Of a stretch of DNA of 64,000 nt, positions 1-64,000 are shown piece after piece (positions within the stretch are counted from its first letter, which is position 1; every line of letters starts with the position of its first letter). The notes below the pieces were generated by a model that worked only from the letters and a program-made list of their open reading frames with translations, was not told the origin of the DNA and did no database searches. Origin of the DNA: Clostridiales bacterium (GTDB taxonomy: Bacteria; Bacillota; Clostridia; Christensenellales; Aristaeellaceae); the NCBI GenBank assembly GCA_017569285.1, contig CP069419.1, positions 992,001 to 1,056,000 on the forward strand, read 5' to 3'. Made by a program: the position numbers and the translations under genes.

Positions 1-66
1 TGGCTTTTGCAATCATCGATTTGCTGTTACGGAACGCAATATCAAGTTATGGGTGGAAAGGCAAAT

Positions 67-477
67 ATGGAAGACTGTGTGTTTTGCAAAATAGGTTCCG
101 GCGAGATACAGGGACTCAGGATCTGTGAAGATGACGAGGCTCTCGCATTCATGGACATCTCGAATGATTATGACGGACATATTCTTGTTATACCCAAGAA
201 GCACTATCGATATGTGACCGATTGTCCCGAGAATGTGGCTTGTAAGGTTTGGTTCATGGCACAGAAGGTCAGTAAACACCTGATTGAAGACTGCGGTTAC
301 GACGGAGCCGACATCATGTCAGCCAACAGTCCCGTGAGCCAATCACTCCCTCATTTTCATGTACACATAATCCCGAGAAAAATCGGGGATCGACTGGGCA
401 ATCCAGGAGAATGGCCTACGCCAACAGGGGCTAAGGAAGATGTGCGCGTTATGCATGAAAGGCTGAAAATGATCTGA
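67..477 (+). CDS. HIT-family nucleotide hydrolase/transferase
   Basis: A 136-residue histidine triad protein. The family signature HFHVHII is at about residues 96-102, with His96, His98 and His100 forming the triad that attacks the alpha-phosphate of nucleotide substrates. An N-terminal CVFCKI stretch, usual for Hint-type proteins, is present, and the length fits the family. A longer reading from a TTG at 7 is possible, but ATG 67 is preceded by GGAAAGG at good spacing and starts exactly where family similarity starts. The gene is monocistronic as far as the window shows. The exact substrate (AMP-lysine, AMP-NH2 or dinucleoside polyphosphates) cannot be read from sequence. Confidence 0.9.
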   Translation: MEDCVFCKIGSGEIQGLRICEDDEALAFMDISNDYDGHILVIPKKHYRYVTDCPENVACKVWFMAQKVSKHLIEDCGYDGADIMSANSPVSQSLPHFHVHIIPRKIGDRLGNPGEWPTPTGAKEDVRVMHERLKMI

Positions 478-631
478 TATATTCAAGGATGACTGGAAAG
501 AAAAGCATTTTCTTCCCTGTTCATTTCCCTTTGAATGACAAATTCCCGTTTATCAGGATACCTTGGCACGCAAAATCGGAAGTTATACGGGCTAACGGTC
601 ATTGGTTGATGTGAACGAGTCGCCTACAAGG

Positions 632-733
632 GTACGCAGTTTTCAGGTGATCTGCGTACCCTTTTGCGTACCCCTCTGACAAAAAAAGTGCGTACTCCTG
701 GCTTCGAAAAGTGCGTACCCTTGAGGGGTACGC
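632..733. repeat. Cluster of GTACGC/GCGTAC short repeats
   Basis: The hexamer GTACGC or its complement occurs six times in about 100 bases: 632-637, 654-659, 666-671, 690-695, 713-718 and 728-733. A seventh lies at 839-844 inside the tRNA-like sequence. Most copies are extended to GCGTACCC. No ORF here looks like a protein. Iterated short sites next to a tRNA remnant resemble recombinase arm-type binding sites; that is an inference. Confidence 0.6.
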
Positions 734-736
734 AAA

Positions 737-774
737 AAATCCGGTAGGCGTTGATCTTGAACGCCTACCGGATG
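737..774 (-). terminator. Rho-independent terminator, minus strand
   Basis: A perfect 14-bp stem (ATCCGGTAGGCGTT and its complement) with a 7-base loop is followed on the minus strand by TTTTTT. It lies just downstream of the tRNA-Val-like sequence in the same orientation, so it would terminate that transcript. Confidence 0.75.
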
Positions 775-776
775 TG

Positions 777-855
777 TGGTGGTGACAGTTGGACTCGAAC
801 CAACGACCCCATCGATGTGAACGATGTGCTCCGCCCAGGCGTACGAGTTGTCAAA
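777..855 (-). tRNA. tRNA-Val(CAC)-like gene, degraded 5' part (probable pseudo-tRNA)
   Basis: Read on the minus strand, the 3' part is canonical: anticodon stem CATCG/CGATG around loop TTCACAT (anticodon CAC), T-arm GTTGG-TTCGAGT-CCAAC, acceptor strand TGTCACC and encoded ACCA. The 5' part is not. The acceptor strand reads TTTGACA instead of GGTGACA, so two pairs are lost, and the D-arm is replaced by a GC-rich stretch that carries a GCGTAC repeat and lacks the GG of the D-loop. It is either a tRNA whose 5' end was overwritten or an attachment-site scar left by an integrated element. Confidence 0.55.
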
Positions 856-920
856 CGAATCCAGATGAGTGGACACTCTTCTGTAGCCCTTGAAATATGG
901 GCTTTTTTCATTTTTTTGGG

Positions 921-1025
921 GTGTTCACCGGAGGGGTGTTCAGGGGTGTTCAAAGGGGTGTTCACGAAGATGAACACGGGGGTGTTCAAGGGTGTTCAGG
1001 GGGTGTTTACGATCAGAGGTGTTCA
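921..1025. repeat. Cluster of GTGTTCA short repeats
   Basis: GTGTTCA occurs as seven direct copies at 921, 936, 946, 958, 982, 992 and 1019. There is one inverted copy (TGAACAC at 971) and one variant (GTGTTTA at 1003). Most are preceded by GGG. Translations of the region are simple repeats and not believable proteins. The layout mirrors the GTACGC cluster on the other side of the tRNA-like sequence. Confidence 0.6.
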
Positions 1026-1052
1026 TTCTTCTTTGTCTTGTCAAGGGCATTC

Positions 1053-1415
1053 TCAACAGACTTGAATTTGGCGACGTATCAAAACGCCTTTCATATACTG
1101 CGTTTCATTATGGGTTTTATATACTTCCATTTTTTCCTCTTCTGTACAGCCAATCAGTATCTTGATCTCAGAGTCTCGCTTCATCAAATCGACAATGCAC
1201 ATGATGGCATCAACTGTTTTCTTACCGCTGCCGACCCATACGTCAATTCCTGCTCCATCCATAGAGGAAGTATCTCTCAGGTAACCGTAGTCAACGCGAT
1301 ATATGAAATCCGGAAATCTTGGATGGGCAGATCCTTTTGGTCTGTCGATTACAATTTCGGATGTGTTCACCAACTCATCTAACGCATTCCAAAAATCCTC
1401 ATTATAATCATTCAC
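1053..1415 (-). CDS. Inorganic pyrophosphatase-like small protein
   Basis: A 120-residue protein with the pattern of short clostridial proteins annotated in the soluble inorganic pyrophosphatase family: an IDRPKGSAHPRFPDFIYRVD-like N-terminal strand, YGYL, then a DGAGIDVWVG segment that parallels the acidic metal-binding DGDxxDV motif of the family. It is much shorter than classical PPases (about 175 residues), so full activity is uncertain. The start is GTG at 1415, with GGAGG about 8 bases upstream. It could hydrolyse pyrophosphate or a related phosphoanhydride. Confidence 0.65.
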   Translation of the reverse strand: MNDYNEDFWNALDELVNTSEIVIDRPKGSAHPRFPDFIYRVDYGYLRDTSSMDGAGIDVWVGSGKKTVDAIMCIVDLMKRDSEIKILIGCTEEEKMEVYKTHNETQYMKGVLIRRQIQVC

Positions 1416-1523
1416 CTTGTTTTCCTCCGCGAAAATCCGAATTATCGATAATCATATAACTCAAAAGATAATGTCTGAATGAGATTCCCATTATCGTCTT
1501 CCTAAAAACAGAAATTGTTTTCT

Positions 1524-1844
1524 TTACTTCCGGATAAACTTCCCGTCCGTTCCGAGATCTTCCGATATGTATCTTTCCGCATGCATGTGGAGATCGTATT
1601 TCTCCCTCAGCGCGGCGATCGCGGCCATCATGGGCGTCGCGTGGTGGATATCAATTGCGGCTTGGTCGGTCCAGGAATCCACCAGCAGGATTGTGTCCGG
1701 GTCATTCACAGGCTGGAAATACTCGTACCGTAGATTGCCCGGCTCCTGCCGGATCTGCGCCGCGGTGCCGGACGCTTCCATTTCTTCCGCAAAGGCTTTG
1801 GCTGCCCCGGGTTTTCCCGTATAGTAAAGGTTCAGTGTAATCAT
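1524..1844 (-). CDS. ABM-domain quinol monooxygenase-like protein
   Basis: A 106-residue single-domain protein with the antibiotic biosynthesis monooxygenase (ABM) ferredoxin-like fold pattern: an N-terminal strand MITLNLYYTG, a helix, the RYEYFQPVNDPDTILLVDSW strand pair, and the helix carrying HHATP followed by MMAAIAALREKY. Family members oxidise quinols or small aromatics, or bind haem, without a cofactor. The gene stands alone between a pyrophosphatase-like gene and the mannanase cluster. Substrate unknown. Confidence 0.8.
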   Translation of the reverse strand: MITLNLYYTGKPGAAKAFAEEMEASGTAAQIRQEPGNLRYEYFQPVNDPDTILLVDSWTDQAAIDIHHATPMMAAIAALREKYDLHMHAERYISEDLGTDGKFIRK

Positions 1845-2018
1845 ATTTCCCTCCGGATTCAGGTCGGCGCGGAGCCTGCTGTTCAGTTTCCTCTGTATTC
1901 ACATTCTTGTTTCTTTTATTGTAACTGATTCCGGGCAGATGATCAATGACCCGCGGGATTTCCCCGCGGGTCATTGTTTTTGCTGTTTGCTGCGGATGCA
2001 GGAATGATGCGGTTGATT

Positions 2019-2984
2019 TCAGTACAGTACCGGCAGCCGGTCTTTGGTTACCGCGTAGGGATGGCTGTAGACAGCCTTCAGGGTCGGAAAATCCGTAAAA
2101 TCTTCCCGCAGGCAGAATATTCCGGACCAGGCCATAAAGCTGACCCAGCCGGTTTTGTCCTGTTCCACGGCGGAGATGTCCGGCAGCGACCCGATCTCCC
2201 CGATCAGGGTAATCTTTTCCGCAGGAGTGATTTTCCGCAGTTCCTCCCATTTATCATGGTGGTTTGTGTGGCTGTGTGCCGGCGGATACGTGTCCCTTGA
2301 GATAATGTCCACCACGTCGTCCCCGGGATAGCCTTCCGGCAGCGGGGAATTCCACACCCAGATCAGGTTGTTCAGCCCGTGGACCCCGGTAAACCGTTCA
2401 TACATCATCCGGTACAGCCGGGCGGCGGTTTCCGGGCCTTTGCTTCCCCACCAGAACCATTTGCCTTCGCTCTCATGGAACGGCCGCCACAGGATCGGCA
2501 CCTGCCGGTCGCAGAACGGCCGCAGGATTCCGGCCATGGTATCCATGTCGGAAATAAGGGCCCGGTTTTCCGGCGTTCCTTCCGCCAGCGCCCAGTCCGC
2601 GTCAAAACCCGTGTTCTCCGTAAAGAAGGATTTCCCATGTCCGCCCAGCGGGGAAAACCAATGCCAGGTAAAGGTGATCAGGCCCTTCTGCTCCGCCCAC
2701 TCCCACGCGCGTTTCAGGGTGCCGTAATTGTTCTGCACCTCCGTCATGCACGCCTCATCCGTCTCCAGGTAATTGATGTTGGGCGAGTATGCGAGCAGCT
2801 CAAATCCCAGCAGGGCGGGCTGCCTGCCGGTGATCTTTTCGATATGGTGCAGTTCTTCCTGCTCCATCGTCTGGGTATGCTGCCCGGTCAGGATGCCCTT
2901 TCCGGCAAGGCCGGCCAGGTATTCCATCACCCGGTGCACGCAGGGCAGCGCGTTCAGGTTGGCGGGGGTTTTACAGTATTCCAT
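2019..2984 (-). CDS. GH26 family beta-mannanase, apparently cytoplasmic
   Basis: A 321-residue glycoside hydrolase of family 26. The acid/base motif WRPFHESEG (Glu about 171) and the nucleophile motif IGEIG (Glu about 263) are present, with the aromatic subsite run KWFWWG after the acid/base. The N-terminal GQHTQ segment is typical of GH26. There is no signal peptide, so the enzyme probably acts inside the cell on imported manno-oligosaccharides, unlike most secreted mannanases. It is the last gene of a minus-strand set with RidA, ATP-grasp and esterase genes. Nothing else in the set is sugar-specific, so a shared pathway is not shown. Confidence 0.85.
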   Translation of the reverse strand: MEYCKTPANLNALPCVHRVMEYLAGLAGKGILTGQHTQTMEQEELHHIEKITGRQPALLGFELLAYSPNINYLETDEACMTEVQNNYGTLKRAWEWAEQKGLITFTWHWFSPLGGHGKSFFTENTGFDADWALAEGTPENRALISDMDTMAGILRPFCDRQVPILWRPFHESEGKWFWWGSKGPETAARLYRMMYERFTGVHGLNNLIWVWNSPLPEGYPGDDVVDIISRDTYPPAHSHTNHHDKWEELRKITPAEKITLIGEIGSLPDISAVEQDKTGWVSFMAWSGIFCLREDFTDFPTLKAVYSHPYAVTKDRLPVLY

Positions 2985-3038
2985 CGGGATTTACGCTTTC
3001 CGGAATCCAGGTTCCGTTTTTTATTTACCGGTCATGCG

Positions 3039-3416
3039 TTACTTTGCCGCGACCACTTCAATCTCAACCAGTCCGCCCTTCGGCAGTCCTGCGACTTCCA
3101 CGCAGGACCGGGCGGGCTTGTGATCGCCGAAGAAATCGGCGTAGATCGCGTTCACTGCCGCAAAATCGGACATGTTCTTCAGGTATACCACCGTTTTGAT
3201 CACGTCGGTTTTCTGCAATCCCGCTTCCTCCAGGATGGCCCGGATATTCTGCAGGGACTGTTTTGCCTGGGCCTCAATTCCTTCCGGCAGGATACCGGTC
3301 TCCGGTTCCAGGCCCAGCTGGCCGGAGGTAAAAAGCATATTGCCGGCCATGATGGCCTGGGAATACGGCCCGATCGCCGCGGGTGCTTTCTGGGTGCTGA
3401 TGATTCTGTTCGCCAT
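3039..3416 (-). CDS. ridA: RidA (YjgF/YER057c) family enamine/imine deaminase
   Basis: A 125-residue RidA protein. Family landmarks are IGPYSQA near residue 14, the FTSGQLG strand, and the C-terminal ARSCVEVAGLPKGGLVEIE block, whose Arg binds the substrate carboxylate and whose Glu activates water. RidA hydrolyses reactive enamine/imine intermediates made by PLP enzymes. The start is set by GGAGGG about 9 bases before ATG 3416; the 29 residues readable upstream have no family counterpart. It lies 43 bases after the ATP-grasp gene and is probably cotranscribed with it. Confidence 0.92.
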   Translation of the reverse strand: MANRIISTQKAPAAIGPYSQAIMAGNMLFTSGQLGLEPETGILPEGIEAQAKQSLQNIRAILEEAGLQKTDVIKTVVYLKNMSDFAAVNAIYADFFGDHKPARSCVEVAGLPKGGLVEIEVVAAK

Positions 3417-3459
3417 GATTGGTTTCCCTCCCTGTTCGTCTGTCTGCTTTTCCGGGCCG

Positions 3460-4644
3460 TCAGGCTCCCTGCACAAAATCAATGAAAGCCTGGGCCTCCT
3501 CAAATGTCTCCAGCCGGGCCGTATACATATACCGGCCCATCTGCGGCCAGTTCATCGGCGGCATTTCCTCCTGCATCATCATCCGGCTGCCGTAGGCCGC
3601 CATAATTTCCTCATGCGTATGGGCGTAGGAATGGCCGTCCTTCCGGCTGGCATATACGCAGTAATAGTGCTTCTCCGCTTCCGGCAGGCCGCGCGTGTCC
3701 CCGGTCACCATGTTCGCGTAAATCTGGTACACGTCCGTGGAATGCGCAAAGTCCATCATGTCGGGGGTATATCCGCCGGCCGGGCGCATGTTCACTTCCA
3801 GGGCCGCAAAGTCGCCTTTCTTCCCGAGTCCTTTCCGGCCTTTCGTCAGGCGGAAGAACTCCAGGTGGACAAACCGCCGGTCCACGCCGAACGCTTTCAC
3901 GGTTTTCCGTCCCAGCGTCCGTAGCTGCTCCGGCACTTCCGGGCAGGTGTAATATTTCAGGTCCAGGTCCTTGTTTACAATATCCATCACCGGCGGCCAC
4001 CAGGTCATGCTTTCAAACAGCGGCTCGCACCGGGAATCCAGGATGGCGTCATAGGAGCAGATATCCCCTTCGATAAACTCCTCCATCACATAGGGAACCT
4101 TCGGGAGATGCCCGTAGAATTCCCGGAGTTCCGCGTCGTTGTGCAGTTTCCAGGTGTCCGTTGCGCCGACACCGATATTCGGCTTCACGATCAGGGGATA
4201 CCCCACCGTCTCCGCAAACGCGAGCCCCGCTTCCACCGTGGAAACCACATGCTGGCGTGCTGTGGGAATCCCGGCGTCCAGGAACAGCTGTTTCATCAGG
4301 GATTTTTCCTTGATGAACCGGATCCGGTCGGACCGGATCCCGGTGGTGACGTTGAAATCGGTCCGCAGCCGTGCATCCTGTTCCAGCCAGTATTCGTTCA
4401 TGGATTCAATCCAGTCGATCTTTCCGTACCGGAAGGCGAAGAACGCGACGGCACGGTATACCTGGTCGTAATCCTCCAGGCTGTCCACCCGGTAGTATTC
4501 GGTCAGTGCCGCCTTCAGCGGGGCTTCCAGCCCGTCGTACGGCGCGTCCCCGATGCCCAGCACATTCACGCCGTTCCGGTGCAGCCGGTCGCAGAACTGC
4601 CAGTAGGTATGCGGAAAATGCGGCGAGATAAAAACAAAATTCAT
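3460..4644 (-). CDS. ATP-grasp domain ligase-like protein
   Basis: A 394-residue protein with ATP-grasp organisation: an N-terminal Rossmann-like preATP domain (FVFISPHFPHTYWQFCDRL), the central DRIRFIKEKSLMKQLFLDAG helix, the ATP-clamp strand YPLIVKPNIGVGATDTWK, and a C-terminal EVNMRPAGGYTPDMM segment in which Glu and Asn are the usual Mg-binding residues. Members join a carboxylate to an amine or thiol using ATP. It lies 33 bases after the esterase gene and ahead of RidA on the same strand. The substrate is unknown; the esterase neighbour could process the same metabolite. Confidence 0.85.
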   Translation of the reverse strand: MNFVFISPHFPHTYWQFCDRLHRNGVNVLGIGDAPYDGLEAPLKAALTEYYRVDSLEDYDQVYRAVAFFAFRYGKIDWIESMNEYWLEQDARLRTDFNVTTGIRSDRIRFIKEKSLMKQLFLDAGIPTARQHVVSTVEAGLAFAETVGYPLIVKPNIGVGATDTWKLHNDAELREFYGHLPKVPYVMEEFIEGDICSYDAILDSRCEPLFESMTWWPPVMDIVNKDLDLKYYTCPEVPEQLRTLGRKTVKAFGVDRRFVHLEFFRLTKGRKGLGKKGDFAALEVNMRPAGGYTPDMMDFAHSTDVYQIYANMVTGDTRGLPEAEKHYYCVYASRKDGHSYAHTHEEIMAAYGSRMMMQEEMPPMNWPQMGRYMYTARLETFEEAQAFIDFVQGA

Positions 4645-4677
4645 GGAATCACTCCCTGTCTGTCCGGTCCTGTTCGT

Positions 4678-5427
4678 TCAGTCATTCCACGGGAAATCCA
4701 GGAGAAACGGCAGGAAATACCGCATCTGCCGGAACCACCAGGGCCAGTCATGGTTCACGTCATTCCCCCAGAAATCGCACCACGCGTGGATGTCTTTCTC
4801 CCGGAAGATATGTTCGAGGTTTTTCAGCGTGCGTACGCCGTCCTCTTCCCACGCACCCTGCCCGCAGCACAGGATCATCTTCCGCTCGTTGTACATCTGG
4901 ATCCATGGATGGTCCGCAGGCATATTGGGCAGAAACTGCTCCGGTGAATTGTCATACAGGGTCGGATTCATCCATCCGTCAAAGAAATACCCGGCATCAT
5001 AAACACCGGACAGCGCAATCATACCCCGGAACAGGTCCGGGCGGCGCAGGAAGGTAATCACGGCGTGGTCTGCGCCCATCGAAAATCCGGTCACTGCCGG
5101 TGTCCGCGGATTCCGCTCATGGATCAGCGGGATCACTTCGTCCGTAATATAGTGGAAATACTGTTCCTGCCGCGCGGCGCGGAAGTCGTTGTCCCACCCC
5201 TTCGGCGACCAGCTTTCCCTGTCCACGGTATCCACCACAAACAGCTGGATCCGGTTGTTCTCGATAAAATCCGCCAGCTGGTGGATCATCCCGAAATCCT
5301 CATAGTTATGGCACATGGAATCCTGTGTCGGAAATGAGAGAAACGGAATTCCGCCCTGGCCGTAAATCATAATATGCATTTCACGGTTCAGGCACCGGCT
5401 GTAATGCGTGATTTCCTCCCGGTTCAT
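4678..5427 (-). CDS. Alpha/beta-hydrolase esterase (COG4947-like)
   Basis: A 249-residue alpha/beta hydrolase. The nucleophile elbow GFSMGAD (Ser near residue 116) and a C-terminal NHDWPWW, which would supply the catalytic His, are visible. The SFPTQDSMCHNYEDFGM segment resembles the oxyanion region of esterase-D-like cytoplasmic esterases. No signal peptide. The start at 5427 is preferred because AAGGAAG lies about 6 bases upstream; an ATG 6 bases earlier would touch the ribosome binding site. It is the first gene of the minus-strand set with the ATP-grasp enzyme, RidA and mannanase. Confidence 0.82.
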   Translation of the reverse strand: MNREEITHYSRCLNREMHIMIYGQGGIPFLSFPTQDSMCHNYEDFGMIHQLADFIENNRIQLFVVDTVDRESWSPKGWDNDFRAARQEQYFHYITDEVIPLIHERNPRTPAVTGFSMGADHAVITFLRRPDLFRGMIALSGVYDAGYFFDGWMNPTLYDNSPEQFLPNMPADHPWIQMYNERKMILCCGQGAWEEDGVRTLKNLEHIFREKDIHAWCDFWGNDVNHDWPWWFRQMRYFLPFLLDFPWND

Positions 5428-5672
5428 ACCCATCTTCCTTTCTGCCGCCAAAGACACGGGTATTATGCCACGCGGAGAGGCTCCGGTCAATGTCTCAGAT
5501 CATATACATATCCCAGCTGCCGGCCGGGTAGTTCCGGCACTCCTCCGCCAGGGAAGCAAGCGTCCGGAGGTGGCTCAAAAACCCTGCCCTGTACCGACAC
5601 GGCGGTTTTATGGTATGATGGAAAAAAGCCGGCAGGCTGCCCTGCCATGAATATCTGAAAAGGAAGCCGATC

Positions 5673-6347
5673 ATGAATCCGATGCGCATTTTTCCAATCA
5701 GGCAAATCCGGTCAGTCCTCCTGCTGGTGCTGGCCCTGCTCCTGTGTGGGTTTCCGGCGGCAGAGGCCTCCGCCCAGCTTCCCACAGATATCCGTGCGCA
5801 GTTCGGCGGTATCGAAATCATCGGCACCGCATACTGGGATACACCCGGCAGCACCTGGTTTGTCCTCATCCGCACCCCGGACAGGGTTAACCGCCTGCTG
5901 TGCCACACCCTGCAAAACGGAACCTGGACCCAGGAATTTCAGACCGCCGATTCCGTTCCGCAGGGGGAAGGCACCGTCCGGATCCTGTTTTCAGATCGCG
6001 AAAAGGAAATAATCGACGACCAGCCGGTCATCCGGCCGGTCCTGATGATCACGCAGAACGGAACCGGGGAGGATAAATCCCGGGTGATCCGGCAGTATGA
6101 ATTCCTGCGTTCCGCCTCCGGCGAATGGAACCTTGTCCGCGCGTTTTTCCCGGACGGGCCGCTGCGCCTGGAATTCGGTGACGGAATTCTGTCCATTCAG
6201 TTTCCGGATGGCCTGCAGTCCGTTCCCTGGGCATCCGCGCGGGATCTGCGCGGCATATCCCTGGCGGGAATCCCGGAAACCCCGGACCAGGCATTGCAGC
6301 TGATCAGCGAACAGACCAAAAACGGGCTGTCCCGTCAGGATCCGTAA
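5673..6347 (+). CDS. Secreted protein, paralogue of the N-terminal domain encoded at 62191
   Basis: A 224-residue protein with a signal peptide (basic MNPMRIFPIRQIR, then a leucine-rich core ending near AEASA). I do not recognise a named domain. The mature part aligns by eye with the first 225 residues or so of the protein at 62191: LPTDIRAQFGG versus LPAEIREFF; VLIRTPDRVN versus VLIRKANKEN; PVLMITQNGTGED versus PHLSILQHDSGNE; DLRGISLAGIPETPDQA versus DLRYVSLSAIPKTLAEA. This protein lacks the SH3-like repeats of its paralogue. The stop codon lies inside the loop of the downstream terminator. Confidence 0.75.
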   Translation: MNPMRIFPIRQIRSVLLLVLALLLCGFPAAEASAQLPTDIRAQFGGIEIIGTAYWDTPGSTWFVLIRTPDRVNRLLCHTLQNGTWTQEFQTADSVPQGEGTVRILFSDREKEIIDDQPVIRPVLMITQNGTGEDKSRVIRQYEFLRSASGEWNLVRAFFPDGPLRLEFGDGILSIQFPDGLQSVPWASARDLRGISLAGIPETPDQALQLISEQTKNGLSRQDP

Positions 6348-6378
6348 GGATCTTCAGGGACAGCCCGTTCCGTTTTTC
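6321..6378 (+). terminator. Terminator between convergent genes
   Basis: A perfect 13-bp stem (AACGGGCTGTCCC at 6321-6333 with its complement at 6357-6369) is followed by CCGTTTTT. The stop codon of the upstream plus-strand gene is in the loop. The stem could also serve the convergent minus-strand gene, but the T-tract favours the plus strand. Confidence 0.8.
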
Positions 6379-6384
6379 CCGGCT

Positions 6385-7494
6385 TTATTCTTCTTTTACA
6401 TCAAGATATGGAATCACATAGCGGTACATTTCCCCGGAACCGGTACGGAAAAAGTACCGTTCCACATTGCCGTCCCATGCGGTGCATTCGGCACAGTATA
6501 CGCTGTTGATGCCGAACAGCTTCCGGTCGCAGGCCGGCAGCAGCGGATTCAGTGTCCCGGCTTCAGGAACCCCTTCAAAATCCGCCCAGGAATCCCTGAG
6601 CCGCCAGTATGAAACAAACCGGTATGGAATTGCCCACATGCTGTAATCATGTTCCCCGACAAAGAATGTTTCATATGTTTTTCCGTTGACGGTCAGCGAG
6701 CCCACAGGATCTGCGGTGCGGGAGGAGTTTCCGGCAAGTGAAAGGCACGTACATACCATCCGGCTGCCGTAACGTTCCGCCAGCCGGGCCGCCATGTTGG
6801 CGTCACCGGTCAGGGATTTCTGGTGTTCCGTGACACTGCCTTCCACATGGGTAAATCCATAGATTCCCATCACAGTCTGCGGTTCAAGCCGTTCCAGCTC
6901 ATAGATGAAGTTTTCAGTCAGGCAGGTCTCCCGGTAACGGTATCCTTCATCGGTTTCCCCGTTCATGTGGGCCTGCCTCCCCTGTTCGCATGTCAGGGAT
7001 GTCCGGGCGTATTCCTCTGAATCCTGCTTTCCGGCCGCTTCCAGTTCAGCCAGGTATTCCGCGCCGGAAGTTTCATAATCATGTTCGATATCCGTTCCGT
7101 GGAAAACCGTTTCCGGGCAGTGCTGTTTGACGGCCTTGAAAAAATCAAACAGCAGCAGGGCTTCCACCGGGGAGAACTCCAGGTCGTCTTCCCCGTCGGA
7201 CCACAGCCACCGGAGCATCTCATCATCATCCGCCTGCATCCAGGCGTTGAGCATCTGGCCGAATGCATAACTGTATTCAATAAAAAGGTGCCGCGCTCCG
7301 CTTTCGTACAGTTTTTCCCATGCGGAAAGCTCTTTTTCCATGCAGCCGGGATGGTAGTGGTTTTCGCCGTACAGGTAAATCAGGTCCCCGGAATCCGCGT
7401 TCCCCTGTACCGTCTCAGAACCCCCGGAAACGAAAACGCCGCACAGGAAGATCATGCAAAAGAGCAAAACTGCCAGTTTCCTGATGATACTCAT
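6385..7494 (-). CDS. Exported protein with EreA/ChaN-like fold features
   Basis: A 369-residue protein with an N-terminal hydrophobic segment (LAVLLFCMIFLCGVFV) acting as signal peptide or anchor. The core reads YLYGENHYHPGC followed by ARHLFIEYSYAFGQML and a later FHGTDIEHDYETSG. A conserved G-E-x-H motif and acidic/His pairs of this kind occur in the erythromycin-esterase/ChaN superfamily (metal-dependent or haem-binding). The C-terminal part has no recognised counterpart. Enzyme or haem-binding roles are both inference. It converges on the secreted protein at 5673 and is monocistronic. Confidence 0.55.
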   Translation of the reverse strand: MSIIRKLAVLLFCMIFLCGVFVSGGSETVQGNADSGDLIYLYGENHYHPGCMEKELSAWEKLYESGARHLFIEYSYAFGQMLNAWMQADDDEMLRWLWSDGEDDLEFSPVEALLLFDFFKAVKQHCPETVFHGTDIEHDYETSGAEYLAELEAAGKQDSEEYARTSLTCEQGRQAHMNGETDEGYRYRETCLTENFIYELERLEPQTVMGIYGFTHVEGSVTEHQKSLTGDANMAARLAERYGSRMVCTCLSLAGNSSRTADPVGSLTVNGKTYETFFVGEHDYSMWAIPYRFVSYWRLRDSWADFEGVPEAGTLNPLLPACDRKLFGINSVYCAECTAWDGNVERYFFRTGSGEMYRYVIPYLDVKEE

Positions 7495-7594
7495 ATTACC
7501 TCTCCGTGATATCCGCCAGCCGGAGCGGCCGGTAAATCTTTTATAAAATTATATATAGAACATATTGCGGCAGTCAAGCTGCTGATCAGCCGGC

Positions 7595-9082
7595 TCAGTC
7601 AGGAGCCGGCTCTTTCTGATACAGGTAATAGGTCCAGTTCCGGCCTTCAAAGAACATCTCCGCTTCATCCGCCAGCTGATACGGACCGGGATCCTTCAGC
7701 TTCTGCTGCCGGGTGATCACAAATCCGGTTTTTCCCCCGGAAATCGCGGTCCGGAATTCCTCCTGCATTTCCGGCAGGTCATTGTTGATCGTGCAGAAGA
7801 ACCGTGTCACCGGCAGGGATTCCGCCGCATAGTAAAACCCGCCGTCCAGGAATCCGTAATTCAACAGCGTCGGATCATCCGACTGCCGGATTATCTCCGC
7901 AAACCGGTAAGGCGGCATTTCATTCTTCTCTGTGCCCAGCAGGTACACATTCCGGCTCCATGCCCGGGCTGCCAGGGGACACAGTGCGATCAGCACCGCG
8001 GTCAGCACCGCCGCGGTCCTGCGGAACAGGCGCGTCCCGCTCACGCTCTCCGGGATCAGCGCGAACAATGCGGCAAATCCCGGCATGCCGAAGGCGGCCA
8101 TGACAATTGCGTAATACGGATACCTCCGCCCGCTCGCGTAGGTGAATATGAACAGGAGCACGGCACCGGCCGCGCAGGCCATGGCTTCCCGCCACCGCTT
8201 CCGGGCTGATGCGAACAGCCAGATCAGGCCCAGCGCGCTGGGGATGGACCAGGTCAGGTTGTTCAGCAGGTTCGGCAGCGGCATCGGATAGATTCCGCCG
8301 CGGATGTTCTGCGAATATTGGGTAAGGTTATCCACGAAGTACACCTGCCACAGTGCGGGCAGCGCGCCGGCCAGTGCATATCTCGCCAAAACCGCCACCG
8401 TAAGCAGCGCGGCCCCCGCCAGGGCGCAGCCCGCCATCCGGATCAGGTTCCTTCCGCGGCAATCCGCGCAGTCCCATACCAGAACAGCAATCCCCAGCCC
8501 GGCATACAGGCCGCAGAACGTATATTTGGTCCAGAGCGCCGCGGCCGCACAGGCGCCCAGCAGAACGGTCTGCCATGCTGTCAGCGGCCTCCGCTCATGC
8601 ATGGCCTTCAGCACAATATACAGGGAGACGGCAAACACCGGCAGGAACAGTTCCTCCGCGCTGCCGCCATGGGAAAACGCCGGGGAAAGGGGGATTCCGA
8701 TTCCCAGTCCGGCAGCTGTCAGGCCGTAGGCGAACGAATTCCCGGACAGGACTTCCGCGGTTCTCCCGCTGAAGTAGAGGAACGCGGCAAAGCATGCCGC
8801 TTCAATCAGGAAAACGCCCAGGAAACTGGTTTCGGAGATCCATGCTGCCAGTGCGAAAACCGCGTACAGAAGCGGCCCTTTCTGTTCATACAGGTCCAGG
8901 TACGGCGTCAGCCCGTGCCGCATCCCCCGTCCGACCGTGAAGAAGCAGTTTACGTCCACCCAGTCATTCATCGGGTACAGCGGAGAATTTTTCGAGCAGA
9001 TCAGGAGGACGCCGGCAGAAATCAGGCAGGCCAGGGCAATTCTGCCCATCATGCAGGCGCGTGCCTTTTTCATACCGTTCAT
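7595..9082 (-). CDS. Polytopic membrane protein, GT-C glycosyltransferase-like
   Basis: About 495 residues with ten or more membrane spans. The first extracytoplasmic loop after the first helix carries acidic residues (NDWVDVNCFFTVGRGMRHG, then TPYLDLYEQKGPLLY), the layout of GT-C enzymes that transfer sugars from lipid-linked donors. A soluble C-terminal tail follows the last helix. ATG 9082 is 6 bases after AAGGAGG; the ATG at 9088 abuts it. It is the last gene of the surface operon starting at 13302, so it probably decorates a wall or surface polymer. Donor and acceptor are unknown. Confidence 0.7.
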   Translation of the reverse strand: MNGMKKARACMMGRIALACLISAGVLLICSKNSPLYPMNDWVDVNCFFTVGRGMRHGLTPYLDLYEQKGPLLYAVFALAAWISETSFLGVFLIEAACFAAFLYFSGRTAEVLSGNSFAYGLTAAGLGIGIPLSPAFSHGGSAEELFLPVFAVSLYIVLKAMHERRPLTAWQTVLLGACAAAALWTKYTFCGLYAGLGIAVLVWDCADCRGRNLIRMAGCALAGAALLTVAVLARYALAGALPALWQVYFVDNLTQYSQNIRGGIYPMPLPNLLNNLTWSIPSALGLIWLFASARKRWREAMACAAGAVLLFIFTYASGRRYPYYAIVMAAFGMPGFAALFALIPESVSGTRLFRRTAAVLTAVLIALCPLAARAWSRNVYLLGTEKNEMPPYRFAEIIRQSDDPTLLNYGFLDGGFYYAAESLPVTRFFCTINNDLPEMQEEFRTAISGGKTGFVITRQQKLKDPGPYQLADEAEMFFEGRNWTYYLYQKEPAPD

Positions 9083-9100
9083 CTGCATCCTCCTTTTCTG

Positions 9101-9298
9101 TCACCGTTCGTTATTCCGCCAGCACAGGATGCTCCGGCTGATTCCGCAGATACAGAACGCTGCAAGCAGGCATCTGGAAATACCGTTGTCCACAAAGTTC
9201 ATCATCGGATTGAACTGATCCAGCACCAGGAATACCAGGAACATAATCCCGAATATCACCGTCAGGTGGTTCAGCAGTCCCCTTGCTTTACCCATCAT
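9101..9298 (-). CDS. Small two-helix membrane protein of a surface-polymer operon
   Basis: A 65-residue protein with two predicted membrane helices (LTVIFGIMFLVFLVL and CLLAAFCICGISRSIL) separated by DQFNPMMNFVDNGISR. It overlaps the end of the phosphodiester glycosidase gene by 11 bases and has GGAGG 6 bases upstream of its ATG, so it is translated from the same message and probably coupled. Small proteins with a similar NPxMNF loop are, as I recall, found beside polysaccharide genes. Likely an accessory subunit of a neighbour. Confidence 0.65.
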   Translation of the reverse strand: MMGKARGLLNHLTVIFGIMFLVFLVLDQFNPMMNFVDNGISRCLLAAFCICGISRSILCWRNNER

Positions 9299-10514
9299 TC
9301 CGCACCTCCGCGATCAGCAGCGCGTCGCTGCTTTCCCTTCCGCCGCCGGACGGATTGTTGATCACTTCATTCCCCCATACCATGATGGAGGAGTTTCCTC
9401 CATCCAGGTTATAGGCTGCGATGCAGCCCAGGGTATCGAACAGCCGGCTCAGCCTGGGCAGGCTGATTCCGGAGGATTCCCCGCGCCCGTCCACCACCAC
9501 CAGGCAGTAATGGCCCGGCTCATAGTATCCGATCGCGGTTCGCGGATTGGCATTGGTAATCCGGCTCGTGCTGGCAAACGCAGTGATGGGGTTCCCGTTG
9601 GCATCCAGCAGTGCCGGCCCGAATGTCCAGGCCTGCCAAGCGCCGTCCTCCACCGCTTCCTCCACGGAGAAGGAGGATCCGGGCATTACCTTCATGCTTC
9701 CGTCATAGTATAGCACACATACGTCGCAGTCGGTGGGGTTCGCCCGGTAAATTACGCCGTTCCGGATCACCACGCCCTCGGTTGTGTTGCCGTAATAGTC
9801 GCCGTTTACCGCCAGAAGCGCGTTATTCAGCACGGCCATATCCTCAATGCTGTCCCGGAATCCGGAACCGTAGGTATTCTCCGCCAGGGCCGTCTGAAAG
9901 CAGGTAATATCCCGCACATAGATATCCGCCACGTAGTAGGTCAGGTTTTCTTCATTCACCTCATTCACCGTAATCGAGATATCCGGGCTGGTATAGCTGT
10001 TTTCTGTCACAGTCACGGAGTTCGTAAACCGGTCCGCGAATTTCTCCGCCAGCGGGGTTTCATCCGCTGGTTCCGCACTGGCTTCTGCGGCCTCATCGTT
10101 CTCCGTCAGGGCGCTTCCGCCTTTGGAATTCATTCCGCTGCTCTTTCCGCTTTTCCGGCTGTTCTGCCGGGAGCTGGACTTCCGCCCGCCGGAATCGCTT
10201 CTCCCTGAGGAGGCGGTTGTCAGGATGGTCGGCCGGTATCCTTCCGTCTTCTCGGCTGCTGTAGCGGAGGCGGTTTCATCGGTCTCCGGTTCAGCTGCCG
10301 CCGTCCGGTCTTCGGCTTTGGCTTCGGCTGTTCTCACCTCTTCCGTCTCCGGAACCGCCGTTTCCTCCGCCTGCACCGGCCGGATCGTCTGCACATTCAG
10401 ACTCTGCTGTGCGCGCGGCAGCACATGGTGGAACAGGGCAAAAACCATCAGGGCGAGTCCGGCCGCCGCCGCGTCCAGCAGCAGCTTCCGGATCATCGGA
10501 TGTTTCCTTCTCAT
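9288..10514 (-). CDS. Phosphodiester glycosidase (NAGPA-like) exoprotein
   Basis: A 408-residue exported protein: cytoplasmic MRRKHPMIRK, one membrane helix (about residues 10-30), a low-complexity Ala/Glu/Ser linker to about residue 165, then a phosphodiester glycosidase domain. Domain motifs are ALLAVNGDYYGN, GVVIRNGVIYR, TFGPALLDANG, PRTAIGYY, LVVVDGR and the C-terminal NLDGGNSSIM. The family (mammalian uncovering enzyme, bacterial YoaR/NagPA types) cleaves sugar-phosphodiester bonds, here presumably in wall polymers. ATG 10514 follows GGAAAGGAG; 35 upstream residues are not family-like. Confidence 0.88.
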   Translation of the reverse strand: MRRKHPMIRKLLLDAAAAGLALMVFALFHHVLPRAQQSLNVQTIRPVQAEETAVPETEEVRTAEAKAEDRTAAAEPETDETASATAAEKTEGYRPTILTTASSGRSDSGGRKSSSRQNSRKSGKSSGMNSKGGSALTENDEAAEASAEPADETPLAEKFADRFTNSVTVTENSYTSPDISITVNEVNEENLTYYVADIYVRDITCFQTALAENTYGSGFRDSIEDMAVLNNALLAVNGDYYGNTTEGVVIRNGVIYRANPTDCDVCVLYYDGSMKVMPGSSFSVEEAVEDGAWQAWTFGPALLDANGNPITAFASTSRITNANPRTAIGYYEPGHYCLVVVDGRGESSGISLPRLSRLFDTLGCIAAYNLDGGNSSIMVWGNEVINNPSGGGRESSDALLIAEVRNDG

Positions 10515-10542
10515 AAACTTTTCTCCTTTCCGGAGGGATTCA

Positions 10543-11214
10543 TTACAGCTGCAGCTGCGGTTCCGCATAAGGCAGGACTGCAATCTCCAGGTTGCTGTTC
10601 CGGGTCCGCAGCTCATCAATCAGCTTCTTCTCCTCCGCCGGATTCCTCATCCGGATTTTGAATGACAGCCGGTACATGCTGCCCATTCCGGTGGTTTTCA
10701 CGCCCACGTTCTCCGCCTGTTCCAGGTAGCGGGCGAAAGGCTCTTCAAACGCCCGCGTATAGTCCAGGGATTCCGGGATCGTGATGTTCAGCAGTTTCTC
10801 GCTGTGCATGCTGCTGTGGTCAAACAGCTTTACGCCGGAAAGAGCCAGGAGAATCAGGCCCATGCATACCAGGATCAGCACACCGTAGGCCGCATAACCC
10901 ATTCCGAAGGCGCATCCGGCTGCCATGGCAATCAGGACTGCCGTAATCTCGTCCGATGTCCCCTGGGCGGAACGGAACCGGGTCAGCGCGAACGCACCGC
11001 CGAAAGCGATTCCGGCGCCGATGTTGCCGTTGATAAAAGTCAGCACCAGTCCGACCACCAGCGGCAGTACCGATGTCACAATAAAGAACCGGCGGTTTGC
11101 CCGGATCCGGAAACTGATCAGCCAGGAATACAGAATCCCGGAGCACAGTGCGGCAGCAGCCGTCAGCAGCAGCTGAACCGGTGTGACCGACGCGGAATAA
11201 ATCGAATTGAACAT
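10543..11214 (-). CDS. DUF4956 family membrane protein
   Basis: A 223-residue protein with four predicted membrane helices in the first 125 residues, the family block FGGAFALTRFRSAQGTSDEI after the third, and a cytoplasmic C-terminal ferredoxin-like part (YRLSFKIRMRNPAEEKKLI). DUF4956 proteins occur next to VTC-domain polyphosphate polymerases and CotH or Cthe_2159 proteins in Clostridia, exactly as here, and may form a channel or membrane partner for the VTC enzyme. No catalytic motif is known. Confidence 0.88.
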   Translation of the reverse strand: MFNSIYSASVTPVQLLLTAAAALCSGILYSWLISFRIRANRRFFIVTSVLPLVVGLVLTFINGNIGAGIAFGGAFALTRFRSAQGTSDEITAVLIAMAAGCAFGMGYAAYGVLILVCMGLILLALSGVKLFDHSSMHSEKLLNITIPESLDYTRAFEEPFARYLEQAENVGVKTTGMGSMYRLSFKIRMRNPAEEKKLIDELRTRNSNLEIAVLPYAEPQLQL

Positions 11215-11254
11215 AGCCTTTTCTCCTCACTTGCATTTCTTGTTTGCGGGTTGC

Positions 11255-11992
11255 TCACCCGGCGATCCGGAATCCCGGAAGCACAGCCGGTCCTACAGAC
11301 TGCCGGCAGTATGCCTCTCCGTATTTGGAGAAGCTGGTCTTGTAAATCTGCCCGGCATCCAGGATCGCGGTCAGCCACAGGGGCATTGCGCCCTGCACCT
11401 TGATTTCCAGGATGGTGTCTCCGTCCGGCAGGAGCGGAAACCCGTCCATGGAGCTGGTCAGGTTCATGACATCCGTCCGGTACCGGGGATTGAAATCAAT
11501 CGTCAGCCGCAGGTCCCCGCCGGGTTCAAAATACGCCACCCGGTCATAGATGATCAGGCAGGCCGGCCGGAGCAGTCCGTAGCTGTCGCGGAACCATTCC
11601 AGTTCCCCGCTGATCTGCCGGTCATCAAACAGTCCGTTTTTCCCGTCAAAGAACCGCCGCACATCCGGCAGGGTCGTCTGGACCCGCCGCTTGTAGACAA
11701 TCCCGGAAGCCTTCCGTTTCAGTTCCAGGAATACAGGTGATTCTTCCGTTGCGATTCCATAGGAGCGGAGCCGGAGCTTTTCCTTGAATGCGGGTTTGTC
11801 CAGCGATGCCCGGACCAGCCGGAAATCCGGTGTGTCATAGTACAGCGATGCAATCGATGTCAGCCCGTACCGGTCCGGTTCCATATGTCCCCGGAGGCTG
11901 CTGACCAGGAAAGCCGTCTGTCCCCGATCCAGCAGGTATTTCAGTTCATAGCGTTTCATCACCTGGATGGCGCTTCCCGTCTCCATTCCCAT
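11255..11992 (-). CDS. VTC-domain polyphosphate polymerase-like protein
   Basis: A 245-residue tunnel-fold (CYTH/VTC) protein. Basic and acidic tunnel residues are visible in RYELKYLL, SIASLYYDTPDF, KEKLRLRSYG, VFLELKRKASGIVYKRR, RLTIDFNPRYR and the final ILEIKVQG. VTC domains polymerise the gamma-phosphate of ATP into polyphosphate. In bacteria they pair with DUF4956 proteins, as here (41 bases between the genes). GGGAG lies 8 bases before ATG 11992. Whether the product is polyphosphate or a modified surface polymer is open. Confidence 0.88.
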   Translation of the reverse strand: MGMETGSAIQVMKRYELKYLLDRGQTAFLVSSLRGHMEPDRYGLTSIASLYYDTPDFRLVRASLDKPAFKEKLRLRSYGIATEESPVFLELKRKASGIVYKRRVQTTLPDVRRFFDGKNGLFDDRQISGELEWFRDSYGLLRPACLIIYDRVAYFEPGGDLRLTIDFNPRYRTDVMNLTSSMDGFPLLPDGDTILEIKVQGAMPLWLTAILDAGQIYKTSFSKYGEAYCRQSVGPAVLPGFRIAG

Positions 11993-12015
11993 CGTTATTT
12001 CTCCCTTTCGCTTTT

Positions 12016-13302
12016 TTACCAGCCTCTCCGGCCGCCCCCGCGGCCTCCGCGGCCGCCGTTATCGCCTGGATTGCCGTTCCAGCCGTCCGCAGGCGAAGTG
12101 CTGCCTCCGTTGTCCTGGGGCATATTCCATCCGCCGTTCCGGCCGCCGCCCCATCCGCCGCGGCCTCCGCCGCCCATCATCTGGTTCGGGATGGAGGACG
12201 CCTGCTGGCCGTTGATATAAACCGTTCCGCCGTTGAACGAAACCATTCCGTCATAGTCAAAGGTGCTGTTTCCGTTCACACTGATTACGCCGCCGTTGAT
12301 GTACAGGCTGCCGTTGGAATCCACTCCGTCAGTGTCCCCGGCGCCCATGGTGACGTTCACGGTTCCCCCGTTGAATTCAACTGCCACCTCAACCGCGGTG
12401 GACTTCCGGGCCGCGTTGATGCCGTCATCCGAAGCCGTGATATTGATCGTGCCTCCGTTCACCTGGATAAAGGATCCCTCAAGGCCTTCCCTCGCTGTGA
12501 TTGTCAGCGTTCCGTCATCAATCTGCACCACGGATGTCGCGTGTATGCCGTCATCCCCGCAGGTAATGGTCATGGTGCCTCCGCCGATGTAGATATATCC
12601 CTTGCTGTCATCGTCGCTGTTCTCGGCGTGGAACCCGTCCGTTCCGGCCCGGAGGCTGAACGTTCCGTCCTGGATCCGGATGGAATCGTTGGCTTCAAAT
12701 GCCTTGGAGCCCGCGGTGATGGTATAGCTTCCGCCGGTGATCTTCAGGTCATCCTTGCACACCACACCGTTGTCCGTGGACTGGATCGTCAGCTCAGCCG
12801 TCCCGTTCATCACCAGGTCGGTCCGGCTGAATACCGCGCCGTCTGTGTTGATGCTTCCGTCCGTCCGGAATGTCCCGTTCACCATCAGGGAGCTGTCGGC
12901 CGCAGTTGTGATGAACACCTTGTCCGCGTTGTACACGTAGATACAGGGGAAATCGCTGTTGGTGATGCGCAGGTCCTGCAGCACCAGCTGCACCTTGTCA
13001 TCGTCCCCCGCTTCCACATAGACGGTGGCGTTGGAAGCCATGCCGGTCAGCACGTAGGTCCCGGCTTCCGTAATCCGGATTTCTTTCCCGTCTTCCGCGG
13101 TCAGGGTAACCGCCTTGTCCAGGTCCGCCGTCTGTTTCAGGTCCCGGTCGGTAAACAGGTCGCTGCTGCTGTATACCGGCGTTCCGTTCTCCGCCGAGGC
13201 AGAGGTCATTGTTCCGGAACCTCCGGTAAGGATCATTGCTGCAAACAGGAATACGGCTGTAACAGCTGCCGCCATCCTGGTAAATGTGCGCTTCATTTTC
13301 AT
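12016..13302 (-). CDS. Secreted Cthe_2159-like carbohydrate-binding beta-helix protein
   Basis: A 428-residue exported protein. A signal peptide (to about ASA-E38) precedes the Cthe_2159-type domain, a right-handed beta-helix with short repeated turns such as GGTMTITCGDDGIHA, DGTLTITAREGLEG and GGTINITASDDGINA. The Asp pairs in DDGI turns probably bind Ca. Cthe_2159 itself binds cellulose and polygalacturonate. The last 70 residues are Gly/Arg/Trp-rich (GGGGRGGWGGGR), perhaps a wall-interacting tail. First gene of the operon running to 7595. Confidence 0.87.
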   Translation of the reverse strand: MKMKRTFTRMAAAVTAVFLFAAMILTGGSGTMTSASAENGTPVYSSSDLFTDRDLKQTADLDKAVTLTAEDGKEIRITEAGTYVLTGMASNATVYVEAGDDDKVQLVLQDLRITNSDFPCIYVYNADKVFITTAADSSLMVNGTFRTDGSINTDGAVFSRTDLVMNGTAELTIQSTDNGVVCKDDLKITGGSYTITAGSKAFEANDSIRIQDGTFSLRAGTDGFHAENSDDDSKGYIYIGGGTMTITCGDDGIHATSVVQIDDGTLTITAREGLEGSFIQVNGGTINITASDDGINAARKSTAVEVAVEFNGGTVNVTMGAGDTDGVDSNGSLYINGGVISVNGNSTFDYDGMVSFNGGTVYINGQQASSIPNQMMGGGGRGGWGGGRNGGWNMPQDNGGSTSPADGWNGNPGDNGGRGGRGGGRRGW

Positions 13303-13386
13303 ATTGGAGTACCGCCTTTCCTTTCGTTGATGGTGCCATTGTAAAAGAGGTTCCTAAAATGAACCTAAACCCCCAAAAAAGAAAAT

Positions 13387-13412
13387 TTCCGGCCGGATCA
13401 GACCGGCCGGAA
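13387..13412 (-). terminator. Terminator after dus
   Basis: A 10-bp stem TTCCGGCCGG with its complement, 6-base loop, followed on the minus strand by TTTTCTTTTTT. It ends the dus transcript and separates it from the surface operon. Confidence 0.8.
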
Positions 13413-13417
13413 TCACT

Positions 13418-14323
13418 TTATTCTCCGATTGCCGCGCGTACGCAGCTTTCAATATCGCAGGCTCTCCGCAGCAGCCTTTTCCGCCGGATGTCCTCCCCAA
13501 CCGGCCACTCCATCAGCTTCTTGATTCTTCCCAGGGCAATAGTCTCGCCGAACCGGTCTTTCCAGCCCCGGTACAGCGTATTGTACCAGGCCTCCAGTTC
13601 ATCCGGCCCGGCTTCCGCACCGCCGCGCAGGCGGCGTGCCAGAGCCGGATCCGCCAGCAGCCCCCGGCCGATCATCACCGCCTCTGTTTCCGGGCAGCGT
13701 CCGGTCAGCTGCTTCACGTCGTCCGTTGAGCGCAGGTCCCCGTTGTAAACCGGGTGCGGGATTCCCTTCCGCACCGCCAGCTCAAATGCCTCCGGATGCG
13801 TCTTCCCGGTATACTGTTCCCGGGTGGTCCGCGTGTGGATGGTCACATGCGCGAACGGGTATGAAGCCAGGATGTCCAGGATTCCCGGCCATTCCTCCGG
13901 GCTGTCATAGCCGATCCGGGTCTTGACGGAAAGCGATACGGGCAGTGTGTTCGCAAACACCTGGTCGAAAAAAGACCTCAGGTAATCCGGGTCCTGAAGC
14001 ATCCCGCTGCCCCGTCCCCGCTTTGTCACCGTCGCGGACGGGCATCCGATATTCAGGTCCGCCGCGGAATAACCGCATTCGCTCACATAGTACAGCCAGG
14101 CGGACAGCTGTTCCGGGTCCCGCGTCAGCGCCTGGGGCAGCACATTCAGCCCTTCGTTTTCATCCGGTGAAATATCTCTGATCTCCCTCGTCAGCAGGGA
14201 CAGGGACTGCGTCAGCTTGTGAAACGGCAGGCAGTATACGTCCACGCCCCCGAATATCCGGTGGTGGGTCTGCCGCAGGATTCCGTCCGTAACGCCTTCC
14301 ATCGGCGCGAAATAGATCTTCAA
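13418..14323 (-). CDS. dus: tRNA-dihydrouridine synthase
   Basis: A 301-residue FMN-dependent Dus enzyme that reduces uridine in the tRNA D-loop. Landmarks: APMEGVTD at the N-terminus (FMN), NIGCPSATVTKRGRGSGML with the catalytic Cys, the SLSVKTRIGYD strand, VTIHTRTTREQYTG, VYNGDL and VMIGRGLLADP. The length is normal for the family. It is followed by its own terminator. The start at 14323 gives the expected N-terminal MKIYFAPMEGV. Confidence 0.93.
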   Translation of the reverse strand: MKIYFAPMEGVTDGILRQTHHRIFGGVDVYCLPFHKLTQSLSLLTREIRDISPDENEGLNVLPQALTRDPEQLSAWLYYVSECGYSAADLNIGCPSATVTKRGRGSGMLQDPDYLRSFFDQVFANTLPVSLSVKTRIGYDSPEEWPGILDILASYPFAHVTIHTRTTREQYTGKTHPEAFELAVRKGIPHPVYNGDLRSTDDVKQLTGRCPETEAVMIGRGLLADPALARRLRGGAEAGPDELEAWYNTLYRGWKDRFGETIALGRIKKLMEWPVGEDIRRKRLLRRACDIESCVRAAIGE

Positions 14324-14469
14324 GCCGTTTCCTCCCGTCCATATGAAAAAGCCGTCTCCCGGCGGCTCATTCTATCATGGTCTCTCCGCCGCATGCAACA
14401 TGAGGCAGCCGTGTCCGCCTGCTTTCTGCATTCCTTGTGTTTTTTCAACTGTACAGAGTCCCGGAACGA

Positions 14470-14499
14470 TTGACAGCCAACGGTTTCGCAAAGTAAACT
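14470..14499 (+). promoter_or_regulatory. Candidate sigma-A promoter for the AGCS gene
   Basis: TTGACA at 14470-14475 and TAAACT at 14494-14499 with 18 bases between. Transcription would start near 14506, just before the hairpin at 14515. Confidence 0.45.
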
Positions 14500-14514
14500 T
14501 TTCCGGAAGGCAAG

Positions 14515-14556
14515 GGCGTCTTCGGGAACGGGTATTCCCCGAAGGCGTTTTTATTT
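14515..14556 (+). terminator. Leader hairpin with T-tract ahead of the AGCS gene
   Basis: CGTCTTCGGG pairs with CCCGAAGGCG (one G-U) and is followed by TTTTTATTT, ending about 30 bases before the start codon. It may be an attenuator or a 5' protective hairpin; no ligand-binding leader fits in the short space from the candidate promoter. Confidence 0.5.
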
Positions 14557-14585
14557 CAACAATCTGAAAAGTGAGGCTGGAGAAC

Positions 14586-16226
14586 ATGAAAAAGCTCCCT
14601 GTATTCCTCATTCCCGCATTGCTCACATGTACCGCTTCCGCGGAAGCTGTCGTGGACGGCGCTGCCGAAGCTGCTGAAACGACCGGCAATTTCTTCACCG
14701 GTATTCTTGATGCCATCACCGTTGGCAACGACGCGGTCAACGGTGTTGTCTGGGGCGTCCCGGCCCTGGTTCTGCTCGCCTTTGTCGGTATCCTGATGAC
14801 AGTCCTGACCAAGGTTTTCCAGGTGTCCCATTTCGGCCACTGGATGAAGAAGACCATCGGTGCCGTCTTCAAGGACAAGCATGTCACCTCCCATACGAAG
14901 GACAAGAGCATTTCCCAGTTCCAGTCCCTGTGCACGGCGCTGGCGGCTACCGTCGGTACCGGCAATATCGTGGGTGTGGCCGGCGCCATCATGGTCGGCG
15001 GTCCCGGTGCGGTGTTCTGGATGTGGGTGATCGCCTTCTTCGGCATGATGACCAACTATTCCGAAAACGTGCTGGGTATTTTCTACCGGCGCAAAAACAC
15101 CAAAGGGGAATGGTCCGGCGGTGCCATGTACTACCTGCGCGACGGTCTCGGCTCCCGCAGGGGCTGCAAAACCATCGGCAAAGTACTGGCCTGGCTCTTC
15201 TCCCTGTTCTGCCTGATCGCCGCCTTCGGCATCGGCAACATGACGCAGGTAAACTCGATTTCCGGTAACATGGAAGCTGTTTTCAGCATCCCCACCTGGG
15301 TGACCGGTCTGATCGTCATGATCCTGGTCGGCCTGGTGGTGGTCGGCGGGCTTAAGCGTATCGCTTCCGTCACCGAAAAGATCGTTCCGTTTATGGTCAT
15401 CCTCTATATGATCGGTACCCTGGTCATCTTCTTTATGCACATCAGCCAGATCGGCGCGGTGTTCTCCGCCATCTTCCGCAGTGCCTTTGCCGTGGAATCC
15501 GCTGCGGGCGGTATCGTCGGCTATGGTATGAAGCTGGCCATCGAGCAGGGCATGAAGCGCGGCGTCTTCTCCAACGAAGCAGGCCTTGGTTCCTCCGTCA
15601 TGGTCCACTCCAACTCCAACGTCAAGGAGCCCGTCAAGCAGGGCATGTGGGGCATCTTTGAAGTGTTTGCGGATACCATCATCGTCTGCACCCTGACCGC
15701 CTTCGCTGTGCTGTCCTCCGGCCTGGTTAACCTGGAAACCGGTGTGACTGCCGCAACCTTCACCAACCATGCCGGTCAGGTGGTCAACCTTGCAAAGGCC
15801 AACCTGGTCTCCGCGGTTTTCAACCAGCAGTTCGGCTTTATCGGTTCCGCGTTCATCGCGGTTTCCATCGCCCTCTTCGCTTTCTCCACCATCCTGGGCT
15901 GGAGCCACTACGGCACCAAGGCCTGCGAATACCTGCTCGGTGAAAAGCGGACGATCCCCTACCGCATTCTCTTCGTGCTGCTGGTGTTCGGCGGTGCAGT
16001 CATGGGCGACAACCTTGCCTGGGACCTGGCCGATACCTTCAACGGCCTGATGATGATTCCCAACCTTATCGGCGTCATCGCCCTGTCCGGCCTCGTGGCG
16101 AAAATCACGAAGAACTACGTCGACCGGAACCTCCGCGGCATCAAGGAGCCGCCGATGTACTCCGCCTTCCCGGATATCCAGACGGAAGAGGAACAGGCTC
16201 CCGATTCTCCCGAAGATCTGGCTTAA
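14586..16226 (+). CDS. Alanine/glycine:cation symporter (AGCS family)
   Basis: A 546-residue Na+-coupled amino acid carrier with about 11 membrane helices. AGCS signatures are QSLCTALAATVGTGNIVGVAG, GPGAVFWMWV, KGEWSGGAMYYLRDGLG, GVFSNEAGLGSSVMVHS and the C-terminal TILGWSHYG. The N-terminus has a hydrophobic stretch ending in TASAEA that may be cleaved. ATG 14586 has GGAG at good distance; the in-frame GTG at 14571 has none. Flanked by a leader hairpin and a strong terminator, so it is a single-gene unit. The substrate is probably alanine or glycine. Confidence 0.93.
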   Translation: MKKLPVFLIPALLTCTASAEAVVDGAAEAAETTGNFFTGILDAITVGNDAVNGVVWGVPALVLLAFVGILMTVLTKVFQVSHFGHWMKKTIGAVFKDKHVTSHTKDKSISQFQSLCTALAATVGTGNIVGVAGAIMVGGPGAVFWMWVIAFFGMMTNYSENVLGIFYRRKNTKGEWSGGAMYYLRDGLGSRRGCKTIGKVLAWLFSLFCLIAAFGIGNMTQVNSISGNMEAVFSIPTWVTGLIVMILVGLVVVGGLKRIASVTEKIVPFMVILYMIGTLVIFFMHISQIGAVFSAIFRSAFAVESAAGGIVGYGMKLAIEQGMKRGVFSNEAGLGSSVMVHSNSNVKEPVKQGMWGIFEVFADTIIVCTLTAFAVLSSGLVNLETGVTAATFTNHAGQVVNLAKANLVSAVFNQQFGFIGSAFIAVSIALFAFSTILGWSHYGTKACEYLLGEKRTIPYRILFVLLVFGGAVMGDNLAWDLADTFNGLMMIPNLIGVIALSGLVAKITKNYVDRNLRGIKEPPMYSAFPDIQTEEEQAPDSPEDLA

Positions 16227-16239
16227 TGTGTTCCATTCC

Positions 16240-16269
16240 CGGCTGCTGATTCGTCAGCAGCCGGTTTTT
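16240..16269 (+). terminator. Terminator after the AGCS gene
   Basis: A 10-bp perfect stem CGGCTGCTGA (16240-16249) with its complement (16254-16263), TTCG loop, then GTTTTT. Confidence 0.92.
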
Positions 16270-16349
16270 CATTGGAACTGATAACAGAAAAGCTCTCCAA
16301 CGAGGAGAGTTTTTCTTTGGTGAACTCACTTGTTTCGGTTGAGACCACT

Positions 16350-17333
16350 TTATTTCTGATACTGATACATTCCATCGGCAGCAACAATCATTCCTTTATA
16401 CAATTCAACGGACAGCAGGTGTTTTCCGCCAGGCGTTTCAAAGGAGTAAACCCAGGTGCCGCCGGTTACCGATTCGTCACTGGCTTTGCCGATGACCATT
16501 CCGTTCATCGCCAGGCTGCGAATCCCCTCAATTTCTTCCGGTGTCATGTCAATCTTCGAGCTTCCTTCTTCGCAGTCCATGGAATATCCGGTAATCACCG
16601 CCGTGTCCAGCCCGTCCCGCAGGCCGTGGCAGAATTTCCACACCGGCACAGGCTTCAGTTCATCGTTCGCATATTCTTCCGGTCCCTGCGGGTAGGAGGA
16701 ACTGATAACCCGGATCAGCTTCCCGTCCCGGAATTCACAAGTGGTATTATAGGCACTGAATGAATCCCCACTGAACGTTCCCAGGTCGTCGATAAACTCC
16801 TTCGTTCCAACCGGATCCCCTTCCTCTCCGGCGGAAATACGGATATATTCAAAGTTTTCCGCCAGCGGAAGCCGGACTTAAACAGACCCCAGCAGCGCAA
16901 CGGGACTCCAGTCGTTAATTACAGCCTCATACTTGCCGTCCTCACGGGGCTGGAAAACCAGGTATCCATCCATTTCTTCTTCGGTATAGATTTCATAGGA
17001 TATCGGTTCATCCGGATTCTCTCCGTCTGAATGGAGTACAATCTCCTTTACGGTCCATCTCCGGTCATCTGCATAAACCGTATCACCCGGAACCAGCGCC
17101 CTGATCTGTTCCCCATCGTAGCAGTCCGTTTGATACAGCACCGCAATAAAATACCCGCCGTTGCTGATCCGGTCCCTGTCCCGGATTGTGATGGAAAACA
17201 TACCGTTTCCCAGGTCAGTCAGGTCATGATCGACCGGAACGGGACGAACCTCCGCAGCAGAGGCGCAGGTAATCATCGCCAGTGCAAGAAACAACGCAAT
17301 CATAATTGCGGTCATAATACGAGTGCTTTTCAT
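16350..17333 (-). pseudogene. Secreted-protein gene interrupted by one in-frame TAA
   Basis: From ATG 17333 (GGAGGG 7 bases upstream) a signal peptide (MTAIMIALFLALAMITCASA) and about 130 mature residues are encoded up to TAA at 16880-16878. The same frame then stays open without another stop to 16350, reading VRLPLAENFEYIRIS and on through WKFCHGLRDGLDTAV to YQYQK. Neither a start codon nor a ribosome binding site is seen just after the stop. The simplest reading is one gene of about 327 codons with a single nonsense mutation, which could also be a sequencing error. I recognise no domain; the intact protein would be a secreted beta-rich protein. Confidence 0.75.
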
Positions 17334-17584
17334 CGGCAAACCCTCCTTTGTTCTTTCATCCTGTTGGACGACAGTTCGTGCGGAAAAGTTCCCTGAACAT
17401 TATTTTTTAATTTGGAGACGTCGTCACCGCTTTGCTGATCATCGCAGCCGTGATGGCCCTGGCAAGAGAGTCAATTTCATATACTCACTGATCACATCAC
17501 ACTTTATAAGAAATAGGAGAAGAACAAAAGAAAATACACAATGATTCACTGACTGTCCGGCAGGGAGCGAATGGAGCGTTGCCT

Positions 17585-17806
17585 GAGCGGGATTCGAAAC
17601 GCAGCCTCAATCGTCGCGACTCCCCACCGGGGAGATCGCTTGTTTCGGCTGAGAAAGACACTGACGAAATTTCCGCCACTGGCGGTCGTCAGCGCCTTTC
17701 CCCACTCCCTTTTTCAAAGGTCGTTTGGTTTCAAATCCCTCTGTACATAAAACAAATCAGCCCCCCAGTGAATGGGGGGCTGATTTGTTTGGTGAGCCCG
17801 GCGGGG
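17585..17806 (-). repeat. Partial copies of the tRNA-Arg 3' end with hairpin
   Basis: Positions 17784-17805 repeat 22 bases identically with 17996-18017, the 3' end of tRNA-Arg(ACG) plus the adjacent terminator arm. Next to it lies a 17-bp perfect stem (17750-17766/17774-17790, loop AGTGAAT) that parallels the tRNA terminator hairpin. A weaker third copy, GAGCGGGATTCGAAAC, is at 17585-17600. No protein in 17340-18000 is believable; the stretch appears to be repeated tRNA-end/terminator modules with diverged spacers. Confidence 0.6.
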
Positions 17807-17962
17807 AACGAAAGAAGCGGTGATCCTGTGGATCATTCTGCGAAGCAGAAAGCGACTTGAGTGAGTCAATCGAAACGAGCAATGCGAGCGCTCCAAGCGA
17901 GCAGTGCGACGATTGAGATTGCGGATATTCGACCCACAGTGGGTTCAGAATCCTGGCGGGCA

Positions 17963-18002
17963 AAACAAAATCACCACCAGCAAAAAGGTGGTGATTTTGT
18001 TT
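17963..18002 (-). terminator. Terminator of tRNA-Arg(ACG)
   Basis: A perfect 16-bp stem (17963-17978 with 17987-18002) just past the tRNA CCA end, with the T-rich strand TTTTGTTTTG downstream on the minus strand. Confidence 0.75.
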
Positions 18003-18078
18003 GGTGAGCCCGGCGGGATTCGAACCCACGACCTTTTGATTCGTAGTCAAACACTCTATCCAGCTGAGCTACGAGCCC
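18002..18078 (-). tRNA. tRNA-Arg(ACG)
   Basis: A 77-base cloverleaf on the minus strand: acceptor GGGCTCG/CGGGCTC with two G-U pairs, D-arm GCTCAGCTGGATAGAGT, anticodon stem TTTGA/TCAAA with loop CTACGAA (anticodon ACG), T-arm GTGGG-TTCGAAT-CCCGC, and encoded ACCA. Confidence 0.93.
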
Positions 18079-18138
18079 ACATGCTGTTCGACAGCTCAGA
18101 TATATTAGCACAGGCGGGCGGGCATGTCAAATGTTTTT

Positions 18139-18168
18139 TTGACATGATGCCAGCACATATCGTATATT
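18139..18168 (+). promoter_or_regulatory. Promoter of the nucleotidyltransferase/acetyltransferase series
   Basis: TTGACA at 18139-18144 and TATATT at 18163-18168, 18 bases apart, about 85 bases before the first gene at 18253 and divergent from tRNA-Arg. Confidence 0.6.
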
Positions 18169-18252
18169 ATTTGAAACACCTCACTATAATGGATCAGGAA
18201 TTTCAGGAATGGCTGCTTTGAAAACAGCTGTTCTGCGAAAGGAAGTACAGAA

Positions 18253-19044
18253 ATGGGAAAAGTTTTCAGTGTGCAGGACAGGCAGGCTGCATTTGAATTT
18301 ATCCGGTCCATTGCCGCAGAGTGTGACAGGATTGTCGCATTGGTCCAGGTGGGATCCGGGGCAAACGGGTTTCATGACGAGCATTCGGACCTGGATTTTG
18401 TGGTCGCTCTGGATTCGGGAAAATCCATGCCTGAAGTCATGGAATATATGCATCGGGAGATCTCTGCGAAATATGAACTGGCGTTCTTTACCCAGGATGA
18501 GTCCCGGCATCTCCAGAATTACATCTTGTCTGATCTCCTGGAAATTGACATCGGTTACGGCGGATATGAACACGCAGCGGCATGGAAACCGGCATTCAAA
18601 GTCCTGTTTGATCATTCCGGCACTGTAGAGGAAAAGATGGTACAGTCCCGGGAATGGATGGATGACAGCATTTACAGCGATAAGCAGAAGAAGGATATAG
18701 AGAAGGCGCGTAATGTCGTCTGGTTTTTCCTGATGCATGCCGCGGTTGCGATTCACCGCGGGAACTGTTTCCGGGCTGTCGGGGAAATGGAGGCTGCCAG
18801 GGCCCTGTATATTGATCTGATTGGTGACCGGTACAGACTGGAGAGCAGTCGGAACCGTGAAATCGATCGTCTGCCCGAAACTGAGAGGGCAGCGGTTCGC
18901 AGTACGTATGCGGTCGGAGAAAGTCCGTCGGAGTTATGGACGGCTCTTTTAAACCTGACAAAATTGGTTTATAAAGAACTTGATGGAGTCGATGTGCCTG
19001 TTACTCAGGAGATGCTTCGCAATTATTATGCGGGTCTCAGATAA
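18253..19044 (+). CDS. Nucleotidyltransferase-domain protein
   Basis: A 263-residue protein of the pol-beta/MNT nucleotidyltransferase superfamily. The signature GSGANGFHDEHSDLDFVV (about residues 32-49) has the GS motif and the Asp-x-Asp metal-binding pair. The mostly helical C-terminal half resembles the substrate-binding part of aminoglycoside or lincosamide adenylyltransferases, but no specific subfamily is clear. AAGGAAG precedes ATG 18253. It heads five closely spaced plus-strand genes for small-molecule-modifying enzymes, so adenylylation of a drug-like compound is a reasonable guess. Confidence 0.78.
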   Translation: MGKVFSVQDRQAAFEFIRSIAAECDRIVALVQVGSGANGFHDEHSDLDFVVALDSGKSMPEVMEYMHREISAKYELAFFTQDESRHLQNYILSDLLEIDIGYGGYEHAAAWKPAFKVLFDHSGTVEEKMVQSREWMDDSIYSDKQKKDIEKARNVVWFFLMHAAVAIHRGNCFRAVGEMEAARALYIDLIGDRYRLESSRNREIDRLPETERAAVRSTYAVGESPSELWTALLNLTKLVYKELDGVDVPVTQEMLRNYYAGLR

Positions 19045-19100
19045 CGGCCGGCGCCAGCCGAATGAGGCTATGATCTGCAATTTGGGGAGATGATTGATTA

Positions 19101-19613
19101 GTGGATGTGGTTTTTGAGTCAGAGAATATTCTTTATGTCCGTCCTTCTTTTGATCTGATCCCCGACTATCTTGAAATGGTCAATGATATTGACCATGTTG
19201 CCCGCTTTATCGGGGAGCGCCGTGAACCTTATACAGAGGAAGAAGAGCGGAGCTATATGCAGGGCAAGCTGGATCAGCATGCCGCCATGTTTTCAATGCT
19301 GGAGAGAGATACCCGTCAGTTCATCGGAAACCTCGAATTTATGAACTTTAAAGACGATGAAGCTGAATGGGGAATCGTCATGACGCATAAAATGCAGGAT
19401 AAAGGGTACGGCGCGGAGGCTTTGCAGAGGTCCGTAGAATATGGCTTCAGTGAGCTCGGTCTTCGAAGGATTTACCTGGTTGTTTATGCTGATAATCTGC
19501 GCGCGATCCATGTGTATGAAAAATGTGGATTTATAGAATATGATCGTAATGACGTGGATGTATTTATGGAAATTGTGAACAAGTCGGGGGAACCTGCCTC
19601 AGGTTCTGTCTGA
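19101..19613 (+). CDS. GNAT N-acetyltransferase
   Basis: A 170-residue RimJ/RimL-like acetyltransferase. The fold is complete: N-terminal LYVRPSFDLIPDYLEMVND, FIGNLEFMNF, the WGIVMTHKMQDKGYGAEAL acetyl-CoA loop (Q-D-K-G-Y-G), and RIYLVVYADNLRAIHVYEKCGF. The start is GTG 19101 with GGGGAG about 11 bases upstream. Second gene of the series. Acceptor not predictable; protein N-termini or small amines are both known for this branch. Confidence 0.85.
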   Translation: MDVVFESENILYVRPSFDLIPDYLEMVNDIDHVARFIGERREPYTEEEERSYMQGKLDQHAAMFSMLERDTRQFIGNLEFMNFKDDEAEWGIVMTHKMQDKGYGAEALQRSVEYGFSELGLRRIYLVVYADNLRAIHVYEKCGFIEYDRNDVDVFMEIVNKSGEPASGSV

Positions 19614-19655
19614 TACTTATCTTTTGATATCAATCACGATGAAAGCAGGGAAATA

Positions 19656-20297
19656 ATGGATCTTGGCAATGTATATTTTGTAATCGGCACATCCTATGCC
19701 GGAAAATCCACGATTGTGAAAAACCTGGCAAAAAAGCACAATGGGATTGCATTGGAGGAAAACTATCACGATGCAAAACTGCCTGAGCTTGACAGCCGGG
19801 AATTCCCGGGACTGACGTATACCCGCGATCTCCAGGACTGGCATGAATTTATCCGGCGCACACCGGATGAATATGTCACCTTGCTGGAAAGCACGAAGAA
19901 AGAATGTGAAATTGTTGAACTGCAGATCATTGAAGAACTTCTGGAAAAGCCTGAAGCACAAGGAAAGAAAATCTTTGTGGATACCAATATCTGCATTGAA
20001 ACTCTTCACCGGATTTCGGATCCGAAGCATGTGCTGGTCATGCTGTCTGACCCGGCAATCAGTATACATCGCTTCTTCGACCGGCCGGATCCCGAAAAAC
20101 AGTTTCTCTATCAGTTGATGCTGGAAGAACCGGACCCCCAGGCCGCACTGGATAATTACCGTGAGATCCTCACACGGGTATGCTCAAAAGAATGCTATGA
20201 CGAACTCCTGCATTCCGGGTTTGAAGTCATTTTCAGGGATGAAAAACGGAGCCAGGAAGAAACAGTCCTGCTGGCCGAGAAAATACTCGGCATATGA
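19656..20297 (+). CDS. P-loop kinase-like ATPase
   Basis: A 213-residue small P-loop NTPase. Walker A is GTSYAGKST (about residues 11-19); KKIFVDTNICIETL carries a hydrophobic strand ending in Asp as in shikimate/adenylate kinase-like proteins, and HRFFDRPDPEKQFLYQLM may be the lid with its Arg. It resembles uncharacterised small-molecule kinases. It lies 42 bases after one GNAT gene and 75 bases before another, suggesting a shared transcript and possibly phosphorylation of the same class of substrate. Confidence 0.75.
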   Translation: MDLGNVYFVIGTSYAGKSTIVKNLAKKHNGIALEENYHDAKLPELDSREFPGLTYTRDLQDWHEFIRRTPDEYVTLLESTKKECEIVELQIIEELLEKPEAQGKKIFVDTNICIETLHRISDPKHVLVMLSDPAISIHRFFDRPDPEKQFLYQLMLEEPDPQAALDNYREILTRVCSKECYDELLHSGFEVIFRDEKRSQEETVLLAEKILGI

Positions 20298-20372
20298 TTT
20301 CCTGAAAGAAAAACCAGTACCCTGAGATACTGATGGTAAAGAATATCGGAAGTTAATGGAGTGGAATAAGTC

Positions 20373-20873
20373 ATGGATTTTGTATATAGGAAAGCGGAAT
20401 CGTCTGATTCCCCAAGGATCGCGGAATTGTTCAAAGAGATGCTCAGAACCATCTATCACACAAATGATGTGAAAGGATATGAAGACGGATATCTCAACAG
20501 GTTTTTTTCCGATGGCGGCGATCTGATCTATGTTGCTGAACTGGGGAAAGAAGTGGTGGCATTTCTCTCGATTGAAGTGTACAAAGAAGATGGCTATATC
20601 TATCTGGATGATTTCTCCGTCACGGCAGAGTGCCGTAATAAAGGCATAGGTACGAAACTGATCAGCCTGGCAGAGGATTATTCTGAATCCATCGGCATTC
20701 CGGCAATCGTGCTTCATGTGGAAAAGACAAATGAGGGAGCGTATCAGCTGTATCGAAAACTGGGATATCGGGATCATGAGGATCAGGGAAACCGTATCCT
20801 GATGGTCAAGGAGCTCAGGAAACAAGGAAATATGAAGCCTGGGGAACTGACGCCTGCGCGGTGGACCGATTAA
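20373..20873 (+). CDS. GNAT N-acetyltransferase
   Basis: A 166-residue GNAT protein with YRKAESSDSPRIAELFKEM at the N-terminus, IYLDDFSVTAECRNKGIGTKL (acetyl-CoA loop R-N-K-G-I-G) and IVLHVEKTNEGAYQLYRKLGY. GGAG lies ahead of ATG 20373. Fourth gene of the series. The last 20 residues, rich in charged and proline residues, extend past the fold. Confidence 0.85.
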   Translation: MDFVYRKAESSDSPRIAELFKEMLRTIYHTNDVKGYEDGYLNRFFSDGGDLIYVAELGKEVVAFLSIEVYKEDGYIYLDDFSVTAECRNKGIGTKLISLAEDYSESIGIPAIVLHVEKTNEGAYQLYRKLGYRDHEDQGNRILMVKELRKQGNMKPGELTPARWTD

Positions 20874-20895
20874 ACCCAGGCAAATGGAGGTAATT

Positions 20896-21408
20896 ATGGA
20901 TCACACAAATTATGAACTGAAGAATAAGGGGCTTCATCTGGTGAAGGCAGACAAAGAGAACTTCTGGCCGCTGATGGACCTCAGAGTTACAAAAGACCAG
21001 GAGAACTTCGTGGCCTCGAACGCTGTCAGCCTGGCCCAGGCCTATGATACCTTGGCCGGCAGTAAATTTGTACAGGCCTTTGGTATCTGGGATGGTGAGA
21101 CTCCCGTAGGTTTCGCCATGATCGGTCACAAATCCGAAGAATACGAAGAAATGGCTGACGTCTATAGGCGCAGCTACTGTCTGTGGCGCTTCATGATCGA
21201 TCAGCGATATCAAAAGCGCGGCTATGGCAGGGATGCTCTTAAGCTCCTGCTGGACTACGTTCGCAGCTTTCCTGATGGCGAGGAAGCGCTTTGGAGCACT
21301 TCCTGGGAACCTGAAAATGAGGTTGCTGCAAAGCTGTATCACGATTTCGGCTTTGTCGAAAACGGCGAGAAAGACGGAGACGAGATCGTTGCTGTTTTGA
21401 AGCTTTAA
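20896..21408 (+). CDS. GNAT N-acetyltransferase (diamine/spermidine type)
   Basis: A 170-residue acetyltransferase resembling Blt/PaiA-type diamine acetyltransferases: LVKADKENFWPLMDLRV, FGIWDGETPVGFAMIG, YCLWRFMIDQRYQKRGYGRDAL (Q-K-R-G-Y-G) and a C-terminal AAKLYHDFGFVENGE. ATG 20896 follows GGAGGTAATT, which overlaps an in-frame ATG at 20884, so the later start is right. Last gene of the series begun at 18253; polyamine or aminoglycoside-like amines are plausible acceptors. Confidence 0.85.
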   Translation: MDHTNYELKNKGLHLVKADKENFWPLMDLRVTKDQENFVASNAVSLAQAYDTLAGSKFVQAFGIWDGETPVGFAMIGHKSEEYEEMADVYRRSYCLWRFMIDQRYQKRGYGRDALKLLLDYVRSFPDGEEALWSTSWEPENEVAAKLYHDFGFVENGEKDGDEIVAVLKL

Positions 21409-21496
21409 TTCAGTCCGCCGGATTCTGGTTTGTCAGGAATGTGATCCTTGCAAAGCCATCGCTATGAGCATCTCTTCGGAGGTGCTTTTTCATATC

Positions 21497-21523
21497 AAAA
21501 AAAGAACTCCCGTGCGGGAGTTC
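21497..21523 (-). terminator. Terminator of the small membrane protein gene
   Basis: GAACTCCCG (21504-21512) pairs perfectly with 21515-21523 and is followed on the minus strand by TTTTTTT. Confidence 0.88.
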
Positions 21524-21550
21524 CGGTATCAGGCATCCGATCCAATAAGT

Positions 21551-21925
21551 TTATTGATATTTATAATGTGTCGTTTCAATGGTCTCTTCTTCCCGGGCAT
21601 CGCCGGAAGACTCTTCCGGCTTTTCTTCCGGTTCATCTGTTTCCCGGTTTGTCCTCTTCCGGTTGAGGGCCCAGGCAAGGCCGATTGCGATCCCGAGTGC
21701 GATCCCTGCTGAAGGGGTAACCCAGTCGGCACCCAAAAACGGGAGACTGAAATAGAAACGGAGTGCCTCTCCGAATGAAGCACCGATATCCATGGCTACC
21801 TTAATGAATAAGATCACATTATAAATATAATAAGCAGCATATACTCCGAGAAAAATACGGAAGCTGCGCTGGAAACCTTTGCCGTTGAAGAGCCGTCTGA
21901 AGAAACCGGCGATACGACGAAACAT
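21551..21925 (-). CDS. Small membrane protein of unknown function
   Basis: A 124-residue protein: basic amphipathic N-terminus (MFRRIAGFFRRLFNGKGFQRSF), two membrane helices (FLGVYAAYYIYNVILFIKVA and WVTPSAGIALGIAIGLAWAL), and an acidic cytoplasmic tail (DEPEEKPEESSGDAREEE). I do not recognise a family. ATG 21925 has AAGGAG about 12 bases upstream, somewhat far; longer starts add non-conserved-looking residues. It has its own terminator and diverges from the SGNH hydrolase gene. Confidence 0.6.
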   Translation of the reverse strand: MFRRIAGFFRRLFNGKGFQRSFRIFLGVYAAYYIYNVILFIKVAMDIGASFGEALRFYFSLPFLGADWVTPSAGIALGIAIGLAWALNRKRTNRETDEPEEKPEESSGDAREEETIETTHYKYQ

Positions 21926-22087
21926 TCTGATGGCTTTCTCCTTCCGTGAATTCCTCCCGGATACCAGGAAATTATATATGTTCCCGGATAAAAAAGCAAA
22001 AACTCCATCAATCAGACGGGAGCGGCATCTTTTATCCTCATTCCCTCCCCGGGTCAAATTATTATCAATATTCAGTTGGGTCAGTAG

Positions 22088-22116
22088 TTGTGAAAGAAAA
22101 GTGATTTTGCTATAAT
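22088..22116 (+). promoter_or_regulatory. Promoter of the SGNH hydrolase gene
   Basis: TTGTGA at 22088-22093 and a consensus TATAAT at 22111-22116 with 17 bases between, 33 bases before the start codon. Confidence 0.8.
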
Positions 22117-22149
22117 CCGTGGAAGAGAAAAGTGACAGGAGTGATGCAC

Positions 22150-22800
22150 ATGCTGTTTGAAAAAGGCGATACCATTCTGTTCATCGGCGATTCAATTTCG
22201 GATTATGAACGGGCCAAGCCGGTAGGTGAAGGTCTGTTCAATGCCTGGGGAAAAAGCTATGTGGCAAATGTGGGTTCACTGCTCAACTGCATGTATCCGG
22301 AACTGGCGCTGCGCATTACCAATATGGGAGTGGGCGGCAATCAGGTGCGGGACCTGGATAAGCGCTGGGAATCTGATGTAATGGACCGGCATCCGGACTG
22401 GGTGAGCGTGCTGATCGGCATCAATGACGTCTGGCGTCAGTTTGACAGCCCGTACATGCCGGAGACCCATGTCTCCCCTGAAGAATACGAAAGCACCTAT
22501 GAAAAGCTGATTCAGCGGACACTCCCCGAAGTAAAGGGCATGATCCTGATGACTCCCTATTTTATGGAGCCGAATCTCAAGGATCCCATGCGGGCCAGGA
22601 TGGATATTTACGGGAACATTGTGAAAAAGCTGGCGGAGAAATACGGCTGTACCTTTGTGGACCTGCAGAGCGCCTGGGATGATCTTTTCCGGTATATGCA
22701 TCCCGCCAACATTGCCTGGGACCGTATCCACCCCAATCAGGTGGGCTGCATGTATATCGCCAAGCAGTTCCTGAAAGCAGTCGGTGCAGACCGGGCTTAA
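22150..22800 (+). CDS. SGNH/GDSL-family esterase
   Basis: A 216-residue cytoplasmic SGNH hydrolase. Block I FIGDSISDYERAK contains the nucleophile Ser, block II is NMGVGGNQVRDL with the oxyanion Gly, block III VLIGINDVW with Asn, and block V DRIHPNQVG with the catalytic Asp and His. Such enzymes deacetylate sugars or hydrolyse esters; without a signal peptide, intracellular acetyl-oligosaccharides are likely substrates. GGAG is 8 bases before ATG 22150. It has its own promoter and downstream hairpin. Confidence 0.92.
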   Translation: MLFEKGDTILFIGDSISDYERAKPVGEGLFNAWGKSYVANVGSLLNCMYPELALRITNMGVGGNQVRDLDKRWESDVMDRHPDWVSVLIGINDVWRQFDSPYMPETHVSPEEYESTYEKLIQRTLPEVKGMILMTPYFMEPNLKDPMRARMDIYGNIVKKLAEKYGCTFVDLQSAWDDLFRYMHPANIAWDRIHPNQVGCMYIAKQFLKAVGADRA

Positions 22801-22894
22801 GGCGATACCGGCCAAATAAGCCGGATTATTTCATAACAAACCACTTTTACAAACCAGGAAACGATATATTTGGGACGGATCCCCATGTTTTCAG

Positions 22895-22925
22895 CCAGCA
22901 GCTTTTAATGTTGCTGGTATTTTTA
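22895..22925 (+). terminator. Terminator after the SGNH hydrolase gene
   Basis: CCAGCA (22895-22900) and TGCTGG (22912-22917) form a short stem followed by TATTTTTAT. Confidence 0.6.
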
Positions 22926-22995
22926 TCTTTATCAGTTTGGAAAGGTTTCATTACTTGCTACAAGTCTGATTGGGACAGGCAACGAATCAAATCAA

Positions 22996-23024
22996 TTGAC
23001 ACACGAAGACCCGCATGATAGAAT
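22996..23024 (+). promoter_or_regulatory. Promoter of the zinc-ribbon protein gene
   Basis: TTGACA at 22996-23001 and TAGAAT at 23019-23024 with 17 bases between. Confidence 0.75.
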
Positions 23025-23073
23025 CATTTAAAAAGTTCGTATAACAAAATACAAAAAACGAGAGGGGATTTTT

Positions 23074-23778
23074 ATGGGCATTTTGAACAATCCGGAACTA
23101 TTGCGTACTTATGCAACAATTGCCGCCAAGTTTGGATCCGGAAACGTCTACGTGGATGATGCGATAGCCGAAAAGTTTGAGTCTAAGCCAGCAGATTGTT
23201 TCCTTTGCCTGGTGCTCAATCTCCGGTATACTGTTGCTGATGAGCTGCTCAAGAAGTTCCCGGATTTTGCAGAAACCAGAAAACTGATGGATCAGAATCG
23301 GGGAGAGAATTTGACCCGGGCAGGTCTTGAATCCGAATTCGGTGCCTTGTGCAATCATAACCGGGATCCTAAATACACAGATGACTACATTTATGTCTCC
23401 TTGTTGGCTTCTCTGGCCTACGCCCTGTATTATACCAGTGATGACCCGGGAACGCTGGACACCCTTCAGGTCATTCTTGGCAAACTCGATAAACAGGAAA
23501 ATATCATGGGTTATTCCAATGTTCTTGCTGCCGCTGCTTTATGGTTTGCTGACAGAAACGGATTCCGTGACTTGGTCAATGATGCCTACTCCAAAGTGCT
23601 CATTGAGCGGGAAGAGGAACGCCGGTATGCTGAACAGGCAGCCAGAGAGGAGCAGGAAAGAGAAGCCTCTCAGCGGGCCTACTGGCGGACGCATAATCTT
23701 TGTCAAAACTGCGGTGGCTCATTCTCCGGCCTGTTTACTAAAAAGTGCAGCAAATGCGGCAAACTGAAGGATTACTGA
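23074..23778 (+). CDS. Zinc-ribbon protein of unknown function
   Basis: A 234-residue, mostly helical soluble protein. A charged coiled-coil stretch (IEREEERRYAEQAAREEQER, about residues 173-195) leads to a C-terminal zinc ribbon, CQNCGG then CSKCGK, 15 residues apart. I recognise no N-terminal domain; the pattern KFGSGNVYVDDAIAEKF is not from a family I know. GAGAGGGGA precedes ATG 23074. It lies upstream of the FtsK/Hsp70 block on the same strand with similarly lower GC, but has its own promoter, so membership is uncertain. Confidence 0.7.
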   Translation: MGILNNPELLRTYATIAAKFGSGNVYVDDAIAEKFESKPADCFLCLVLNLRYTVADELLKKFPDFAETRKLMDQNRGENLTRAGLESEFGALCNHNRDPKYTDDYIYVSLLASLAYALYYTSDDPGTLDTLQVILGKLDKQENIMGYSNVLAAAALWFADRNGFRDLVNDAYSKVLIEREEERRYAEQAAREEQEREASQRAYWRTHNLCQNCGGSFSGLFTKKCSKCGKLKDY

Positions 23779-23910
23779 TCCACAGTCGAAATGCGTGAGG
23801 TTTCTCCTTCCTGCCCGGTACTTTCTCTGCTTTGCTCTTAATTTTTCTATGGACAATCCCATAACAAATCTTTTGATCATATTGGTATCAATCGGAAAAG
23901 AGGAATTTGA

Positions 23911-24075
23911 ATGGTAATCTCCATAAAAGCCAAACAGGTTAGTTACGGCTTAGTCGAAATCAAGGATCACGGTGCACAAAGTCCAAGATATGCAATTTAC
24001 GTTAATGGCCAAATTAAAGAGTATTCGGACGATCTGACCACGCTCCTCCGAATATTCGAAACCAAATATTATTAA
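23911..24075 (+). CDS. Small protein, 54 residues
   Basis: Starts MVISIKAKQVSYGLVEIKDH, continues with SPRYAIYVNGQIKEYSDDLT and ends TLLRIFETKYY. The ATG has AGAGGAA upstream and the stop is followed by a hairpin at 24110-24135. Alternating hydrophobic strands ending in a helix suggest a folded beta-beta-alpha miniprotein. I recognise no family. It lies between the zinc-ribbon protein and the FtsK/Hsp70 block. Confidence 0.6.
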   Translation: MVISIKAKQVSYGLVEIKDHGAQSPRYAIYVNGQIKEYSDDLTTLLRIFETKYY

Positions 24076-24109
24076 ACATTTTCATTCCATTCAAAAGTTC
24101 TAATAATTT

Positions 24110-24135
24110 AACGGCGTAGCTCTTGTTACGCCGTT
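24110..24135 (+). terminator. Hairpin after the 54-residue protein gene
   Basis: A 9-bp stem AACGGCGTA with its complement, followed only by an AT-rich stretch and no T-run; a weak terminator at best. Confidence 0.4.
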
Positions 24136-24194
24136 CATTATATTAACTGCTGACAATCTATTGCTTATGAGCATTATTATTTGTCTTAAAAAAG

Positions 24195-24219
24195 CAGTAC
24201 TTGTGTTGTTTAAGTACTG
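24195..24219. promoter_or_regulatory. Inverted repeat upstream of the FtsK/Hsp70 block
   Basis: CAGTACTT (24195-24202) and AAGTACTG (24212-24219) form a dyad with a 9-base spacer in the AT-rich 315-base gap before the first gene of the block. The gap otherwise holds only AT-rich sequence in which the promoter must lie. The dyad could bind a repressor; no adjacent regulator gene is seen. Confidence 0.4.
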
Positions 24220-24390
24220 TTCAAGTTTGAGAATTAATGATAAAATAAATTTTAGATATGAAAAGAATAGGGCGATATTGACCAGGTCACTGCGATTCCC
24301 TTCGTATTTGTTTTTTATTGTTCTTATAACAGAAGCATTCCATTCTTAATGCTTCCATTCTGATTATTAAAAAACAGCCCTGGAGGAAGA

Positions 24391-26802
24391 ATGATGGATA
24401 ATATATTAGATGTATGCAGTGAGCTAAACATCGGGCATATTAGAGCTGATTTTCTTGGAAAAGGAAATATTTGGATCAATAACACATATTCTTCACTTGT
24501 CGTCAAATTAGCCCAGCATATTATCTGTGAAGCGATTTTCAAAACTGCTCCCGGTCAGCTTACAGTTTATGGGTTTGACAGAGAACTATCTGGATTGTTC
24601 GCTCCATTTGCCTCCCTTTCTGCCGGAGAATCCCGGATTCTTCACTTTATAACGGATGAGAAGAATCTTTTGGATCAATTGAAAACACTGCAGCAGCAGA
24701 TACAGGAAGTACAGAATGTCGTACAAGGTCGTGAAGAATCACTGATTGAATTTAGAAGCAAGATGCAGCGCGCTATTGAGGGTTACCAATTGGTTGTGCT
24801 GTTTATGGATTTAGGACTTGCGAGTCAGGAAATCCTTTCACAGCTTTCGCTTCTTATGAGAAGTGGACCATCTGCCGGTATCTCTTTCTTGATTATTTCA
24901 ACAACATATCTGTCTTTTCATACTTCCAGTGGAAAAGAGATTGAACGATCCATCGCCTCAATTGCGCCAAACATAACGGTTCTGGAAGTTGGGAAAGGCG
25001 GGGTGTCAGATGAAAGCGGCCAAACTTCCCCATTTGTTCCAGACAATGCAGAAACGATCATTCGAGACTGTGATGCATTCGTAGGTCGGATTCGCAATAC
25101 AAAACTGTCCACTGTATTGTTTTCAGAGCTTCATGATACAACGGATTTCTGGAAGCAAAACAGTATTGATGGACTTACCTTTTGTGTGGGTAAATATGGC
25201 GTCAATAATATGGAAATTACCATTGGCGATGAGATAAATCAACGTCATAATGCAGTTATTACGGGCGCTGTTGGACAAGGCAAATCGAATCTGATCTCTG
25301 TAATTATCCATAGTCTTTGTATGCGGTATTCCCCTAAGGAACTGCAATTACATTTGCTTGATTTCAAAGAAGGCGTATCTTTAAAATCTTATTCCAACAT
25401 TGGTCAGGAAGAATACCTGCCACACGCAAGGACTTTAGGGCTGGAGAGCGATGTGGCTTTTGGCCTTGCAGTTTTGAATTCACTTTTTACTGAGTATATT
25501 AATCGGATGAAGCTTCTGAAAGAGAAAAACGCCAAAAGTATCCGTGAATTACGAATGAACAATCCCGATATCCAGATGCCCCGAATTGTGGTTGTAATTG
25601 ATGAATTCCAGATGATGTTTGGTGAGGATAGTTATACCAGCCAGAAAATCGCAGATATGTTGGAGAAATCCGTACGTCTGTTCCGCGCAGCTGGAATTCA
25701 TTTTATCTTAGCCTCGCAGACTCTTACAGGAAACAGAGCATTAAATCAGAACAGAGATAGCATTTTTAGCCAGATCCCCATCCGCATTGCCCTGAAGAAT
25801 TCCGTTACAGAAGCGCAAGCAATCCTTTCCATGAATAATGCCGCTGCTGCCTATTTAAGGCCCCGTGAGGCTGTAGTAAACCTGGACTATGGCGAGGTTT
25901 CTCAGAACCGTAAAACAGTCATTGCATTTGCTGATGAGAAGTTACTGCGTCCCATACGCAGAAAGATGTGGGAAATGGCTCGTTCCTATACAGTCCCACC
26001 GTTTACCTTCGAGAGCGAGCGGCGGATTTCGTTAGTCAGCGCAATGGGTATCATCAAAAAGGTAAACGAGGCTGCAAAAGCACCGGTGGCATTTATTGGA
26101 GATCAGATTTCAATCGATGGAGAGCGCGTTACCATTCCGATGCGGAATGAGCCTGGCAGAAATATCGCTATTCTGGGCACACCGGATGGTGATTGCAATA
26201 ATGCTATCGGTATTATTCAGAGCGTTGCCCTGTCTCTGGCATATCAGCATCCAACTGGGGATGCAAGATTCCTTTTCTGTGATTTTAACAGTGATTCTCA
26301 ATCTTTTGAGAATAAGTATCCACAGTTTGTCACGCTGATGGAAAAGCTGGGATACTTTATTGAGACGGTTTCAACAGAGCATTTTTCTGATCTGCTTCAG
26401 GAATTGACTGAAAAACCCGTCGGAAGCGATTCAATCTATTTGTTCGGAGTGATGCTTGACCGTTGGATGATTGCTAATGACCCATTTGGAAATGGCAGTC
26501 CACTGAAAGCTCTTGTAGAAAGTGGTCCTGCAAAGAAGATTCATTTTATCGGTTGGTGGGTAAAAGCCTCCAAGTTTACAGCTCAGGTTGCTGGCTTTGG
26601 CAATTCTGATGCATTCAACACAAAAATATTCCTTAGAACAGATGAACGTACCGTCCAATCGTTGACCAACCCATTTGTTCGATGGACTCCGCAAGCAAAC
26701 CGTGGGATGATTGTTGATGATGTTGAATATCAGGAGGAGATGACATTTATCCCCTATGCTCCCATATCCGCAGGAGATTTGCCTGCTTTCCATATATCTT
26801 AG
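24391..26802 (+). CDS. EccC/FtsK-like multi-domain ATPase
   Basis: An 803-residue soluble ATPase of the FtsK/HerA superfamily. The middle domain is intact: Walker A TGAVGQGKSN (about 291-300), Walker B RIVVVIDEF (398-406) and LASQ (440-443). Before it lies a domain without Walker motifs holding a coiled coil (about 92-130). After it lies a third domain whose P-loop is degenerate (LGTPDGDCNN, about 595-604). One active plus degenerate ATPase domains in one chain is the layout of EccC/EssC motors of type VII secretion, but the membrane anchor and FHA domains are missing. GGAGG is 4 bases before ATG 24391 and 7 before the next ATG. It heads an eight-gene block. Confidence 0.85.
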   Translation: MMDNILDVCSELNIGHIRADFLGKGNIWINNTYSSLVVKLAQHIICEAIFKTAPGQLTVYGFDRELSGLFAPFASLSAGESRILHFITDEKNLLDQLKTLQQQIQEVQNVVQGREESLIEFRSKMQRAIEGYQLVVLFMDLGLASQEILSQLSLLMRSGPSAGISFLIISTTYLSFHTSSGKEIERSIASIAPNITVLEVGKGGVSDESGQTSPFVPDNAETIIRDCDAFVGRIRNTKLSTVLFSELHDTTDFWKQNSIDGLTFCVGKYGVNNMEITIGDEINQRHNAVITGAVGQGKSNLISVIIHSLCMRYSPKELQLHLLDFKEGVSLKSYSNIGQEEYLPHARTLGLESDVAFGLAVLNSLFTEYINRMKLLKEKNAKSIRELRMNNPDIQMPRIVVVIDEFQMMFGEDSYTSQKIADMLEKSVRLFRAAGIHFILASQTLTGNRALNQNRDSIFSQIPIRIALKNSVTEAQAILSMNNAAAAYLRPREAVVNLDYGEVSQNRKTVIAFADEKLLRPIRRKMWEMARSYTVPPFTFESERRISLVSAMGIIKKVNEAAKAPVAFIGDQISIDGERVTIPMRNEPGRNIAILGTPDGDCNNAIGIIQSVALSLAYQHPTGDARFLFCDFNSDSQSFENKYPQFVTLMEKLGYFIETVSTEHFSDLLQELTEKPVGSDSIYLFGVMLDRWMIANDPFGNGSPLKALVESGPAKKIHFIGWWVKASKFTAQVAGFGNSDAFNTKIFLRTDERTVQSLTNPFVRWTPQANRGMIVDDVEYQEEMTFIPYAPISAGDLPAFHIS

Positions 26803-26887
26803 TGAGCATCTATAGCTTCTGAGATGTTCTTGCTAAATGTCACAGTCACAGAAAGACCCAATAGAAAGCTGAGAGGAGAAAAGTAAA

Positions 26888-27145
26888 ATGTCCTTGGTTA
26901 TGCAGATTATTCAGGCTGTCACCGCAACAGAACGAGAAATTGATGATCAGATGGCCAAACTGACCTCCTATAACACTAAAGTTGATGAGGTAATGCGACG
27001 TGTTCAGGCAGAACTTGGAGACAGTACAACAAATTATGCGCAGGAAATGATCAGTCAGTTGCAGCAAACAAAAGAGCAAGTTGATGATACTCTGCAAAAA
27101 CTTCAAGCTGCAAAAGACAAGCTGATTCAGGTCAGAGCAATCTGA
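26888..27145 (+). CDS. WXG100-sized helical protein 1
   Basis: An 85-residue, all-helical protein with two long amphipathic helices (MQIIQAVTATEREIDDQMAK onward, and NYAQEMISQLQQTKEQVDDT onward) joined by a short turn at GDST, the size and hairpin plan of ESX/WXG100 proteins. There is no W-x-G in the turn and no clear C-terminal YxxxD/E signal. AGGAG precedes the ATG. Directly follows the EccC-like ATPase. A secreted substrate, adaptor or coiled-coil subunit are all possible. Confidence 0.72.
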   Translation: MSLVMQIIQAVTATEREIDDQMAKLTSYNTKVDEVMRRVQAELGDSTTNYAQEMISQLQQTKEQVDDTLQKLQAAKDKLIQVRAI

Positions 27146-27165
27146 CAAAAAAGGAGGGTATGAAT

Positions 27166-27426
27166 ATGGCAACTATTCAGGAATTAATTGCATCTGTTCA
27201 GGAAATTAAAGGCAGTTCTGAAAACCTGTCTGTTATGGTTAGTGCCGCAGGTAACACACTGGGTGTACAAGCGAATCAGATTGCTTCATTGACCCGTCCA
27301 AGCCAATCAGGGCAGCAAGCGTCCATTGCTGTCAGCGCAGCAGCTCAGTCTGTTTTAAAGGCAGCGGCAATCATGAAGACACTCTGTCGCACATGTGATA
27401 ACTATTTAAATAATGCTGTGAAGTGA
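27166..27426 (+). CDS. WXG100-sized helical protein 2
   Basis: An 86-residue helical protein rich in Ala, Ser and Gln (MATIQELIASVQEIK, QQASIAVSAAAQSVLKAAAI) with a turn at TRPSQSG and a C-terminal CRTCDNYLNNAVK. GGAGGG is 8 bases before ATG 27166 and only 2 before an in-frame ATG at 27160, so the later start is used. The Ala/Ser pattern is that of a membrane- or partner-packing helix pair. Family not recognised. Confidence 0.7.
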   Translation: MATIQELIASVQEIKGSSENLSVMVSAAGNTLGVQANQIASLTRPSQSGQQASIAVSAAAQSVLKAAAIMKTLCRTCDNYLNNAVK

Positions 27427-27432
27427 TAAATA

Positions 27433-27708
27433 ATGAGAGTAGTTAATCCTGAAAAAGCACGGATGAGAACTATCATAATCAATGACATAAAAAGCAATAT
27501 TACGAATCTAAATGCTGTCAAAAATGACGCAATCGATACGAGCGCAATTATTGCTAACATCCTGAGTGGATCGGTCGTTGGTGTTGATCAGGAACTGACC
27601 AATCATTGTCAAAGGATCAGAGAATTGCTTGACCAGGTGATTCAAGGCCTGAATTATTCCAGAGACCTTGCAGAGCAGCTTGATATTACGGAGGAAGTTG
27701 CAGAATGA
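27433..27708 (+). CDS. WXG100-sized helical protein 3
   Basis: A 91-residue helical protein: a first helix over IIINDIKSNITNLNAVKNDA, a SGSVVGVD turn, and a second helix NHCQRIRELLDQVIQGLNYS, ending in an acidic tail. It begins 6 bases after the stop of protein 2 with only a weak ribosome binding site, so translation is probably coupled. Its end overlaps protein 4 by 4 bases (ATGA). Confidence 0.7.
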   Translation: MRVVNPEKARMRTIIINDIKSNITNLNAVKNDAIDTSAIIANILSGSVVGVDQELTNHCQRIRELLDQVIQGLNYSRDLAEQLDITEEVAE

Positions 27709-27965
27709 CAAATATCGTTCAGCTTTGCGAGCATCTGGTAGTGATCGCCGACAGAGGCCATAAAAGCGGTGAACAGTTAAAACGTGAACAAGGGTATATA
27801 TCCGAAACAATTCAAAAAACACAAAGCCTCTTCGCAGATCAAAAGCCAGGCCAAACTCTGATAAATGAATTGTATCGTCTGATCAATACCCTGAGTTCTG
27901 CTGAAAGCGCTGCTAATGCTTTACATGATAGGATTGCACCATATATGTCGCAAATTAATAAATAA
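27705..27965 (+). CDS. WXG100-sized helical protein 4
   Basis: An 86-residue helical protein: first helix over VQLCEHLVVIADRGHKSGEQ, a KPGQT turn, then a second helix over LINELYRLINTLSSAESAAN. It starts inside the last codons of protein 3 (ATGA overlap), strong evidence of translational coupling and a fixed ratio of the two. No known motif. Confidence 0.7.
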   Translation: MTNIVQLCEHLVVIADRGHKSGEQLKREQGYISETIQKTQSLFADQKPGQTLINELYRLINTLSSAESAANALHDRIAPYMSQINK

Positions 27966-27985
27966 CAGCAGGAGGTTCATTGTTT

Positions 27986-29566
27986 ATGGACAAAAAAATC
28001 TATGGTATCGATCTTGGCACGACATATTCTGCTATTGCAGTCTATGAAGATGAGGAAGCTAAAATCATCCCCAACATTGATGGGATGAACACAACTCCTT
28101 CTGTTATTTATTTCAATGGTACAACCTCCGATGGCGATGATGAAATGATCGTCGGTCAGGAGGCGAAGAACGCAGCTGGCCAGCATCCAAACAATGTTGT
28201 TCAGTTCGTGAAGCGTGATATGGGCGTTAAGGACGAAAAGGTCAATCGTAAAGGTCCCAGTGGAAAAACATATACGCCTGAAATGCTTTCTTCGTTTATT
28301 CTGAGAAAGCTCTGTCAGGATGCTTCACAGCGCGTTGATGGAGAGGTAAAAGATGTTGTCATTACAGTTCCGGCGTATTTTGATGATGCACGCCGTACCG
28401 CGACAAAACAGGCCGGTGCCATTGCCGGACTGAATGTTCTTGCTGTGCTTAATGAACCTACCGCTGCTGCTATCGCTTTCGGTCTGGGCAAAGGGAAAGA
28501 CTGCCGTGCATTGGTATATGATCTGGGCGGAGGAACTTTTGATGTTACAATCATGGACATTCACGGCAATTCCTTTGATGTCATTGCTACAGGCGGAGAT
28601 TCAAAGCTGGGCGGCTTCAACTTCGATGCAAAGATGGCAGAAATCATTCGGAACAAACTAACTGACCAGGGGTTTGAACTGGATATCAACGATGATGCGA
28701 TGTTTGCAGATATCCGTGAAAAAGCAGAACGTGCAAAACGGATGCTTTCTGATCGCGAAATGACTCGCCTGCACTTTACACACCCTGATACCAAAAAAGA
28801 CTATTCCATAGAAATTTCCCGTACAGAATTTGAGGCTGCTACAGAGAATCTGATCACAATGACCAGAGTTATTCTTGAAAATACAATGCAAGGAATGCCT
28901 TGGTCAGATATTGATGAGGTTCTGCTTGTCGGCGGATCAACCAAAATGCCCATGGTGAAAAGATTTATTGAAGATATATCCAAACGTCAGGTATCTTATA
29001 AAGTAGATCCAGACACTGCGGTAGCAAAAGGTGCTGCCATCTTTGCAAGCACATTCGATCTGAATGCTGAAAATGGTGTTCCTCAATCGGATGCACGCGT
29101 TGCTGCAGTATCCGAAAATGAGGGTGAAGTATCAAATAGAATCATCATTTCTGATGTTACGAGTCAATCGCTTGGCGTAGTTACCTACGATAAGCAGATG
29201 AAAAAACCTGTTAATACGATCATCATACCGCATAATACAAAAATTCCGACAAAAATGTCTGAGACTGTATATACTATGGATGACAATCAAACAAAAATCA
29301 ATGTAAGAGTAACCGAAGGCGATGACGAAGATATTAACTATGTGAAAATTATTGGTGAAAGCATGCTGTCTATCCCGCCTTATCCAAAGGATTCGCCAGT
29401 TGAAATCATCTATGCTTATGATCCGGATCAGACTGTATCGATTGAGGTTATCGATAAAGTGACAAATCAAAGTCTTGGGACTTTCGAAATTGATCGTTCT
29501 TCCAACATGAGTGCGGAAGAAGTGGTCAAGGCTACGGAAATTTCAAAACGGACATATATTGAATAA
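27986..29566 (+). CDS. Hsp70-family chaperone without the C-terminal lid
   Basis: A 526-residue Hsp70. The nucleotide-binding domain is complete: YGIDLGTTYSAIAVY, VVITVPAYFDDARR, NEPTAAAIAFG, VYDLGGGTFDVTIMD and VLLVGGSTKMPMVK. A substrate-binding beta domain follows (SQSLGVVTYDK, IIPHNTKIPTKMSETVYTM), but the chain stops about 85-110 residues short of DnaK, so the helical lid and disordered tail are absent or vestigial. The interdomain linker is not the usual acidic-leucine form. ATG 27986 is 10 bases after GGAGG; a TTG at 27980 is closer. A dedicated chaperone for this block, not the housekeeping DnaK. Confidence 0.9.
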   Translation: MDKKIYGIDLGTTYSAIAVYEDEEAKIIPNIDGMNTTPSVIYFNGTTSDGDDEMIVGQEAKNAAGQHPNNVVQFVKRDMGVKDEKVNRKGPSGKTYTPEMLSSFILRKLCQDASQRVDGEVKDVVITVPAYFDDARRTATKQAGAIAGLNVLAVLNEPTAAAIAFGLGKGKDCRALVYDLGGGTFDVTIMDIHGNSFDVIATGGDSKLGGFNFDAKMAEIIRNKLTDQGFELDINDDAMFADIREKAERAKRMLSDREMTRLHFTHPDTKKDYSIEISRTEFEAATENLITMTRVILENTMQGMPWSDIDEVLLVGGSTKMPMVKRFIEDISKRQVSYKVDPDTAVAKGAAIFASTFDLNAENGVPQSDARVAAVSENEGEVSNRIIISDVTSQSLGVVTYDKQMKKPVNTIIIPHNTKIPTKMSETVYTMDDNQTKINVRVTEGDDEDINYVKIIGESMLSIPPYPKDSPVEIIYAYDPDQTVSIEVIDKVTNQSLGTFEIDRSSNMSAEEVVKATEISKRTYIE

Positions 29567-29582
29567 CATTATTGGAGGATCT

Positions 29583-30137
29583 ATGTGCGAAGAAAAAAAG
29601 ACAGATACTTTGCCGCCGGAACCACTGAGTGAACAAACGCCCGATGCTGGGACTTCTCCTGAAACTAAGGCTAAAATCTTGTATGTTCATGATGACTTGA
29701 GTCTGAATGAAATCAGGGATGAAATAAATGCCTTGAAGGATTTGTTCACCAGGCGGTTGATGAACGACAAACAAAAGAATGAACTTATTCAAACCCTGAC
29801 AGATGAAGCAAAACATGCTTACATTGAACCTTTCCTTTATGACATTATCCTGCTACTGGACCGCATCGAATATTCCGACAATGAAACTGTGCGCTCAATT
29901 CATGAGGAGTTGACAGAGATATTGGAAAGAAGAGGAGTATCTCTGATTAGTGAATCTTCAGATTTGAACCCAAAGTACTGCAAAGTCATCAGATCCGAAG
30001 AACGTGATGATATTATCGCTCCTCAAATTCTGCGAATTGTCCGGAAAGGATATCTCATACAGGGAAAAGTCGTTCGTCCATTGGAAGTAATCGCAGCCAT
30101 ACCGAAACAGAAGCAAGTTGGTGATATGGCTGAATAA
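29583..30137 (+). CDS. GrpE-like nucleotide exchange factor
   Basis: A 184-residue protein. A disordered, Pro/Glu-rich N-terminus precedes a long helix (LNEIRDEINALKDLFTRRLM) and a GrpE-like tail: YDIILLLDRIE, FN-like NPKYCKVI, IVRKGYLIQGKVVRPLEVIA. The last segment matches the GrpE beta-wing (GYxxxGKVIRPAxV) that pries open Hsp70. GGAGG 5 bases before ATG 29583 selects this start over an upstream one that overlaps the Hsp70 gene. It presumably serves the adjacent lidless Hsp70. Confidence 0.82.
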   Translation: MCEEKKTDTLPPEPLSEQTPDAGTSPETKAKILYVHDDLSLNEIRDEINALKDLFTRRLMNDKQKNELIQTLTDEAKHAYIEPFLYDIILLLDRIEYSDNETVRSIHEELTEILERRGVSLISESSDLNPKYCKVIRSEERDDIIAPQILRIVRKGYLIQGKVVRPLEVIAAIPKQKQVGDMAE

Positions 30138-30187
30138 CATTACAACAAATAAAAAAACTATTAGTCAAAAGAAAGGAAGAATGCACT

Positions 30188-31453
30188 TTGATTAACTACT
30201 ACGAAGAACTAAAACTGGATCCCGCCGCATCGGCAAAAGACCTGATTGAAGAACTGATTCGTCAGGAAGTTGTCTGGCACCAGCGTGAGATAAACGCTCC
30301 GGAAGAAGCTGCTAAAAAGCAGGTCCTGATCAATGAAGCGAAAAAAGTGTTCGCGAGTGAAGCCTCTAAAGCACAATATGACCAGGAACTGAATGCAAAA
30401 CCAATAGAGGAAAAGCAGGCCGATCCGGATGCCGAACGCAGAGCGCAGTATAAATATTGGTATGATCAGGCAAGATCGTACTATCAATCTGGTACCTTTG
30501 ACCTGGCCAAAACAGCTGTGGAGAAAGCCATGAATTATGCTCCCAGCGATCAGGAGGATCCATATTTTTATCAGCTCGCTGCAAACATTTACCGGACGAA
30601 TCAGGATTATTCCACTGCTATGTCCTATATTAATAAGGCCATCGTATTAAAGGGAGACGATGCCACATTCCACCTTGAAAAAGGAATGATCTGCGACAGG
30701 CAGTACAGAACAATAGTTAAAAATGGCTATGGCGAAACTGATCCCATTGTCCGGATGATGCGGGAAGAGTATAAGCAGGCCGATATTATCGCAACAGGTA
30801 AGGATAATTCACTCCGTGGTATAATTCTTGGCGAATTAGCCAGATCACTGTATTTTTATAGTCCAAGAAATGAAGAACTGGCTGAAGAAATAGCCGAGAC
30901 CGCCGTAAGCTTCGGAGATGGTATGGGGCATGGCAAGGAAGTTCTGAATGATCTGGCAGAAAAACGCAGGAAGGCCAAAGAAAACGAAGAGAAAAGGCGT
31001 AAAGACGAGGAGGAAAGGAAGCGGAAAGCAGAACAGGATCGTTTGGCTAGAGAGCAGGCCGAACGTGAAAGAATGGCCAAAGAAGCAACCGAAAAGCATC
31101 GGAACAAACTTAGCATCATCTTGTTTATTCTTTCCATTTTCGGGATGGTAGGAGCAACCGCCTTAGCCTTGTTATCTGGAAACAGGATTGGACCGTTTTC
31201 AGGCATCCCATCATGGCTGCTTATTATTCTGTTTGTAGCATGCGTAGGTGTATACAACTATTGTGCATTTTATCGTTATATCGATGAAGAAAACTGGTGC
31301 CGTTTTATTTGGCTCGTTCTAAGCGCGGTTTTCATCTTCTTCATTGCTGCATTCCGCGGCACCTGGGCAACAGCTGGAATTACAGCAGGTCTTATTGCTC
31401 TTGCTATATTTGTCAGCTGGCTCATCAGCAAAAAAATGAGAGTAGTAAAATAA
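30188..31453 (+). CDS. Membrane protein with degenerate J-domain and TPRs
   Basis: A 421-residue protein. Residues 1-67 resemble a J-domain (NYYEELKLDPAASAKDL at the start, EAKKVFASEASKAQYDQEL at the end), but the HPD tripeptide is replaced by HQR. Residues 80-200 read as TPR-like helix pairs (YYQSGTFDLAKTAVEKAMNY). A charged coiled coil (RRKAKENEEKRRKDEEERKR) leads to four membrane helices at the C-terminus. The start is TTG 30188 after AAGGAAG. It could anchor the Hsp70 machine at the membrane; loss of HPD suggests binding without normal ATPase stimulation. Confidence 0.78.
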   Translation: MINYYEELKLDPAASAKDLIEELIRQEVVWHQREINAPEEAAKKQVLINEAKKVFASEASKAQYDQELNAKPIEEKQADPDAERRAQYKYWYDQARSYYQSGTFDLAKTAVEKAMNYAPSDQEDPYFYQLAANIYRTNQDYSTAMSYINKAIVLKGDDATFHLEKGMICDRQYRTIVKNGYGETDPIVRMMREEYKQADIIATGKDNSLRGIILGELARSLYFYSPRNEELAEEIAETAVSFGDGMGHGKEVLNDLAEKRRKAKENEEKRRKDEEERKRKAEQDRLAREQAERERMAKEATEKHRNKLSIILFILSIFGMVGATALALLSGNRIGPFSGIPSWLLIILFVACVGVYNYCAFYRYIDEENWCRFIWLVLSAVFIFFIAAFRGTWATAGITAGLIALAIFVSWLISKKMRVVK

Positions 31454-31497
31454 GATGTGGAGGGGCGGAAAGCCCTCCATTCCGGCTCTTTCCATCA

Positions 31498-31520
31498 AAG
31501 GCAGCTTCGGCTGCCTTTTT
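31498..31520 (+). terminator. Terminator of the FtsK/Hsp70 block
   Basis: GGCAGC-TTCG-GCTGCC followed by TTTTT. A second hairpin without T-run (GGAGGGG/CCCTCC) lies just before it at about 31459-31479. This closes the block that began at 24391. Confidence 0.9.
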
Positions 31521-31640
31521 CAGTTTCCGCCGGTTGCGGCCTGCCTTTTGCGTTTTCCCCTGCCTGTTCGCCATGGCCATGTAAAGGCACATGATCAGAT
31601 CAACGGTTTTGACCGAATTACTATTTCTCTCAAAAAACAG

Positions 31641-31670
31641 TTGACAAAACTTGGTAGACAACTGTATACT
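31641..31670 (+). promoter_or_regulatory. Promoter of the blaI-type operon
   Basis: TTGACA at 31641-31646 and TATACT at 31665-31670, 18 bases apart. The -10 is covered by the first operator-like dyad. Confidence 0.8.
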
Positions 31671-31693
31671 TCAAAACGTAGACGATCGTCCAC
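31654..31693. promoter_or_regulatory. Two operator-like dyads for the BlaI-type repressor
   Basis: Two 16-base near-palindromes beginning GTAGAC: 31654-31669 (GTAGACAACTGTATAC, with an ACA..TGT core as in BlaI/MecI sites) and 31678-31693 (GTAGACGATCGTCCAC). Their centres are 24 bases apart, and the first overlaps the -10 element, so repressor bound there would block transcription of its own operon. Confidence 0.65.
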
Positions 31694-31714
31694 CATTTTC
31701 CGGAGGTGTAAATT

Positions 31715-32083
31715 ATGACTGTACAGGTAACAGAAGCGGAATGGAAAATCATGGAAGTGCTGTGGGATCACTCTCCCCGCACCATGACGGAAATTACCGC
31801 GATTCTCGAACCTACAACCGGATGGACCCGGCATACGGTCATCACCCTGCTGAAGCGGATGCTCGAAAAGGGCAGCATCAGCATGGATGATTCCGAACGG
31901 GCCAAGAAGTATACTCCCCTGATCACCCGGGAAGAGGCTTCCACCGAGGAGACCCACAAACTGCTTTCCCATATCTTCAAGGGAAAAGCATCCCTTCTGG
32001 TCAACCACCTGGTGGATTCCGGAGAGCTTTCCGAAGATGATCTCCAGCAGATCCTGGCGGTTATGCAGGAAAAGAAAAAGTAA
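31715..32083 (+). CDS. BlaI/MecI/CopY-family repressor
   Basis: A 122-residue winged-helix repressor: VTEAEWKIMEVLWDHSPRTM starts helix 1, TRHTVITLLKRMLEKGSI is the recognition helix and wing, and the C-terminal helices form the dimer. The usual protease-sensitive link in the dimer domain is in the right place. GGAGG is 8 bases before the ATG. It is followed by an M56 peptidase gene, the standard sensor partner whose activation leads to cleavage of the repressor. Confidence 0.93.
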   Translation: MTVQVTEAEWKIMEVLWDHSPRTMTEITAILEPTTGWTRHTVITLLKRMLEKGSISMDDSERAKKYTPLITREEASTEETHKLLSHIFKGKASLLVNHLVDSGELSEDDLQQILAVMQEKKK

Positions 32084-32148
32084 CCCGGAGAGCTTGAAAG
32101 TAAAAGAAAGAAACTGCTGTCTTGTCTGTATAGCAGGGAGGTTATGCT

Positions 32149-33759
32149 ATGCGATCAGCGTTTATCTACAATTTTCTGATTGAAGCCAATATCATGGCCG
32201 GTATTGCCATACTGCTCATGATCCCGCTCCGGAAATTCCTCCGGAAGCAGCTGGGGAATAACATGCTCTGTTTCGGCTGGCTGCTGACAGCCATCCGGCT
32301 GCTGTGTCCCCTTTCGCTCGCCAATCCCGTCATTCATATCATCCGTTCCGATTTTGTCTGGGACGCTGCGATCCGTCCGATTGCCGGGCAGGTCAAAGTC
32401 CGCGTCTCAGATGCCGTTGGTGATTTATCCGCTGTTTTCTGGAGAGCGGATAACCAGCCGGCCGCTGAAGCGGCCAGCCGGCTGCGGGACAGCCTGGATA
32501 ACGCCACAGCCAGCATCACCCTGGCAAAAATCTGGCTGCTCGGTGTCCTGCTGGTTGCCGCATGGTTCCTTTTCAGCAATATTCGTTTCCGCCTGCGCCT
32601 TCGTGCGGACCGGATCGAGCCGATCTCCGGAAAGCTGCTGGAGCAGTTTGAAACGCTGTGCAGGATTCGCGGAATCAGGCCCATCCCGGTTTATTTTACG
32701 GATCCCCTGCCGAGCGCCTGCCTGGTCGGCGTCTTCCGTCCCTATATCGCGCTGCCGCTGAGTGCTTCCCCGCAGGATGCGATTCACGTGCTGACGCATG
32801 AAATCTGCCACCTGAAAAACAGGGATCATATCTGGGGTGTCCTGCGCCTTCTGTGCTGTGCCGTTCACTGGTTCAATCCGCTGGTATGGCTTGCCGCCGG
32901 CATGAGCCGGACCGACAGCGAACTCCGCTGCGATGACCGGGTCACCCAGCCGATGACCCACGAGGAAAGGCAGTCCTATGCCAGCGTGCTGGTGCTTGCA
33001 GCCGCCCGCCGCAACGCTCCGGGAGTCGGTGTCCTGGCCACCGGCATGACCATGACCGGAAAGCGGCTCAAAACCCGGGTTGCCACGGTGATGCAGAAGC
33101 GCCCGCCTGTCCGCTGGCTGGCAGCGTCCTTCGCCGTCCTGGCTTCCCTCTGCCTGGTCTGCGCCTTTGCCACTTCGGAATCAGATAACCCGCTGGAGAT
33201 TGTCGAAGGCTGGGAGGACAACGGGAATTACCTGAACTCTGCCCTTACAGGCACAATGGACATCCGGGATCAGGACAAAGCAATCGAATACGCGCAGTCT
33301 ATCCGGAAAATCATCCGTGCCGGGGAAACGGACGGGGAATATTCAGCTTTCCGTGAGGAAGATGGATCATGGTCCGTAATGCTGTCTGTCGGTGACACAG
33401 ATCTCTTTTCCGCCTGTTTCACGGAAACCGGTATAATCGATGATGTTGCCCGGAATCCGGAGGATGAACGCTGGTTAACCGATGGTGAATACGTCGAAAG
33501 CACCTTTATGGATGCCGGGGACCTGGCCGATACCGAAGCCTGGATCACGGAGATGATGAATGCCCTGGTGCCCGGCCTGGCCGAGCTGATACAGGATCCG
33601 GAACTGGTTTATGTCCGCGATGTGGGCGACGCCAAATATATATTTTTAAACGCCTGGCCGAAGGACAGTGCCTATGATGCCGGAGTCAGTATATTCGTCC
33701 GCATGAACGCGGATCACAGCTTTGATCTTCTGAACCTGCAGGTATCCGGTAACGGCTGA
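32149..33759 (+). CDS. M56 (BlaR1-type) membrane metallopeptidase sensor
   Basis: A 536-residue integral membrane peptidase. Membrane helices lie at about 11-27, 38-55, 126-144 and 228-249, with a last one near 328-345. The zinc site is HEICH (217-221) with the downstream Glu in DSELRCDD. After the last helix comes an extracellular domain (about 345-536) that is not the penicillin-binding domain of BlaR1; it has PepSY-like YAQSIRKIIRAGE and beta-rich segments. The signal is therefore not a beta-lactam in the BlaR1 manner. Cotranscribed with blaI and the sigma factor. Confidence 0.88.
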   Translation: MRSAFIYNFLIEANIMAGIAILLMIPLRKFLRKQLGNNMLCFGWLLTAIRLLCPLSLANPVIHIIRSDFVWDAAIRPIAGQVKVRVSDAVGDLSAVFWRADNQPAAEAASRLRDSLDNATASITLAKIWLLGVLLVAAWFLFSNIRFRLRLRADRIEPISGKLLEQFETLCRIRGIRPIPVYFTDPLPSACLVGVFRPYIALPLSASPQDAIHVLTHEICHLKNRDHIWGVLRLLCCAVHWFNPLVWLAAGMSRTDSELRCDDRVTQPMTHEERQSYASVLVLAAARRNAPGVGVLATGMTMTGKRLKTRVATVMQKRPPVRWLAASFAVLASLCLVCAFATSESDNPLEIVEGWEDNGNYLNSALTGTMDIRDQDKAIEYAQSIRKIIRAGETDGEYSAFREEDGSWSVMLSVGDTDLFSACFTETGIIDDVARNPEDERWLTDGEYVESTFMDAGDLADTEAWITEMMNALVPGLAELIQDPELVYVRDVGDAKYIFLNAWPKDSAYDAGVSIFVRMNADHSFDLLNLQVSGNG

Positions 33760-33775
33760 ACGGGAGGATATAAAG

Positions 33776-34297
33776 ATGGAACTGACACTTGGGAGCAGCG
33801 CGGTCCGCTCAGACGAAACTGTCACCTGTTCCACTTCCGCTGTCGTCTCCGCCTGGTATGACCGGTACGGCACCGATGTTCTCCGCCTCTGCTATATGTA
33901 TATGCGGAATCGTTCGGATGCGGAAGACGCGCTGCAGGAAACCTTCCTCAAAATCTGGCGCAAGCTGGACTGTTATGAAGGCCGGAATCACTGCACGGCC
34001 AGGTCCTGGATCATGAAGGTTGCCCGCAATACCTGCATGGATCTGCTCCGGAAAAGCTGGCGCGTGCACGGGGAACTGTCTGTGGCGGATGAAGACCTGG
34101 CAGCCTTGGGAAAATCCACCCGGGAAGACAGGGAACTGATCCTGGATGTGATGAACCTCCCGGAAAAGTATCGGAGTGTGATCCTGATGGTCTGCTGGTA
34201 TGGAATGACGATCCGGGAAGCGGCGGAAACGCTTCAGACCAGTCAGTCCTCCGTCCACAGGCGGCTGGAAAAAGCCCGTGCCATGATTCAGGACTGA
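33776..34297 (+). CDS. ECF-type sigma-70 factor
   Basis: A 173-residue ECF sigma factor. Region 2 (YDRYGTDVLRLCYMYM, DAEDALQETFLKIWRKL) and region 4 (LPEKYRSVILMVCWYGMTIR, SQSSVHRRLEKARAMI) are present. GGGAGG precedes ATG 33776. It starts 16 bases after the M56 gene and ends 15 bases before a secreted-protein gene. No anti-sigma factor follows, so its activity may depend on BlaI-controlled transcription. Confidence 0.9.
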   Translation: MELTLGSSAVRSDETVTCSTSAVVSAWYDRYGTDVLRLCYMYMRNRSDAEDALQETFLKIWRKLDCYEGRNHCTARSWIMKVARNTCMDLLRKSWRVHGELSVADEDLAALGKSTREDRELILDVMNLPEKYRSVILMVCWYGMTIREAAETLQTSQSSVHRRLEKARAMIQD

Positions 34298-34312
34298 TTA
34301 CGGAGGAATCAT

Positions 34313-35998
34313 ATGAAACGCCGGTATAAATATATACTTTCTTTCCTGCTGACCGTTATGCTGGCCGTGCCGGGATTCGCGCACGCAGTCCGGATCGACC
34401 TGGTCCCATACGCCGGGGCCTACCTGACGCAGGTGATCGGATTCACCGAAGAAGAAGCGTCCCGGTTTATCCCGGAGGTGCAGGAAGACGGTTCCGTCAT
34501 CTGCCGGGATCCGGATCATCCGGAATGGGTTTATTCCGTATATATAGACAGGGAAACCAGCCAGGTCACCGGAGTCTCCCCCTTTGATACCGGATACCTT
34601 CAGTCTCCCGGTGAAAAAGCCATTCGGGTCCTCCTTCGTTCTGTCCGGGAAAAAGGCCTTTTTACCCATTGGAATAAGAAAGCGCATCAGGACCTGCTGC
34701 AGATGATGTATGATGCGGAGATCATGAGCAGCACGAGCCTGGTTTTTGCCGAAGACGCCGGAAGTGCTGTTTACGGCCTTTTCGAAAGCTGCTATGGTCC
34801 GGAATTCGGATGGACAGATGCACTGCGCGGACTGGTACAAGCCGTGATGGACGAGAATCACCTTTCCCGGGAACCCGTTCCCTTCCACCGGAAAGGAATC
34901 CGCCGGGAAACCGTATCGCATTATAGCCGCCCGATGGACCTGACATTGTTCGATGGGGAAATTCCGGAAGAACTGGCTGCAGCATTCTCCGATCCGCATC
35001 TGTCCGGATGGGAATGCACAGGCGGTGCCATGCTCACAGGCGAAAGCCCCCTTGATGGCAGCGATTCATTTTACTATGATTCCGGCCTGGCCGCCTTTGA
35101 GAAAAGCGGGCGCCGCCAGCTGGTTATGCTGATCCGGAACAGCAATGGTTGGCAGCTGACACCCCTGGGTGAAAACGCGTTGTACCGGAACGGGGATTAT
35201 CGTATCACCTATGATGGTCTCCACGAATCACTGGCCGTCGAATACCAGCTGGGAGAAAACGAACGGGCATCCTTCTACCTGGATCCCGTCATGTGGCTCG
35301 ACCAGTCTGCGGAATGTATTATTTCCGCATATGAGCACCTGGATTCTGCAACAGGGAAAGCCGTATGGATCCGGGTTTTCTCCGGGATGGAACCAACCTG
35401 GAAGCAGGAACTCGGCGCCCGGGAATCCGCCGCGAAAGCCTGGTTCCCGTATCATCTGGGCCTGGTACCGGTCGAGCAGTTCCCGGTTACGGAGGAGGAA
35501 GCCGATCAGGGTCATTATCCGGGTGTTCCGGATCAGTACGCGTTGGTTTTCGGTCCGCAGTTCCGTACCGCCGCCACCAGTCACTCCCGCAGTTACGGGG
35601 AGCTGAATCATGGTGCGATCATTCCTGTCCTCGATATCCTTCCGGGCGATCCGGATGAATGGATCCATACGCGTCTGGGAACGCTGGAAGGATATGTTGT
35701 GAAAGGCTATACCAGCATCGGCGGCCGGATGTCCGATATGAGTTCCCTGCCGACTTTCGCCGAGGCGAAAAAGGAAATCACGCTGAAGCGCGGAACCGGA
35801 TGGCTGGACGGTTCTGTCGGAACCTTCCCGGCCGGAACCCGGATGCATGTGGTTTTTGAAAGCGGAGACTGGCTGTATGTGGATATCCCGTCCGGGGAAA
35901 TGGACTGGGTTATGGATCCGGAAGGGACATTTGGCTACGTTCTCAAAAACGATGTGGAGGAAATGAGTGTATCCCGCCTGATTGAATGGCCGGAGTAA
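34313..35998 (+). CDS. Secreted protein with C-terminal SH3-like part
   Basis: A 561-residue exported protein. The signal peptide YILSFLLTVMLAVPGFAHA is followed by a helical domain (FTEEEASRFIPEVQEDGSVI; HQDLLQMMYDAEIMSS), a beta-rich middle (FEKSGRRQLVMLIRNSNGWQ, RASFYLDPVMWLD) that recalls the secreted proteins at 5673 and 62191, and a C-terminal SH3-like region (FPAGTRMHVVFESGDWLYVD). I recognise no catalytic motif. Last gene of the BlaI operon, so it is probably an effector induced by the sensed signal. Confidence 0.72.
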   Translation: MKRRYKYILSFLLTVMLAVPGFAHAVRIDLVPYAGAYLTQVIGFTEEEASRFIPEVQEDGSVICRDPDHPEWVYSVYIDRETSQVTGVSPFDTGYLQSPGEKAIRVLLRSVREKGLFTHWNKKAHQDLLQMMYDAEIMSSTSLVFAEDAGSAVYGLFESCYGPEFGWTDALRGLVQAVMDENHLSREPVPFHRKGIRRETVSHYSRPMDLTLFDGEIPEELAAAFSDPHLSGWECTGGAMLTGESPLDGSDSFYYDSGLAAFEKSGRRQLVMLIRNSNGWQLTPLGENALYRNGDYRITYDGLHESLAVEYQLGENERASFYLDPVMWLDQSAECIISAYEHLDSATGKAVWIRVFSGMEPTWKQELGARESAAKAWFPYHLGLVPVEQFPVTEEEADQGHYPGVPDQYALVFGPQFRTAATSHSRSYGELNHGAIIPVLDILPGDPDEWIHTRLGTLEGYVVKGYTSIGGRMSDMSSLPTFAEAKKEITLKRGTGWLDGSVGTFPAGTRMHVVFESGDWLYVDIPSGEMDWVMDPEGTFGYVLKNDVEEMSVSRLIEWPE

Positions 35999-36024
35999 AC
36001 CACAGGTGTCTCTCCATGATAAAA

Positions 36025-36055
36025 GCAGCTCCCCTGCCGGGGGGCTGCCTGTTTT
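36025..36055 (+). terminator. Terminator of the BlaI operon
   Basis: GCAGCTCCCC pairs with GGGGGGCTGC (one G-U) around TGCC, followed by CTGTTTTG. Confidence 0.75.
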
Positions 36056-36071
36056 GTATCCTGGATGATGT

Positions 36072-36860
36072 TTACACGATTCCTTTTTCAATCGCCCGGA
36101 TGATATCCTCGCCCTTCACAATCGTCAGGACTTTGGCACCGTAGGTTTCTTCCAGTTCCCTGGCGCCGCTCTTCTCCATTCCCTCTTCAAAGCGGTCCGC
36201 GATGGCGGCCAGGCCGGCCACCCGGATATCCGCAATGGTCCGGATGCGCTCAATCGCGTTTGAAACGGTTTTTCCGCTGTTGATCAGGTCGTCCACGATC
36301 ACCACGCGCTCCCCGTCCTCCGGCGTGTGCCCGCAGACGATGCGGCCGCGGTTGTCCGGGACCCGCCTGTCCGAGAAGAAGTTGACCGTCCTCCCGTACT
36401 TGGAAGCCAGTACAACCGCTGTAGCCGCCGCGAAGCTGATCCCGTGGTAGGCAATCCCCATAATGCTGTCGAAGTCGATCTGCGCGTCCATAATCAGGTC
36501 CGCGAAGGATTCGCCCAGCTTCGCGAGGTGGAGGTTGGTGCTGAGGCGCTCCGTATCCAGGTAGAAACCGGATTCCTTCCCTTTGATATTGAATTTGCCG
36601 AGCTTCAGCACGCCCGCGTCTGCCATCAGGCGGATAAACTTCTCCTTGTTGGTATAGGCGGCTAGCTTGAATCCCATCAGTTCGTCGATTGTCACGCCGA
36701 ATGTGTTGGCCAGTACCGGCAGCATTTCCAGGTCAGGGGATCCTCCATTCTCCCATTTGCTGACCGCCTGGTACGAAACATGGATCACTTCCGCCAGTTC
36801 TTCCTGGGTCATGCCTTTGGCTTTCCGCAGCTTCTTAATCGTTTCGCCGATCGTGTTCAT
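36072..36860 (-). CDS. HTH-phosphoribosyltransferase fusion regulator
   Basis: A 262-residue protein. Residues 1-65 are an XRE helix-turn-helix (IGETIKKLRKAKGMTQEELA, SYQAVSKWENG). Residues 75-262 are an orotate-phosphoribosyltransferase-like domain: FNIKGKESGFYLDTERLS, GIAYHGISFAAATAVVLASK, and the PRPP loop VVIVDDLINSGKTVSNAI. Like PurR of Bacillus, it may sense PRPP or a nucleotide; unlike PurR its DNA-binding domain is XRE type and the catalytic-looking residues are kept. AAAAGGAG is 8 bases before ATG 36860. Confidence 0.88.
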   Translation of the reverse strand: MNTIGETIKKLRKAKGMTQEELAEVIHVSYQAVSKWENGGSPDLEMLPVLANTFGVTIDELMGFKLAAYTNKEKFIRLMADAGVLKLGKFNIKGKESGFYLDTERLSTNLHLAKLGESFADLIMDAQIDFDSIMGIAYHGISFAAATAVVLASKYGRTVNFFSDRRVPDNRGRIVCGHTPEDGERVVIVDDLINSGKTVSNAIERIRTIADIRVAGLAAIADRFEEGMEKSGARELEETYGAKVLTIVKGEDIIRAIEKGIV

Positions 36861-37062
36861 GCGCTTTCTCCTTTTCTTTTCTGGCTTTGTCACAACCCTT
36901 GCAAGGAGATTTCTGACATGCACATCATATTCCCTTACAGATTTCCTGGCAATCGACGCTGTTTGGATTTTTTCTCAACCCGCGTTTGAGTGATCTCGCT
37001 GAACCATCCGGAATCATATTCCGCCGTTTCCTTTCGTGAGCCATTATGTGCTTTCTATGTCT

Positions 37063-37092
37063 ATTTTATTCTGCCGTGATAAAGCATGTCAA
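37063..37092 (-). promoter_or_regulatory. Promoter of the HTH-phosphoribosyltransferase gene
   Basis: On the minus strand TTGACA (37092-37087) and TAAAAT (37068-37063) are 18 bases apart, about 200 bases before the start codon. That implies a long untranslated leader filling most of the 345-base gap; I see no known riboswitch in it. Confidence 0.6.
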
Positions 37093-37204
37093 TCCTTCGC
37101 CGGATCAGGGAAAAATCTTTTTGTTCGCCTTTTCTTCTTCCCTCTCCCATAGTAAAATAATGGCAGGTGAAAAACACATTTGTTTCAGGAAAGGATATAC
37201 AGCC

Positions 37205-37570
37205 ATGGGAGAAATTATCCGCAAAGACATCAGTGAAGAATGGGCGCATTCCGGCATTGTGAAAGCCGGGGACTACTGCTTTCTGTCCTACTGTGTCGGC
37301 AATATCGGCGGCACGATGGAGGAGCAGGTCAACGGCGCGTTCGACGATATGGAGCAGAAACTGGCCCTGTTCGGGCTCACGCTGGAAAACGTGGTCCATT
37401 TGGACTGCCTGTTCCGCGATGTGTGGAATATCCCGGTGATGGAGAAGGTCATCAAGGAGCGGTTCCACGGGAAATACCCGGCCCGCAAATCCATCCAGAC
37501 GGAGTTCGCCCACGTCGGCGGAAAAGACGGCCTCCAGTTCCAGGCCGATGCCGTCGCTTACTGCGGCTGA
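37205..37570 (+). CDS. RidA-family protein
   Basis: A 121-residue RidA-like protein beginning MGEIIRKDISEEWAHSGIVK, with the FLSYCVGNIGGTMEEQVNGA segment, LTLENVVHLDCLFRDVWNIP, and a C-terminal PARKSIQTEFAHVGGKDGLQ in place of the RidA Arg/Glu block. It is more divergent than the RidA at 3039, so imine deaminase activity is not assured. ATG 37205 follows AGGAAAGGA; upstream residues are not part of the fold. Twenty bases separate it from the AlkZ-like gene. Confidence 0.82.
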   Translation: MGEIIRKDISEEWAHSGIVKAGDYCFLSYCVGNIGGTMEEQVNGAFDDMEQKLALFGLTLENVVHLDCLFRDVWNIPVMEKVIKERFHGKYPARKSIQTEFAHVGGKDGLQFQADAVAYCG

Positions 37571-37590
37571 CCGGGGTCAGGTAAAATCAG

Positions 37591-38784
37591 ATGATTTCGA
37601 TTACGATCAATCAGGCCCGGCAGTTCATCCTGCACTGGCAGGGGCTCCTGGGTAAGCACCGCTTTGTCGGCAAAAACGGTGCGTATCAGTATGTCCGCCA
37701 GGCCGGCTGCATTCAGTTTGACCCGGTGGATGTCTGCGGCCGGAATGCCCAGCTCACGCTGCAGTCCCGCGTCAAAGGCTGCCGCATGCAGATGCTGGAC
37801 GACCTGCTGTACAGGGATCGTCTCCTCGTGGATTATTCGGACAAGGAGCTGTCCATCTGGCCGGCGGAAGACTGGCCGTACTTCTCTGGCTACCGGGAGC
37901 GCAGTATGGAGCATAGCCGCCGTTTCCCCGGAATTCCGGAGCTGGAAGAACAGGCCATCCGCTATATCCGGGAAAACGGCCCGGTCAGCAGCGATACCCT
38001 GCCCATCGGGGGCACCATCTTCTGGCATTCCTCCATGCACTGGAGCGGTCACTGGCATAAGGAATCCCAGGCCTCCCGTTCTGTGCTGGAGCAGCTGTAT
38101 ACCGATGGGGTGCTCCTCATTCACCACAAAAGCGGATCCCGCAAGTTCTATGACCTGGCGGAAAAATACCTTCCGCCCGAACTGCTGAACGCTCCAAATC
38201 CCTGCGTGGATGAATCCGCCTTCCTGGACTGGCGCGTCTGCCGCCGGATCGGAGCCGTCGGTATGCTGTGGAACCGCCGGTCAGATGCCTGGCTGGGTAT
38301 CCATATGGATACAGCAGAGCGGGAGGCGGCTTTCGCCCGCCTGGAAAAGGCCGGCCGGATTATTCCCGTGCAGGTGGAAGGCATCCGTTTCCCGCTGTAC
38401 GTGCTGAGCGAGAGCCTGCCCATGCTGGAATCCGTTCTTGCCGATGAGGAAGATACAAAACCCCGTCTGGAATTCCTCGCGCCCCTGGATCCCATGATGT
38501 GGGACCGGAAACTGATCGAGGCGGTCTGGGGTTACCAGTATTCATGGGAAATCTATACGCCCCAGGACAAACGGAAATACGGCTACTATGTGCTGCCCAT
38601 GATCTGCGGCGACCGGTTCATCGGCCGGATTGAGCCGAGGGCGGACCGGAAGGCCGGCATCCTCACCGTCAGCAATATCTGGCTGGAGCCCGGCGTCCGG
38701 CAGACCAAAAAGCTCTCCGGCATGATCGACAGCGCGGTGCAGCGCCTGGCAAAGTTCAACGGATGCACCCAGGCAGAAGAATAA
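37591..38784 (+). CDS. AlkZ/YcaQ-like winged-helix DNA glycosylase
   Basis: A 397-residue protein of the HTH_42 (AlkZ/YcaQ) family, which excises bulky alkylated bases and unhooks interstrand crosslinks. Visible features: an N-terminal helix ITINQARQFILHWQGL, the catalytic-region motif CIQFDPVDVCGRNAQLTLQS, tandem winged helices, and LEFLAPLDPMMWDRKLIEAV with the conserved LAPLDPxxWDR block. YVLPMICGDRFIGRIEPRAD follows as usual. Cotranscribed with the RidA-like gene. Confidence 0.88.
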   Translation: MISITINQARQFILHWQGLLGKHRFVGKNGAYQYVRQAGCIQFDPVDVCGRNAQLTLQSRVKGCRMQMLDDLLYRDRLLVDYSDKELSIWPAEDWPYFSGYRERSMEHSRRFPGIPELEEQAIRYIRENGPVSSDTLPIGGTIFWHSSMHWSGHWHKESQASRSVLEQLYTDGVLLIHHKSGSRKFYDLAEKYLPPELLNAPNPCVDESAFLDWRVCRRIGAVGMLWNRRSDAWLGIHMDTAEREAAFARLEKAGRIIPVQVEGIRFPLYVLSESLPMLESVLADEEDTKPRLEFLAPLDPMMWDRKLIEAVWGYQYSWEIYTPQDKRKYGYYVLPMICGDRFIGRIEPRADRKAGILTVSNIWLEPGVRQTKKLSGMIDSAVQRLAKFNGCTQAEE

Positions 38785-38808
38785 TCCATTTCCGGAATGC
38801 ATAAAGAC

Positions 38809-38832
38809 ACCCCGCAGGGCTTCCTGCGGGGT
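38809..38832. terminator. Hairpin between convergent genes
   Basis: A perfect 10-bp stem ACCCCGCAGG with its complement around GCTT. Neither side has a strong T-run, so it may serve both directions weakly. Confidence 0.5.
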
Positions 38833-38857
38833 ATTGATATATCCGGGGTTTTCAGGA

Positions 38858-41800
38858 TTATTTTGCCGCCTTCTCCCGGGCATAAGCAACCAGGCTGTCC
38901 TCATCCTCAAACATCCGGAAGATCTGCGCGCTTCCGTCCGTATACCACATTACCGCGTCGCCGGTTTCCAGGTCAAAACCCCAGTCCCGGATTTCTTTCA
39001 TCGCGTTCATGTTGTACACCGTCTGGCCGTTCGTGGTGGAGTATACCCGGAAACGGGTCTGGTTGAAGTCCGCCACCATCATATAATTCCCGTTCGCGTT
39101 GAACCGGATTTCAGACAGGGACCGCGCCAGGTACGTATCTGTGAAGGAGAATACCATGCGTCCGGTCGCCAGCTCATATACGGCCACATGTCCGGCGGCG
39201 CCGGCAATCGCCATCAGGCGGCTGTCCGCGGAGAAGCTGATATCCTTCGCTTCCACATGGTCGCCGATGCTGAAGTCATAAATCCGTGCGATCGGCTCGT
39301 TGCCCGCCTGCAGGTCATACAGCGGAATATACATACCCTGGTTCATGATCAGGATATACCGGCAGTCCGGGCTGATAAAGTTTCTTACCGCCAGGTAACT
39401 GGTTGTGCTGGTCCCATACGGGTCATTCAGCTGGATGACGGTACCCGCCGGAACATCCGGCTCCGTATAGTCTGAAATCTCCAGCAGGGTTCCTTCATAC
39501 CGGTCCACGGTATACTGGCTTCCTTCCCCCGGGAACAGTTCCACATAGGCCGCCTGCCTCCTGGCCGCAATCGCGTCTTCATTTCCCGGCAGTCCCCTGT
39601 CATATGCCGTGGGCTGGTATACGATCAGCCGGCTGCCGTCCGGACTCATTGCCCGGATGTTTCCGTTGTTCGGAACGTCCGCAATTCCTTTGCCGTCTGA
39701 TACCCGGTAAATTGTGGACGCGTCGGCAAAGAACTGTCCGTCCGGGGATACGCAGACACAGTTGTTCTCTGTGGTATACAGCACTTCGCCGGTCAATGCG
39801 TCATATGCGTTGCCGCAGTCCAGGATCACATTTCCGACCCATACCGGTGAACACTCCTGTACCTCGACACCGGGTCCGTCCCTTTCAACCCGCCACCGGA
39901 TTTCATCAGTGTACAGGTTGATCACCATTGCCTCATTGAATTGATGGACATAGATCCACTCCACGTCCGGGGAAATCGTATACCCGGTAATCACTTTATT
40001 ATTGTCCATCACGATACCGAAGTATTCATCCGTATTCAGCCCCCGGATAAAGATCCGGGAAGGCGTTCCGAGTGCCAGCTCGCAAAGGGAAATATACCGG
40101 TCATTCAGGAAAGAACGGGAGGTAATATGCTGATTGTCCTGGATCTGGACCGGCCATGGGAATACCCCGTCTTCGGAATCCGGCTGGAACACAACAATTC
40201 CCTTTGAAAAAGCAACCAGGAGATTTTCCCCTTCGAAAATCGCGTTGCACGGCCAGTAGAAAACATTATGCAGTTCCTGCAGGTGTTCCCCGGTTGCGGC
40301 ATCGATAATGCATATCGTGTGCCCCCACATCACTGTCACTGCCAGCTTGGTGCTTTCCTCATTCCAGTGAACGGAACTGATAGCATGGCTGAAAGGGGTG
40401 GAAACCCACAGCCGGTCGCCGGTCTCCGCGTCGCACAGGGAAAGTCCGGACCGGGAATCAACCACAGCGATCTTTTTCCCGTCCGGGGAAAAGATACAGG
40501 AAGGATCGTAATTGACAAATCCGGGAAATTCCAGTTCCGCGTCCACAGCGAAGTCACCCATGAAGCATGAAACCGCCAGGGCTTCCATCCCTTCGCTCTT
40601 CCCGTATCCGTCGACCGTTTCGGAAACATCCAGTGCGTTGAGCGCCAGCTTTGTCGCCTCATTTTTCCGGTTGATGGATGAATAATAGACTGATTTTTCT
40701 GTCAGCAGGTCGCACTCATTCCGGGCTGCGGTGGCTCGTTCTTCCTCTATCCGGATATTCTTTTCGCTGATTTCCCTGTTCTGCGCGGTAATCTGTTCAT
40801 TCGCTTCCGTCAGGTCCTGGTTGGCTTTCTCAATCTGCTCGTTTTTCTCGGTCAGCTCATCGTTCTTGTCGCTGATTTCCTTGTTCTTCGCGGTGATCTC
40901 ATCGTTAGCCTTGGTCAGGTCCTGGTTGGCTTTCTCGATCTGCTCATTCTTTTCGGTTAGCTCATCGTTCTTCTCGCTGATCTCCTTGTTTTTGGCTGTG
41001 ATCTCATCGTTGGCTTTGGTCAGGTCCTGGTTGGCTTTCTCGATCTGCTCATTCTTTTCGGTTAGCTCACCGTTCTTCTCGCTGATCTCCTTGTTCTTCG
41101 CGGTGATCTCGTCGTTGGCTTTGGTCAGGTCCTGGTTGGCTTTCTCGATCTGTTCATTCTTCTCGGTCAGCTCATCGTTTTTGTCACTGATTTCCTTGTT
41201 CTTGGCGGTAATCTCATCGTTGGCTTTGGACAGGTCCTCATTGGCCTTTTCAATCTGCTCGTTTTTTTCCGTCAGTTCCTGGTTGGCTTTCTCGATTTGC
41301 TCATTCTTCTCGGTCAGCTCATCGTTCTGGGCACTGATCCGTTCATTCTGCGCGGTAATCTGTTCATTCTGTGCCGTGATCTTTCCGTTCTGCACCAGGG
41401 CGTACGCCAGGAACCCTCCCAGCACCGCTACGGTCGCCAGCGCGGCCGCCATGATATTCCGCATGGTCCGTCGGCGGGCCCGCTGGTACAGCCCGTCAAA
41501 GGAGGTCCCGACAATCGGCGCCAGGATCCGGTATTTTTCTTTCTTCAGCTTCTTCAGGTTGTCCGCAAGGCTTTCTCCCCGGACGTTCGCTGCCAGCGGT
41601 TCCCGTTCTTTCCGGTTTCCGTTCTCATCCGTCTCAAAGCGCAGCAGCTCCGGGAAACTGTCCTCCGGCTCCCCTTCCACCAGTACGGCCAGCACCCGGT
41701 CCCGGCCTTTATGCTCAATGAAGTATTCCACTTCCCGCAGGCACCATTTGCTCTGCAGGTAGCGCGGAGAACAGATACAGATCAGCCATTCGCTGTTGTC

Positions 41801-42019
41801 CAGCGCGGCTTCAATGTCCCGCCCCAGGTCTGCCGACAGCGGCAGCTCCTCCTGGTCCCGGAACACTTTGCCGGGATGACGTTCTCCGTCCTGCCGCAGG
41901 GCGGCGGGAACCGTGTACGTCTCGATCATCTGATGCAGTTTTTTCGCAATTTCCTGGTCCGGCGTCTGGTGGCGGTAACTGATGAATGCTGTGTACTGAC
42001 TGGAGCTCACAGGCGGCAC
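38858..42019 (-). CDS. TIR domain-transmembrane-coiled coil-WD40 protein
   Basis: A 1053-residue four-part protein. Residues 8-180: a TIR domain (YTAFISYRH, KVFRDQEELP, WLICICSPRYLQSKWCLREV), with the predicted catalytic Glu in WCLRE (about 96). Residues 189-209: one membrane helix. Residues 212-435: a coiled coil made of near-identical 35-residue units. Residues 460-1045: a WD40-like propeller (IFSPDGKKIAVVDSRSG, VCVSPDGQFF, ISFSADSRLMAIAG). The TIR lies inside and the stalk plus propeller outside if the basic ARRRTMRN marks the cytoplasmic side. TIR enzymes hydrolyse NAD in defence and signalling; the trigger would be sensed by the propeller. Confidence 0.9.
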   Translation of the reverse strand: MPPVSSSQYTAFISYRHQTPDQEIAKKLHQMIETYTVPAALRQDGERHPGKVFRDQEELPLSADLGRDIEAALDNSEWLICICSPRYLQSKWCLREVEYFIEHKGRDRVLAVLVEGEPEDSFPELLRFETDENGNRKEREPLAANVRGESLADNLKKLKKEKYRILAPIVGTSFDGLYQRARRRTMRNIMAAALATVAVLGGFLAYALVQNGKITAQNEQITAQNERISAQNDELTEKNEQIEKANQELTEKNEQIEKANEDLSKANDEITAKNKEISDKNDELTEKNEQIEKANQDLTKANDEITAKNKEISEKNGELTEKNEQIEKANQDLTKANDEITAKNKEISEKNDELTEKNEQIEKANQDLTKANDEITAKNKEISDKNDELTEKNEQIEKANQDLTEANEQITAQNREISEKNIRIEEERATAARNECDLLTEKSVYYSSINRKNEATKLALNALDVSETVDGYGKSEGMEALAVSCFMGDFAVDAELEFPGFVNYDPSCIFSPDGKKIAVVDSRSGLSLCDAETGDRLWVSTPFSHAISSVHWNEESTKLAVTVMWGHTICIIDAATGEHLQELHNVFYWPCNAIFEGENLLVAFSKGIVVFQPDSEDGVFPWPVQIQDNQHITSRSFLNDRYISLCELALGTPSRIFIRGLNTDEYFGIVMDNNKVITGYTISPDVEWIYVHQFNEAMVINLYTDEIRWRVERDGPGVEVQECSPVWVGNVILDCGNAYDALTGEVLYTTENNCVCVSPDGQFFADASTIYRVSDGKGIADVPNNGNIRAMSPDGSRLIVYQPTAYDRGLPGNEDAIAARRQAAYVELFPGEGSQYTVDRYEGTLLEISDYTEPDVPAGTVIQLNDPYGTSTTSYLAVRNFISPDCRYILIMNQGMYIPLYDLQAGNEPIARIYDFSIGDHVEAKDISFSADSRLMAIAGAAGHVAVYELATGRMVFSFTDTYLARSLSEIRFNANGNYMMVADFNQTRFRVYSTTNGQTVYNMNAMKEIRDWGFDLETGDAVMWYTDGSAQIFRMFEDEDSLVAYAREKAAK
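40760..41326 (-). repeat. In-frame 105-bp tandem repeats encoding the TIR protein stalk
   Basis: Residues 232-420 are built of 35-residue units beginning NDELTEKNEQIEKANQ and ending NKEIS(D/E)K. The three central units (residues 281-385, bases 40865-41179) are almost identical in DNA, one carrying NGEL for NDEL. The flanking units are more diverged (first: an extra ELTEKNEQIEKAN; last: EANEQITAQNREISEK). Such arrays change copy number by slippage or recombination in 105-bp, frame-preserving steps. Confidence 0.9.
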
Positions 42020-42108
42020 CTCTTCCTTTGTCGGATATGTGGAATTTTCTGCTTCTGGAATCAGTATACCAGAAGCGGTGCCGGAAAGATATATCTTTTT
42101 TCAGGGAT

Positions 42109-42141
42109 GAAAACATCCGGCTTCCATCACGAAAGCCGGAT
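42109..42141 (-). terminator. Terminator of the MATE gene
   Basis: ATCCGGCTT (42115-42123) pairs with 42133-42141; on the minus strand the stem is followed by GTTTTC. It separates the MATE transporter gene from the TIR gene. Confidence 0.65.
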
Positions 42142-42166
42142 ATGATCTGTATTTTATAATCTGTTT

Positions 42167-43549
42167 TTATGGTTCTTCCGGTTCTTCTCTCCGTTTGTTC
42201 CCCATCTTCTTCCACCGGCCGGAGAGCAGGTAAACCGTACCGATCAGGAAAGGCACCAGGCCGGACAGCGCGTTGCCGTACCAGAAGCCCCGGATCCCCC
42301 AGGAGAATACGACACCCAGCAGCAGGCTCAGGCCGATCCGGCAGAAAATGCCGTCCAGCAGCGCCACCGCCAGGTTCAGCTTCGAGTTGCCGGAGCCGTT
42401 GATCAGGGCAAAGTTCGGCGGGCGCAGCACGCAGCCCAGGTACTGGATCATGGCAATCGGGATATAGGTGATGGCCATCGCCAGCACCTCGGGATCCTGG
42501 GAGAACAGGCCGAACAGCCATTCCGGCCGGAACAGCGTGATCACCGCGAAGATGCCTGCCGGGATCGCCACAATCCACATCGCGTGGCCGACCACCTTCG
42601 GCACCCGCTCGGTCTTCCCGGCGCCCAGCGCCTGGGAAACCATCGCGCCGCCGGAGGAGGAGATCGCCTGGCTCACCACGCCGATCATGTTCTCCAGCTT
42701 CCGCGCCACACCGGTCACCGCGATCGCCACCGCGCCGTATGTATTCACATAGCTGTTCACAAACAGCATGGAGAATGTGATCGCAGCGCTCTGCACCACC
42801 ATGGGAATGCCCAGGCTCATCAGCTGGCCGCGTACGCTTTTGTAAATCCGGAAATGCTTCGGATGGAAATCAAAATGGATCTGTTCCCGGTTTTTGTACA
42901 GCAGCCGCAGCGCAAACAGGAAGCTCACCGCCTGCCCGATCACCGTTGCCAGCGCAGCGCCCTGCGGGCCCATCTGCATCGGGCCGACAAACAGGATATC
43001 CAGGATAACGTTCAGTACGGAAGCGATGGCGATAAACATGAACGGATGCTTGGAATCCCCCATGCCGCGCAGGATCGCGCTCACCAGGTTATAGCCGTAG
43101 ATGAACACCACGCCCCAGATGCAGGTGATGCAGTACTGCCGGGTGTATTCCCAAATGTCCTCCGGGGTGTTCAGCCACCGCAGGACCTCCTGGTAGGAAA
43201 ACAGGAAGATCACCATGATGATGACCGCCAGGCTTTCCAGCAAGGTGAACAGCGTACCGACCATTTCGCCTACCTGGTCATACCGCCGGGCGCCCACATA
43301 CCGGGAAATCAGGATCTGTCCCGCGTTGGAAAAGCCCATGGCGACAAAGGTGATCAGCATCAGTACCTCGCCGCCCACGGAAACGGCGGACAGGCCGTTC
43401 GTGCCGACAAAGTTGCCGACCACAATCATATCTACCATGTTGTAGACCATCTGCAGGAGTCCGGACAGGAACAGCGGCAGCGAGAAGGAGAACAGCGTGC
43501 GCGGCACGCTCCCCCTGGTCAGGTCCCGGATAATCGCTTTCTTCTCCAT
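42167..43549 (-). CDS. MATE family multidrug efflux transporter
   Basis: A 460-residue carrier with 12 predicted helices. Family features are the N-terminal PRTLFSFSLPLFLSGLLQMV, YNMVDMIVVGNFVG, the first-half SNAGQILISRYVGARRYDQV, and the equivalent second-half ISSSGGAMVSQALGAGKTER. MATE proteins export cationic drugs in exchange for Na+ or H+. It is divergent from the leader-peptide/methyltransferase/AAC(6') operon (about 185 bases between starts), a setting that fits drug resistance. Confidence 0.92.
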   Translation of the reverse strand: MEKKAIIRDLTRGSVPRTLFSFSLPLFLSGLLQMVYNMVDMIVVGNFVGTNGLSAVSVGGEVLMLITFVAMGFSNAGQILISRYVGARRYDQVGEMVGTLFTLLESLAVIIMVIFLFSYQEVLRWLNTPEDIWEYTRQYCITCIWGVVFIYGYNLVSAILRGMGDSKHPFMFIAIASVLNVILDILFVGPMQMGPQGAALATVIGQAVSFLFALRLLYKNREQIHFDFHPKHFRIYKSVRGQLMSLGIPMVVQSAAITFSMLFVNSYVNTYGAVAIAVTGVARKLENMIGVVSQAISSSGGAMVSQALGAGKTERVPKVVGHAMWIVAIPAGIFAVITLFRPEWLFGLFSQDPEVLAMAITYIPIAMIQYLGCVLRPPNFALINGSGNSKLNLAVALLDGIFCRIGLSLLLGVVFSWGIRGFWYGNALSGLVPFLIGTVYLLSGRWKKMGNKRREEPEEP

Positions 43550-43673
43550 GCGCTTCCCCCGTGCGTTCGAAAAATCATAACAGTTTATTTTATCATATTT
43601 CCATCCGGATTACAGCCGGTTTTCCTGTTAACCGCAAAAAATGCATAATCCGGGTTCCGGATGAAAAAACTGC

Positions 43674-43702
43674 TTGACGCCGGTATGGAAATCATATATA
43701 CT
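43674..43702 (+). promoter_or_regulatory. Promoter of the leader-methyltransferase-acetyltransferase operon
   Basis: TTGACG at 43674-43679 and TATACT at 43697-43702 with 17 bases between; start expected near 43709, 27 bases before the leader ORF. Confidence 0.8.
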
Positions 43703-43735
43703 CACCCCAATATTTTACAGGAAGGAGCTCTTCCC

Positions 43736-43837
43736 ATGAAGGCGTACCGGATGACTGCGAAGACTGTGCTGACCGTCACTGATACTGTGACCGGTTATGT
43801 TCACGCGTCCGGCCGTCCGGGTGGAGGGAAAGAGTAG
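43736..43837 (+). CDS. Leader peptide, 33 residues
   Basis: Begins MKAYRMTAKTVLTVTDTVTG and ends SGRPGGGKE. AGGAAGGAG is 8 bases before the ATG. It sits between a strong promoter and an intrinsic terminator hairpin, and its stop is 27 bases before the stem. That is the arrangement of ribosome-mediated attenuation, in which a drug-stalled ribosome on the leader frees the downstream genes. The peptide has no known stall motif I can name. Confidence 0.65.
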   Translation: MKAYRMTAKTVLTVTDTVTGYVHASGRPGGGKE

Positions 43838-43864
43838 ATTCCGCATTATCTTCAGTTATGGAAT

Positions 43865-43894
43865 CACTTATCCGCACCGGATAAGTGGTTTTTT
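43865..43894 (+). terminator. Attenuator-type terminator before the methyltransferase gene
   Basis: CACTTATCCG (43865-43874), loop CAC, complement (43878-43887), then GTTTTTT. It lies after the leader ORF and 50 bases before the methyltransferase start, so read-through is needed to express the operon. Confidence 0.88.
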
Positions 43895-43944
43895 CATGTA
43901 CATACATGCATTCATACTTTACAGATTGAAAGGGAGGGATTACC

Positions 43945-44772
43945 ATGGATCTGCACGATTATCAGGATGTTGCCGAAAACTATGACCGTTACCTCGAAGT
44001 GATGTACGCCCATGACGATCATCACGAAAACTTTCAGGAGTTCTACCTGGACCTGTCCCGGAAGTACGGCTCCGGCGGTGTGGTGGACGTAGCCTGCGGT
44101 ACGGGAGCCGTGCTCCTGTACCTGGCAGAGCGCGGGATTGACATCGACGGTACGGACCTGTCGGAGGAGATGTGCAAAGTAGCTGCGGCCAAGGCGGATG
44201 CCATGGGCCTGCGCCTGAACATCATCCCGGCGGACATGACAGTCTTCTCATCCGGCCGGAAGTATTCCCTCGCGATCATCGCCCGCAGCGGCTTCATGCA
44301 CCTGCCGACCCAGGCGCTGCAGGAGGCCGCCCTCCGGAACCTGCGGGAGCAGCTGCTGCCCGGCGGAATCCTGACGCTCAACACATTTGACCCCTGGCCG
44401 CCGATGCAGGCGCAGCAGATGAAAACCGCCCCGGAGGATTATTCCTTCCGCCTGGAAAACGTCAACAGCCGCGGAAACCGGGAGAAGATCTGGAACGCCA
44501 TCACGTACAACCCGTATACACAGCAGATGTACGGCAACTGGAAATTCGAGGAGTTCAACGAAAAGGGCGAAATGATCGGGGAGCGGATCCGTCCCCTGCG
44601 GATGCGGCAGACAAACCGCTGGGAGATGTTCCTCCTGGCAAAGCTGTGCGGCTTTGAGGTGGCGGATATTTACCGCGGATACAACGGGGATAAGGAAGAC
44701 CTGAATGACCCGTCCTCCGCCTCCCGGTATCAAAGCAACCTGATCTGGATCCTGAAACGAAAAGAAATGTGA
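43945..44772 (+). CDS. Class I SAM-dependent methyltransferase
   Basis: A 275-residue methyltransferase. Motif I is VVDVACGTGAVLLYLAERG, with the acidic end of strand 2 in IDIDGTDLSEEMCKVA, motif II near LNIIPADMTVF and post-motif LPGGILTLNTFDPW. The substrate is not clear; it is not an Erm-type rRNA dimethylase, since no N6AMT NPPY-like motif is seen. GGGAGGG precedes ATG 43945. It is downstream of an attenuator and 10 bases before the AAC(6') fusion gene, so methylation of a drug or of its target are both possible. Confidence 0.85.
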   Translation: MDLHDYQDVAENYDRYLEVMYAHDDHHENFQEFYLDLSRKYGSGGVVDVACGTGAVLLYLAERGIDIDGTDLSEEMCKVAAAKADAMGLRLNIIPADMTVFSSGRKYSLAIIARSGFMHLPTQALQEAALRNLREQLLPGGILTLNTFDPWPPMQAQQMKTAPEDYSFRLENVNSRGNREKIWNAITYNPYTQQMYGNWKFEEFNEKGEMIGERIRPLRMRQTNRWEMFLLAKLCGFEVADIYRGYNGDKEDLNDPSSASRYQSNLIWILKRKEM

Positions 44773-44782
44773 GGAAAAAACC

Positions 44783-45793
44783 GTGATTTACTACCAGGAC
44801 GATGAGATTACCATCCGGACCCGGGAAGAGCGCGATGCGCAGATCATTGCGGATGAGCAGATCCGCCAGGGCTGGCATTCCAGTCCGGAATGGTTCCTGA
44901 AGGAGCTCCGGGATCATGAGGAGGGAAAGTGCGTCTCGCTGACCGCGGAATACCGGGGAGAGGTCGCCGGGTATGTCAACGTCTACCGTTCCCCGAAGGA
45001 AGGTCCCTTCGTCTCCTCCGGATATCCGGAAATCAACAATTTCGGTGTGCTCCAGAAATACCAGCGGCATGGCATCGGCTCCAGGCTGATGGATGTGGCG
45101 GAGCAGGTGGCCGCGGAATTCTCGGATAAAGTATGCCTCGGTGTCGGCCTGCACAACGGCTATGGCAGTGCCCAGCGGATGTATGTCAAACGGGGCTATG
45201 TGCCGGACGGATCCGGCGTATGGTACGGCGATAAGCCCTGCACCCCGTATGACACGCAGTACACCTGTGATGACGACCTGCTCCTGTATATGTCCAAACC
45301 CGTGGAAAAACCGGTATCCGGCCCCGCGCCGGCCTGTCGGGTAAAGGTGTTCATTCAGAAAGCATCCCCGGAGGATGCCCGGACCGTTGCGGAGCTGGCA
45401 GCCCGGCTCTGGCCGGATCATGATGCGGATGAACTGACCGGGGAAATGCAGGACCTGCTGGCCAACGATGAATGCGCCGTCTTCCTGGCCCTTGCGGACG
45501 GGGAGCCCGTTGCCTTTGCCCAGTGCCAGCTCCGGCACGACTATGTGGAAGGTGCGGAATCCAGCCCTGTCGGATATATGGAAGGCGTCTATGTGGCGGA
45601 AGAATACCGCCGCCAGGGAGTGGCCGCCCGGCTGCTGCACAGCTGCGAGCTGTGGACCGCATCCATGGGCTGCACGGAGTTTGCCAGCGACTGTGAGCTG
45701 ACGAACAGCGAAAGCCGCCTGTTCCATCTCGGCACCGGCTTTACCGAAGCCAATCGGATCGCCTGCTTTGTCAAACACCTGGCCAGGAATTAA
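44783..45793 (+). CDS. GNAT fused to aminoglycoside 6'-N-acetyltransferase-like domain
   Basis: A 336-residue protein of two acetyltransferase domains. The N-terminal GNAT (1-180) has the acetyl-CoA loop FGVLQKYQRHGIGSRLM and RMYVKRGYVPDG. The C-terminal domain (about 188-336) closely follows AAC(6')-I enzymes: AARLWPDHDADELTGEMQDL, the HDYVEGAESSPVGYMEGVYV strand, EEYRRQGVAARLL, CTEFASDCELTNSESRLFH and LGTGFTEANRIACFVK. Those enzymes inactivate aminoglycosides at the 6'-amine. The start is GTG 44783 after GAGGAAA. Fusions of AAC(6') are known with other resistance domains; this N-terminal partner is unusual. Confidence 0.85.
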   Translation: MIYYQDDEITIRTREERDAQIIADEQIRQGWHSSPEWFLKELRDHEEGKCVSLTAEYRGEVAGYVNVYRSPKEGPFVSSGYPEINNFGVLQKYQRHGIGSRLMDVAEQVAAEFSDKVCLGVGLHNGYGSAQRMYVKRGYVPDGSGVWYGDKPCTPYDTQYTCDDDLLLYMSKPVEKPVSGPAPACRVKVFIQKASPEDARTVAELAARLWPDHDADELTGEMQDLLANDECAVFLALADGEPVAFAQCQLRHDYVEGAESSPVGYMEGVYVAEEYRRQGVAARLLHSCELWTASMGCTEFASDCELTNSESRLFHLGTGFTEANRIACFVKHLARN

Positions 45794-45823
45794 CCGGCCT
45801 GTATGATCGGCTGTCCCTTTCCG

Positions 45824-45860
45824 TCACCGGCGGCATTTTATCCCCGCCGGTGATTTTTTT
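45824..45860 (+). terminator. Terminator of the methyltransferase-AAC(6') operon
   Basis: TCACCGGCGG (45824-45833) pairs with CCGCCGGTGA (45844-45853), followed by seven T. Confidence 0.92.
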
Positions 45861-45891
45861 CTGCCAAAGTGAAAAAAAGCGCGCACGCACT

Positions 45892-45899
45892 CGTCTTAA
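45892..45899 (+). promoter_or_regulatory. Possible ECF -10 element (CGTC)
   Basis: CGTCTTAA lies in a short gap before the ECF sigma gene, as the CGTC-type -10 of autoregulated ECF factors would. No clear AAC-type -35 is visible, so this is weak. Confidence 0.25.
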
Positions 45900-45966
45900 T
45901 AGGTGAAAACGTGCTGGCGGCTGCCCGGTCCGGGCGGCCTGCCGCATTGAAGCGGAGGTGATCGCT

Positions 45967-46491
45967 ATGGAGCATGCCGTGGTACCCGGCATGACCCGTG
46001 AACAGAAGCTCAGCGAATGGATTGAGCAATATTCAGATTCCATTCTGAGAACCTGTTACCTGTACCTGTCCGATATGCAGATGGCGGAAGACGCCCTGCA
46101 GGAGACATGGATCAAGGCCTGGAAGTACATGGACGATCCGTCCCGGAAACCCGTTGCCCATGAGAAGGCTTGGCTGCTCCGGATCGCAGTGAACACCTGC
46201 AGGGATTACCGGCGGACCGCCTGGTTCCGGCATGTGGACCGGCAGAACGCCCTGGAGGATCTGCCTCCACACTTTGTGGCCGCCGAACCGGCTGACAATT
46301 CCGTCTCCATGATCGTCATGGATCTTCCGGACAAATATAAGCAGATCATCCTGCTTTACTATTACCAGGGGCTCACGATCCAGGAAACCGCGTCTGTGCT
46401 GGGACTTTCAGCAGCCGCCATCCACCGCCGGCTCCGGAAAGCGGAAGCCCTCCTGAAAAGCGCGCTGGAAAGGGGTGAATCGCATGAGTAA
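45967..46491 (+). CDS. ECF-type sigma-70 factor
   Basis: A 174-residue ECF sigma factor: region 2 (SDSILRTCYLYLSDMQMAED, ALQETWIKAWKYM), region 4 (LPDKYKQIILLYYYQGLTIQ, SAAAIHRRLRKAEALL). ATG 45967 is 8 bases after GGAGG; the in-frame GTG at 45958 lies on the ribosome binding site. It overlaps the start of the next gene by 8 bases, the classic sigma/anti-sigma coupling. Confidence 0.92.
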   Translation: MEHAVVPGMTREQKLSEWIEQYSDSILRTCYLYLSDMQMAEDALQETWIKAWKYMDDPSRKPVAHEKAWLLRIAVNTCRDYRRTAWFRHVDRQNALEDLPPHFVAAEPADNSVSMIVMDLPDKYKQIILLYYYQGLTIQETASVLGLSAAAIHRRLRKAEALLKSALERGESHE

Positions 46492-48637
46492 TGAGATCAT
46501 GAAGCAGCGGGTCCAGCAGGCACTGAACGAAGAGCTGGCCCATATCCATACCACCTCCCGGGAGCGCGATCAGCTGTATGAGAACGCGATTGGAGGAAAA
46601 GTCATGAAACATAAACTGAAAACCGGCCTGGTGCTCGCGCTGGTGCTGGTGCTGGTTTCGGCCGTTGCCGTTGCCGCGGTGCTGCTGAGCCAGCAGGAAA
46701 TTGTGGAACAGGTAGCCGTCCCCATGGCCCTGGAAAACGACACGGGCATTGTGGCAAATCAGGATTATTCACCGGAACAGCTGGCCCGTCTGATTCAGAC
46801 GCTCGATGAAAACGGCTTTACCCTGGAGGAGAACAACGCCCTGATGCAGGTCCTGAAGAGCGGTCAGGGATACAACGAGGAAGAGACCATCATGGAAATC
46901 TGCCGCCAGGCTTTCGGCGGCAACTACGGCACCTGGACGCTGGAGCAGCAGGACTGGTTCGAAAAGCTGCTGGCGGATATCGGCTTCAATGAGGAATACA
47001 CGCCCAACCTGCCCGGGGAAGGCAACATGACCTATGAGCAGGCGGAAGCGTACGCGTTCGCCGCACTGAAGGCTGAATTCGGGGATGCCCTGGATCCGGC
47101 GGACCGGGAAAGCTATATCCTGGACCGCGGCTTCTGGCGCGGCAGCGAAGACAGCCCGGCTTACTGGTATTTCAACCTGTTCCCGAAAGATATCATGCTC
47201 GGCACCTATTCCGTTTCCTTCGAGGACGCGGATCCGGACGAAACCCTGGAAGTGGAAGGCTCGGTTCCCGACTGGACGGAACCGTATACCGCGGATGACC
47301 TGGTCAAAGCCTTCCTCAGCATCAACAGCCCGTATTATCATGAAGTGCCGGCCTCCGCCCTGCGGCAGCTGCATGACATGATGGCGGACGCAAAGATGGA
47401 TCCGGACAGCGTCTGGTATCCGGATGCCTTGGGATTTGCCCTGACCGGATATCCGAAACCCGCGGAAAGCGATATTTCCCGGGCGGATGCCGTCGCGGCA
47501 GCCAAAGCTGCGCTGGACAACCCGCAGGCCGTGTGCAGCTCCGCCGTTCTCACCGAGTACAAAGGAAAACGCACCTGGCTGGTCACCCTCACGGTATATA
47601 TCCGGATGGGTACGCCGGATGAAATCCAGGTCGTATCGGTAGACAGCATCTCCGGGCAAGTGGAAAGCATCCGGAAAATGACCCGGGACGACAGCGAAAC
47701 CATGGTGCTGGTTGCGGAAGCCGCTTATACCAAATCGCGTGAAGGCCTGCTGACCGAGGCGGATTATATCCGCCTGGCCGCGGAAGCCGTCCGGGCGGAG
47801 CATCCCGGACTGGATCTGCTGAATGAAAACGAATATGAGGTGAAGGTCTTCGGCAGGGATCAGCGCATAGTCTGGTTCATTACCCGCAGCCTGCAGCACG
47901 GCAATGTCTCCGCATCCGTATCCCGGGACGGAACGGTCTCTGATATCAGCGTTGACTCGGAAGGCGTCAATCCGGACAACCTGTACAGCCGTTACTGGAG
48001 CATCTACGGCTGGTACAGCGTGGATAACGGCGAATGGGACGCCTGGAACCAGGATGTCTGGGCCCAGCTGAAGCTGACAATGGACCCCCTCGAACCCACG
48101 ACCGTCGAGGCAAAGCTGCTGAAGATGGGGCAGTATCCCACGGAGGACTCCGTACGCATTGACCACCACAGGGCCCAGGAACTGGCCCTGCAGCAGGTTA
48201 ACCACCGGTGGGCGGAGGTCAACACCTGCATCCTGATCGACGCGCAGCCCCATCCGGTCTGGAAGATCCGGGTCATCGCTGATTCCGCGGCGGATGCCGT
48301 GTTTGAACTGGACGCCGAAACCGGTGAAATCCTGAACGTCGATCTGTACAGGACTGAGTACACCCCCGATTATGTCCTGTATTCCCTCGAGAAGAACTGG
48401 CGGAAGGTTCTCCTGGAGGAGGAAGGCGTCATCCCGCTGGCCAAATATGCCATCACTTACAAGTACGGAGACCTGGAACTGGATCTCCCTGAAATCGAAG
48501 TGGACAATCCGGAGCTCTACGAAGCCCATGTGGACGGCCTCACTGCCCGCTTCACCGCCCTCAAAGCCGGGGAACCGGGCTATGAGGTGGAGCTGGATGA
48601 AGGCGGATTCGTACTACGCTGTGAGGAAATCCGGTAA
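46484..48637 (+). CDS. Anti-sigma-like single-pass membrane protein with PepSY-like repeats
   Basis: A 717-residue protein. A cytoplasmic N-terminus of about 45 residues (SNEIMKQRVQQALNEELAHI) could bind the sigma factor. One helix (TGLVLALVLVLVSAVAVAAV, about 47-68) follows. The large outer part has repeated alpha-beta units resembling PepSY domains: ADAVAAAKAALDNPQ with TWLVTLTVYI and SVDSISGQVESI; DHHRAQELALQQVNHR with PVWKIRVIAD and ELDAETGEILNV. ATG 46484 overlaps the sigma gene end. The outer part probably senses wall or envelope state. Confidence 0.82.
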   Translation: MSNEIMKQRVQQALNEELAHIHTTSRERDQLYENAIGGKVMKHKLKTGLVLALVLVLVSAVAVAAVLLSQQEIVEQVAVPMALENDTGIVANQDYSPEQLARLIQTLDENGFTLEENNALMQVLKSGQGYNEEETIMEICRQAFGGNYGTWTLEQQDWFEKLLADIGFNEEYTPNLPGEGNMTYEQAEAYAFAALKAEFGDALDPADRESYILDRGFWRGSEDSPAYWYFNLFPKDIMLGTYSVSFEDADPDETLEVEGSVPDWTEPYTADDLVKAFLSINSPYYHEVPASALRQLHDMMADAKMDPDSVWYPDALGFALTGYPKPAESDISRADAVAAAKAALDNPQAVCSSAVLTEYKGKRTWLVTLTVYIRMGTPDEIQVVSVDSISGQVESIRKMTRDDSETMVLVAEAAYTKSREGLLTEADYIRLAAEAVRAEHPGLDLLNENEYEVKVFGRDQRIVWFITRSLQHGNVSASVSRDGTVSDISVDSEGVNPDNLYSRYWSIYGWYSVDNGEWDAWNQDVWAQLKLTMDPLEPTTVEAKLLKMGQYPTEDSVRIDHHRAQELALQQVNHRWAEVNTCILIDAQPHPVWKIRVIADSAADAVFELDAETGEILNVDLYRTEYTPDYVLYSLEKNWRKVLLEEEGVIPLAKYAITYKYGDLELDLPEIEVDNPELYEAHVDGLTARFTALKAGEPGYEVELDEGGFVLRCEEIR

Positions 48638-48653
48638 TCTTTCTATGCGGATA

Positions 48654-48686
48654 GACTCCTGCCGCCCATGCGGCGGGAGTCTTTTT
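48654..48686 (+). terminator. Terminator of the sigma/anti-sigma operon
   Basis: A 12-bp stem GACTCCTGCCGC with its complement (one G-U) around CCAT, followed by TTTTTT. Confidence 0.93.
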
Positions 48687-48763
48687 TCTGTCTCTGCGGC
48701 TGAAAACAATGGACTTCCGGACCTTCATGTCGTACAATAGTCACAGGCAGGAGGAGATGAATA

Positions 48764-49672
48764 ATGCTCTATGTGGGAATCGCGCTGCTGATTCTGCTGG
48801 TTTTCATGATCGGAATCAGCGTTTATTTGGTGATCTACGCGATGAAAAATATGCACCACCACTCCCTGGAGGATTCCCGGGCCTGGCAGGAGCATCATTA
48901 CGACCTGTCCTGGTATGACAGCATGGAAAAGACCGACTACACCGTCACCTGCGGCGACGGCTATATCCTGCATGCCCAGTTCCTGCCGAATCCTGTCCCC
49001 ACAGACCGGTATATCCTCATCACCCACGGCTTCACGGACAATCATTACGGTTCGCTGAAATATGCCCGGATCTACCTGGACAACGGATACAACGTCATCA
49101 TCTATGACCTCCGCGGCCACGGAATGAACAGTAAAACCATCACCACCTTCACCATCCTGGAGCGGGAGGATCTGTACGCCATGATCCTGGACAGCCGCCG
49201 GCGCTATCCGGATATGAAGGTCCTCGGCCTGCACGGGGAATCCCTCGGCGCAGGTACCACGGTCGCCGTACTGAAGAAAAAGCCGCCGGTTGACTTCGCG
49301 GTGGTGGATTGCGGGTTCTATGATATGGTTCCTGTGTTCGAAGTGGCAATTCGCAGCTATCATCTGCCTGTTTTTATGGTTAAAGTGGCATCTATGTGTG
49401 CAAAAGTGATTTACGGATACTCTTTCCGGCAGATGCGTCCCATTGAGGCACTGGCGGACAACCAGATCCCTCTGCTGTTCATGCACGGCTCCTGTGACGA
49501 ACTGGTTGCCCCGGAGCACAGCCGGAAGATGAGCAAAGCCACCGCGGGCTACAGCGAAGTCCATATGATTCCCAATGCCGGCCATGCCGATGCCGTATTT
49601 ACAGACCCGGAGATGTACCGGATCATCGTCACCGACTTCCTCCGGAAAATCGTCCCGGATTCCGGGAAATAA
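48764..49672 (+). CDS. Membrane-anchored alpha/beta hydrolase
   Basis: A 302-residue hydrolase with an N-terminal helix (LYVGIALLILLVFMIGISVY) and a catalytic domain. Oxyanion strand LITHGFTDN, DLRGHGMNS, nucleophile elbow LHGESLGAGT, Asp in HGSCDELV and His in NAGHADAV are all in place. The family includes BAAT/acyl-CoA-type and monoglyceride-like hydrolases of Firmicutes. AGGAGG precedes ATG 48764. A GC-rich hairpin follows the stop. Substrate unknown. Confidence 0.88.
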   Translation: MLYVGIALLILLVFMIGISVYLVIYAMKNMHHHSLEDSRAWQEHHYDLSWYDSMEKTDYTVTCGDGYILHAQFLPNPVPTDRYILITHGFTDNHYGSLKYARIYLDNGYNVIIYDLRGHGMNSKTITTFTILEREDLYAMILDSRRRYPDMKVLGLHGESLGAGTTVAVLKKKPPVDFAVVDCGFYDMVPVFEVAIRSYHLPVFMVKVASMCAKVIYGYSFRQMRPIEALADNQIPLLFMHGSCDELVAPEHSRKMSKATAGYSEVHMIPNAGHADAVFTDPEMYRIIVTDFLRKIVPDSGK

Positions 49673-49679
49673 CAAAAGC

Positions 49680-49703
49680 CCCGGCAGCGGTTCCGCTGCC
49701 GGG
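49680..49703. terminator. GC-rich hairpin after the hydrolase gene
   Basis: A perfect 11-bp stem CCCGGCAGCGG/CCGCTGCCGGG with a TT loop. The plus side lacks a T-run; the minus side has GCTTTTG. Confidence 0.5.
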
Positions 49704-49937
49704 TATCTGCATAGCCTGGCGCCGTTTCTGTTATTGCGGCTGCTATGTTTCGCATCCTGCGGTGATCCCCTCACCGTGGTTAAAGGATATCATGGTTTTC
49801 CGGAAATATACAGGATTACCGGGGCAAATTAACCCCGGTTATTTTTCTTTTTCATGCCTTCCGCAGACAGCATAAAAACTTGATTATTGTCACTCCGGCG
49901 TATATACTGACACATAGAAAAAACGGAGGACCGGGCG

Positions 49938-50411
49938 ATGAAAAAGGAAGAAAAAACCAACGTCATGCGGGTGCTGGAACAGAAGAAGATTGCGTATCAG
50001 AGCCACTCCTACGAGCCGGACGCCACGATGACCGGCCTGCAGATCGCCGTTCTCCTTGGCCAGGAGCCGTCCCACGTGTTCAAAACGTTGGTTACCGTCG
50101 GAAAGCCCGCGCGTTACTATGTGTTTGTCATTCCGGTGGAATCGGAGCTGGACCTGAAAAAGGCCGCAGCGGCTGCCGGGGAAAAGTCCGTCAGCATGAT
50201 TCCCCAGAAGGAGCTTCTGCCCCTCACCGGATATATCCACGGCGGCTGCTCCCCCATCGGGATGAAAAAGCATTTCCCGACATTTATCCATCAGTCTGCC
50301 GGGGAGCTTCCGGCCATGTGCGTCAGCGCAGGCAAGGTCGGTTTCCAGATTGAGCTTTGCCCGTCCGACCTGCTCCGCGCTGCGGACGCAAAGCTTGCCG
50401 ACCTGGTCTGA
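49938..50411 (+). CDS. ybaK: Cys-tRNA(Pro)/Cys-tRNA(Cys) deacylase
   Basis: A 157-residue YbaK/EbsC-family editing protein that frees cysteine from misacylated tRNA-Pro. Landmarks: TNVMRVLEQKKIAYQSHSYE at the N-terminus, the catalytic Lys in VFKTLVTVG, FVIPVESELDLKKAA, and the GGCSPIGMKKHFPTFI loop with the Gly-x-x-Ser-Pro motif. Length and order match the family. ATG 49938 follows CGGAGGACCGGGCG. Confidence 0.93.
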   Translation: MKKEEKTNVMRVLEQKKIAYQSHSYEPDATMTGLQIAVLLGQEPSHVFKTLVTVGKPARYYVFVIPVESELDLKKAAAAAGEKSVSMIPQKELLPLTGYIHGGCSPIGMKKHFPTFIHQSAGELPAMCVSAGKVGFQIELCPSDLLRAADAKLADLV

Positions 50412-50627
50412 TTTCCCGGTCTGAGCCGAAAAAAACATTCATGTTTTTTGCGGGAATCCGGGCTGTATATTTCGCCGGCAGGAAAATTAAATGCAAATAA
50501 TCCGCCGCGGTCATTCTTTATTCCCTGTTGTTTCAATGCTATCCTTGATTCAAGGTCAGGGATGACCGGAACATATTTTCCCCGGTTCCGTATGAACCGA
50601 TCAACTAAATCTGAAAGGAGTACCCCA

Positions 50628-52076
50628 ATGAACGATTTCCTCAATTTCCTCGAGACCGGGTGGTACTGGATCCTGATTGCCATCGTCGGCATCATCATCC
50701 TCATCAAGTTCATTCCCCGTTACAAGATCGCCCCGCCGGATACCGCGCTGATCATCTCCGGCCTGATCCGCCGGAACTACAAGGTCCGCAATCCTGACGG
50801 AACCGTATCTTCCAAGAAATTCGGCTACCGGATCGTCCGTGGCGGTGCGACCTTCTACATCCCGGCCATTGAGCGGATTGACCAGCTGGATATGTGCCTG
50901 AACCAGGTGGACATCAAAACGGCGCAGCCGGTCCCCACCAAGGAATACATCTCCGTGCTGGTGGACGCGGTGGCCAACATCAAGATCGGTTCGGATGACC
51001 TGTCTATCGCGACAGCCGCCGAACAGCTGCTCCACTACAATCCCGAGCAGATCAAATCCCTGGCCAAGGACGTGCTGGAAGGCAACATGCGTGAGATCAT
51101 CGGCCAGATGACCATCGCCGAACTGGTACAGAACCGTGACAAGTTCGCCCAGGAATCCATCAAGGCCGCCATGAGCGACATGAGCAACATGGGCCTGGAG
51201 ATCATCAACCTGACCATCCAGAACTTCTCCGACAAGGACGGCAACGTCATCGACACGATGGCGGCCCGCAACGTTGCGGAGAAGGAACAGGACAAGCGTG
51301 TGGCTGAAGCCGCCGCCGAAAAGGAATCCAAGTTCGCCGAGATGCAGGCGGAAGCGGAAATCGCCCGCCAGAACCGCGACCTGGAAGTCCAGAAAGCCGC
51401 TTTCAAGCAGGAAACCGAAGAAGCCCGCGCCAAGGCGGAAATGGCCTACCGGATTGAACAGCAGCGTATCCAGAAGACCTTCGAAACGGAGCACGCCGCT
51501 GCCGAGCTGACCCGTCTGGAAAAGGAAACCGAACTCCGGCGCCAGGAAGTCGAAATCCAGCGTGAAAAGCTGAATGTCGAGATCCGTGAAAAGGCGCAGG
51601 CGGATAAGGACAGCGCGATTGCCGCGGCCGAAGCGGAGAGATTCCGCCGGCAGGCCGAAGCGGACGCCGCCCTGTACGCTGCCCAGAAGGAAGCCGAAGC
51701 CATCCGCATGAAGGGTGAAGCCGAAGCGGAAGCCATGCGGCTGAAGGCCGAGGCCATGGCCCTCTACGGACAAGCTGCCATGATGGAAATGGTAACCGAC
51801 AAGCTGCCTGACATCGCCCGCGCGGTGGCCGAGCCCCTGAGCAAGACCGAGAAGATCATCCTCTTCGGTGAAGGCGGCGCGACCTCCATGGCCCGCGATA
51901 CAGCCGGCACCATGCTGCAGACCTTCGAAGCCGTGAAGGAGGCGGTGGGCCTGGATATCCCCAAGGCCATCCGGGATGTCACCACCGGCGGACTGATCGG
52001 CAAAGCGGCGAAGGAAGCCGCGGATGAAGACAATTCTGCCCCGGCCGCGGATGCGGATGAAACTCCCGAAGCGTAA
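50628..52076 (+). CDS. floT: Flotillin family (SPFH) membrane scaffold protein
   Basis: A 482-residue flotillin. An N-terminal hairpin helix (WYWILIAIVGIIILIKFI) precedes the SPFH/Band 7 domain (about 40-210: PDTALIISGLI, VDIKTAQPVPTKEYISVLVD, MGLEIINLTIQNFSDKDG). A long Ala/Glu-rich coiled coil (about 225-400; many EAE repeats) follows, then a C-terminal oligomerisation part. Flotillins organise ordered membrane microdomains. ATG 50628 follows AAAGGAG. It is single-gene with its own terminator; the usual NfeD partner is not adjacent. Confidence 0.9.
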   Translation: MNDFLNFLETGWYWILIAIVGIIILIKFIPRYKIAPPDTALIISGLIRRNYKVRNPDGTVSSKKFGYRIVRGGATFYIPAIERIDQLDMCLNQVDIKTAQPVPTKEYISVLVDAVANIKIGSDDLSIATAAEQLLHYNPEQIKSLAKDVLEGNMREIIGQMTIAELVQNRDKFAQESIKAAMSDMSNMGLEIINLTIQNFSDKDGNVIDTMAARNVAEKEQDKRVAEAAAEKESKFAEMQAEAEIARQNRDLEVQKAAFKQETEEARAKAEMAYRIEQQRIQKTFETEHAAAELTRLEKETELRRQEVEIQREKLNVEIREKAQADKDSAIAAAEAERFRRQAEADAALYAAQKEAEAIRMKGEAEAEAMRLKAEAMALYGQAAMMEMVTDKLPDIARAVAEPLSKTEKIILFGEGGATSMARDTAGTMLQTFEAVKEAVGLDIPKAIRDVTTGGLIGKAAKEAADEDNSAPAADADETPEA

Positions 52077-52085
52077 CAGACAAAC

Positions 52086-52130
52086 AGCCCGCTGCAGGTT
52101 CCACCGGGAACCCGCAGCGGGCTTCTTTTT
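52086..52130 (+). terminator. Terminator of the flotillin gene
   Basis: AGCCCGCTGC (52086-52095) pairs with GCAGCGGGCT (52114-52123), with an inner GGTTCC/GGAACC stem, then TCTTTTTG. Confidence 0.9.
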
Positions 52131-52169
52131 GTTTCTCTGCAGTTGTCCATTGCCTTCCTGGCGGTTGTT

Positions 52170-53294
52170 TTACTTCATCCGGATCAGCTCATACTCCCGG
52201 GTGCCCAGGCCGATCTTTTCGGCATGCGCCAGCGTCTCCCGCCAGCTGGTATTCGGGTGGTTATCCAGGAAGGGGTCATGGTGGTGATGCCAGTGTTCCC
52301 GGGCCAGGTGGTCGCCCAGCTGGCTGTTCCGGATCGGCTCCGCCGCCATACACAGGTCCACGCAGGCCTGGTCCAGCGCCACGGGATCAAACGAGGCCAG
52401 CATTCCGATATCCGGCAGGATCGGCGCGTCGTTTTCGCTGTGGCAGTCGCAGTTCGGGGACACGTCCATAATCAGCGTGATATGGAAGCACGGCTTTCCG
52501 GCGCAGATCGCGGCGGTGTATTCCGCCATCTTCCGTCCCAGCATCTCCGATGCGGAATCGAATGCGGTTTGGATCGCGTCAAACGCGCACGCGCCGATGC
52601 AGCGGCCGCAGCCCTTGCATTCATCCGGATTGATCACGGCCTTGCCCGTCTCATAGTGGATTGCGTCGGATCCGCATTCCCTCGCGCATTTCCGGCAGTT
52701 CCGGCACAGGTCGGGGTCCACCGTCGGTTTCCCGTCGTTGTGCTGCTGCATCTTGCCGGCCCGGCTGCCGCCGCCCATGCCGATGTTCTTGATCGTGCCG
52801 CCGAATCCGGCCACCTCATGTCCCTTGAAATGGGACAGCGAAATCAGCACGTCCGCGTCATAAAGGGCCCGGCCGATATATGCCTCTTTGCAGAATTCCC
52901 CGTTCGGAACCGGCACCGCGATATCATCTGTTCCCTTCAGCCCGTCCGCAATGATCACATAGCAGCCGGTCGTCATGCTGTTGAATCCGTTTACCTCAGC
53001 GTTGTACAGGTGGTCCAGCGCGTTCTTCCGGCTTCCGGGGTACAGCGTGTTGCAGTCCGTCAGGAAGGGCTTCCCGCCCATCTCCTTCACCAGGTCCGCC
53101 ACGGCCTTCGCATAGTTTGGCCGCAGGTACGCCAGATTGCCCAGCTCACCGAAATGCATTTTGATCGCGGTAAACTTCCCTTCAAACGGGATTTCCCCGA
53201 TCCCGGCCCGCCGGCACAGCTTCTGCAGCTTCACCGTCAGGCTCACGTCCTGTGTGGTCCGGAAATCCGTAAAGTAAACCTTTGCCTTGTCCAT
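52170..53294 (-). CDS. DUF362 protein with two [4Fe-4S] ferredoxin motifs
   Basis: A 374-residue protein. The DUF362 part (TDFRTTQDVSLTVKLQKLC, FTAIKMHFGELGNLAYLRP, LISLSHFKGHEVAGFGGTIK, NIGMGGGSRAGKM) is followed by CRNCRKCARECG and CKGCGRCIGAC, two clusters of ferredoxin type, and a C-terminal SFDPVALDQACVDL block typical of the family. The physiological partner is unknown. GGGAGG is 7 bases before ATG 53294; the 35 upstream residues in frame are not family sequence. The gene follows the TSUP transporter gene by 95 bases on the same strand. Confidence 0.9.
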   Translation of the reverse strand: MDKAKVYFTDFRTTQDVSLTVKLQKLCRRAGIGEIPFEGKFTAIKMHFGELGNLAYLRPNYAKAVADLVKEMGGKPFLTDCNTLYPGSRKNALDHLYNAEVNGFNSMTTGCYVIIADGLKGTDDIAVPVPNGEFCKEAYIGRALYDADVLISLSHFKGHEVAGFGGTIKNIGMGGGSRAGKMQQHNDGKPTVDPDLCRNCRKCARECGSDAIHYETGKAVINPDECKGCGRCIGACAFDAIQTAFDSASEMLGRKMAEYTAAICAGKPCFHITLIMDVSPNCDCHSENDAPILPDIGMLASFDPVALDQACVDLCMAAEPIRNSQLGDHLAREHWHHHHDPFLDNHPNTSWRETLAHAEKIGLGTREYELIRMK

Positions 53295-53388
53295 CCGGAA
53301 GCCTCCCCGTATATTCTGTCTTTTCGGTAGGATTACTATATCACGCCGGTCCCGGTTTCCGCAACGGGAACAGTCCGGACACAAGGCG

Positions 53389-54171
53389 TCAGAAACCAAA
53401 GATGATTTTTGCCAGCAGCAGGGCCAGCACCAGCAGGATCACCGGCCGGACAATCTTCACGCCTTTGGACATTGCCAGTCCCGAGCCCACCCAGGCGCCG
53501 GCCATATTCCATGCCGCGCCGGCCAGCCCCAGCGGAATCAGCACCTGCCCGTTCAGCAGGAAAACCGCCAGGGAGGTAATATTGGATGTCAGGTTGATCA
53601 CCTTGGCCTGGGCGTTGGCGGAGCCGACCGCCATCCGGGTGAATACTGTAAACGCGATAATCAGGAACGTCCCGGTGCCCGGTCCGTAAAAGCCGTCATA
53701 CATGCCGATCACAAACGCGGAAACACAGCAGACAGCCAGCGTTTTCCGGTCCGCCGCAGCCGGCTTTCCGCTGTCCCGGAACAGGTGCCGGTTCAGCACG
53801 AAGAACGCGGCAATTGGAAGGACGCCCAGCAGGATATACTTCAGCGCCGCTTCATCCACCAGCAGGGACAGTCGCGCGCCCAGCGAGGATCCGACCGCCG
53901 CCATCATCACCGACGGCACCGCCAGGCGGAAATTCACCAGTCCCTTCCGGATAAAGCGCACCGTTGCCAGGGTGGTCCCGCAGGCGGAGGACAGCTTGTT
54001 GGTTGCGATCGCCATATGGGCCGGCAGTCCTGCAAACAGATAAGCCGGCAGGGAAATCAGTCCCCCGCCTCCGCCGATGGAATCCACCAGTCCCGCGAGG
54101 AACAGCAGCGGGCAGACGATCAGGAACATTTCCGGGGTCAGCCGCATGGGAAACCGCCTGCCTTTCTTCAT
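53389..54171 (-). CDS. TSUP (TauE/SafE) family anion exporter
   Basis: About 260 residues, eight membrane helices in two repeats. Repeat signatures: LAGLVDSIGGGGGLISLPAY in the first half and GMYDGFYGPGTGTFLIIAFT in the second. TSUP members move sulfite, sulfonates or organosulfur anions. The start is uncertain between 54171 (GGAAC upstream) and 54147 (weaker site, giving MRLTPEMFL). It precedes the DUF362 ferredoxin gene and follows the terminator of the T-box-controlled synthetase gene. Confidence 0.87.
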   Translation of the reverse strand: MKKGRRFPMRLTPEMFLIVCPLLFLAGLVDSIGGGGGLISLPAYLFAGLPAHMAIATNKLSSACGTTLATVRFIRKGLVNFRLAVPSVMMAAVGSSLGARLSLLVDEAALKYILLGVLPIAAFFVLNRHLFRDSGKPAAADRKTLAVCCVSAFVIGMYDGFYGPGTGTFLIIAFTVFTRMAVGSANAQAKVINLTSNITSLAVFLLNGQVLIPLGLAGAAWNMAGAWVGSGLAMSKGVKIVRPVILLVLALLLAKIIFGF

Positions 54172-54247
54172 TCTGCGTTCCGGCATTTCTGCCGTTGTGT
54201 CAACCGATTATACGGGACTTTCCCTTGTTTTTCAATCCGCCGGCAGG

Positions 54248-54273
54248 AAAAAAGCCCGGCTTCCGCCGGGCTT
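54248..54273 (-). terminator. Terminator of the acyl-CoA synthetase fusion gene
   Basis: AAGCCCGGC (54252-54260), loop TTCC, complement (54265-54273); the minus strand continues into TTTTTT. Confidence 0.9.
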
Positions 54274-54287
54274 GAAAATGCTCCTGA

Positions 54288-56561
54288 TCACAGCAGGTTG
54301 CGCTGGATCTTGCCGGAGATGGTCTTGGGCAGCTCATCCCGGAACACGATCTTCCGCGGATACTTGTAGGGAGCGGTGTGCTCCTTCACATAGTTCTGGA
54401 TTTCCTTCTTGAGTTCCTCGGTCCCCTCGGTCCCCTTCACCAGGACGATGGAGGCCTTCACGATCTGGCCGCGGATATCATCCGGCTCGGCGGAAACACC
54501 GCACTCCAGCACATAGGGCAGCTCCATGATAACCGATTCGATTTCGAACGGTCCGATCCGGTAACCGGAGGACTTGATGACATCGTCGATCCGGCTGACG
54601 TACCAGAAGTAGCCGTCCTCATCCCGCCAGGCCGTATCGCCGGTGTGGTAGAGGCCGTCGTGCCAGGCTTCCTTCGTCTTTTCCTCGTCGAGGTAGTACT
54701 CGCGGTACAGGCCGCAGGGCACGTTCTTGTCCGTATGGATCACAATCTCGCCGACTTCGCCGTTGGCCACCGGGTTGCCGTCCGGATCCACGATGTCCAC
54801 GTCGTACTGCGGATTGGCCTTGCCCATGGAACCGATCTTCGGGGTGGTCCCGTAGAGGTTGCCGATGGTCAGCGTCGTCTCGGTCTGGCCGAAGCCTTCC
54901 ATGATCTTCAGGCCGGTCGCCTTTTCGAACTGGCGGTATACTTCAGGGTTCAGTGCCTCGCCGGCGGTGGTCATGTGGTGGATGGAGGATAGGTCGTAGT
55001 TGGCCAGGTCCACCTTGATGAACATCCGCAGCATGGTGGGCGGCGCACAGAACGTCGTGATATTGTATTTCTTGAACATCGGCAGGATGTCCGCCGCGTC
55101 AAACTTGTCAAAGTCATATACGAAGACCGCGCCCTCGCACAGCCACTGTCCGTACAGCTTGCCCCACAGGGACTTGCCCCAGCCCGTGTCGGAAATCGTC
55201 AGGTGCAGGCCGTCCCGCTCGCAGCAGTGCCAGTACTTGGCGGTCACATAGTGTCCCAGCGCGTAGGTATGCTTATGCTGCGCCATCTTCGGGTTGCCGG
55301 TCGTTCCGGAGGTGAAGAACATCAGCGCGGGATCGTTGCCGCAGGACGCGTCCTCCGGGCGGTGGTAGCGGCGGGTAAACAGCGGGTATTCCGCGTTCAG
55401 GTCATGCCATCCCTCGCGGCTGCCGTTCACCATGATCAGGGTCCTTACGGAGGGGCACTTCGCCGCGGCGCGCTCCGCGATCTCGGCGGTATCGCCGTCC
55501 GCCGTGCACACCAGCGCCTTCACGCCGGCCGCGTTGAAGCGGTATTCAAAGTCGTGTTCCTTCAGCTGGTTGGTCGCCGGGATGGCGATCGCGCCCAGCT
55601 TGTGCAGGGCCACCATGCAGAACCAGAACTGGTAGTGCCGCTTGAGCACCAGCATGACCCGGTCGCCACGTTTGATGCCCAGGGAGGTGAAGTAGTTGGC
55701 GCACTGGTTGGAAGCGTCCTTGATATCCTTGAAGGTGAAACGGCGCTCCTCGTGGTGCTTGTCCACATACAGCATCGCCAGCTTGTCCGGATACTTCCGG
55801 GCGATGCCGTCCACGATGTCGAAGCCGAAGTTGAAGGTCTCCGCGTTCGGGAAGGAGATCTTCTGCAGGCGGCCCCGCTCGTCCTCCACCGCATCGATGA
55901 ATTTGGAGGCAACCAGCTTGGTCTCATCTTCGCGGACCGCGGCGGGAGCGGCGGTTTCTTCCTCCACGGGCGCTGGTTCTTCGCCCGGCAGGATCATGGC
56001 CAGGAACACGCAGTCCTTCCCGTCCACCGCGATCATGCCGTGCGGCAGGGAGGAGTTGTAGTAGATGCTGTCGCCCTCATGCAGCACTTCCGTATGGTCG
56101 CCGACCTGCACCTTCAGGCTGCCCTGCAGCACCAGGTCAAATTCCTGGCCGCGGTGGCTCACCAGGTGGATCGGTTCATTCTGCTGCTTCTCGGAATATT
56201 CATACCGCACCCAGTAGGGCTCGGCAATCTTGTCCCGGAATTTCGGCGCCAGGTTGGAAATCGCGATGCCTTCTTCTCTTGCGGTGGTCTCGCCCTTGCC
56301 GCGGCGGGTCACCGTGTAGGTGGACAGGAAGGCATTCTGGCCTTCCAGCAGCTCGGTCAGTTCCATGTTGAACGCCTGGGCGGACTTGTAGATGAATGTG
56401 AAGGGCATGTCCGTCTTGCCGGCTTCGTAAAGCAGGTATTCTTCCGGCGTCACTTCGGTCTTTTCGGCCATATCCTCCGGGGTCCAGCCGAGGATCTCCC
56501 GCATCTCACGGAGTCGGGAAGCGATGGCGCTGAGTTGATTGAGGTCGGTCTGGGTCGGCAT
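54288..56561 (-). CDS. HTH-cupin-acyl-CoA synthetase fusion
   Basis: A 757-residue three-part protein. Residues 10-75: XRE-type HTH (IASRLREMREILGWTPEDMA, EEYLLYEAGKTDM). Residues 110-195: cupin (LVLQGSLKVQVGDHTEVLHE, GDSIYYNSSLPHGM). Residues 235-757: an AMP-forming acyl-CoA synthetase with P-loop MFFTSGTTGNPKMAQ, core GFGQTET, hinge YHTGDTAWRDEDGYFWYVSR and the catalytic Lys in PKTISGKIQRNLL. The synthetase resembles medium-chain/aryl-acid types. HTH-cupin proteins usually act as regulators; here the regulator is joined to the enzyme. GGAGG precedes ATG 56561. A T-box lies upstream. Confidence 0.9.
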   Translation of the reverse strand: MPTQTDLNQLSAIASRLREMREILGWTPEDMAEKTEVTPEEYLLYEAGKTDMPFTFIYKSAQAFNMELTELLEGQNAFLSTYTVTRRGKGETTAREEGIAISNLAPKFRDKIAEPYWVRYEYSEKQQNEPIHLVSHRGQEFDLVLQGSLKVQVGDHTEVLHEGDSIYYNSSLPHGMIAVDGKDCVFLAMILPGEEPAPVEEETAAPAAVREDETKLVASKFIDAVEDERGRLQKISFPNAETFNFGFDIVDGIARKYPDKLAMLYVDKHHEERRFTFKDIKDASNQCANYFTSLGIKRGDRVMLVLKRHYQFWFCMVALHKLGAIAIPATNQLKEHDFEYRFNAAGVKALVCTADGDTAEIAERAAAKCPSVRTLIMVNGSREGWHDLNAEYPLFTRRYHRPEDASCGNDPALMFFTSGTTGNPKMAQHKHTYALGHYVTAKYWHCCERDGLHLTISDTGWGKSLWGKLYGQWLCEGAVFVYDFDKFDAADILPMFKKYNITTFCAPPTMLRMFIKVDLANYDLSSIHHMTTAGEALNPEVYRQFEKATGLKIMEGFGQTETTLTIGNLYGTTPKIGSMGKANPQYDVDIVDPDGNPVANGEVGEIVIHTDKNVPCGLYREYYLDEEKTKEAWHDGLYHTGDTAWRDEDGYFWYVSRIDDVIKSSGYRIGPFEIESVIMELPYVLECGVSAEPDDIRGQIVKASIVLVKGTEGTEELKKEIQNYVKEHTAPYKYPRKIVFRDELPKTISGKIQRNLL

Positions 56562-56622
56562 GATCAGTTTCCTCCTTTGGAAAACTTTGTCCTCTCTGCG
56601 TTCAAGATGGCATGGCCGGTAG

Positions 56623-56882
56623 AAAAAATGACCCGTCTCGCTTTGAGACGGGTCATGATGACTCGCGGTACCACTCAAATTGTGTGTTTCCACACCACTT
56701 CAGGCACACTCTGATGCCCTATGCATTGACGCAGCAGTTACGGGAGACGCCTACTGAGATAATCCGTTCGGATCTCCGGCTCGGAAGGGATGGGATGAAG
56801 CTTCAGTCCGCCGGTTCACACCATACCCGGCTCTCTGTGGGACCTCCCGCTGTTCCGTCTTCGTCACAGCCTGTATGAAATT
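56623..56882 (-). ncRNA. T-box leader of the acyl-CoA synthetase fusion gene
   Basis: On the minus strand the T-box sequence TGAGTGGTACCGCGAGT (56677-56661) is followed by a perfect terminator (GACCCGTCTC, AAAGC, GAGACGGGTC, then ATTTTTT; down to 56623). Upstream is a Stem I with a K-turn-like GACGAAGACGG, an AG bulge (CACAGAGA) and the distal GCCGG/CCGGC helix. Uncharged tRNA binding the T-box bulge would favour the antiterminator. The specifier probably lies in GAAGCTTCATCCC; UUC (Phe) fits best by eye, but AUC or CUU are not excluded. Confidence 0.87.
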
Positions 56883-56888
56883 GCTTGA

Positions 56889-56916
56889 ATTTTAGCACAA
56901 ATCCGGGGATTGTCAA
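56889..56916 (-). promoter_or_regulatory. Promoter of the T-box transcript
   Basis: On the minus strand TTGACA (56916-56911) and TAAAAT (56894-56889) are 16 bases apart, just upstream of Stem I. Confidence 0.8.
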
Positions 56917-57161
56917 TGGTTATTTTCCGGAAGGATCGGCAGATACAGAGAAAAGACATTGTTTCCGCCCGGAATGCCTCCCCTGCCGCTCATTTCTCGC
57001 GTTCCTGTTGCGTATTCCTTCAGTTCGTGGCAAAATCCTTATATCAGGAAAAGAGTGCGCCCGGAAGCATGCATTGTCCCGGTTCGGCCAGACGGTTCCC
57101 CATGGAGGATGGCGGGCCGGTTCCGCGGGAAAAGCGCTTCGGGCAGGAAGCAGGAAAAGAT

Positions 57162-57977
57162 ATGAAATATACCGTTGGAATAACGAGCTGGTGCTGGCCG
57201 GATTTCAGCTCCGCCGCCTTCTCCCGGATCAAAAATGCGGGGTTTGATACCCTGCAGCTCGAGGTGGGCAGCTGGGAGGACGGGCTTCCCCTGTCCAAAA
57301 GGGAAATCCGGAAAGAATATGCGGAAGCTGCCGCCGGATCCGGCCTTCTCCTTCTTCCGGTAGCAGTCAACACCGTCTGCCGTCATCCCTTCACGGAAGG
57401 GCTGGATACCCCGGACGGGGCCATCGCCCTCAAAGCCCTGGATGCCGGGGTTGAAGCCGCCGCTGAAATGGGCGCCGAAGGAATCACCGTCCCCAATTTC
57501 GGCCGCAATAAGATCCTGGATCCGGCCGGACGGGAGAATACGGTCCTGGCTCTCCGCCATGCCTGCCAATACGCCATGGAGCTCGGTATAAACGTTTACA
57601 CGGAAAACCTCCTCCCGGCCGGTGAACTGGGAGACCTCTTCCGCGATTGTTCCTTTACCAACCTGTACCTGCTGTTCGACAGCCACAACTACATCCTCCA
57701 CAGCCGGGACTGCACCATGGATGTCCTGCGGTCCTGGTACGGCCGGATCGGTTCCCATCTGCACGTCAAGGCCGGAAGCGGTCTGCAGAGCGCTCCGCTC
57801 TCCGGCGGGAATTGCCTGGCAGGTGAAGTGCTCGCGTTCCTGAAGGAAAAGGATTACGCCGGTTCCATCGTGCTGGAAAACGATTATTCCAGGCCTCCGC
57901 TCTTCAGCGATGATCTCCGCTTTATGCTCGATGATATCGGGTTTATCCGCCGGCATACCGGTTCCGGCAGCATCTGA
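57162..57977 (+). CDS. Sugar phosphate isomerase/epimerase-type TIM barrel
   Basis: A 271-residue AP-endonuclease-2/xylose-isomerase-like TIM barrel: MKYTVGITSWCWPDFSSAAF at strand 1, GFDTLQLEVGSW at strand 2, LLLLPVAVNTV at strand 3, GAEGITVPNFG, INVYTENLLPAGE with a metal-binding Glu, YLLFDSHNYILHS, HLHVKAGSG and GSIVLENDYS. Such enzymes isomerise or epimerise sugars and inositols using a divalent metal. ATG 57162 follows CAGGAAAAGAT; the 84 residues readable upstream are not family-like. Substrate unknown. Confidence 0.85.
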   Translation: MKYTVGITSWCWPDFSSAAFSRIKNAGFDTLQLEVGSWEDGLPLSKREIRKEYAEAAAGSGLLLLPVAVNTVCRHPFTEGLDTPDGAIALKALDAGVEAAAEMGAEGITVPNFGRNKILDPAGRENTVLALRHACQYAMELGINVYTENLLPAGELGDLFRDCSFTNLYLLFDSHNYILHSRDCTMDVLRSWYGRIGSHLHVKAGSGLQSAPLSGGNCLAGEVLAFLKEKDYAGSIVLENDYSRPPLFSDDLRFMLDDIGFIRRHTGSGSI

Positions 57978-58086
57978 CCCTCCTTCCCCTTCTTGTCATT
58001 TTTCATATCTGCCGCTATACTGTTTCTGAAAAACCTTCCCTTCTTTCATTTGGATATCCATAGTGCCATATTCGGAGGAAACCGTT

Positions 58087-60396
58087 ATGACATATTCGAT
58101 TATCGGGATACTGGCCCTGATGATCCTGCTCATCATCAACCGGGATATCCTGTGGCACGATCAGGATTCCAGCCGGCATATGCGGAATTACCGGTTTTTC
58201 CTGATCGGTGTATTGGTTTACTACATCACGGATCTGCTGTGGGGCATTCTGGAAGAGCATCGCCTGATGACCGCCCTGTATGCGGATACGGCCGTTCATT
58301 TTGCCGCAATGGCCGCGGCCGTCATGCTGTGGACGCAGTATGTCACTTCCTACCTGGCCGGGGAAAGCCGGTTCGAGAAGTTCCTCCGCTGGGCAGGAAA
58401 AATCTTCCTTTGTTTCCTGCTCGTTGTCATCATCGTCAATTTCTTCACGCCCCTCCTGTTCTGGTTCGATGAAAGCGGTACCTACCAGGCCGGAGTCCTG
58501 CGCTTTGTCACCCTGGGGATTCAGATCCTGCTGTTCCTGCTCACCTCGGTTTACACCCTCCGCGTCACTGCAAGATCAGAAGGCACCGTAAGGCTCCGCC
58601 ATTTTACAATCGGGATGTTCGGCATCGCCATGACGCTGCTCATCGCGATTCAGGTTTTTTATCCCCTGATGCCCTTCTACGCCATGGGATATATGCTGGG
58701 AACCTGCGTGCTGCATTCTTTTGTCGTCGAGGATGAGAAGGAGGAGTACCGCCGGGAGCTTGAAAAGGCGGTGGAGCGGGAGCACCGGCAAGCTGAGGAG
58801 CTGGCCGGAAATCGGGAGGCCCTGCGCACAGCGCTCGCTTCCGCGGAACAGGCGAGCCGTGCGAAAACCGCTTTCCTGTCCAACATGAGCCATGAGATCC
58901 GGACCCCCATGAACGCCATCATTGGCTTGAACAACATCGCCATGAATGATCCGACCGCCAGCGATAAGGTAAAGGAATACCTGGAGCGGATCGGTGATTC
59001 TGCCCAGCACCTGCTGGGAATCATCAATGATATCCTGGATATGAGCCGCATTGAATCCGGGCGGATGATCATCAAGCATGAGGAGTTTTCCTTCGCCCGT
59101 GCCCTGGAACAGGTAAACAGCATCATCAGCACCCAGTGCCGGGATAAGGGGCTTGTATACGACTGCCGGATTGACGGGCACATGGATGACTATTATATCG
59201 GCGACGTCATGAAGCTCCGGCAGGTAATGATCAACATCCTGGGAAACGCCGTTAAATTTACGCCGGAAGGCGGAAAAGTGAGTTTCACCATCGGGGAAGG
59301 CGCGCGGTATGACGGAAAAGTGACTCTCCGGTTCACCGTCAGCGATACCGGTATCGGAATCAGCAGCGAATTCCTGCCGCACATTTTTGACCCGTTCAGC
59401 CAGGAGGATTCCTCTTCCACCAGCCGGTACGGCAGCACCGGACTGGGCCTGCCGATCACGAAGAGCATTGTGGAACTGATGAACGGCCAGATCGACGTAA
59501 AGAGTGAGAAAGGAAAAGGCACCACCTTTACCGTGATGGTCACACTTGGAGAGTCCGGCCGAAAAGCCGGCGAGTCCGGCGGGGACGGCATGGATCCGCA
59601 TCAGATGAGCGTCCTGGTCATTGATGATGACCGGGTTGCCCTGGAGCACGCGGAAATCGTCCTCGGGAAAGTCGGCATCCGCTGCGAAACGGCGGAGTCC
59701 GGCTGGGAGGGACTGGACAAGGTCCGGATCCGGCATGCCCGGGGCGATGACTATGACCTGATCCTGATTGACTGGCGGATGCCGGAAATGGACGGAATTG
59801 AGACCACCCGGCGGATCCGTGCGATTGCCGGAGAGAAAACCCCGATTATCATCCTCACATCCTTCAACTGGGATGAAATCGCGGACGAAGCCAAAGAAGC
59901 GGGTGTCGATACATTCGTCCCGAAGCCCCTGTTTGCCGGGAGCGTCCTGGATGAGTTCCGGGAGGCATACCGGCGCAAGCATGAAGCATTGAAGGAAAAC
60001 ACGGTGAATCTCAGCGGGCGGCGTGTGCTGCTGGCGGAGGATGTGCCGGTCAATGCTGAGATCATGACCATGGTGCTGTCCATGCGGGGCATCGATGCGG
60101 AGCTTGCCGGAAACGGGAAAATCGCGACAGAAATGTTCGCCGGCCATGATCCCGGATACTATGACGCAATCCTCATGGATATGCGGATGCCGGAGATGGA
60201 CGGGCTGGAAGCGACCAGGATCATCCGGGCCATGGACCGGGCGGACGCGAAATCCATTCCCATTATCGCGCTGACGGCCAATGCCTTCGATGAGGATGTG
60301 CAGCGCAGTATGCAGGCAGGACTGAACGCGCACCTGTCCAAGCCGGTGGAACCCGATACCCTGTTCGAAATTCTGGAAAGCCTGATCCGGGACTGA
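58087..60396 (+). CDS. Hybrid sensor histidine kinase with two receiver domains
   Basis: A 769-residue membrane kinase. Six or seven helices fill residues 1-212, a sensor of unrecognised type. A coiled coil (215-258) leads to HisKA with SNMSHEIRTPMNAIIG (His about 269) and HATPase (LRQVMINILGNAVKFTPEGG, SDTGIGISSEFL, GSTGLGLPI). Two receivers follow: MSVLVIDDDRV with LILIDWRMPEMDG and VPKPLF, then RVLLAEDVPVNAEI with AILMDMRMPEMDG and LSKPVE. No Hpt domain is present, so output or phosphotransfer must use another protein. ATG 58087 is 8 bases after GGAGG. Confidence 0.93.
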   Translation: MTYSIIGILALMILLIINRDILWHDQDSSRHMRNYRFFLIGVLVYYITDLLWGILEEHRLMTALYADTAVHFAAMAAAVMLWTQYVTSYLAGESRFEKFLRWAGKIFLCFLLVVIIVNFFTPLLFWFDESGTYQAGVLRFVTLGIQILLFLLTSVYTLRVTARSEGTVRLRHFTIGMFGIAMTLLIAIQVFYPLMPFYAMGYMLGTCVLHSFVVEDEKEEYRRELEKAVEREHRQAEELAGNREALRTALASAEQASRAKTAFLSNMSHEIRTPMNAIIGLNNIAMNDPTASDKVKEYLERIGDSAQHLLGIINDILDMSRIESGRMIIKHEEFSFARALEQVNSIISTQCRDKGLVYDCRIDGHMDDYYIGDVMKLRQVMINILGNAVKFTPEGGKVSFTIGEGARYDGKVTLRFTVSDTGIGISSEFLPHIFDPFSQEDSSSTSRYGSTGLGLPITKSIVELMNGQIDVKSEKGKGTTFTVMVTLGESGRKAGESGGDGMDPHQMSVLVIDDDRVALEHAEIVLGKVGIRCETAESGWEGLDKVRIRHARGDDYDLILIDWRMPEMDGIETTRRIRAIAGEKTPIIILTSFNWDEIADEAKEAGVDTFVPKPLFAGSVLDEFREAYRRKHEALKENTVNLSGRRVLLAEDVPVNAEIMTMVLSMRGIDAELAGNGKIATEMFAGHDPGYYDAILMDMRMPEMDGLEATRIIRAMDRADAKSIPIIALTANAFDEDVQRSMQAGLNAHLSKPVEPDTLFEILESLIRD

Positions 60397-60470
60397 AATT
60401 CATTCCTTAAGCATCTCTTTCATTTGACAAATAGAGCTCAGAAGCTTATACTTTTCAAGCGTCTTGCCCA

Positions 60471-60537
60471 CGTAGCTCAGCCTACAAATGTTATTTTGGT
60501 CCCGTAGCTCAGCCGGATAGAGCGGTCGCCTCCTAAG
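60471..60537 (+). pseudogene. Truncated tRNA-Arg 5' fragments
   Basis: Positions 60498-60537 carry the 5' half of a tRNA-Arg(CCT): acceptor GGTCCCG, D-arm GCTCAGCCGGATAGAGC, and the anticodon arm up to CTCCTAAG, where similarity to the intact copy at 60790 ends abruptly. A shorter fragment, CACGTAGCTCAGCC, is at 60471-60484. The following 250 bases hold no tRNA 3' half and no ORF, only the TTAGAAA motifs described separately. Confidence 0.65.
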
Positions 60538-60673
60538 AAGTAGGCCGACTACCGCTTATCCGGAAACTGAAAACGGGAACAGCGTTCGGAAATGACCCGG
60601 TTTCCTGGTTGCTCCGACACCCTTACGCAGCAAGGTCGAAATCAGCATGTGGGAAAATGTCCTACCGCCAAAT

Positions 60674-60714
60674 TTAGAAAAGCTGATTAGAAATCGACCT
60701 TTCCTGATTAGAAA
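60674..60714. repeat. TTAGAAA direct repeats between tRNA copies
   Basis: TTAGAAA at 60674-60680, 60687-60693 and 60708-60714, with two inverted copies (TTTCTAA) beyond the tRNA at 60993-60999 and 61013-61019. The flanks GAT/ATC are shared by several. Possible recombinase arm sites around tRNA-Arg(CCT). Confidence 0.5.
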
Positions 60715-60789
60715 AAGGCACCCCAACCTTCACGGTGAACAGTCACTGAATCCTCGGAAGCCTTGAAAAATAAGGACTTTCGAGAGCAT

Positions 60790-60866
60790 GGTCCCGTACC
60801 TCAGCAGGATAGAGGGTCCGCCTCCTAAGCGGAACGTCGCGCGTTCGAATCGCGCCGGGATCGCCA
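60790..60866 (+). tRNA. tRNA-Arg(CCT)
   Basis: A 77-base cloverleaf: acceptor GGTCCCG/CGGGATC, D-arm CCTCAGCAGGATAGAGG, anticodon stem TCCGC/GCGGA with loop CTCCTAA (anticodon CCT), T-arm GCGCG-TTCGAAT-CGCGC, discriminator G and encoded CCA. Confidence 0.92.
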
Positions 60867-60871
60867 TTTTA

Positions 60872-60935
60872 CCTACCAGATTCGACAGATTAGCCCTTAA
60901 AAAGGCAACTGTGAAGCTGGTAGGATTTTTCTTTT
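60872..60935 (+). terminator. Candidate terminator of tRNA-Arg(CCT)
   Basis: CCTACCAG pairs with CTGGTAGG across a long loop, then ATTTTTCTTTTT. The T-tract is strong, the loop unusually long. Confidence 0.6.
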
Positions 60936-60958
60936 TCGTGACACTACGGAACGCAAAA

Positions 60959-61290
60959 AATCTGCTAACAGAAGATGACCCCTGTTAGCAGATTTCTAAT
61001 TTTAGAGCCCGATTTCTAATCAACCCTCATTGAAGCCCATGCTTCAGCGTCTAATTTTTTCGGACGATCGTGCTAATTTTGGCGGACGACACGATATACG
61101 TTTTCCTCAAGATTGATAATGCCATTGTAATTTCTTACGCTCGGATCATTTTTTGAATGAGGACCAGAGGTGCTGCCAAAGGGATTTGATCGCCATAAAG
61201 ACATTCATCTGCTAAGCGCGGGTGCAGGTTGGTTAGCAAAAGCGAGGCGTTTTTTTGCTTTGCTAATATCTACCGAAAAACTTAGCAAAG
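60959..61290. repeat. Non-coding stretch with hairpin and TTAGCAAA motifs
   Basis: The 540 bases between tRNA-Arg(CCT) and the integrase remnant hold no believable gene. They contain a CTGCTAACA/TGTTAGCAG hairpin (about 60962-60991) and the octamer TTAGCAAA at 61233-61240 and 61282-61289 plus an inverted copy at 61259-61266. The density of related GCTAA/TTAGC words suggests recombinase or repressor sites. Confidence 0.45.
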
Positions 61291-61404
61291 AATCATACTG
61301 TTGACTCAAGTAGACTTTTTTGTTTTAATCCGATTCATCTTTTGCGATTACAAGGGGTGCCCCATTACAAAGCTCGATATATCTCTCTTTTAATGATTTA
61401 TGGC

Positions 61405-61710
61405 TTAGTGCATTCGCTTCGCTGGAGATACCTTAATGTACCCTTCAGTCTCCAGATAGGTGAAAAAGGTTTTGAAAACCTTGAGTAGATCATTAATGTA
61501 TTGTGGCTTTCTGCCAGCATCATCCATCTTTGCCATAAAGCTCTTAATATGTGCCGGTTTCACATCTTCGATGTTCAGGACTGAAAACTCACTGGAGAGG
61601 TAGTTTTCAAGATACCGCAGTTGTTTGGTATAGTTGCCAATTGTTTTGGGTGACAAGTGCCGTACCTTACAGTCAAGTTCAAATTCTTTGGAAGCATCGC
61701 GAAATGTCAT
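61405..61710 (-). pseudogene. Tyrosine recombinase remnant (core-binding domain only)
   Basis: A 101-residue ORF equal to the N-terminal SAM-like core-binding domain of XerC/D-type integrases: KEFELDCKVRHLSPKTIGNY, RYLENYLSSEF, IKSFMAKMDDAGRKPQYIND, LLKVFKTFFTYLETEGYIKV, SPAKRMH. It stops where the linker to the catalytic domain should begin; no catalytic Arg/His/Tyr block follows in any frame nearby. GGAGGC lies before ATG 61710. Near tRNA-Arg(CCT) and truncated tRNA copies it looks like the remains of an integrated element. Confidence 0.75.
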
Positions 61711-61879
61711 GAATGTCGCCTCCGGATCTGGTAGTGAGATAAGCATTTTTCTATTCTACCAGCGGGAATAGAAGCCGCAACTCTGTCGTTTGGCGAAATG
61801 GTATTGTAAACAGTCGAGTTATTCTACCGTGCATACTCTCATGATGACTCTGGCGGTGTATGCTGATTGGCCCATAAAA

Positions 61880-61907
61880 TTGAGAACAGAATACTGTGTG
61901 ATAAAAT
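61880..61907 (+). promoter_or_regulatory. Candidate promoter of a short transcript
   Basis: TTGAGA at 61880-61885 and TAAAAT at 61902-61907 with 16 bases between; start expected near 61914. Confidence 0.55.
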
Positions 61908-61913
61908 ATAAAT

Positions 61914-61980
61914 ATCATAGGCATGCACTGATGAACCTGCTATCAGGTATCACAGGCAAGTCTGTGATATTTGTTTTTTG
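61914..61980 (+). ncRNA. Predicted short terminated transcript
   Basis: Between the promoter at 61880 and a terminator (ATCACAG 61949-61955, complement 61962-61968, then TTTGTTTTTTG) lies room for an RNA of only about 65 bases. It could be a small RNA or an attenuator for the secreted-protein gene at 62191, 210 bases further on. No long ORF fits. Confidence 0.4.
61949..61979 (+). terminator. Intrinsic terminator upstream of the secreted-protein gene
   Basis: A 7-bp perfect stem with a 6-base loop followed by a T-rich run ending in TTTTTT. Confidence 0.7.
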
Positions 61981-62190
61981 GGGGTGTATCCGATCGTAGA
62001 CAGCTTTGCAAGGACTTCAACGTTAAGAAGGAAAGAAAGTACACCGAAGCGTCAATATACCTATTATTGGATCGCAGAAGGAAATAGTGCTACTCGAAGC
62101 GAATAACAGCGGTATAAAAAATGAGCTTCGAATGCAAGAATTTGCATAGTAGAATCGTCATTTTATAGGAACAAAAAGGAGGTGCTGCCG

Positions 62191-63627
62191 ATGAAACGAC
62201 TTGTCAGTATTATTACCGCACTTTGTCTATTGATTCTTGCCTCGTCTTCTACTGTAGTTGCAGAATCCACAACTGTATTACCCGCTGAAATCAGGGAGTT
62301 CTTTAACAAATCATCCTTTGATGGGATGACAGTTATGAGCACAGCAAACGGTATTGAAATCGGTGGCAAAGATGCCTGCTATGCAGTGCTTATCCGCAAA
62401 GCGAATAAGGAAAACGTGCTCTACATGTTTAATCGCAGCCAGGATGGGTCTGTATGGGAATATGGCTTTTCCACAAGCTCCGCCGTACCGCAAACCAGCC
62501 ATACGATAGAAATAACCATTGAAATGACAGGAAACGAATGGCCAACAGATGAATACTTTCAAACTCCGCACCTTTCCATTCTGCAACATGATTCTGGGAA
62601 TGAATATCCGGAATTGTGTGTCACTTTTGAGCTGTCCAACGGCAAATGGCTGTTGCACAGGATCTGGAGCTATACGGTCTATCAGAGTATGTTAATACGG
62701 GATGGAAGCATCAGCTATTATCCTGATATTGAGAGCGTCCGAATAGCTGGAACTGCAAAAGGTGATTTTCAACGTGATCTTCGTTATGTCAGCTTATCTG
62801 CCATCCCGAAAACATTAGCAGAGGCGAGAGCGAAATTGACAGTAGCTCCAGATCTTCCAGATTCCACTGAATTACAGGCATATCCCGTAACTTTCTCGGG
62901 CAATAAGAAGTATGACGTATACTCCGCTCCGGATAAGACTTCACTGCGGGGAGCAAACGGAAAAGCCAAGGTCTCAACGAATAGCTGGATTCAGGTTTTT
63001 GGCACTGAAAATGATTGGGCATTGATTCAGTATTCTATCGATGCTTCCCACTACCGTTTCGGTTACATTAGCAGTAAAGCCCTGCCCAAGAAGGCAAATG
63101 TTCCCGCCCTGTCTTTTCATGCTGTTGATGCATGGACAACCACTGCAGTTTCCCTGACAGATGATCCTCTCTACAGCGGGTCAGAATTACTTTTCCTACA
63201 GGAAGGATTACATGTTACGTGGTTAGCAACCCTTGGTGAGTGGGCTTATGTTGAAGTAAGCAGTGGTGATTGGGCTCGTGGCTTTGTTCCGCTCTCATCC
63301 GTCACAACATCACAAGAAATCGATATGGAGAACAACCCTAGTGAAGGCGGAGAAATAGTTTACGATGGGGTTGTAACTGTGTTTCATGATGACCGAATCG
63401 AATTTGAATTACACATTGCGCAGAGTGGCCCGTTAGCCAGCAGCGAAGTAAGTCAGATCCGTGTAACAGACACTTTTGGCGATTCCGTATTGGCGATCCT
63501 TTCGCCTGATTCATACGGAACTTACTATGGTAACTGCAGTCTTGGCGGCGATGTAACATCAATTACGCTTACCGCAGTTGATGACGCAGGTACCGCATAT
63601 TCCCAAATTGTCAGAATAGAATGGTAA
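62191..63627 (+). CDS. Secreted protein with SH3-like repeats
   Basis: A 478-residue exported protein: signal peptide (LVSIITALCLLILASSSTVV to about AES), a domain of about 215 residues shared with the protein at 5673 (LPAEIREFF; VLIRKANKEN; LSAIPKTLAEARAKL), two SH3-like domains (YDVYSAPDKTSLRGANGKAK to FGYISSKALP; VSLTDDPLYSGSEL to WARGFVPLSS), and a C-terminal beta domain (VTVFHDDRIEFELHIAQSG). SH3b-type repeats bind the cell wall. GGAGG is 8 bases before ATG 62191. GC content is lower than in its paralogue. Confidence 0.78.
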   Translation: MKRLVSIITALCLLILASSSTVVAESTTVLPAEIREFFNKSSFDGMTVMSTANGIEIGGKDACYAVLIRKANKENVLYMFNRSQDGSVWEYGFSTSSAVPQTSHTIEITIEMTGNEWPTDEYFQTPHLSILQHDSGNEYPELCVTFELSNGKWLLHRIWSYTVYQSMLIRDGSISYYPDIESVRIAGTAKGDFQRDLRYVSLSAIPKTLAEARAKLTVAPDLPDSTELQAYPVTFSGNKKYDVYSAPDKTSLRGANGKAKVSTNSWIQVFGTENDWALIQYSIDASHYRFGYISSKALPKKANVPALSFHAVDAWTTTAVSLTDDPLYSGSELLFLQEGLHVTWLATLGEWAYVEVSSGDWARGFVPLSSVTTSQEIDMENNPSEGGEIVYDGVVTVFHDDRIEFELHIAQSGPLASSEVSQIRVTDTFGDSVLAILSPDSYGTYYGNCSLGGDVTSITLTAVDDAGTAYSQIVRIEW

Positions 63628-63722
63628 TCATCCTGGCTTCACCCCCGGCCAGACTTTATCAATAAATAGCCAGCGTGTCTGCGGATTCATGCCATTGAGC
63701 AGTCTGTAGTGACCAACTGTAG

Positions 63723-63830
63723 TGGAACGGAGAGCAGTCGCATCTGACTGCCACCGCCGAAGACCTGGCCTTCTATGTCTGGCACGAGCCCAGCGGGGAA
63801 TGGGTCGGCGGCATGGGTGGGTATGAGTAA
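63723..63830 (+). pseudogene. C-terminal gene fragment
   Basis: An open frame directly after a TAG reads WNGEQSHLTATAEDLAF, then YVWHEPSGEWVGGMGGYE and a stop, 35 residues with protein-like composition and no start codon or ribosome binding site. It looks like the tail of a decayed or partly deleted exported-protein gene lying between two secreted-protein genes. Confidence 0.4.
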
Positions 63831-63864
63831 GCATAGAAGAAAAAATTAGCCGGAGGTTGTACGC

Positions 63865-64000
63865 ATGAAAAGGTTTTCCTTGATCCTTCTTTCACTTCTG
63901 CTGATCGCAGCCTGTGCTGGCTCTTTTGCGGAGGAAGCGCCATGGGTCACCATGGAAAATGTGCGGGAACACAGCGGCTATGTGTGGCGCGAAGAAATCC
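63865..64000 (+). CDS. Secreted or lipoprotein gene, cut by window end
   Basis: GGAGG is 8 bases before ATG 63865. The first 45 residues read MKRFSLILLSLLLIAACAGS, then FAEEAPWVTMENVREHSGYV and on to the window end. LIAAC is a possible lipobox (Cys17); cleavage after SFA is an alternative. The rest lies outside the window, so no function can be given. Confidence 0.7.
   Translation, partial: MKRFSLILLSLLLIAACAGSFAEEAPWVTMENVREHSGYVWREEI

What the first reader, a model, noticed from the sequence alone, without database searches (positions are those of the whole stretch)
24391..31453. Candidate new system: EccC-like ATPase, four mini-helical proteins and a private Hsp70/GrpE/J-like chaperone set
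Eight consecutive plus-strand genes, short gaps or ATGA overlaps, one terminator at the end and lower GC than the flanks. The first encodes an FtsK/EccC-type ATPase with one intact and two degenerate domains but no membrane anchor. Next come four 85-91 residue helical proteins of ESX size, then a lidless Hsp70, a GrpE-like factor and a membrane TPR/J-like protein. Type VII secretion normally has EccC plus WXG100 substrates but no dedicated Hsp70 trio. The set suggests a chaperone-fed export, contact-dependent or defence machine. I know of no described system with this composition.
Basis: partly seen in the sequence, partly recalled or inferred. Interest (0 to 1): 0.92.

Follow-up and report, generated by a model that had tools for sequence, protein, structure and literature searches.

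The report
EssC-like ATPase operon with private chaperones
A bacterium carries an eight-gene operon in which a motor protein related to those of type VII secretion sits with four tiny hairpin proteins and its own Hsp70-type chaperone set; much of this gene set recurs in distant bacteria, in some of them beside toxin-like genes, so it is probably a little-known toxin-handling machine.

Summary
The eight genes are real, and the set is not a chance neighbourhood. Searching by the ATPase alone gave 48 genome loci and one plasmid; with the window, 50 loci from Bacillota, Actinomycetota and Saccharibacteria. Hairpin genes lie by the ATPase in 49 of 50, the J-like/TPR protein in 45, Hsp70 and GrpE in 23 each. 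The core is thus ATPase + hairpins + J-TPR, with an optional Hsp70/GrpE pair.

The ATPase resembles EccC/EssC, has one intact middle domain and no membrane anchor. The 21 near-full-length system Hsp70s form one clade without the lid. None of 51 J-like segments keeps HPD.

In some Actinobacteria and one Saccharibacterium, downstream proteins, several with hairpin ends, carry toxin domains, often followed by a small immunity-like gene. The window has none. Best reading: an effector-export machine without the type VII membrane parts; export is untested. Nearest in print: CoCoNuT EssC/WXG100 cassettes, the Helicobacter 'WXG100 secretion system' (FtsK, WXG100, nuclease, DnaK homolog), and GAP1-N2 systems with HSP70/GrpE/DnaJ.

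The parts
24110..24135 (+). terminator-like hairpin upstream of the operon
   Evidence: consensus scan, weak enrichment
24391..26802 (+). EssC/EccC-like ATPase, 803 aa: modelled as three domains, only the middle one (about 233-540) with Walker A GAVGQGKSN and Walker B DEF; no TM segment
   Evidence: (invariant columns in 46 sequences)
26888..27145 (+). hairpin protein S1, 85 aa, predicted helix-turn-helix with a GS-type turn
27160..27426 (+). hairpin protein S2, 88 aa (hairpin by profile match, not modelled)
27433..27708 (+). hairpin protein S3, 91 aa (hairpin by profile match, not modelled)
27705..27965 (+). hairpin protein S4, 86 aa, ATGA overlap with S3 (hairpin by profile match, not modelled)
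27986..29566 (+). lidless Hsp70, 526 aa; nucleotide-binding domain and beta substrate-binding domain, no helical lid
29583..30137 (+). GrpE-like nucleotide exchange factor, 184 aa
30188..31453 (+). J-like (HPD-less) + TPR protein, 421 aa, with four predicted C-terminal TM helices (310-413)
31497..31518 (+). terminator-like hairpin at the end of the operon

Best explanation
The operon encodes a toxin- or effector-handling export machine of the EssC/EccC kind that lacks the type VII membrane parts. The TM-less ATPase (by family knowledge, probably hexameric) captures helical-hairpin proteins, which act as adaptor or carrier domains for cargo. The J-like/TPR protein, with predicted TM helices in most loci, docks the ATPase or cargo at the membrane through its TPR and HPD-less J-like domain. 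Where present, the lidless Hsp70 and GrpE keep cargo loose or recycle the complex. In some Actinobacteria the cargo is polymorphic toxins with small immunity proteins. In the window's lineage the cargo is unknown: the four hairpins themselves, or genes elsewhere. Shown by computation: composition, recurrence across phyla, co-inheritance, loss of the Hsp70 lid and of HPD, toxin domains in relatives. Inferred: export, docking by the J-TPR protein, the role of Hsp70, delivery to rivals.
For: Loci were gathered by ATPase sequence only, yet hairpins occur in 49 of 50 and J-TPR in 45 of 50; among 34 loci with full flanks, in 34 and 33. System ATPases form one clade (47 rows of 58, 100/100), and so do 21 system Hsp70s against 17 other Hsp70s. 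Distances track the ATPase: r 0.80 for Hsp70 (n 20), 0.75 for GrpE (n 21), 0.64 for J-TPR (n 44), 0 of 2000 permutations each. The eight best Foldseek hits of the ATPase model are EccC/EssC chains. Five of ten effector candidates scanned score above Pfam cut-offs: ADPrib_exo_Tox in L078 and L086, Gln_amidase in L083, EndoU in L084, Peptidase_C2 in L085. Small co-directional ORFs follow the effector at once in L038, L077, L078, L083, L085, L086, L070, L072 and L066; those of L038 and L077 are alike (36%, 1.2e-18). A distant relative on a Helicobacter plasmid sits beside a WXG100-like protein (below cut-off), a WHH nuclease and a SUKH immunity protein.
Against: No channel protein is recognisable. 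No toxin is near the window operon, and none was evident by eye in eight further, mainly Clostridial, loci (a ninth, L043, showed no extra gene; no family search was run on those genes). The clean hairpin profile does not find the hairpin in the effectors of L038, L085, L072 or L066, is weak in L084, L086 and L088, and for L083 (3.4e-5) is hardly better than the best reversed decoy (4.2e-5). Hsp70/GrpE are missing from about half of the loci. Immunity function is inferred from position and size only; none was recognised in L084, L087 or L088, and L073 ends at its contig edge.
Confidence: 0.55

Rival explanations
1. Intracellular conflict (defence) system: the ATPase and hairpins hold toxin-like effectors in check or assemble them inside the cell, and release them on infection; no export.
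For: TM-less EssC-like ATPases with WXG100 proteins occur inside CoCoNuT antiviral loci (PMC11090510, section 10); a Caballeronia plasmid locus that resembles those by annotation joins near our clade, with weak support (80/64) and long branches. No channel protein is seen. Prevalence is patchy: 7 of 112 Bifidobacterium genomes; in the phylum sample of 398, only the window's own genome has a full-length match.
Against: Immunity-like genes beside the effectors and toxin types usual in secreted polymorphic toxins ('usual' is general knowledge). J-TPR proteins carry LRR_5 domains, often extracellular, above cut-off in L044 and L046.
Confidence: 0.25
2. Envelope stress or protein quality-control machine: the J-TPR membrane protein senses stress, Hsp70/GrpE and the ATPase remove hairpin proteins; toxins in relatives are later additions.
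For: J-TPR is the most constant partner after the hairpins (45 of 50); no toxin in the window.
Against: An EssC/EccC-type ATPase with dedicated hairpins is a secretion signature; HPD loss in 51 of 51 segments argues against a standard folding cycle.
Confidence: 0.1
3. Accessory or decayed part of a canonical type VII secretion system elsewhere in the genome.
For: The window's genome also has a WXG100 gene and, 8 kb from it, a 1507-aa EssC-like frame, about 770 kb from the operon.
Against: Of nine other genomes with the system tested, five have no WXG100 match at E 0.001, nor has the one plasmid record. The ATPase clade is separate from the genus's EssC-like proteins.
Confidence: 0.07

Closest known systems
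EssC-like ATPase + WXG100 cassette of extended Type III-A CoCoNuT operons (Bell et al. 2024, PMC11090510, section 10 read)
   Same: ATPase related to EssC, no TM helices, three ATPase domains of which only the central one is predicted active; small helical WXG100-fold proteins, one without WxG; nuclease beside it; [quoted passage not shown]
   Different: No VWA, CARF, kinase/phosphatase or McrBC family among the nine window proteins scanned; no N-terminal coiled coil of 200 residues on the window ATPase; here an HPD-less J-TPR protein and a lidless Hsp70/GrpE pair; separate ATPase clade (100/100)
Helicobacter pylori 'WXG100 secretion system' cluster, with HP0062 and HP0066 as WxG and FtsK paralogs (PMC4978471, table entries and passages seen)
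   Same: FtsK-family ATPase, WxG100 protein, HNH/ENDO VII-type nuclease and a DnaK homolog named among the component gene clusters
   Different: No GrpE and no J-TPR protein in the passages seen; relation of that DnaK homolog to the system Hsp70 not tested here. The related Helicobacter sp. plasmid locus L041 shows no HSP70 family match
GAP1-N2 GTPase systems, HSP70/GrpE/DnaJ theme (Kaur et al. 2020, PMC7159879, section 29 read)
   Same: HSP70 + GrpE + a DnaJ- or TPR-bearing protein, mainly in Actinobacteria and Firmicutes
   Different: Those centre on GTPases and GAP1; no EssC-like ATPase or hairpins are mentioned in the passages read, and no GTPase is in the window operon. Their Hsp70s were not in my tree
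Type VII secretion (EccC/EssC)
   Same: ATPase fold and middle-domain sequence (NCBIfam EccCa 1.2e-19, EssC 4.3e-18, both far below the curated cut-offs); helical hairpin partners
   Different: No TM anchor, no membrane subunits, hairpins without WXG and not significantly like WXG100 in sequence
Polymorphic toxin systems (family knowledge)
   Same: Conserved end domain, variable toxin domain and a small gene after it, in some relatives
   Different: Not present in the window

Membership tests
Type VII secretion system | EccC/EssC ATPase anchored by TM helices | tested here: not met
   EccC/EssC fold found; window ATPase has no segment over threshold (max 1.38), while four EssC-like proteins of the genus have one each (1.73-2.42). 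The test is crude: 13 of 50 family members have a segment just over it, which I take, unchecked, as buried strands
Type VII secretion system | WXG100 partner proteins | tested here: not met
   Pfam WXG100 0.055 for S1, below cut-off; 8 of 32 S members match weakly, best 0.0022; hhalign score 23.25 against 22.28 for the reversed control. Hairpin fold alike, but Foldseek gives no PDB match at E 0.001; EsxGH is rank 37 at E 1.0
Type VII secretion system | other membrane subunits (EccB/D/E or EsaA/EssA/EssB) | tested here: not met
   no such family among nine window proteins in Pfam or NCBIfam; other loci not scanned for them
CoCoNuT-type EssC/WXG100 cassette | TM-less three-domain ATPase with only the central domain active | tested here: met
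CoCoNuT-type EssC/WXG100 cassette | long N-terminal coiled coil on the ATPase | tested here: not met
   the window ATPase has no such extension; that of L038 has about 85 extra residues
CoCoNuT-type EssC/WXG100 cassette | VWA, CARF and CoCoNuT genes alongside | tested here: not met
   none among the nine window proteins; flanks of the other loci were not scanned by family
GAP1-N2 GTPase system | GTPase and GAP1 genes | tested here: inconclusive
   none among nine window proteins; other flanks not scanned; no GAP1 model was sought by name
DnaK-DnaJ-GrpE chaperone system | J domain with HPD | tested here: not met
   0 of 51 segments cut from 60 J-TPR ORFs; 9 ORFs could not be cut and at least one segment (L046 17607) is miscut. 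HPD occurs in the first 110 residues of 1 of 60 ORFs (L073), ahead of the J-like domain. Some actinobacterial members keep HPK, HPN, HPV, HPE or SPD a few columns on
DnaK-DnaJ-GrpE chaperone system | Hsp70 nucleotide-binding motifs | tested here: met
   GGGTFD-type motif in 21 of 21; the two other strict patterns in 14 and 15 of 21
DnaK-DnaJ-GrpE chaperone system | helical lid | tested here: not met
   21 of 21 end 19 residues after the lid start, against 132 and 139 in two DnaKs and 50 in the genome's other short Hsp70
Polymorphic toxin system | variable toxin domain plus immunity gene | tested here: inconclusive
   toxin domains in relatives, immunity-like ORFs by position; none in the window; function not testable here
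Any secretion system | substrate leaves the cell | not testable with these tools
   needs experiment

The most novel reading that the evidence does not exclude
A distinct secretion system: a TM-less EssC-like motor coupled to the membrane by HPD-less J-like/TPR proteins and driven or reset by a dedicated lidless Hsp70/GrpE cycle, exporting hairpin-tagged toxins. It would be a bacterial parallel to the mitochondrial import motor, where an HPD-less J-like protein (Pam16, recalled) also serves an Hsp70.
Probability: 0.33. Interest if true: 0.9.

Novelty: new variant of a known kind. Interest (0 to 1): 0.68.

Why it matters
If it exports toxins, it would show that the type VII motor can work without the known membrane complex and can be coupled to an Hsp70 machine. 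Loci with and without Hsp70/GrpE make the chaperone's role directly testable. It also flags a recurrent J-like family without HPD and a lidless Hsp70 family that standard annotation may name as ordinary DnaK, DnaJ and GrpE.

Tried and rejected
Rejected: chance neighbourhood. Rejected: small ORFs as noise. Rejected: hairpins as plain WXG100 members by sequence; the hhalign score was hardly better than the reversed control, and a weak PDB hit to ESAT-6 (0.0063) sits among unrelated coiled coils. Not supported: phage origin; 43 pattern matches in viral contigs gave no relative, and in the phage collection 0 of 182 records with a match cover 80% of the ATPase. Rejected: Hsp70 as a local duplicate of the genome's own. 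PMC5720513 holds all four terms but describes an ordinary type VII locus and ordinary chaperones (passages seen).

Led nowhere: an empty-site test in congeners. Only 3 of 36 have the downstream gene at E 1e-60 and 1 of 36 the upstream gene at 1e-40; the closest relative's contig breaks inside the downstream gene. The search for more hairpin proteins in the window's genome found the four known ones and one hit at E 0.54. The second structure aligner was not available.

Limits: the genome scan used two peptide patterns, so 48 loci is not a census. Neighbour profiles were iterated on the same ORF set. Several loci are MAGs; L056 (labelled Saccharibacteria) and L054 (labelled actinobacterium) fall among Clostridia in the tree and may be misbinned. 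The 46-row ATPase alignment leaves out L038, L045, L088 and L090. In one search L047 was counted as Hsp70-bearing although only a GrpE piece was found there. One search leaves out L045 as a near-copy. Searches use 21 of 27 matching Hsp70 ORFs (over 450 aa and 400 bits). The tree warns of long branches among the outgroups.
Full report
OBSERVATION. Eight plus-strand genes lie at 24391-31453 as described: ATPase, four proteins of 85-91 aa, Hsp70, GrpE and a J-like/TPR membrane protein. Family scans name FtsK_SpoIIIE, HSP70, GrpE and TPR; the J domain and the small proteins stay below cut-offs. Terminator-like hairpins stand before and after. GC is low, but over a wider stretch, about 17-32 kb. 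Where computed, non-synonymous change is below synonymous change for every gene, the small ones included.

RECURRENCE. In the 60 nearest genomes searched, the ATPase finds only partial matches around the FtsK domain. Of 398 phylum genomes, two pass E 1e-17: the window's own, and one that covers residues 233-480 only. In 72,556 plasmid records one covers 97% of it at 35% identity, in a Rhodococcus, and its neighbours are Hsp70, a TPR protein and GrpE. An alignment of these two ATPases gave 48 loci in a collection of 84,980 species genomes. Neighbours played no part in the choice. Counting the window and the plasmid (50 loci): hairpins within about 3 kb downstream in 49, J-TPR 45, Hsp70 23, GrpE 23, all three chaperone genes 22; in the 34 with full flanks: 34, 33, 17, 16 and 16. 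The one locus without hairpins is L081, whose contig ends 353 bases past the ATPase. Of 24 loci with Hsp70 or GrpE, 22 have both. In one genus, Bifidobacterium, 7 of 112 genomes have the ATPase.

LAYOUTS. In several Clostridia: ATPase - hairpins (four by the direct count) - Hsp70 - GrpE - J-TPR, as in the window. Some Bifidobacterium and Thermophilibacter: Hsp70, J-TPR and GrpE before the ATPase, then 2-3 hairpins. Rhodococcus, Nocardia, Leifsonia, Aeromicrobium, a Saccharibacterium and others: Hsp70, J-TPR, GrpE, a longer ATPase, often a coiled protein of about 200 aa (one C-terminal TM helix in the eight checked), a hairpin, and in many an effector candidate. Actinomyces, Propionibacteriaceae and others: J-TPR and hairpins without Hsp70/GrpE.

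THE PARTS. ATPase: Walker A and B of the middle domain are invariant in 46 sequences; the eight best PDB matches of the model (pLDDT 89.3) are EccC or EssC, the first aligned over 927 columns, though with poor global superposition (TM 0.46, rmsd 12.4). That the outer domains are degenerate RecA-like units is read from this and from the lack of Walker motifs. Hairpins: the four window copies and their relatives cross-match in profiles and most share a GS-type turn; the model of the first is a clean two-helix hairpin, without a significant PDB match. By sequence they are hardly closer to WXG100 than their reversed versions are. Hsp70: 21 system members form one clade at 100/100 against 17 others, and all 21 end 19 residues after the lid start. 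In plasmids, identity to the Nocardia member drops from 66% in the system record to 42-45% in the other 14 of the 15 records listed (285 matched). J-TPR: none of 51 cut segments has HPD; 39 of 45 best J-TPR proteins have a predicted TM segment, four in the window; two of those scanned carry LRR_5 above cut-off (L044, L046).

CO-INHERITANCE. Pairwise distances of Hsp70, GrpE and J-TPR follow those of the ATPase (r 0.80, 0.75, 0.64; 0 of 2000 permutations each). The ATPase tree needs five gains or losses of Hsp70 (22 of 47 rows labelled, L047 among them on a GrpE piece alone), which fits an old Hsp70 with several losses.

EFFECTORS. Ten candidates downstream of the ATPase were scanned. Five pass Pfam cut-offs: ADP-ribosyltransferase in L078 and L086, papain-fold glutamine deamidase in L083, EndoU nuclease in L084, calpain-type protease in L085; the other five have no family above cut-off. 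A profile made only of stand-alone hairpins finds the hairpin at the N-terminal end of L073, L077, L078 and L083 and at the C-terminus of L052 (E 3.4e-5 to 1.2e-9). Among 4767 reversed ORFs the best scores 4.2e-5 and nine pass 0.01, so L083 is marginal. It is weak in L084, L086 and L088 and absent in L038, L085, L072 and L066. So the 'hairpin + toxin' fusion is firm for some and only suggested by position for others. A small co-directional ORF follows at once in L038 and L077 (alike, 36% over 121 columns), L078, L083, L085, L086, L070, L072 and L066; none was recognised for L084, L087 or L088, and L073 ends at the contig edge (ORFs judged by eye after a third-position GC filter; no filter for L066, L070, L072). 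A distant relative on a Helicobacter plasmid stands beside a WXG100-like protein (below cut-off), a WHH nuclease and a SUKH immunity protein.

NOT IN THE WINDOW. No toxin lies in the operon, and no further hairpin protein was found in its genome. The same genome has a separate WXG100 gene and EssC-like gene. Five of nine other genomes with the system, and the plasmid record, have no WXG100 match, so the system does not seem to depend on a type VII system.

WHAT IS KNOWN. Ten searches of the paper library led to three close descriptions. Bell et al. 2024 (section 10 read) describe EssC-like ATPases without TM helices, active only in the central domain, with WXG100 proteins, inside CoCoNuT defence operons, and cite a 2012 paper (not held) for stand-alone copies. 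A Helicobacter pylori pan-genome study (passages seen) tabulates a 'WXG100 secretion system' made of three gene clusters; the entries seen for two of them name a DnaK homolog, WxG100 family, FtsK/SpoIIIE and an HNH/ENDO VII nuclease. Kaur et al. 2020 (section 29 read) describe GTPase systems with HSP70, GrpE and DnaJ/TPR proteins. None of the passages has the full set seen here. In a tree of the middle domain our ATPases are one clade (100/100) inside a wider group (95/89) with four relatives, three of them without a TM segment and the Helicobacter one marginal (1.71), and apart from the EssC-like and SpoIIIE-like outgroups, with long-branch warnings.

VERDICT. A real, recurrent, cross-phylum system: a new variant of the TM-less EssC/WXG100-type cassettes, marked by an HPD-less J-TPR protein and an optional lidless Hsp70/GrpE pair. 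Toxin or effector export is the best reading (0.55); intracellular defence is the main rival (0.25).

Noticed in passing
window 17762-18078: A 51-base direct repeat (75% alike) reaches into the tRNA-Arg gene at the edge of the low-GC stretch; it may be an old integration site.
   Followed up: no
window 23074-23778: A 234-aa protein with a zinc-ribbon-like end and no family above cut-off lies just upstream of the operon.
   Followed up: partly
window 60001-64000: A second low-GC stretch next to a tRNA-Arg gene at 60790.
   Followed up: no
L123 6972-10217: The window's genome has another short Hsp70 (527 aa) beside an HPD-bearing DnaJ protein and a 283-aa protein; the three congeners looked at share it.
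   Followed up: partly
L041 9149-13551: Helicobacter sp. plasmid: WXG100-like protein, WHH/colicin-type nuclease, SUKH immunity protein and EssC-like ATPase in a row.
   Followed up: partly
L042 584-7371: Human gut contig labelled phage: ThiF-like protein (by eye), 1423-aa FtsK-type protein and a helical protein with an HExxH end; looks like a related effector locus.
   Followed up: partly
L040 9739-18854: Rhodococcus plasmid: long FtsK-type ATPase next to TerD-family proteins.
   Followed up: no
L060 19246-21723: Thermophilibacter has a second, divergent ATPase of the family (826-aa frame) 7 kb downstream.
   Followed up: no
L078 14377-14592 and L086 14593-14808: 71-aa proteins 89% identical lie after ADP-ribosyltransferase effectors in an actinobacterial MAG and a Saccharibacterium, suggesting transfer between phyla.
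   Followed up: partly
L085 6490-8086: The Hsp70 gene matches on both strands in pieces, as if part were inverted or misassembled.
   Followed up: no
L038, L073, L077, L078, L081, L086: A recurrent protein of the tyrosine-recombinase N-terminal type fused to a receiver-like part lies near the operon in these six loci; type named by eye only.
   Followed up: no
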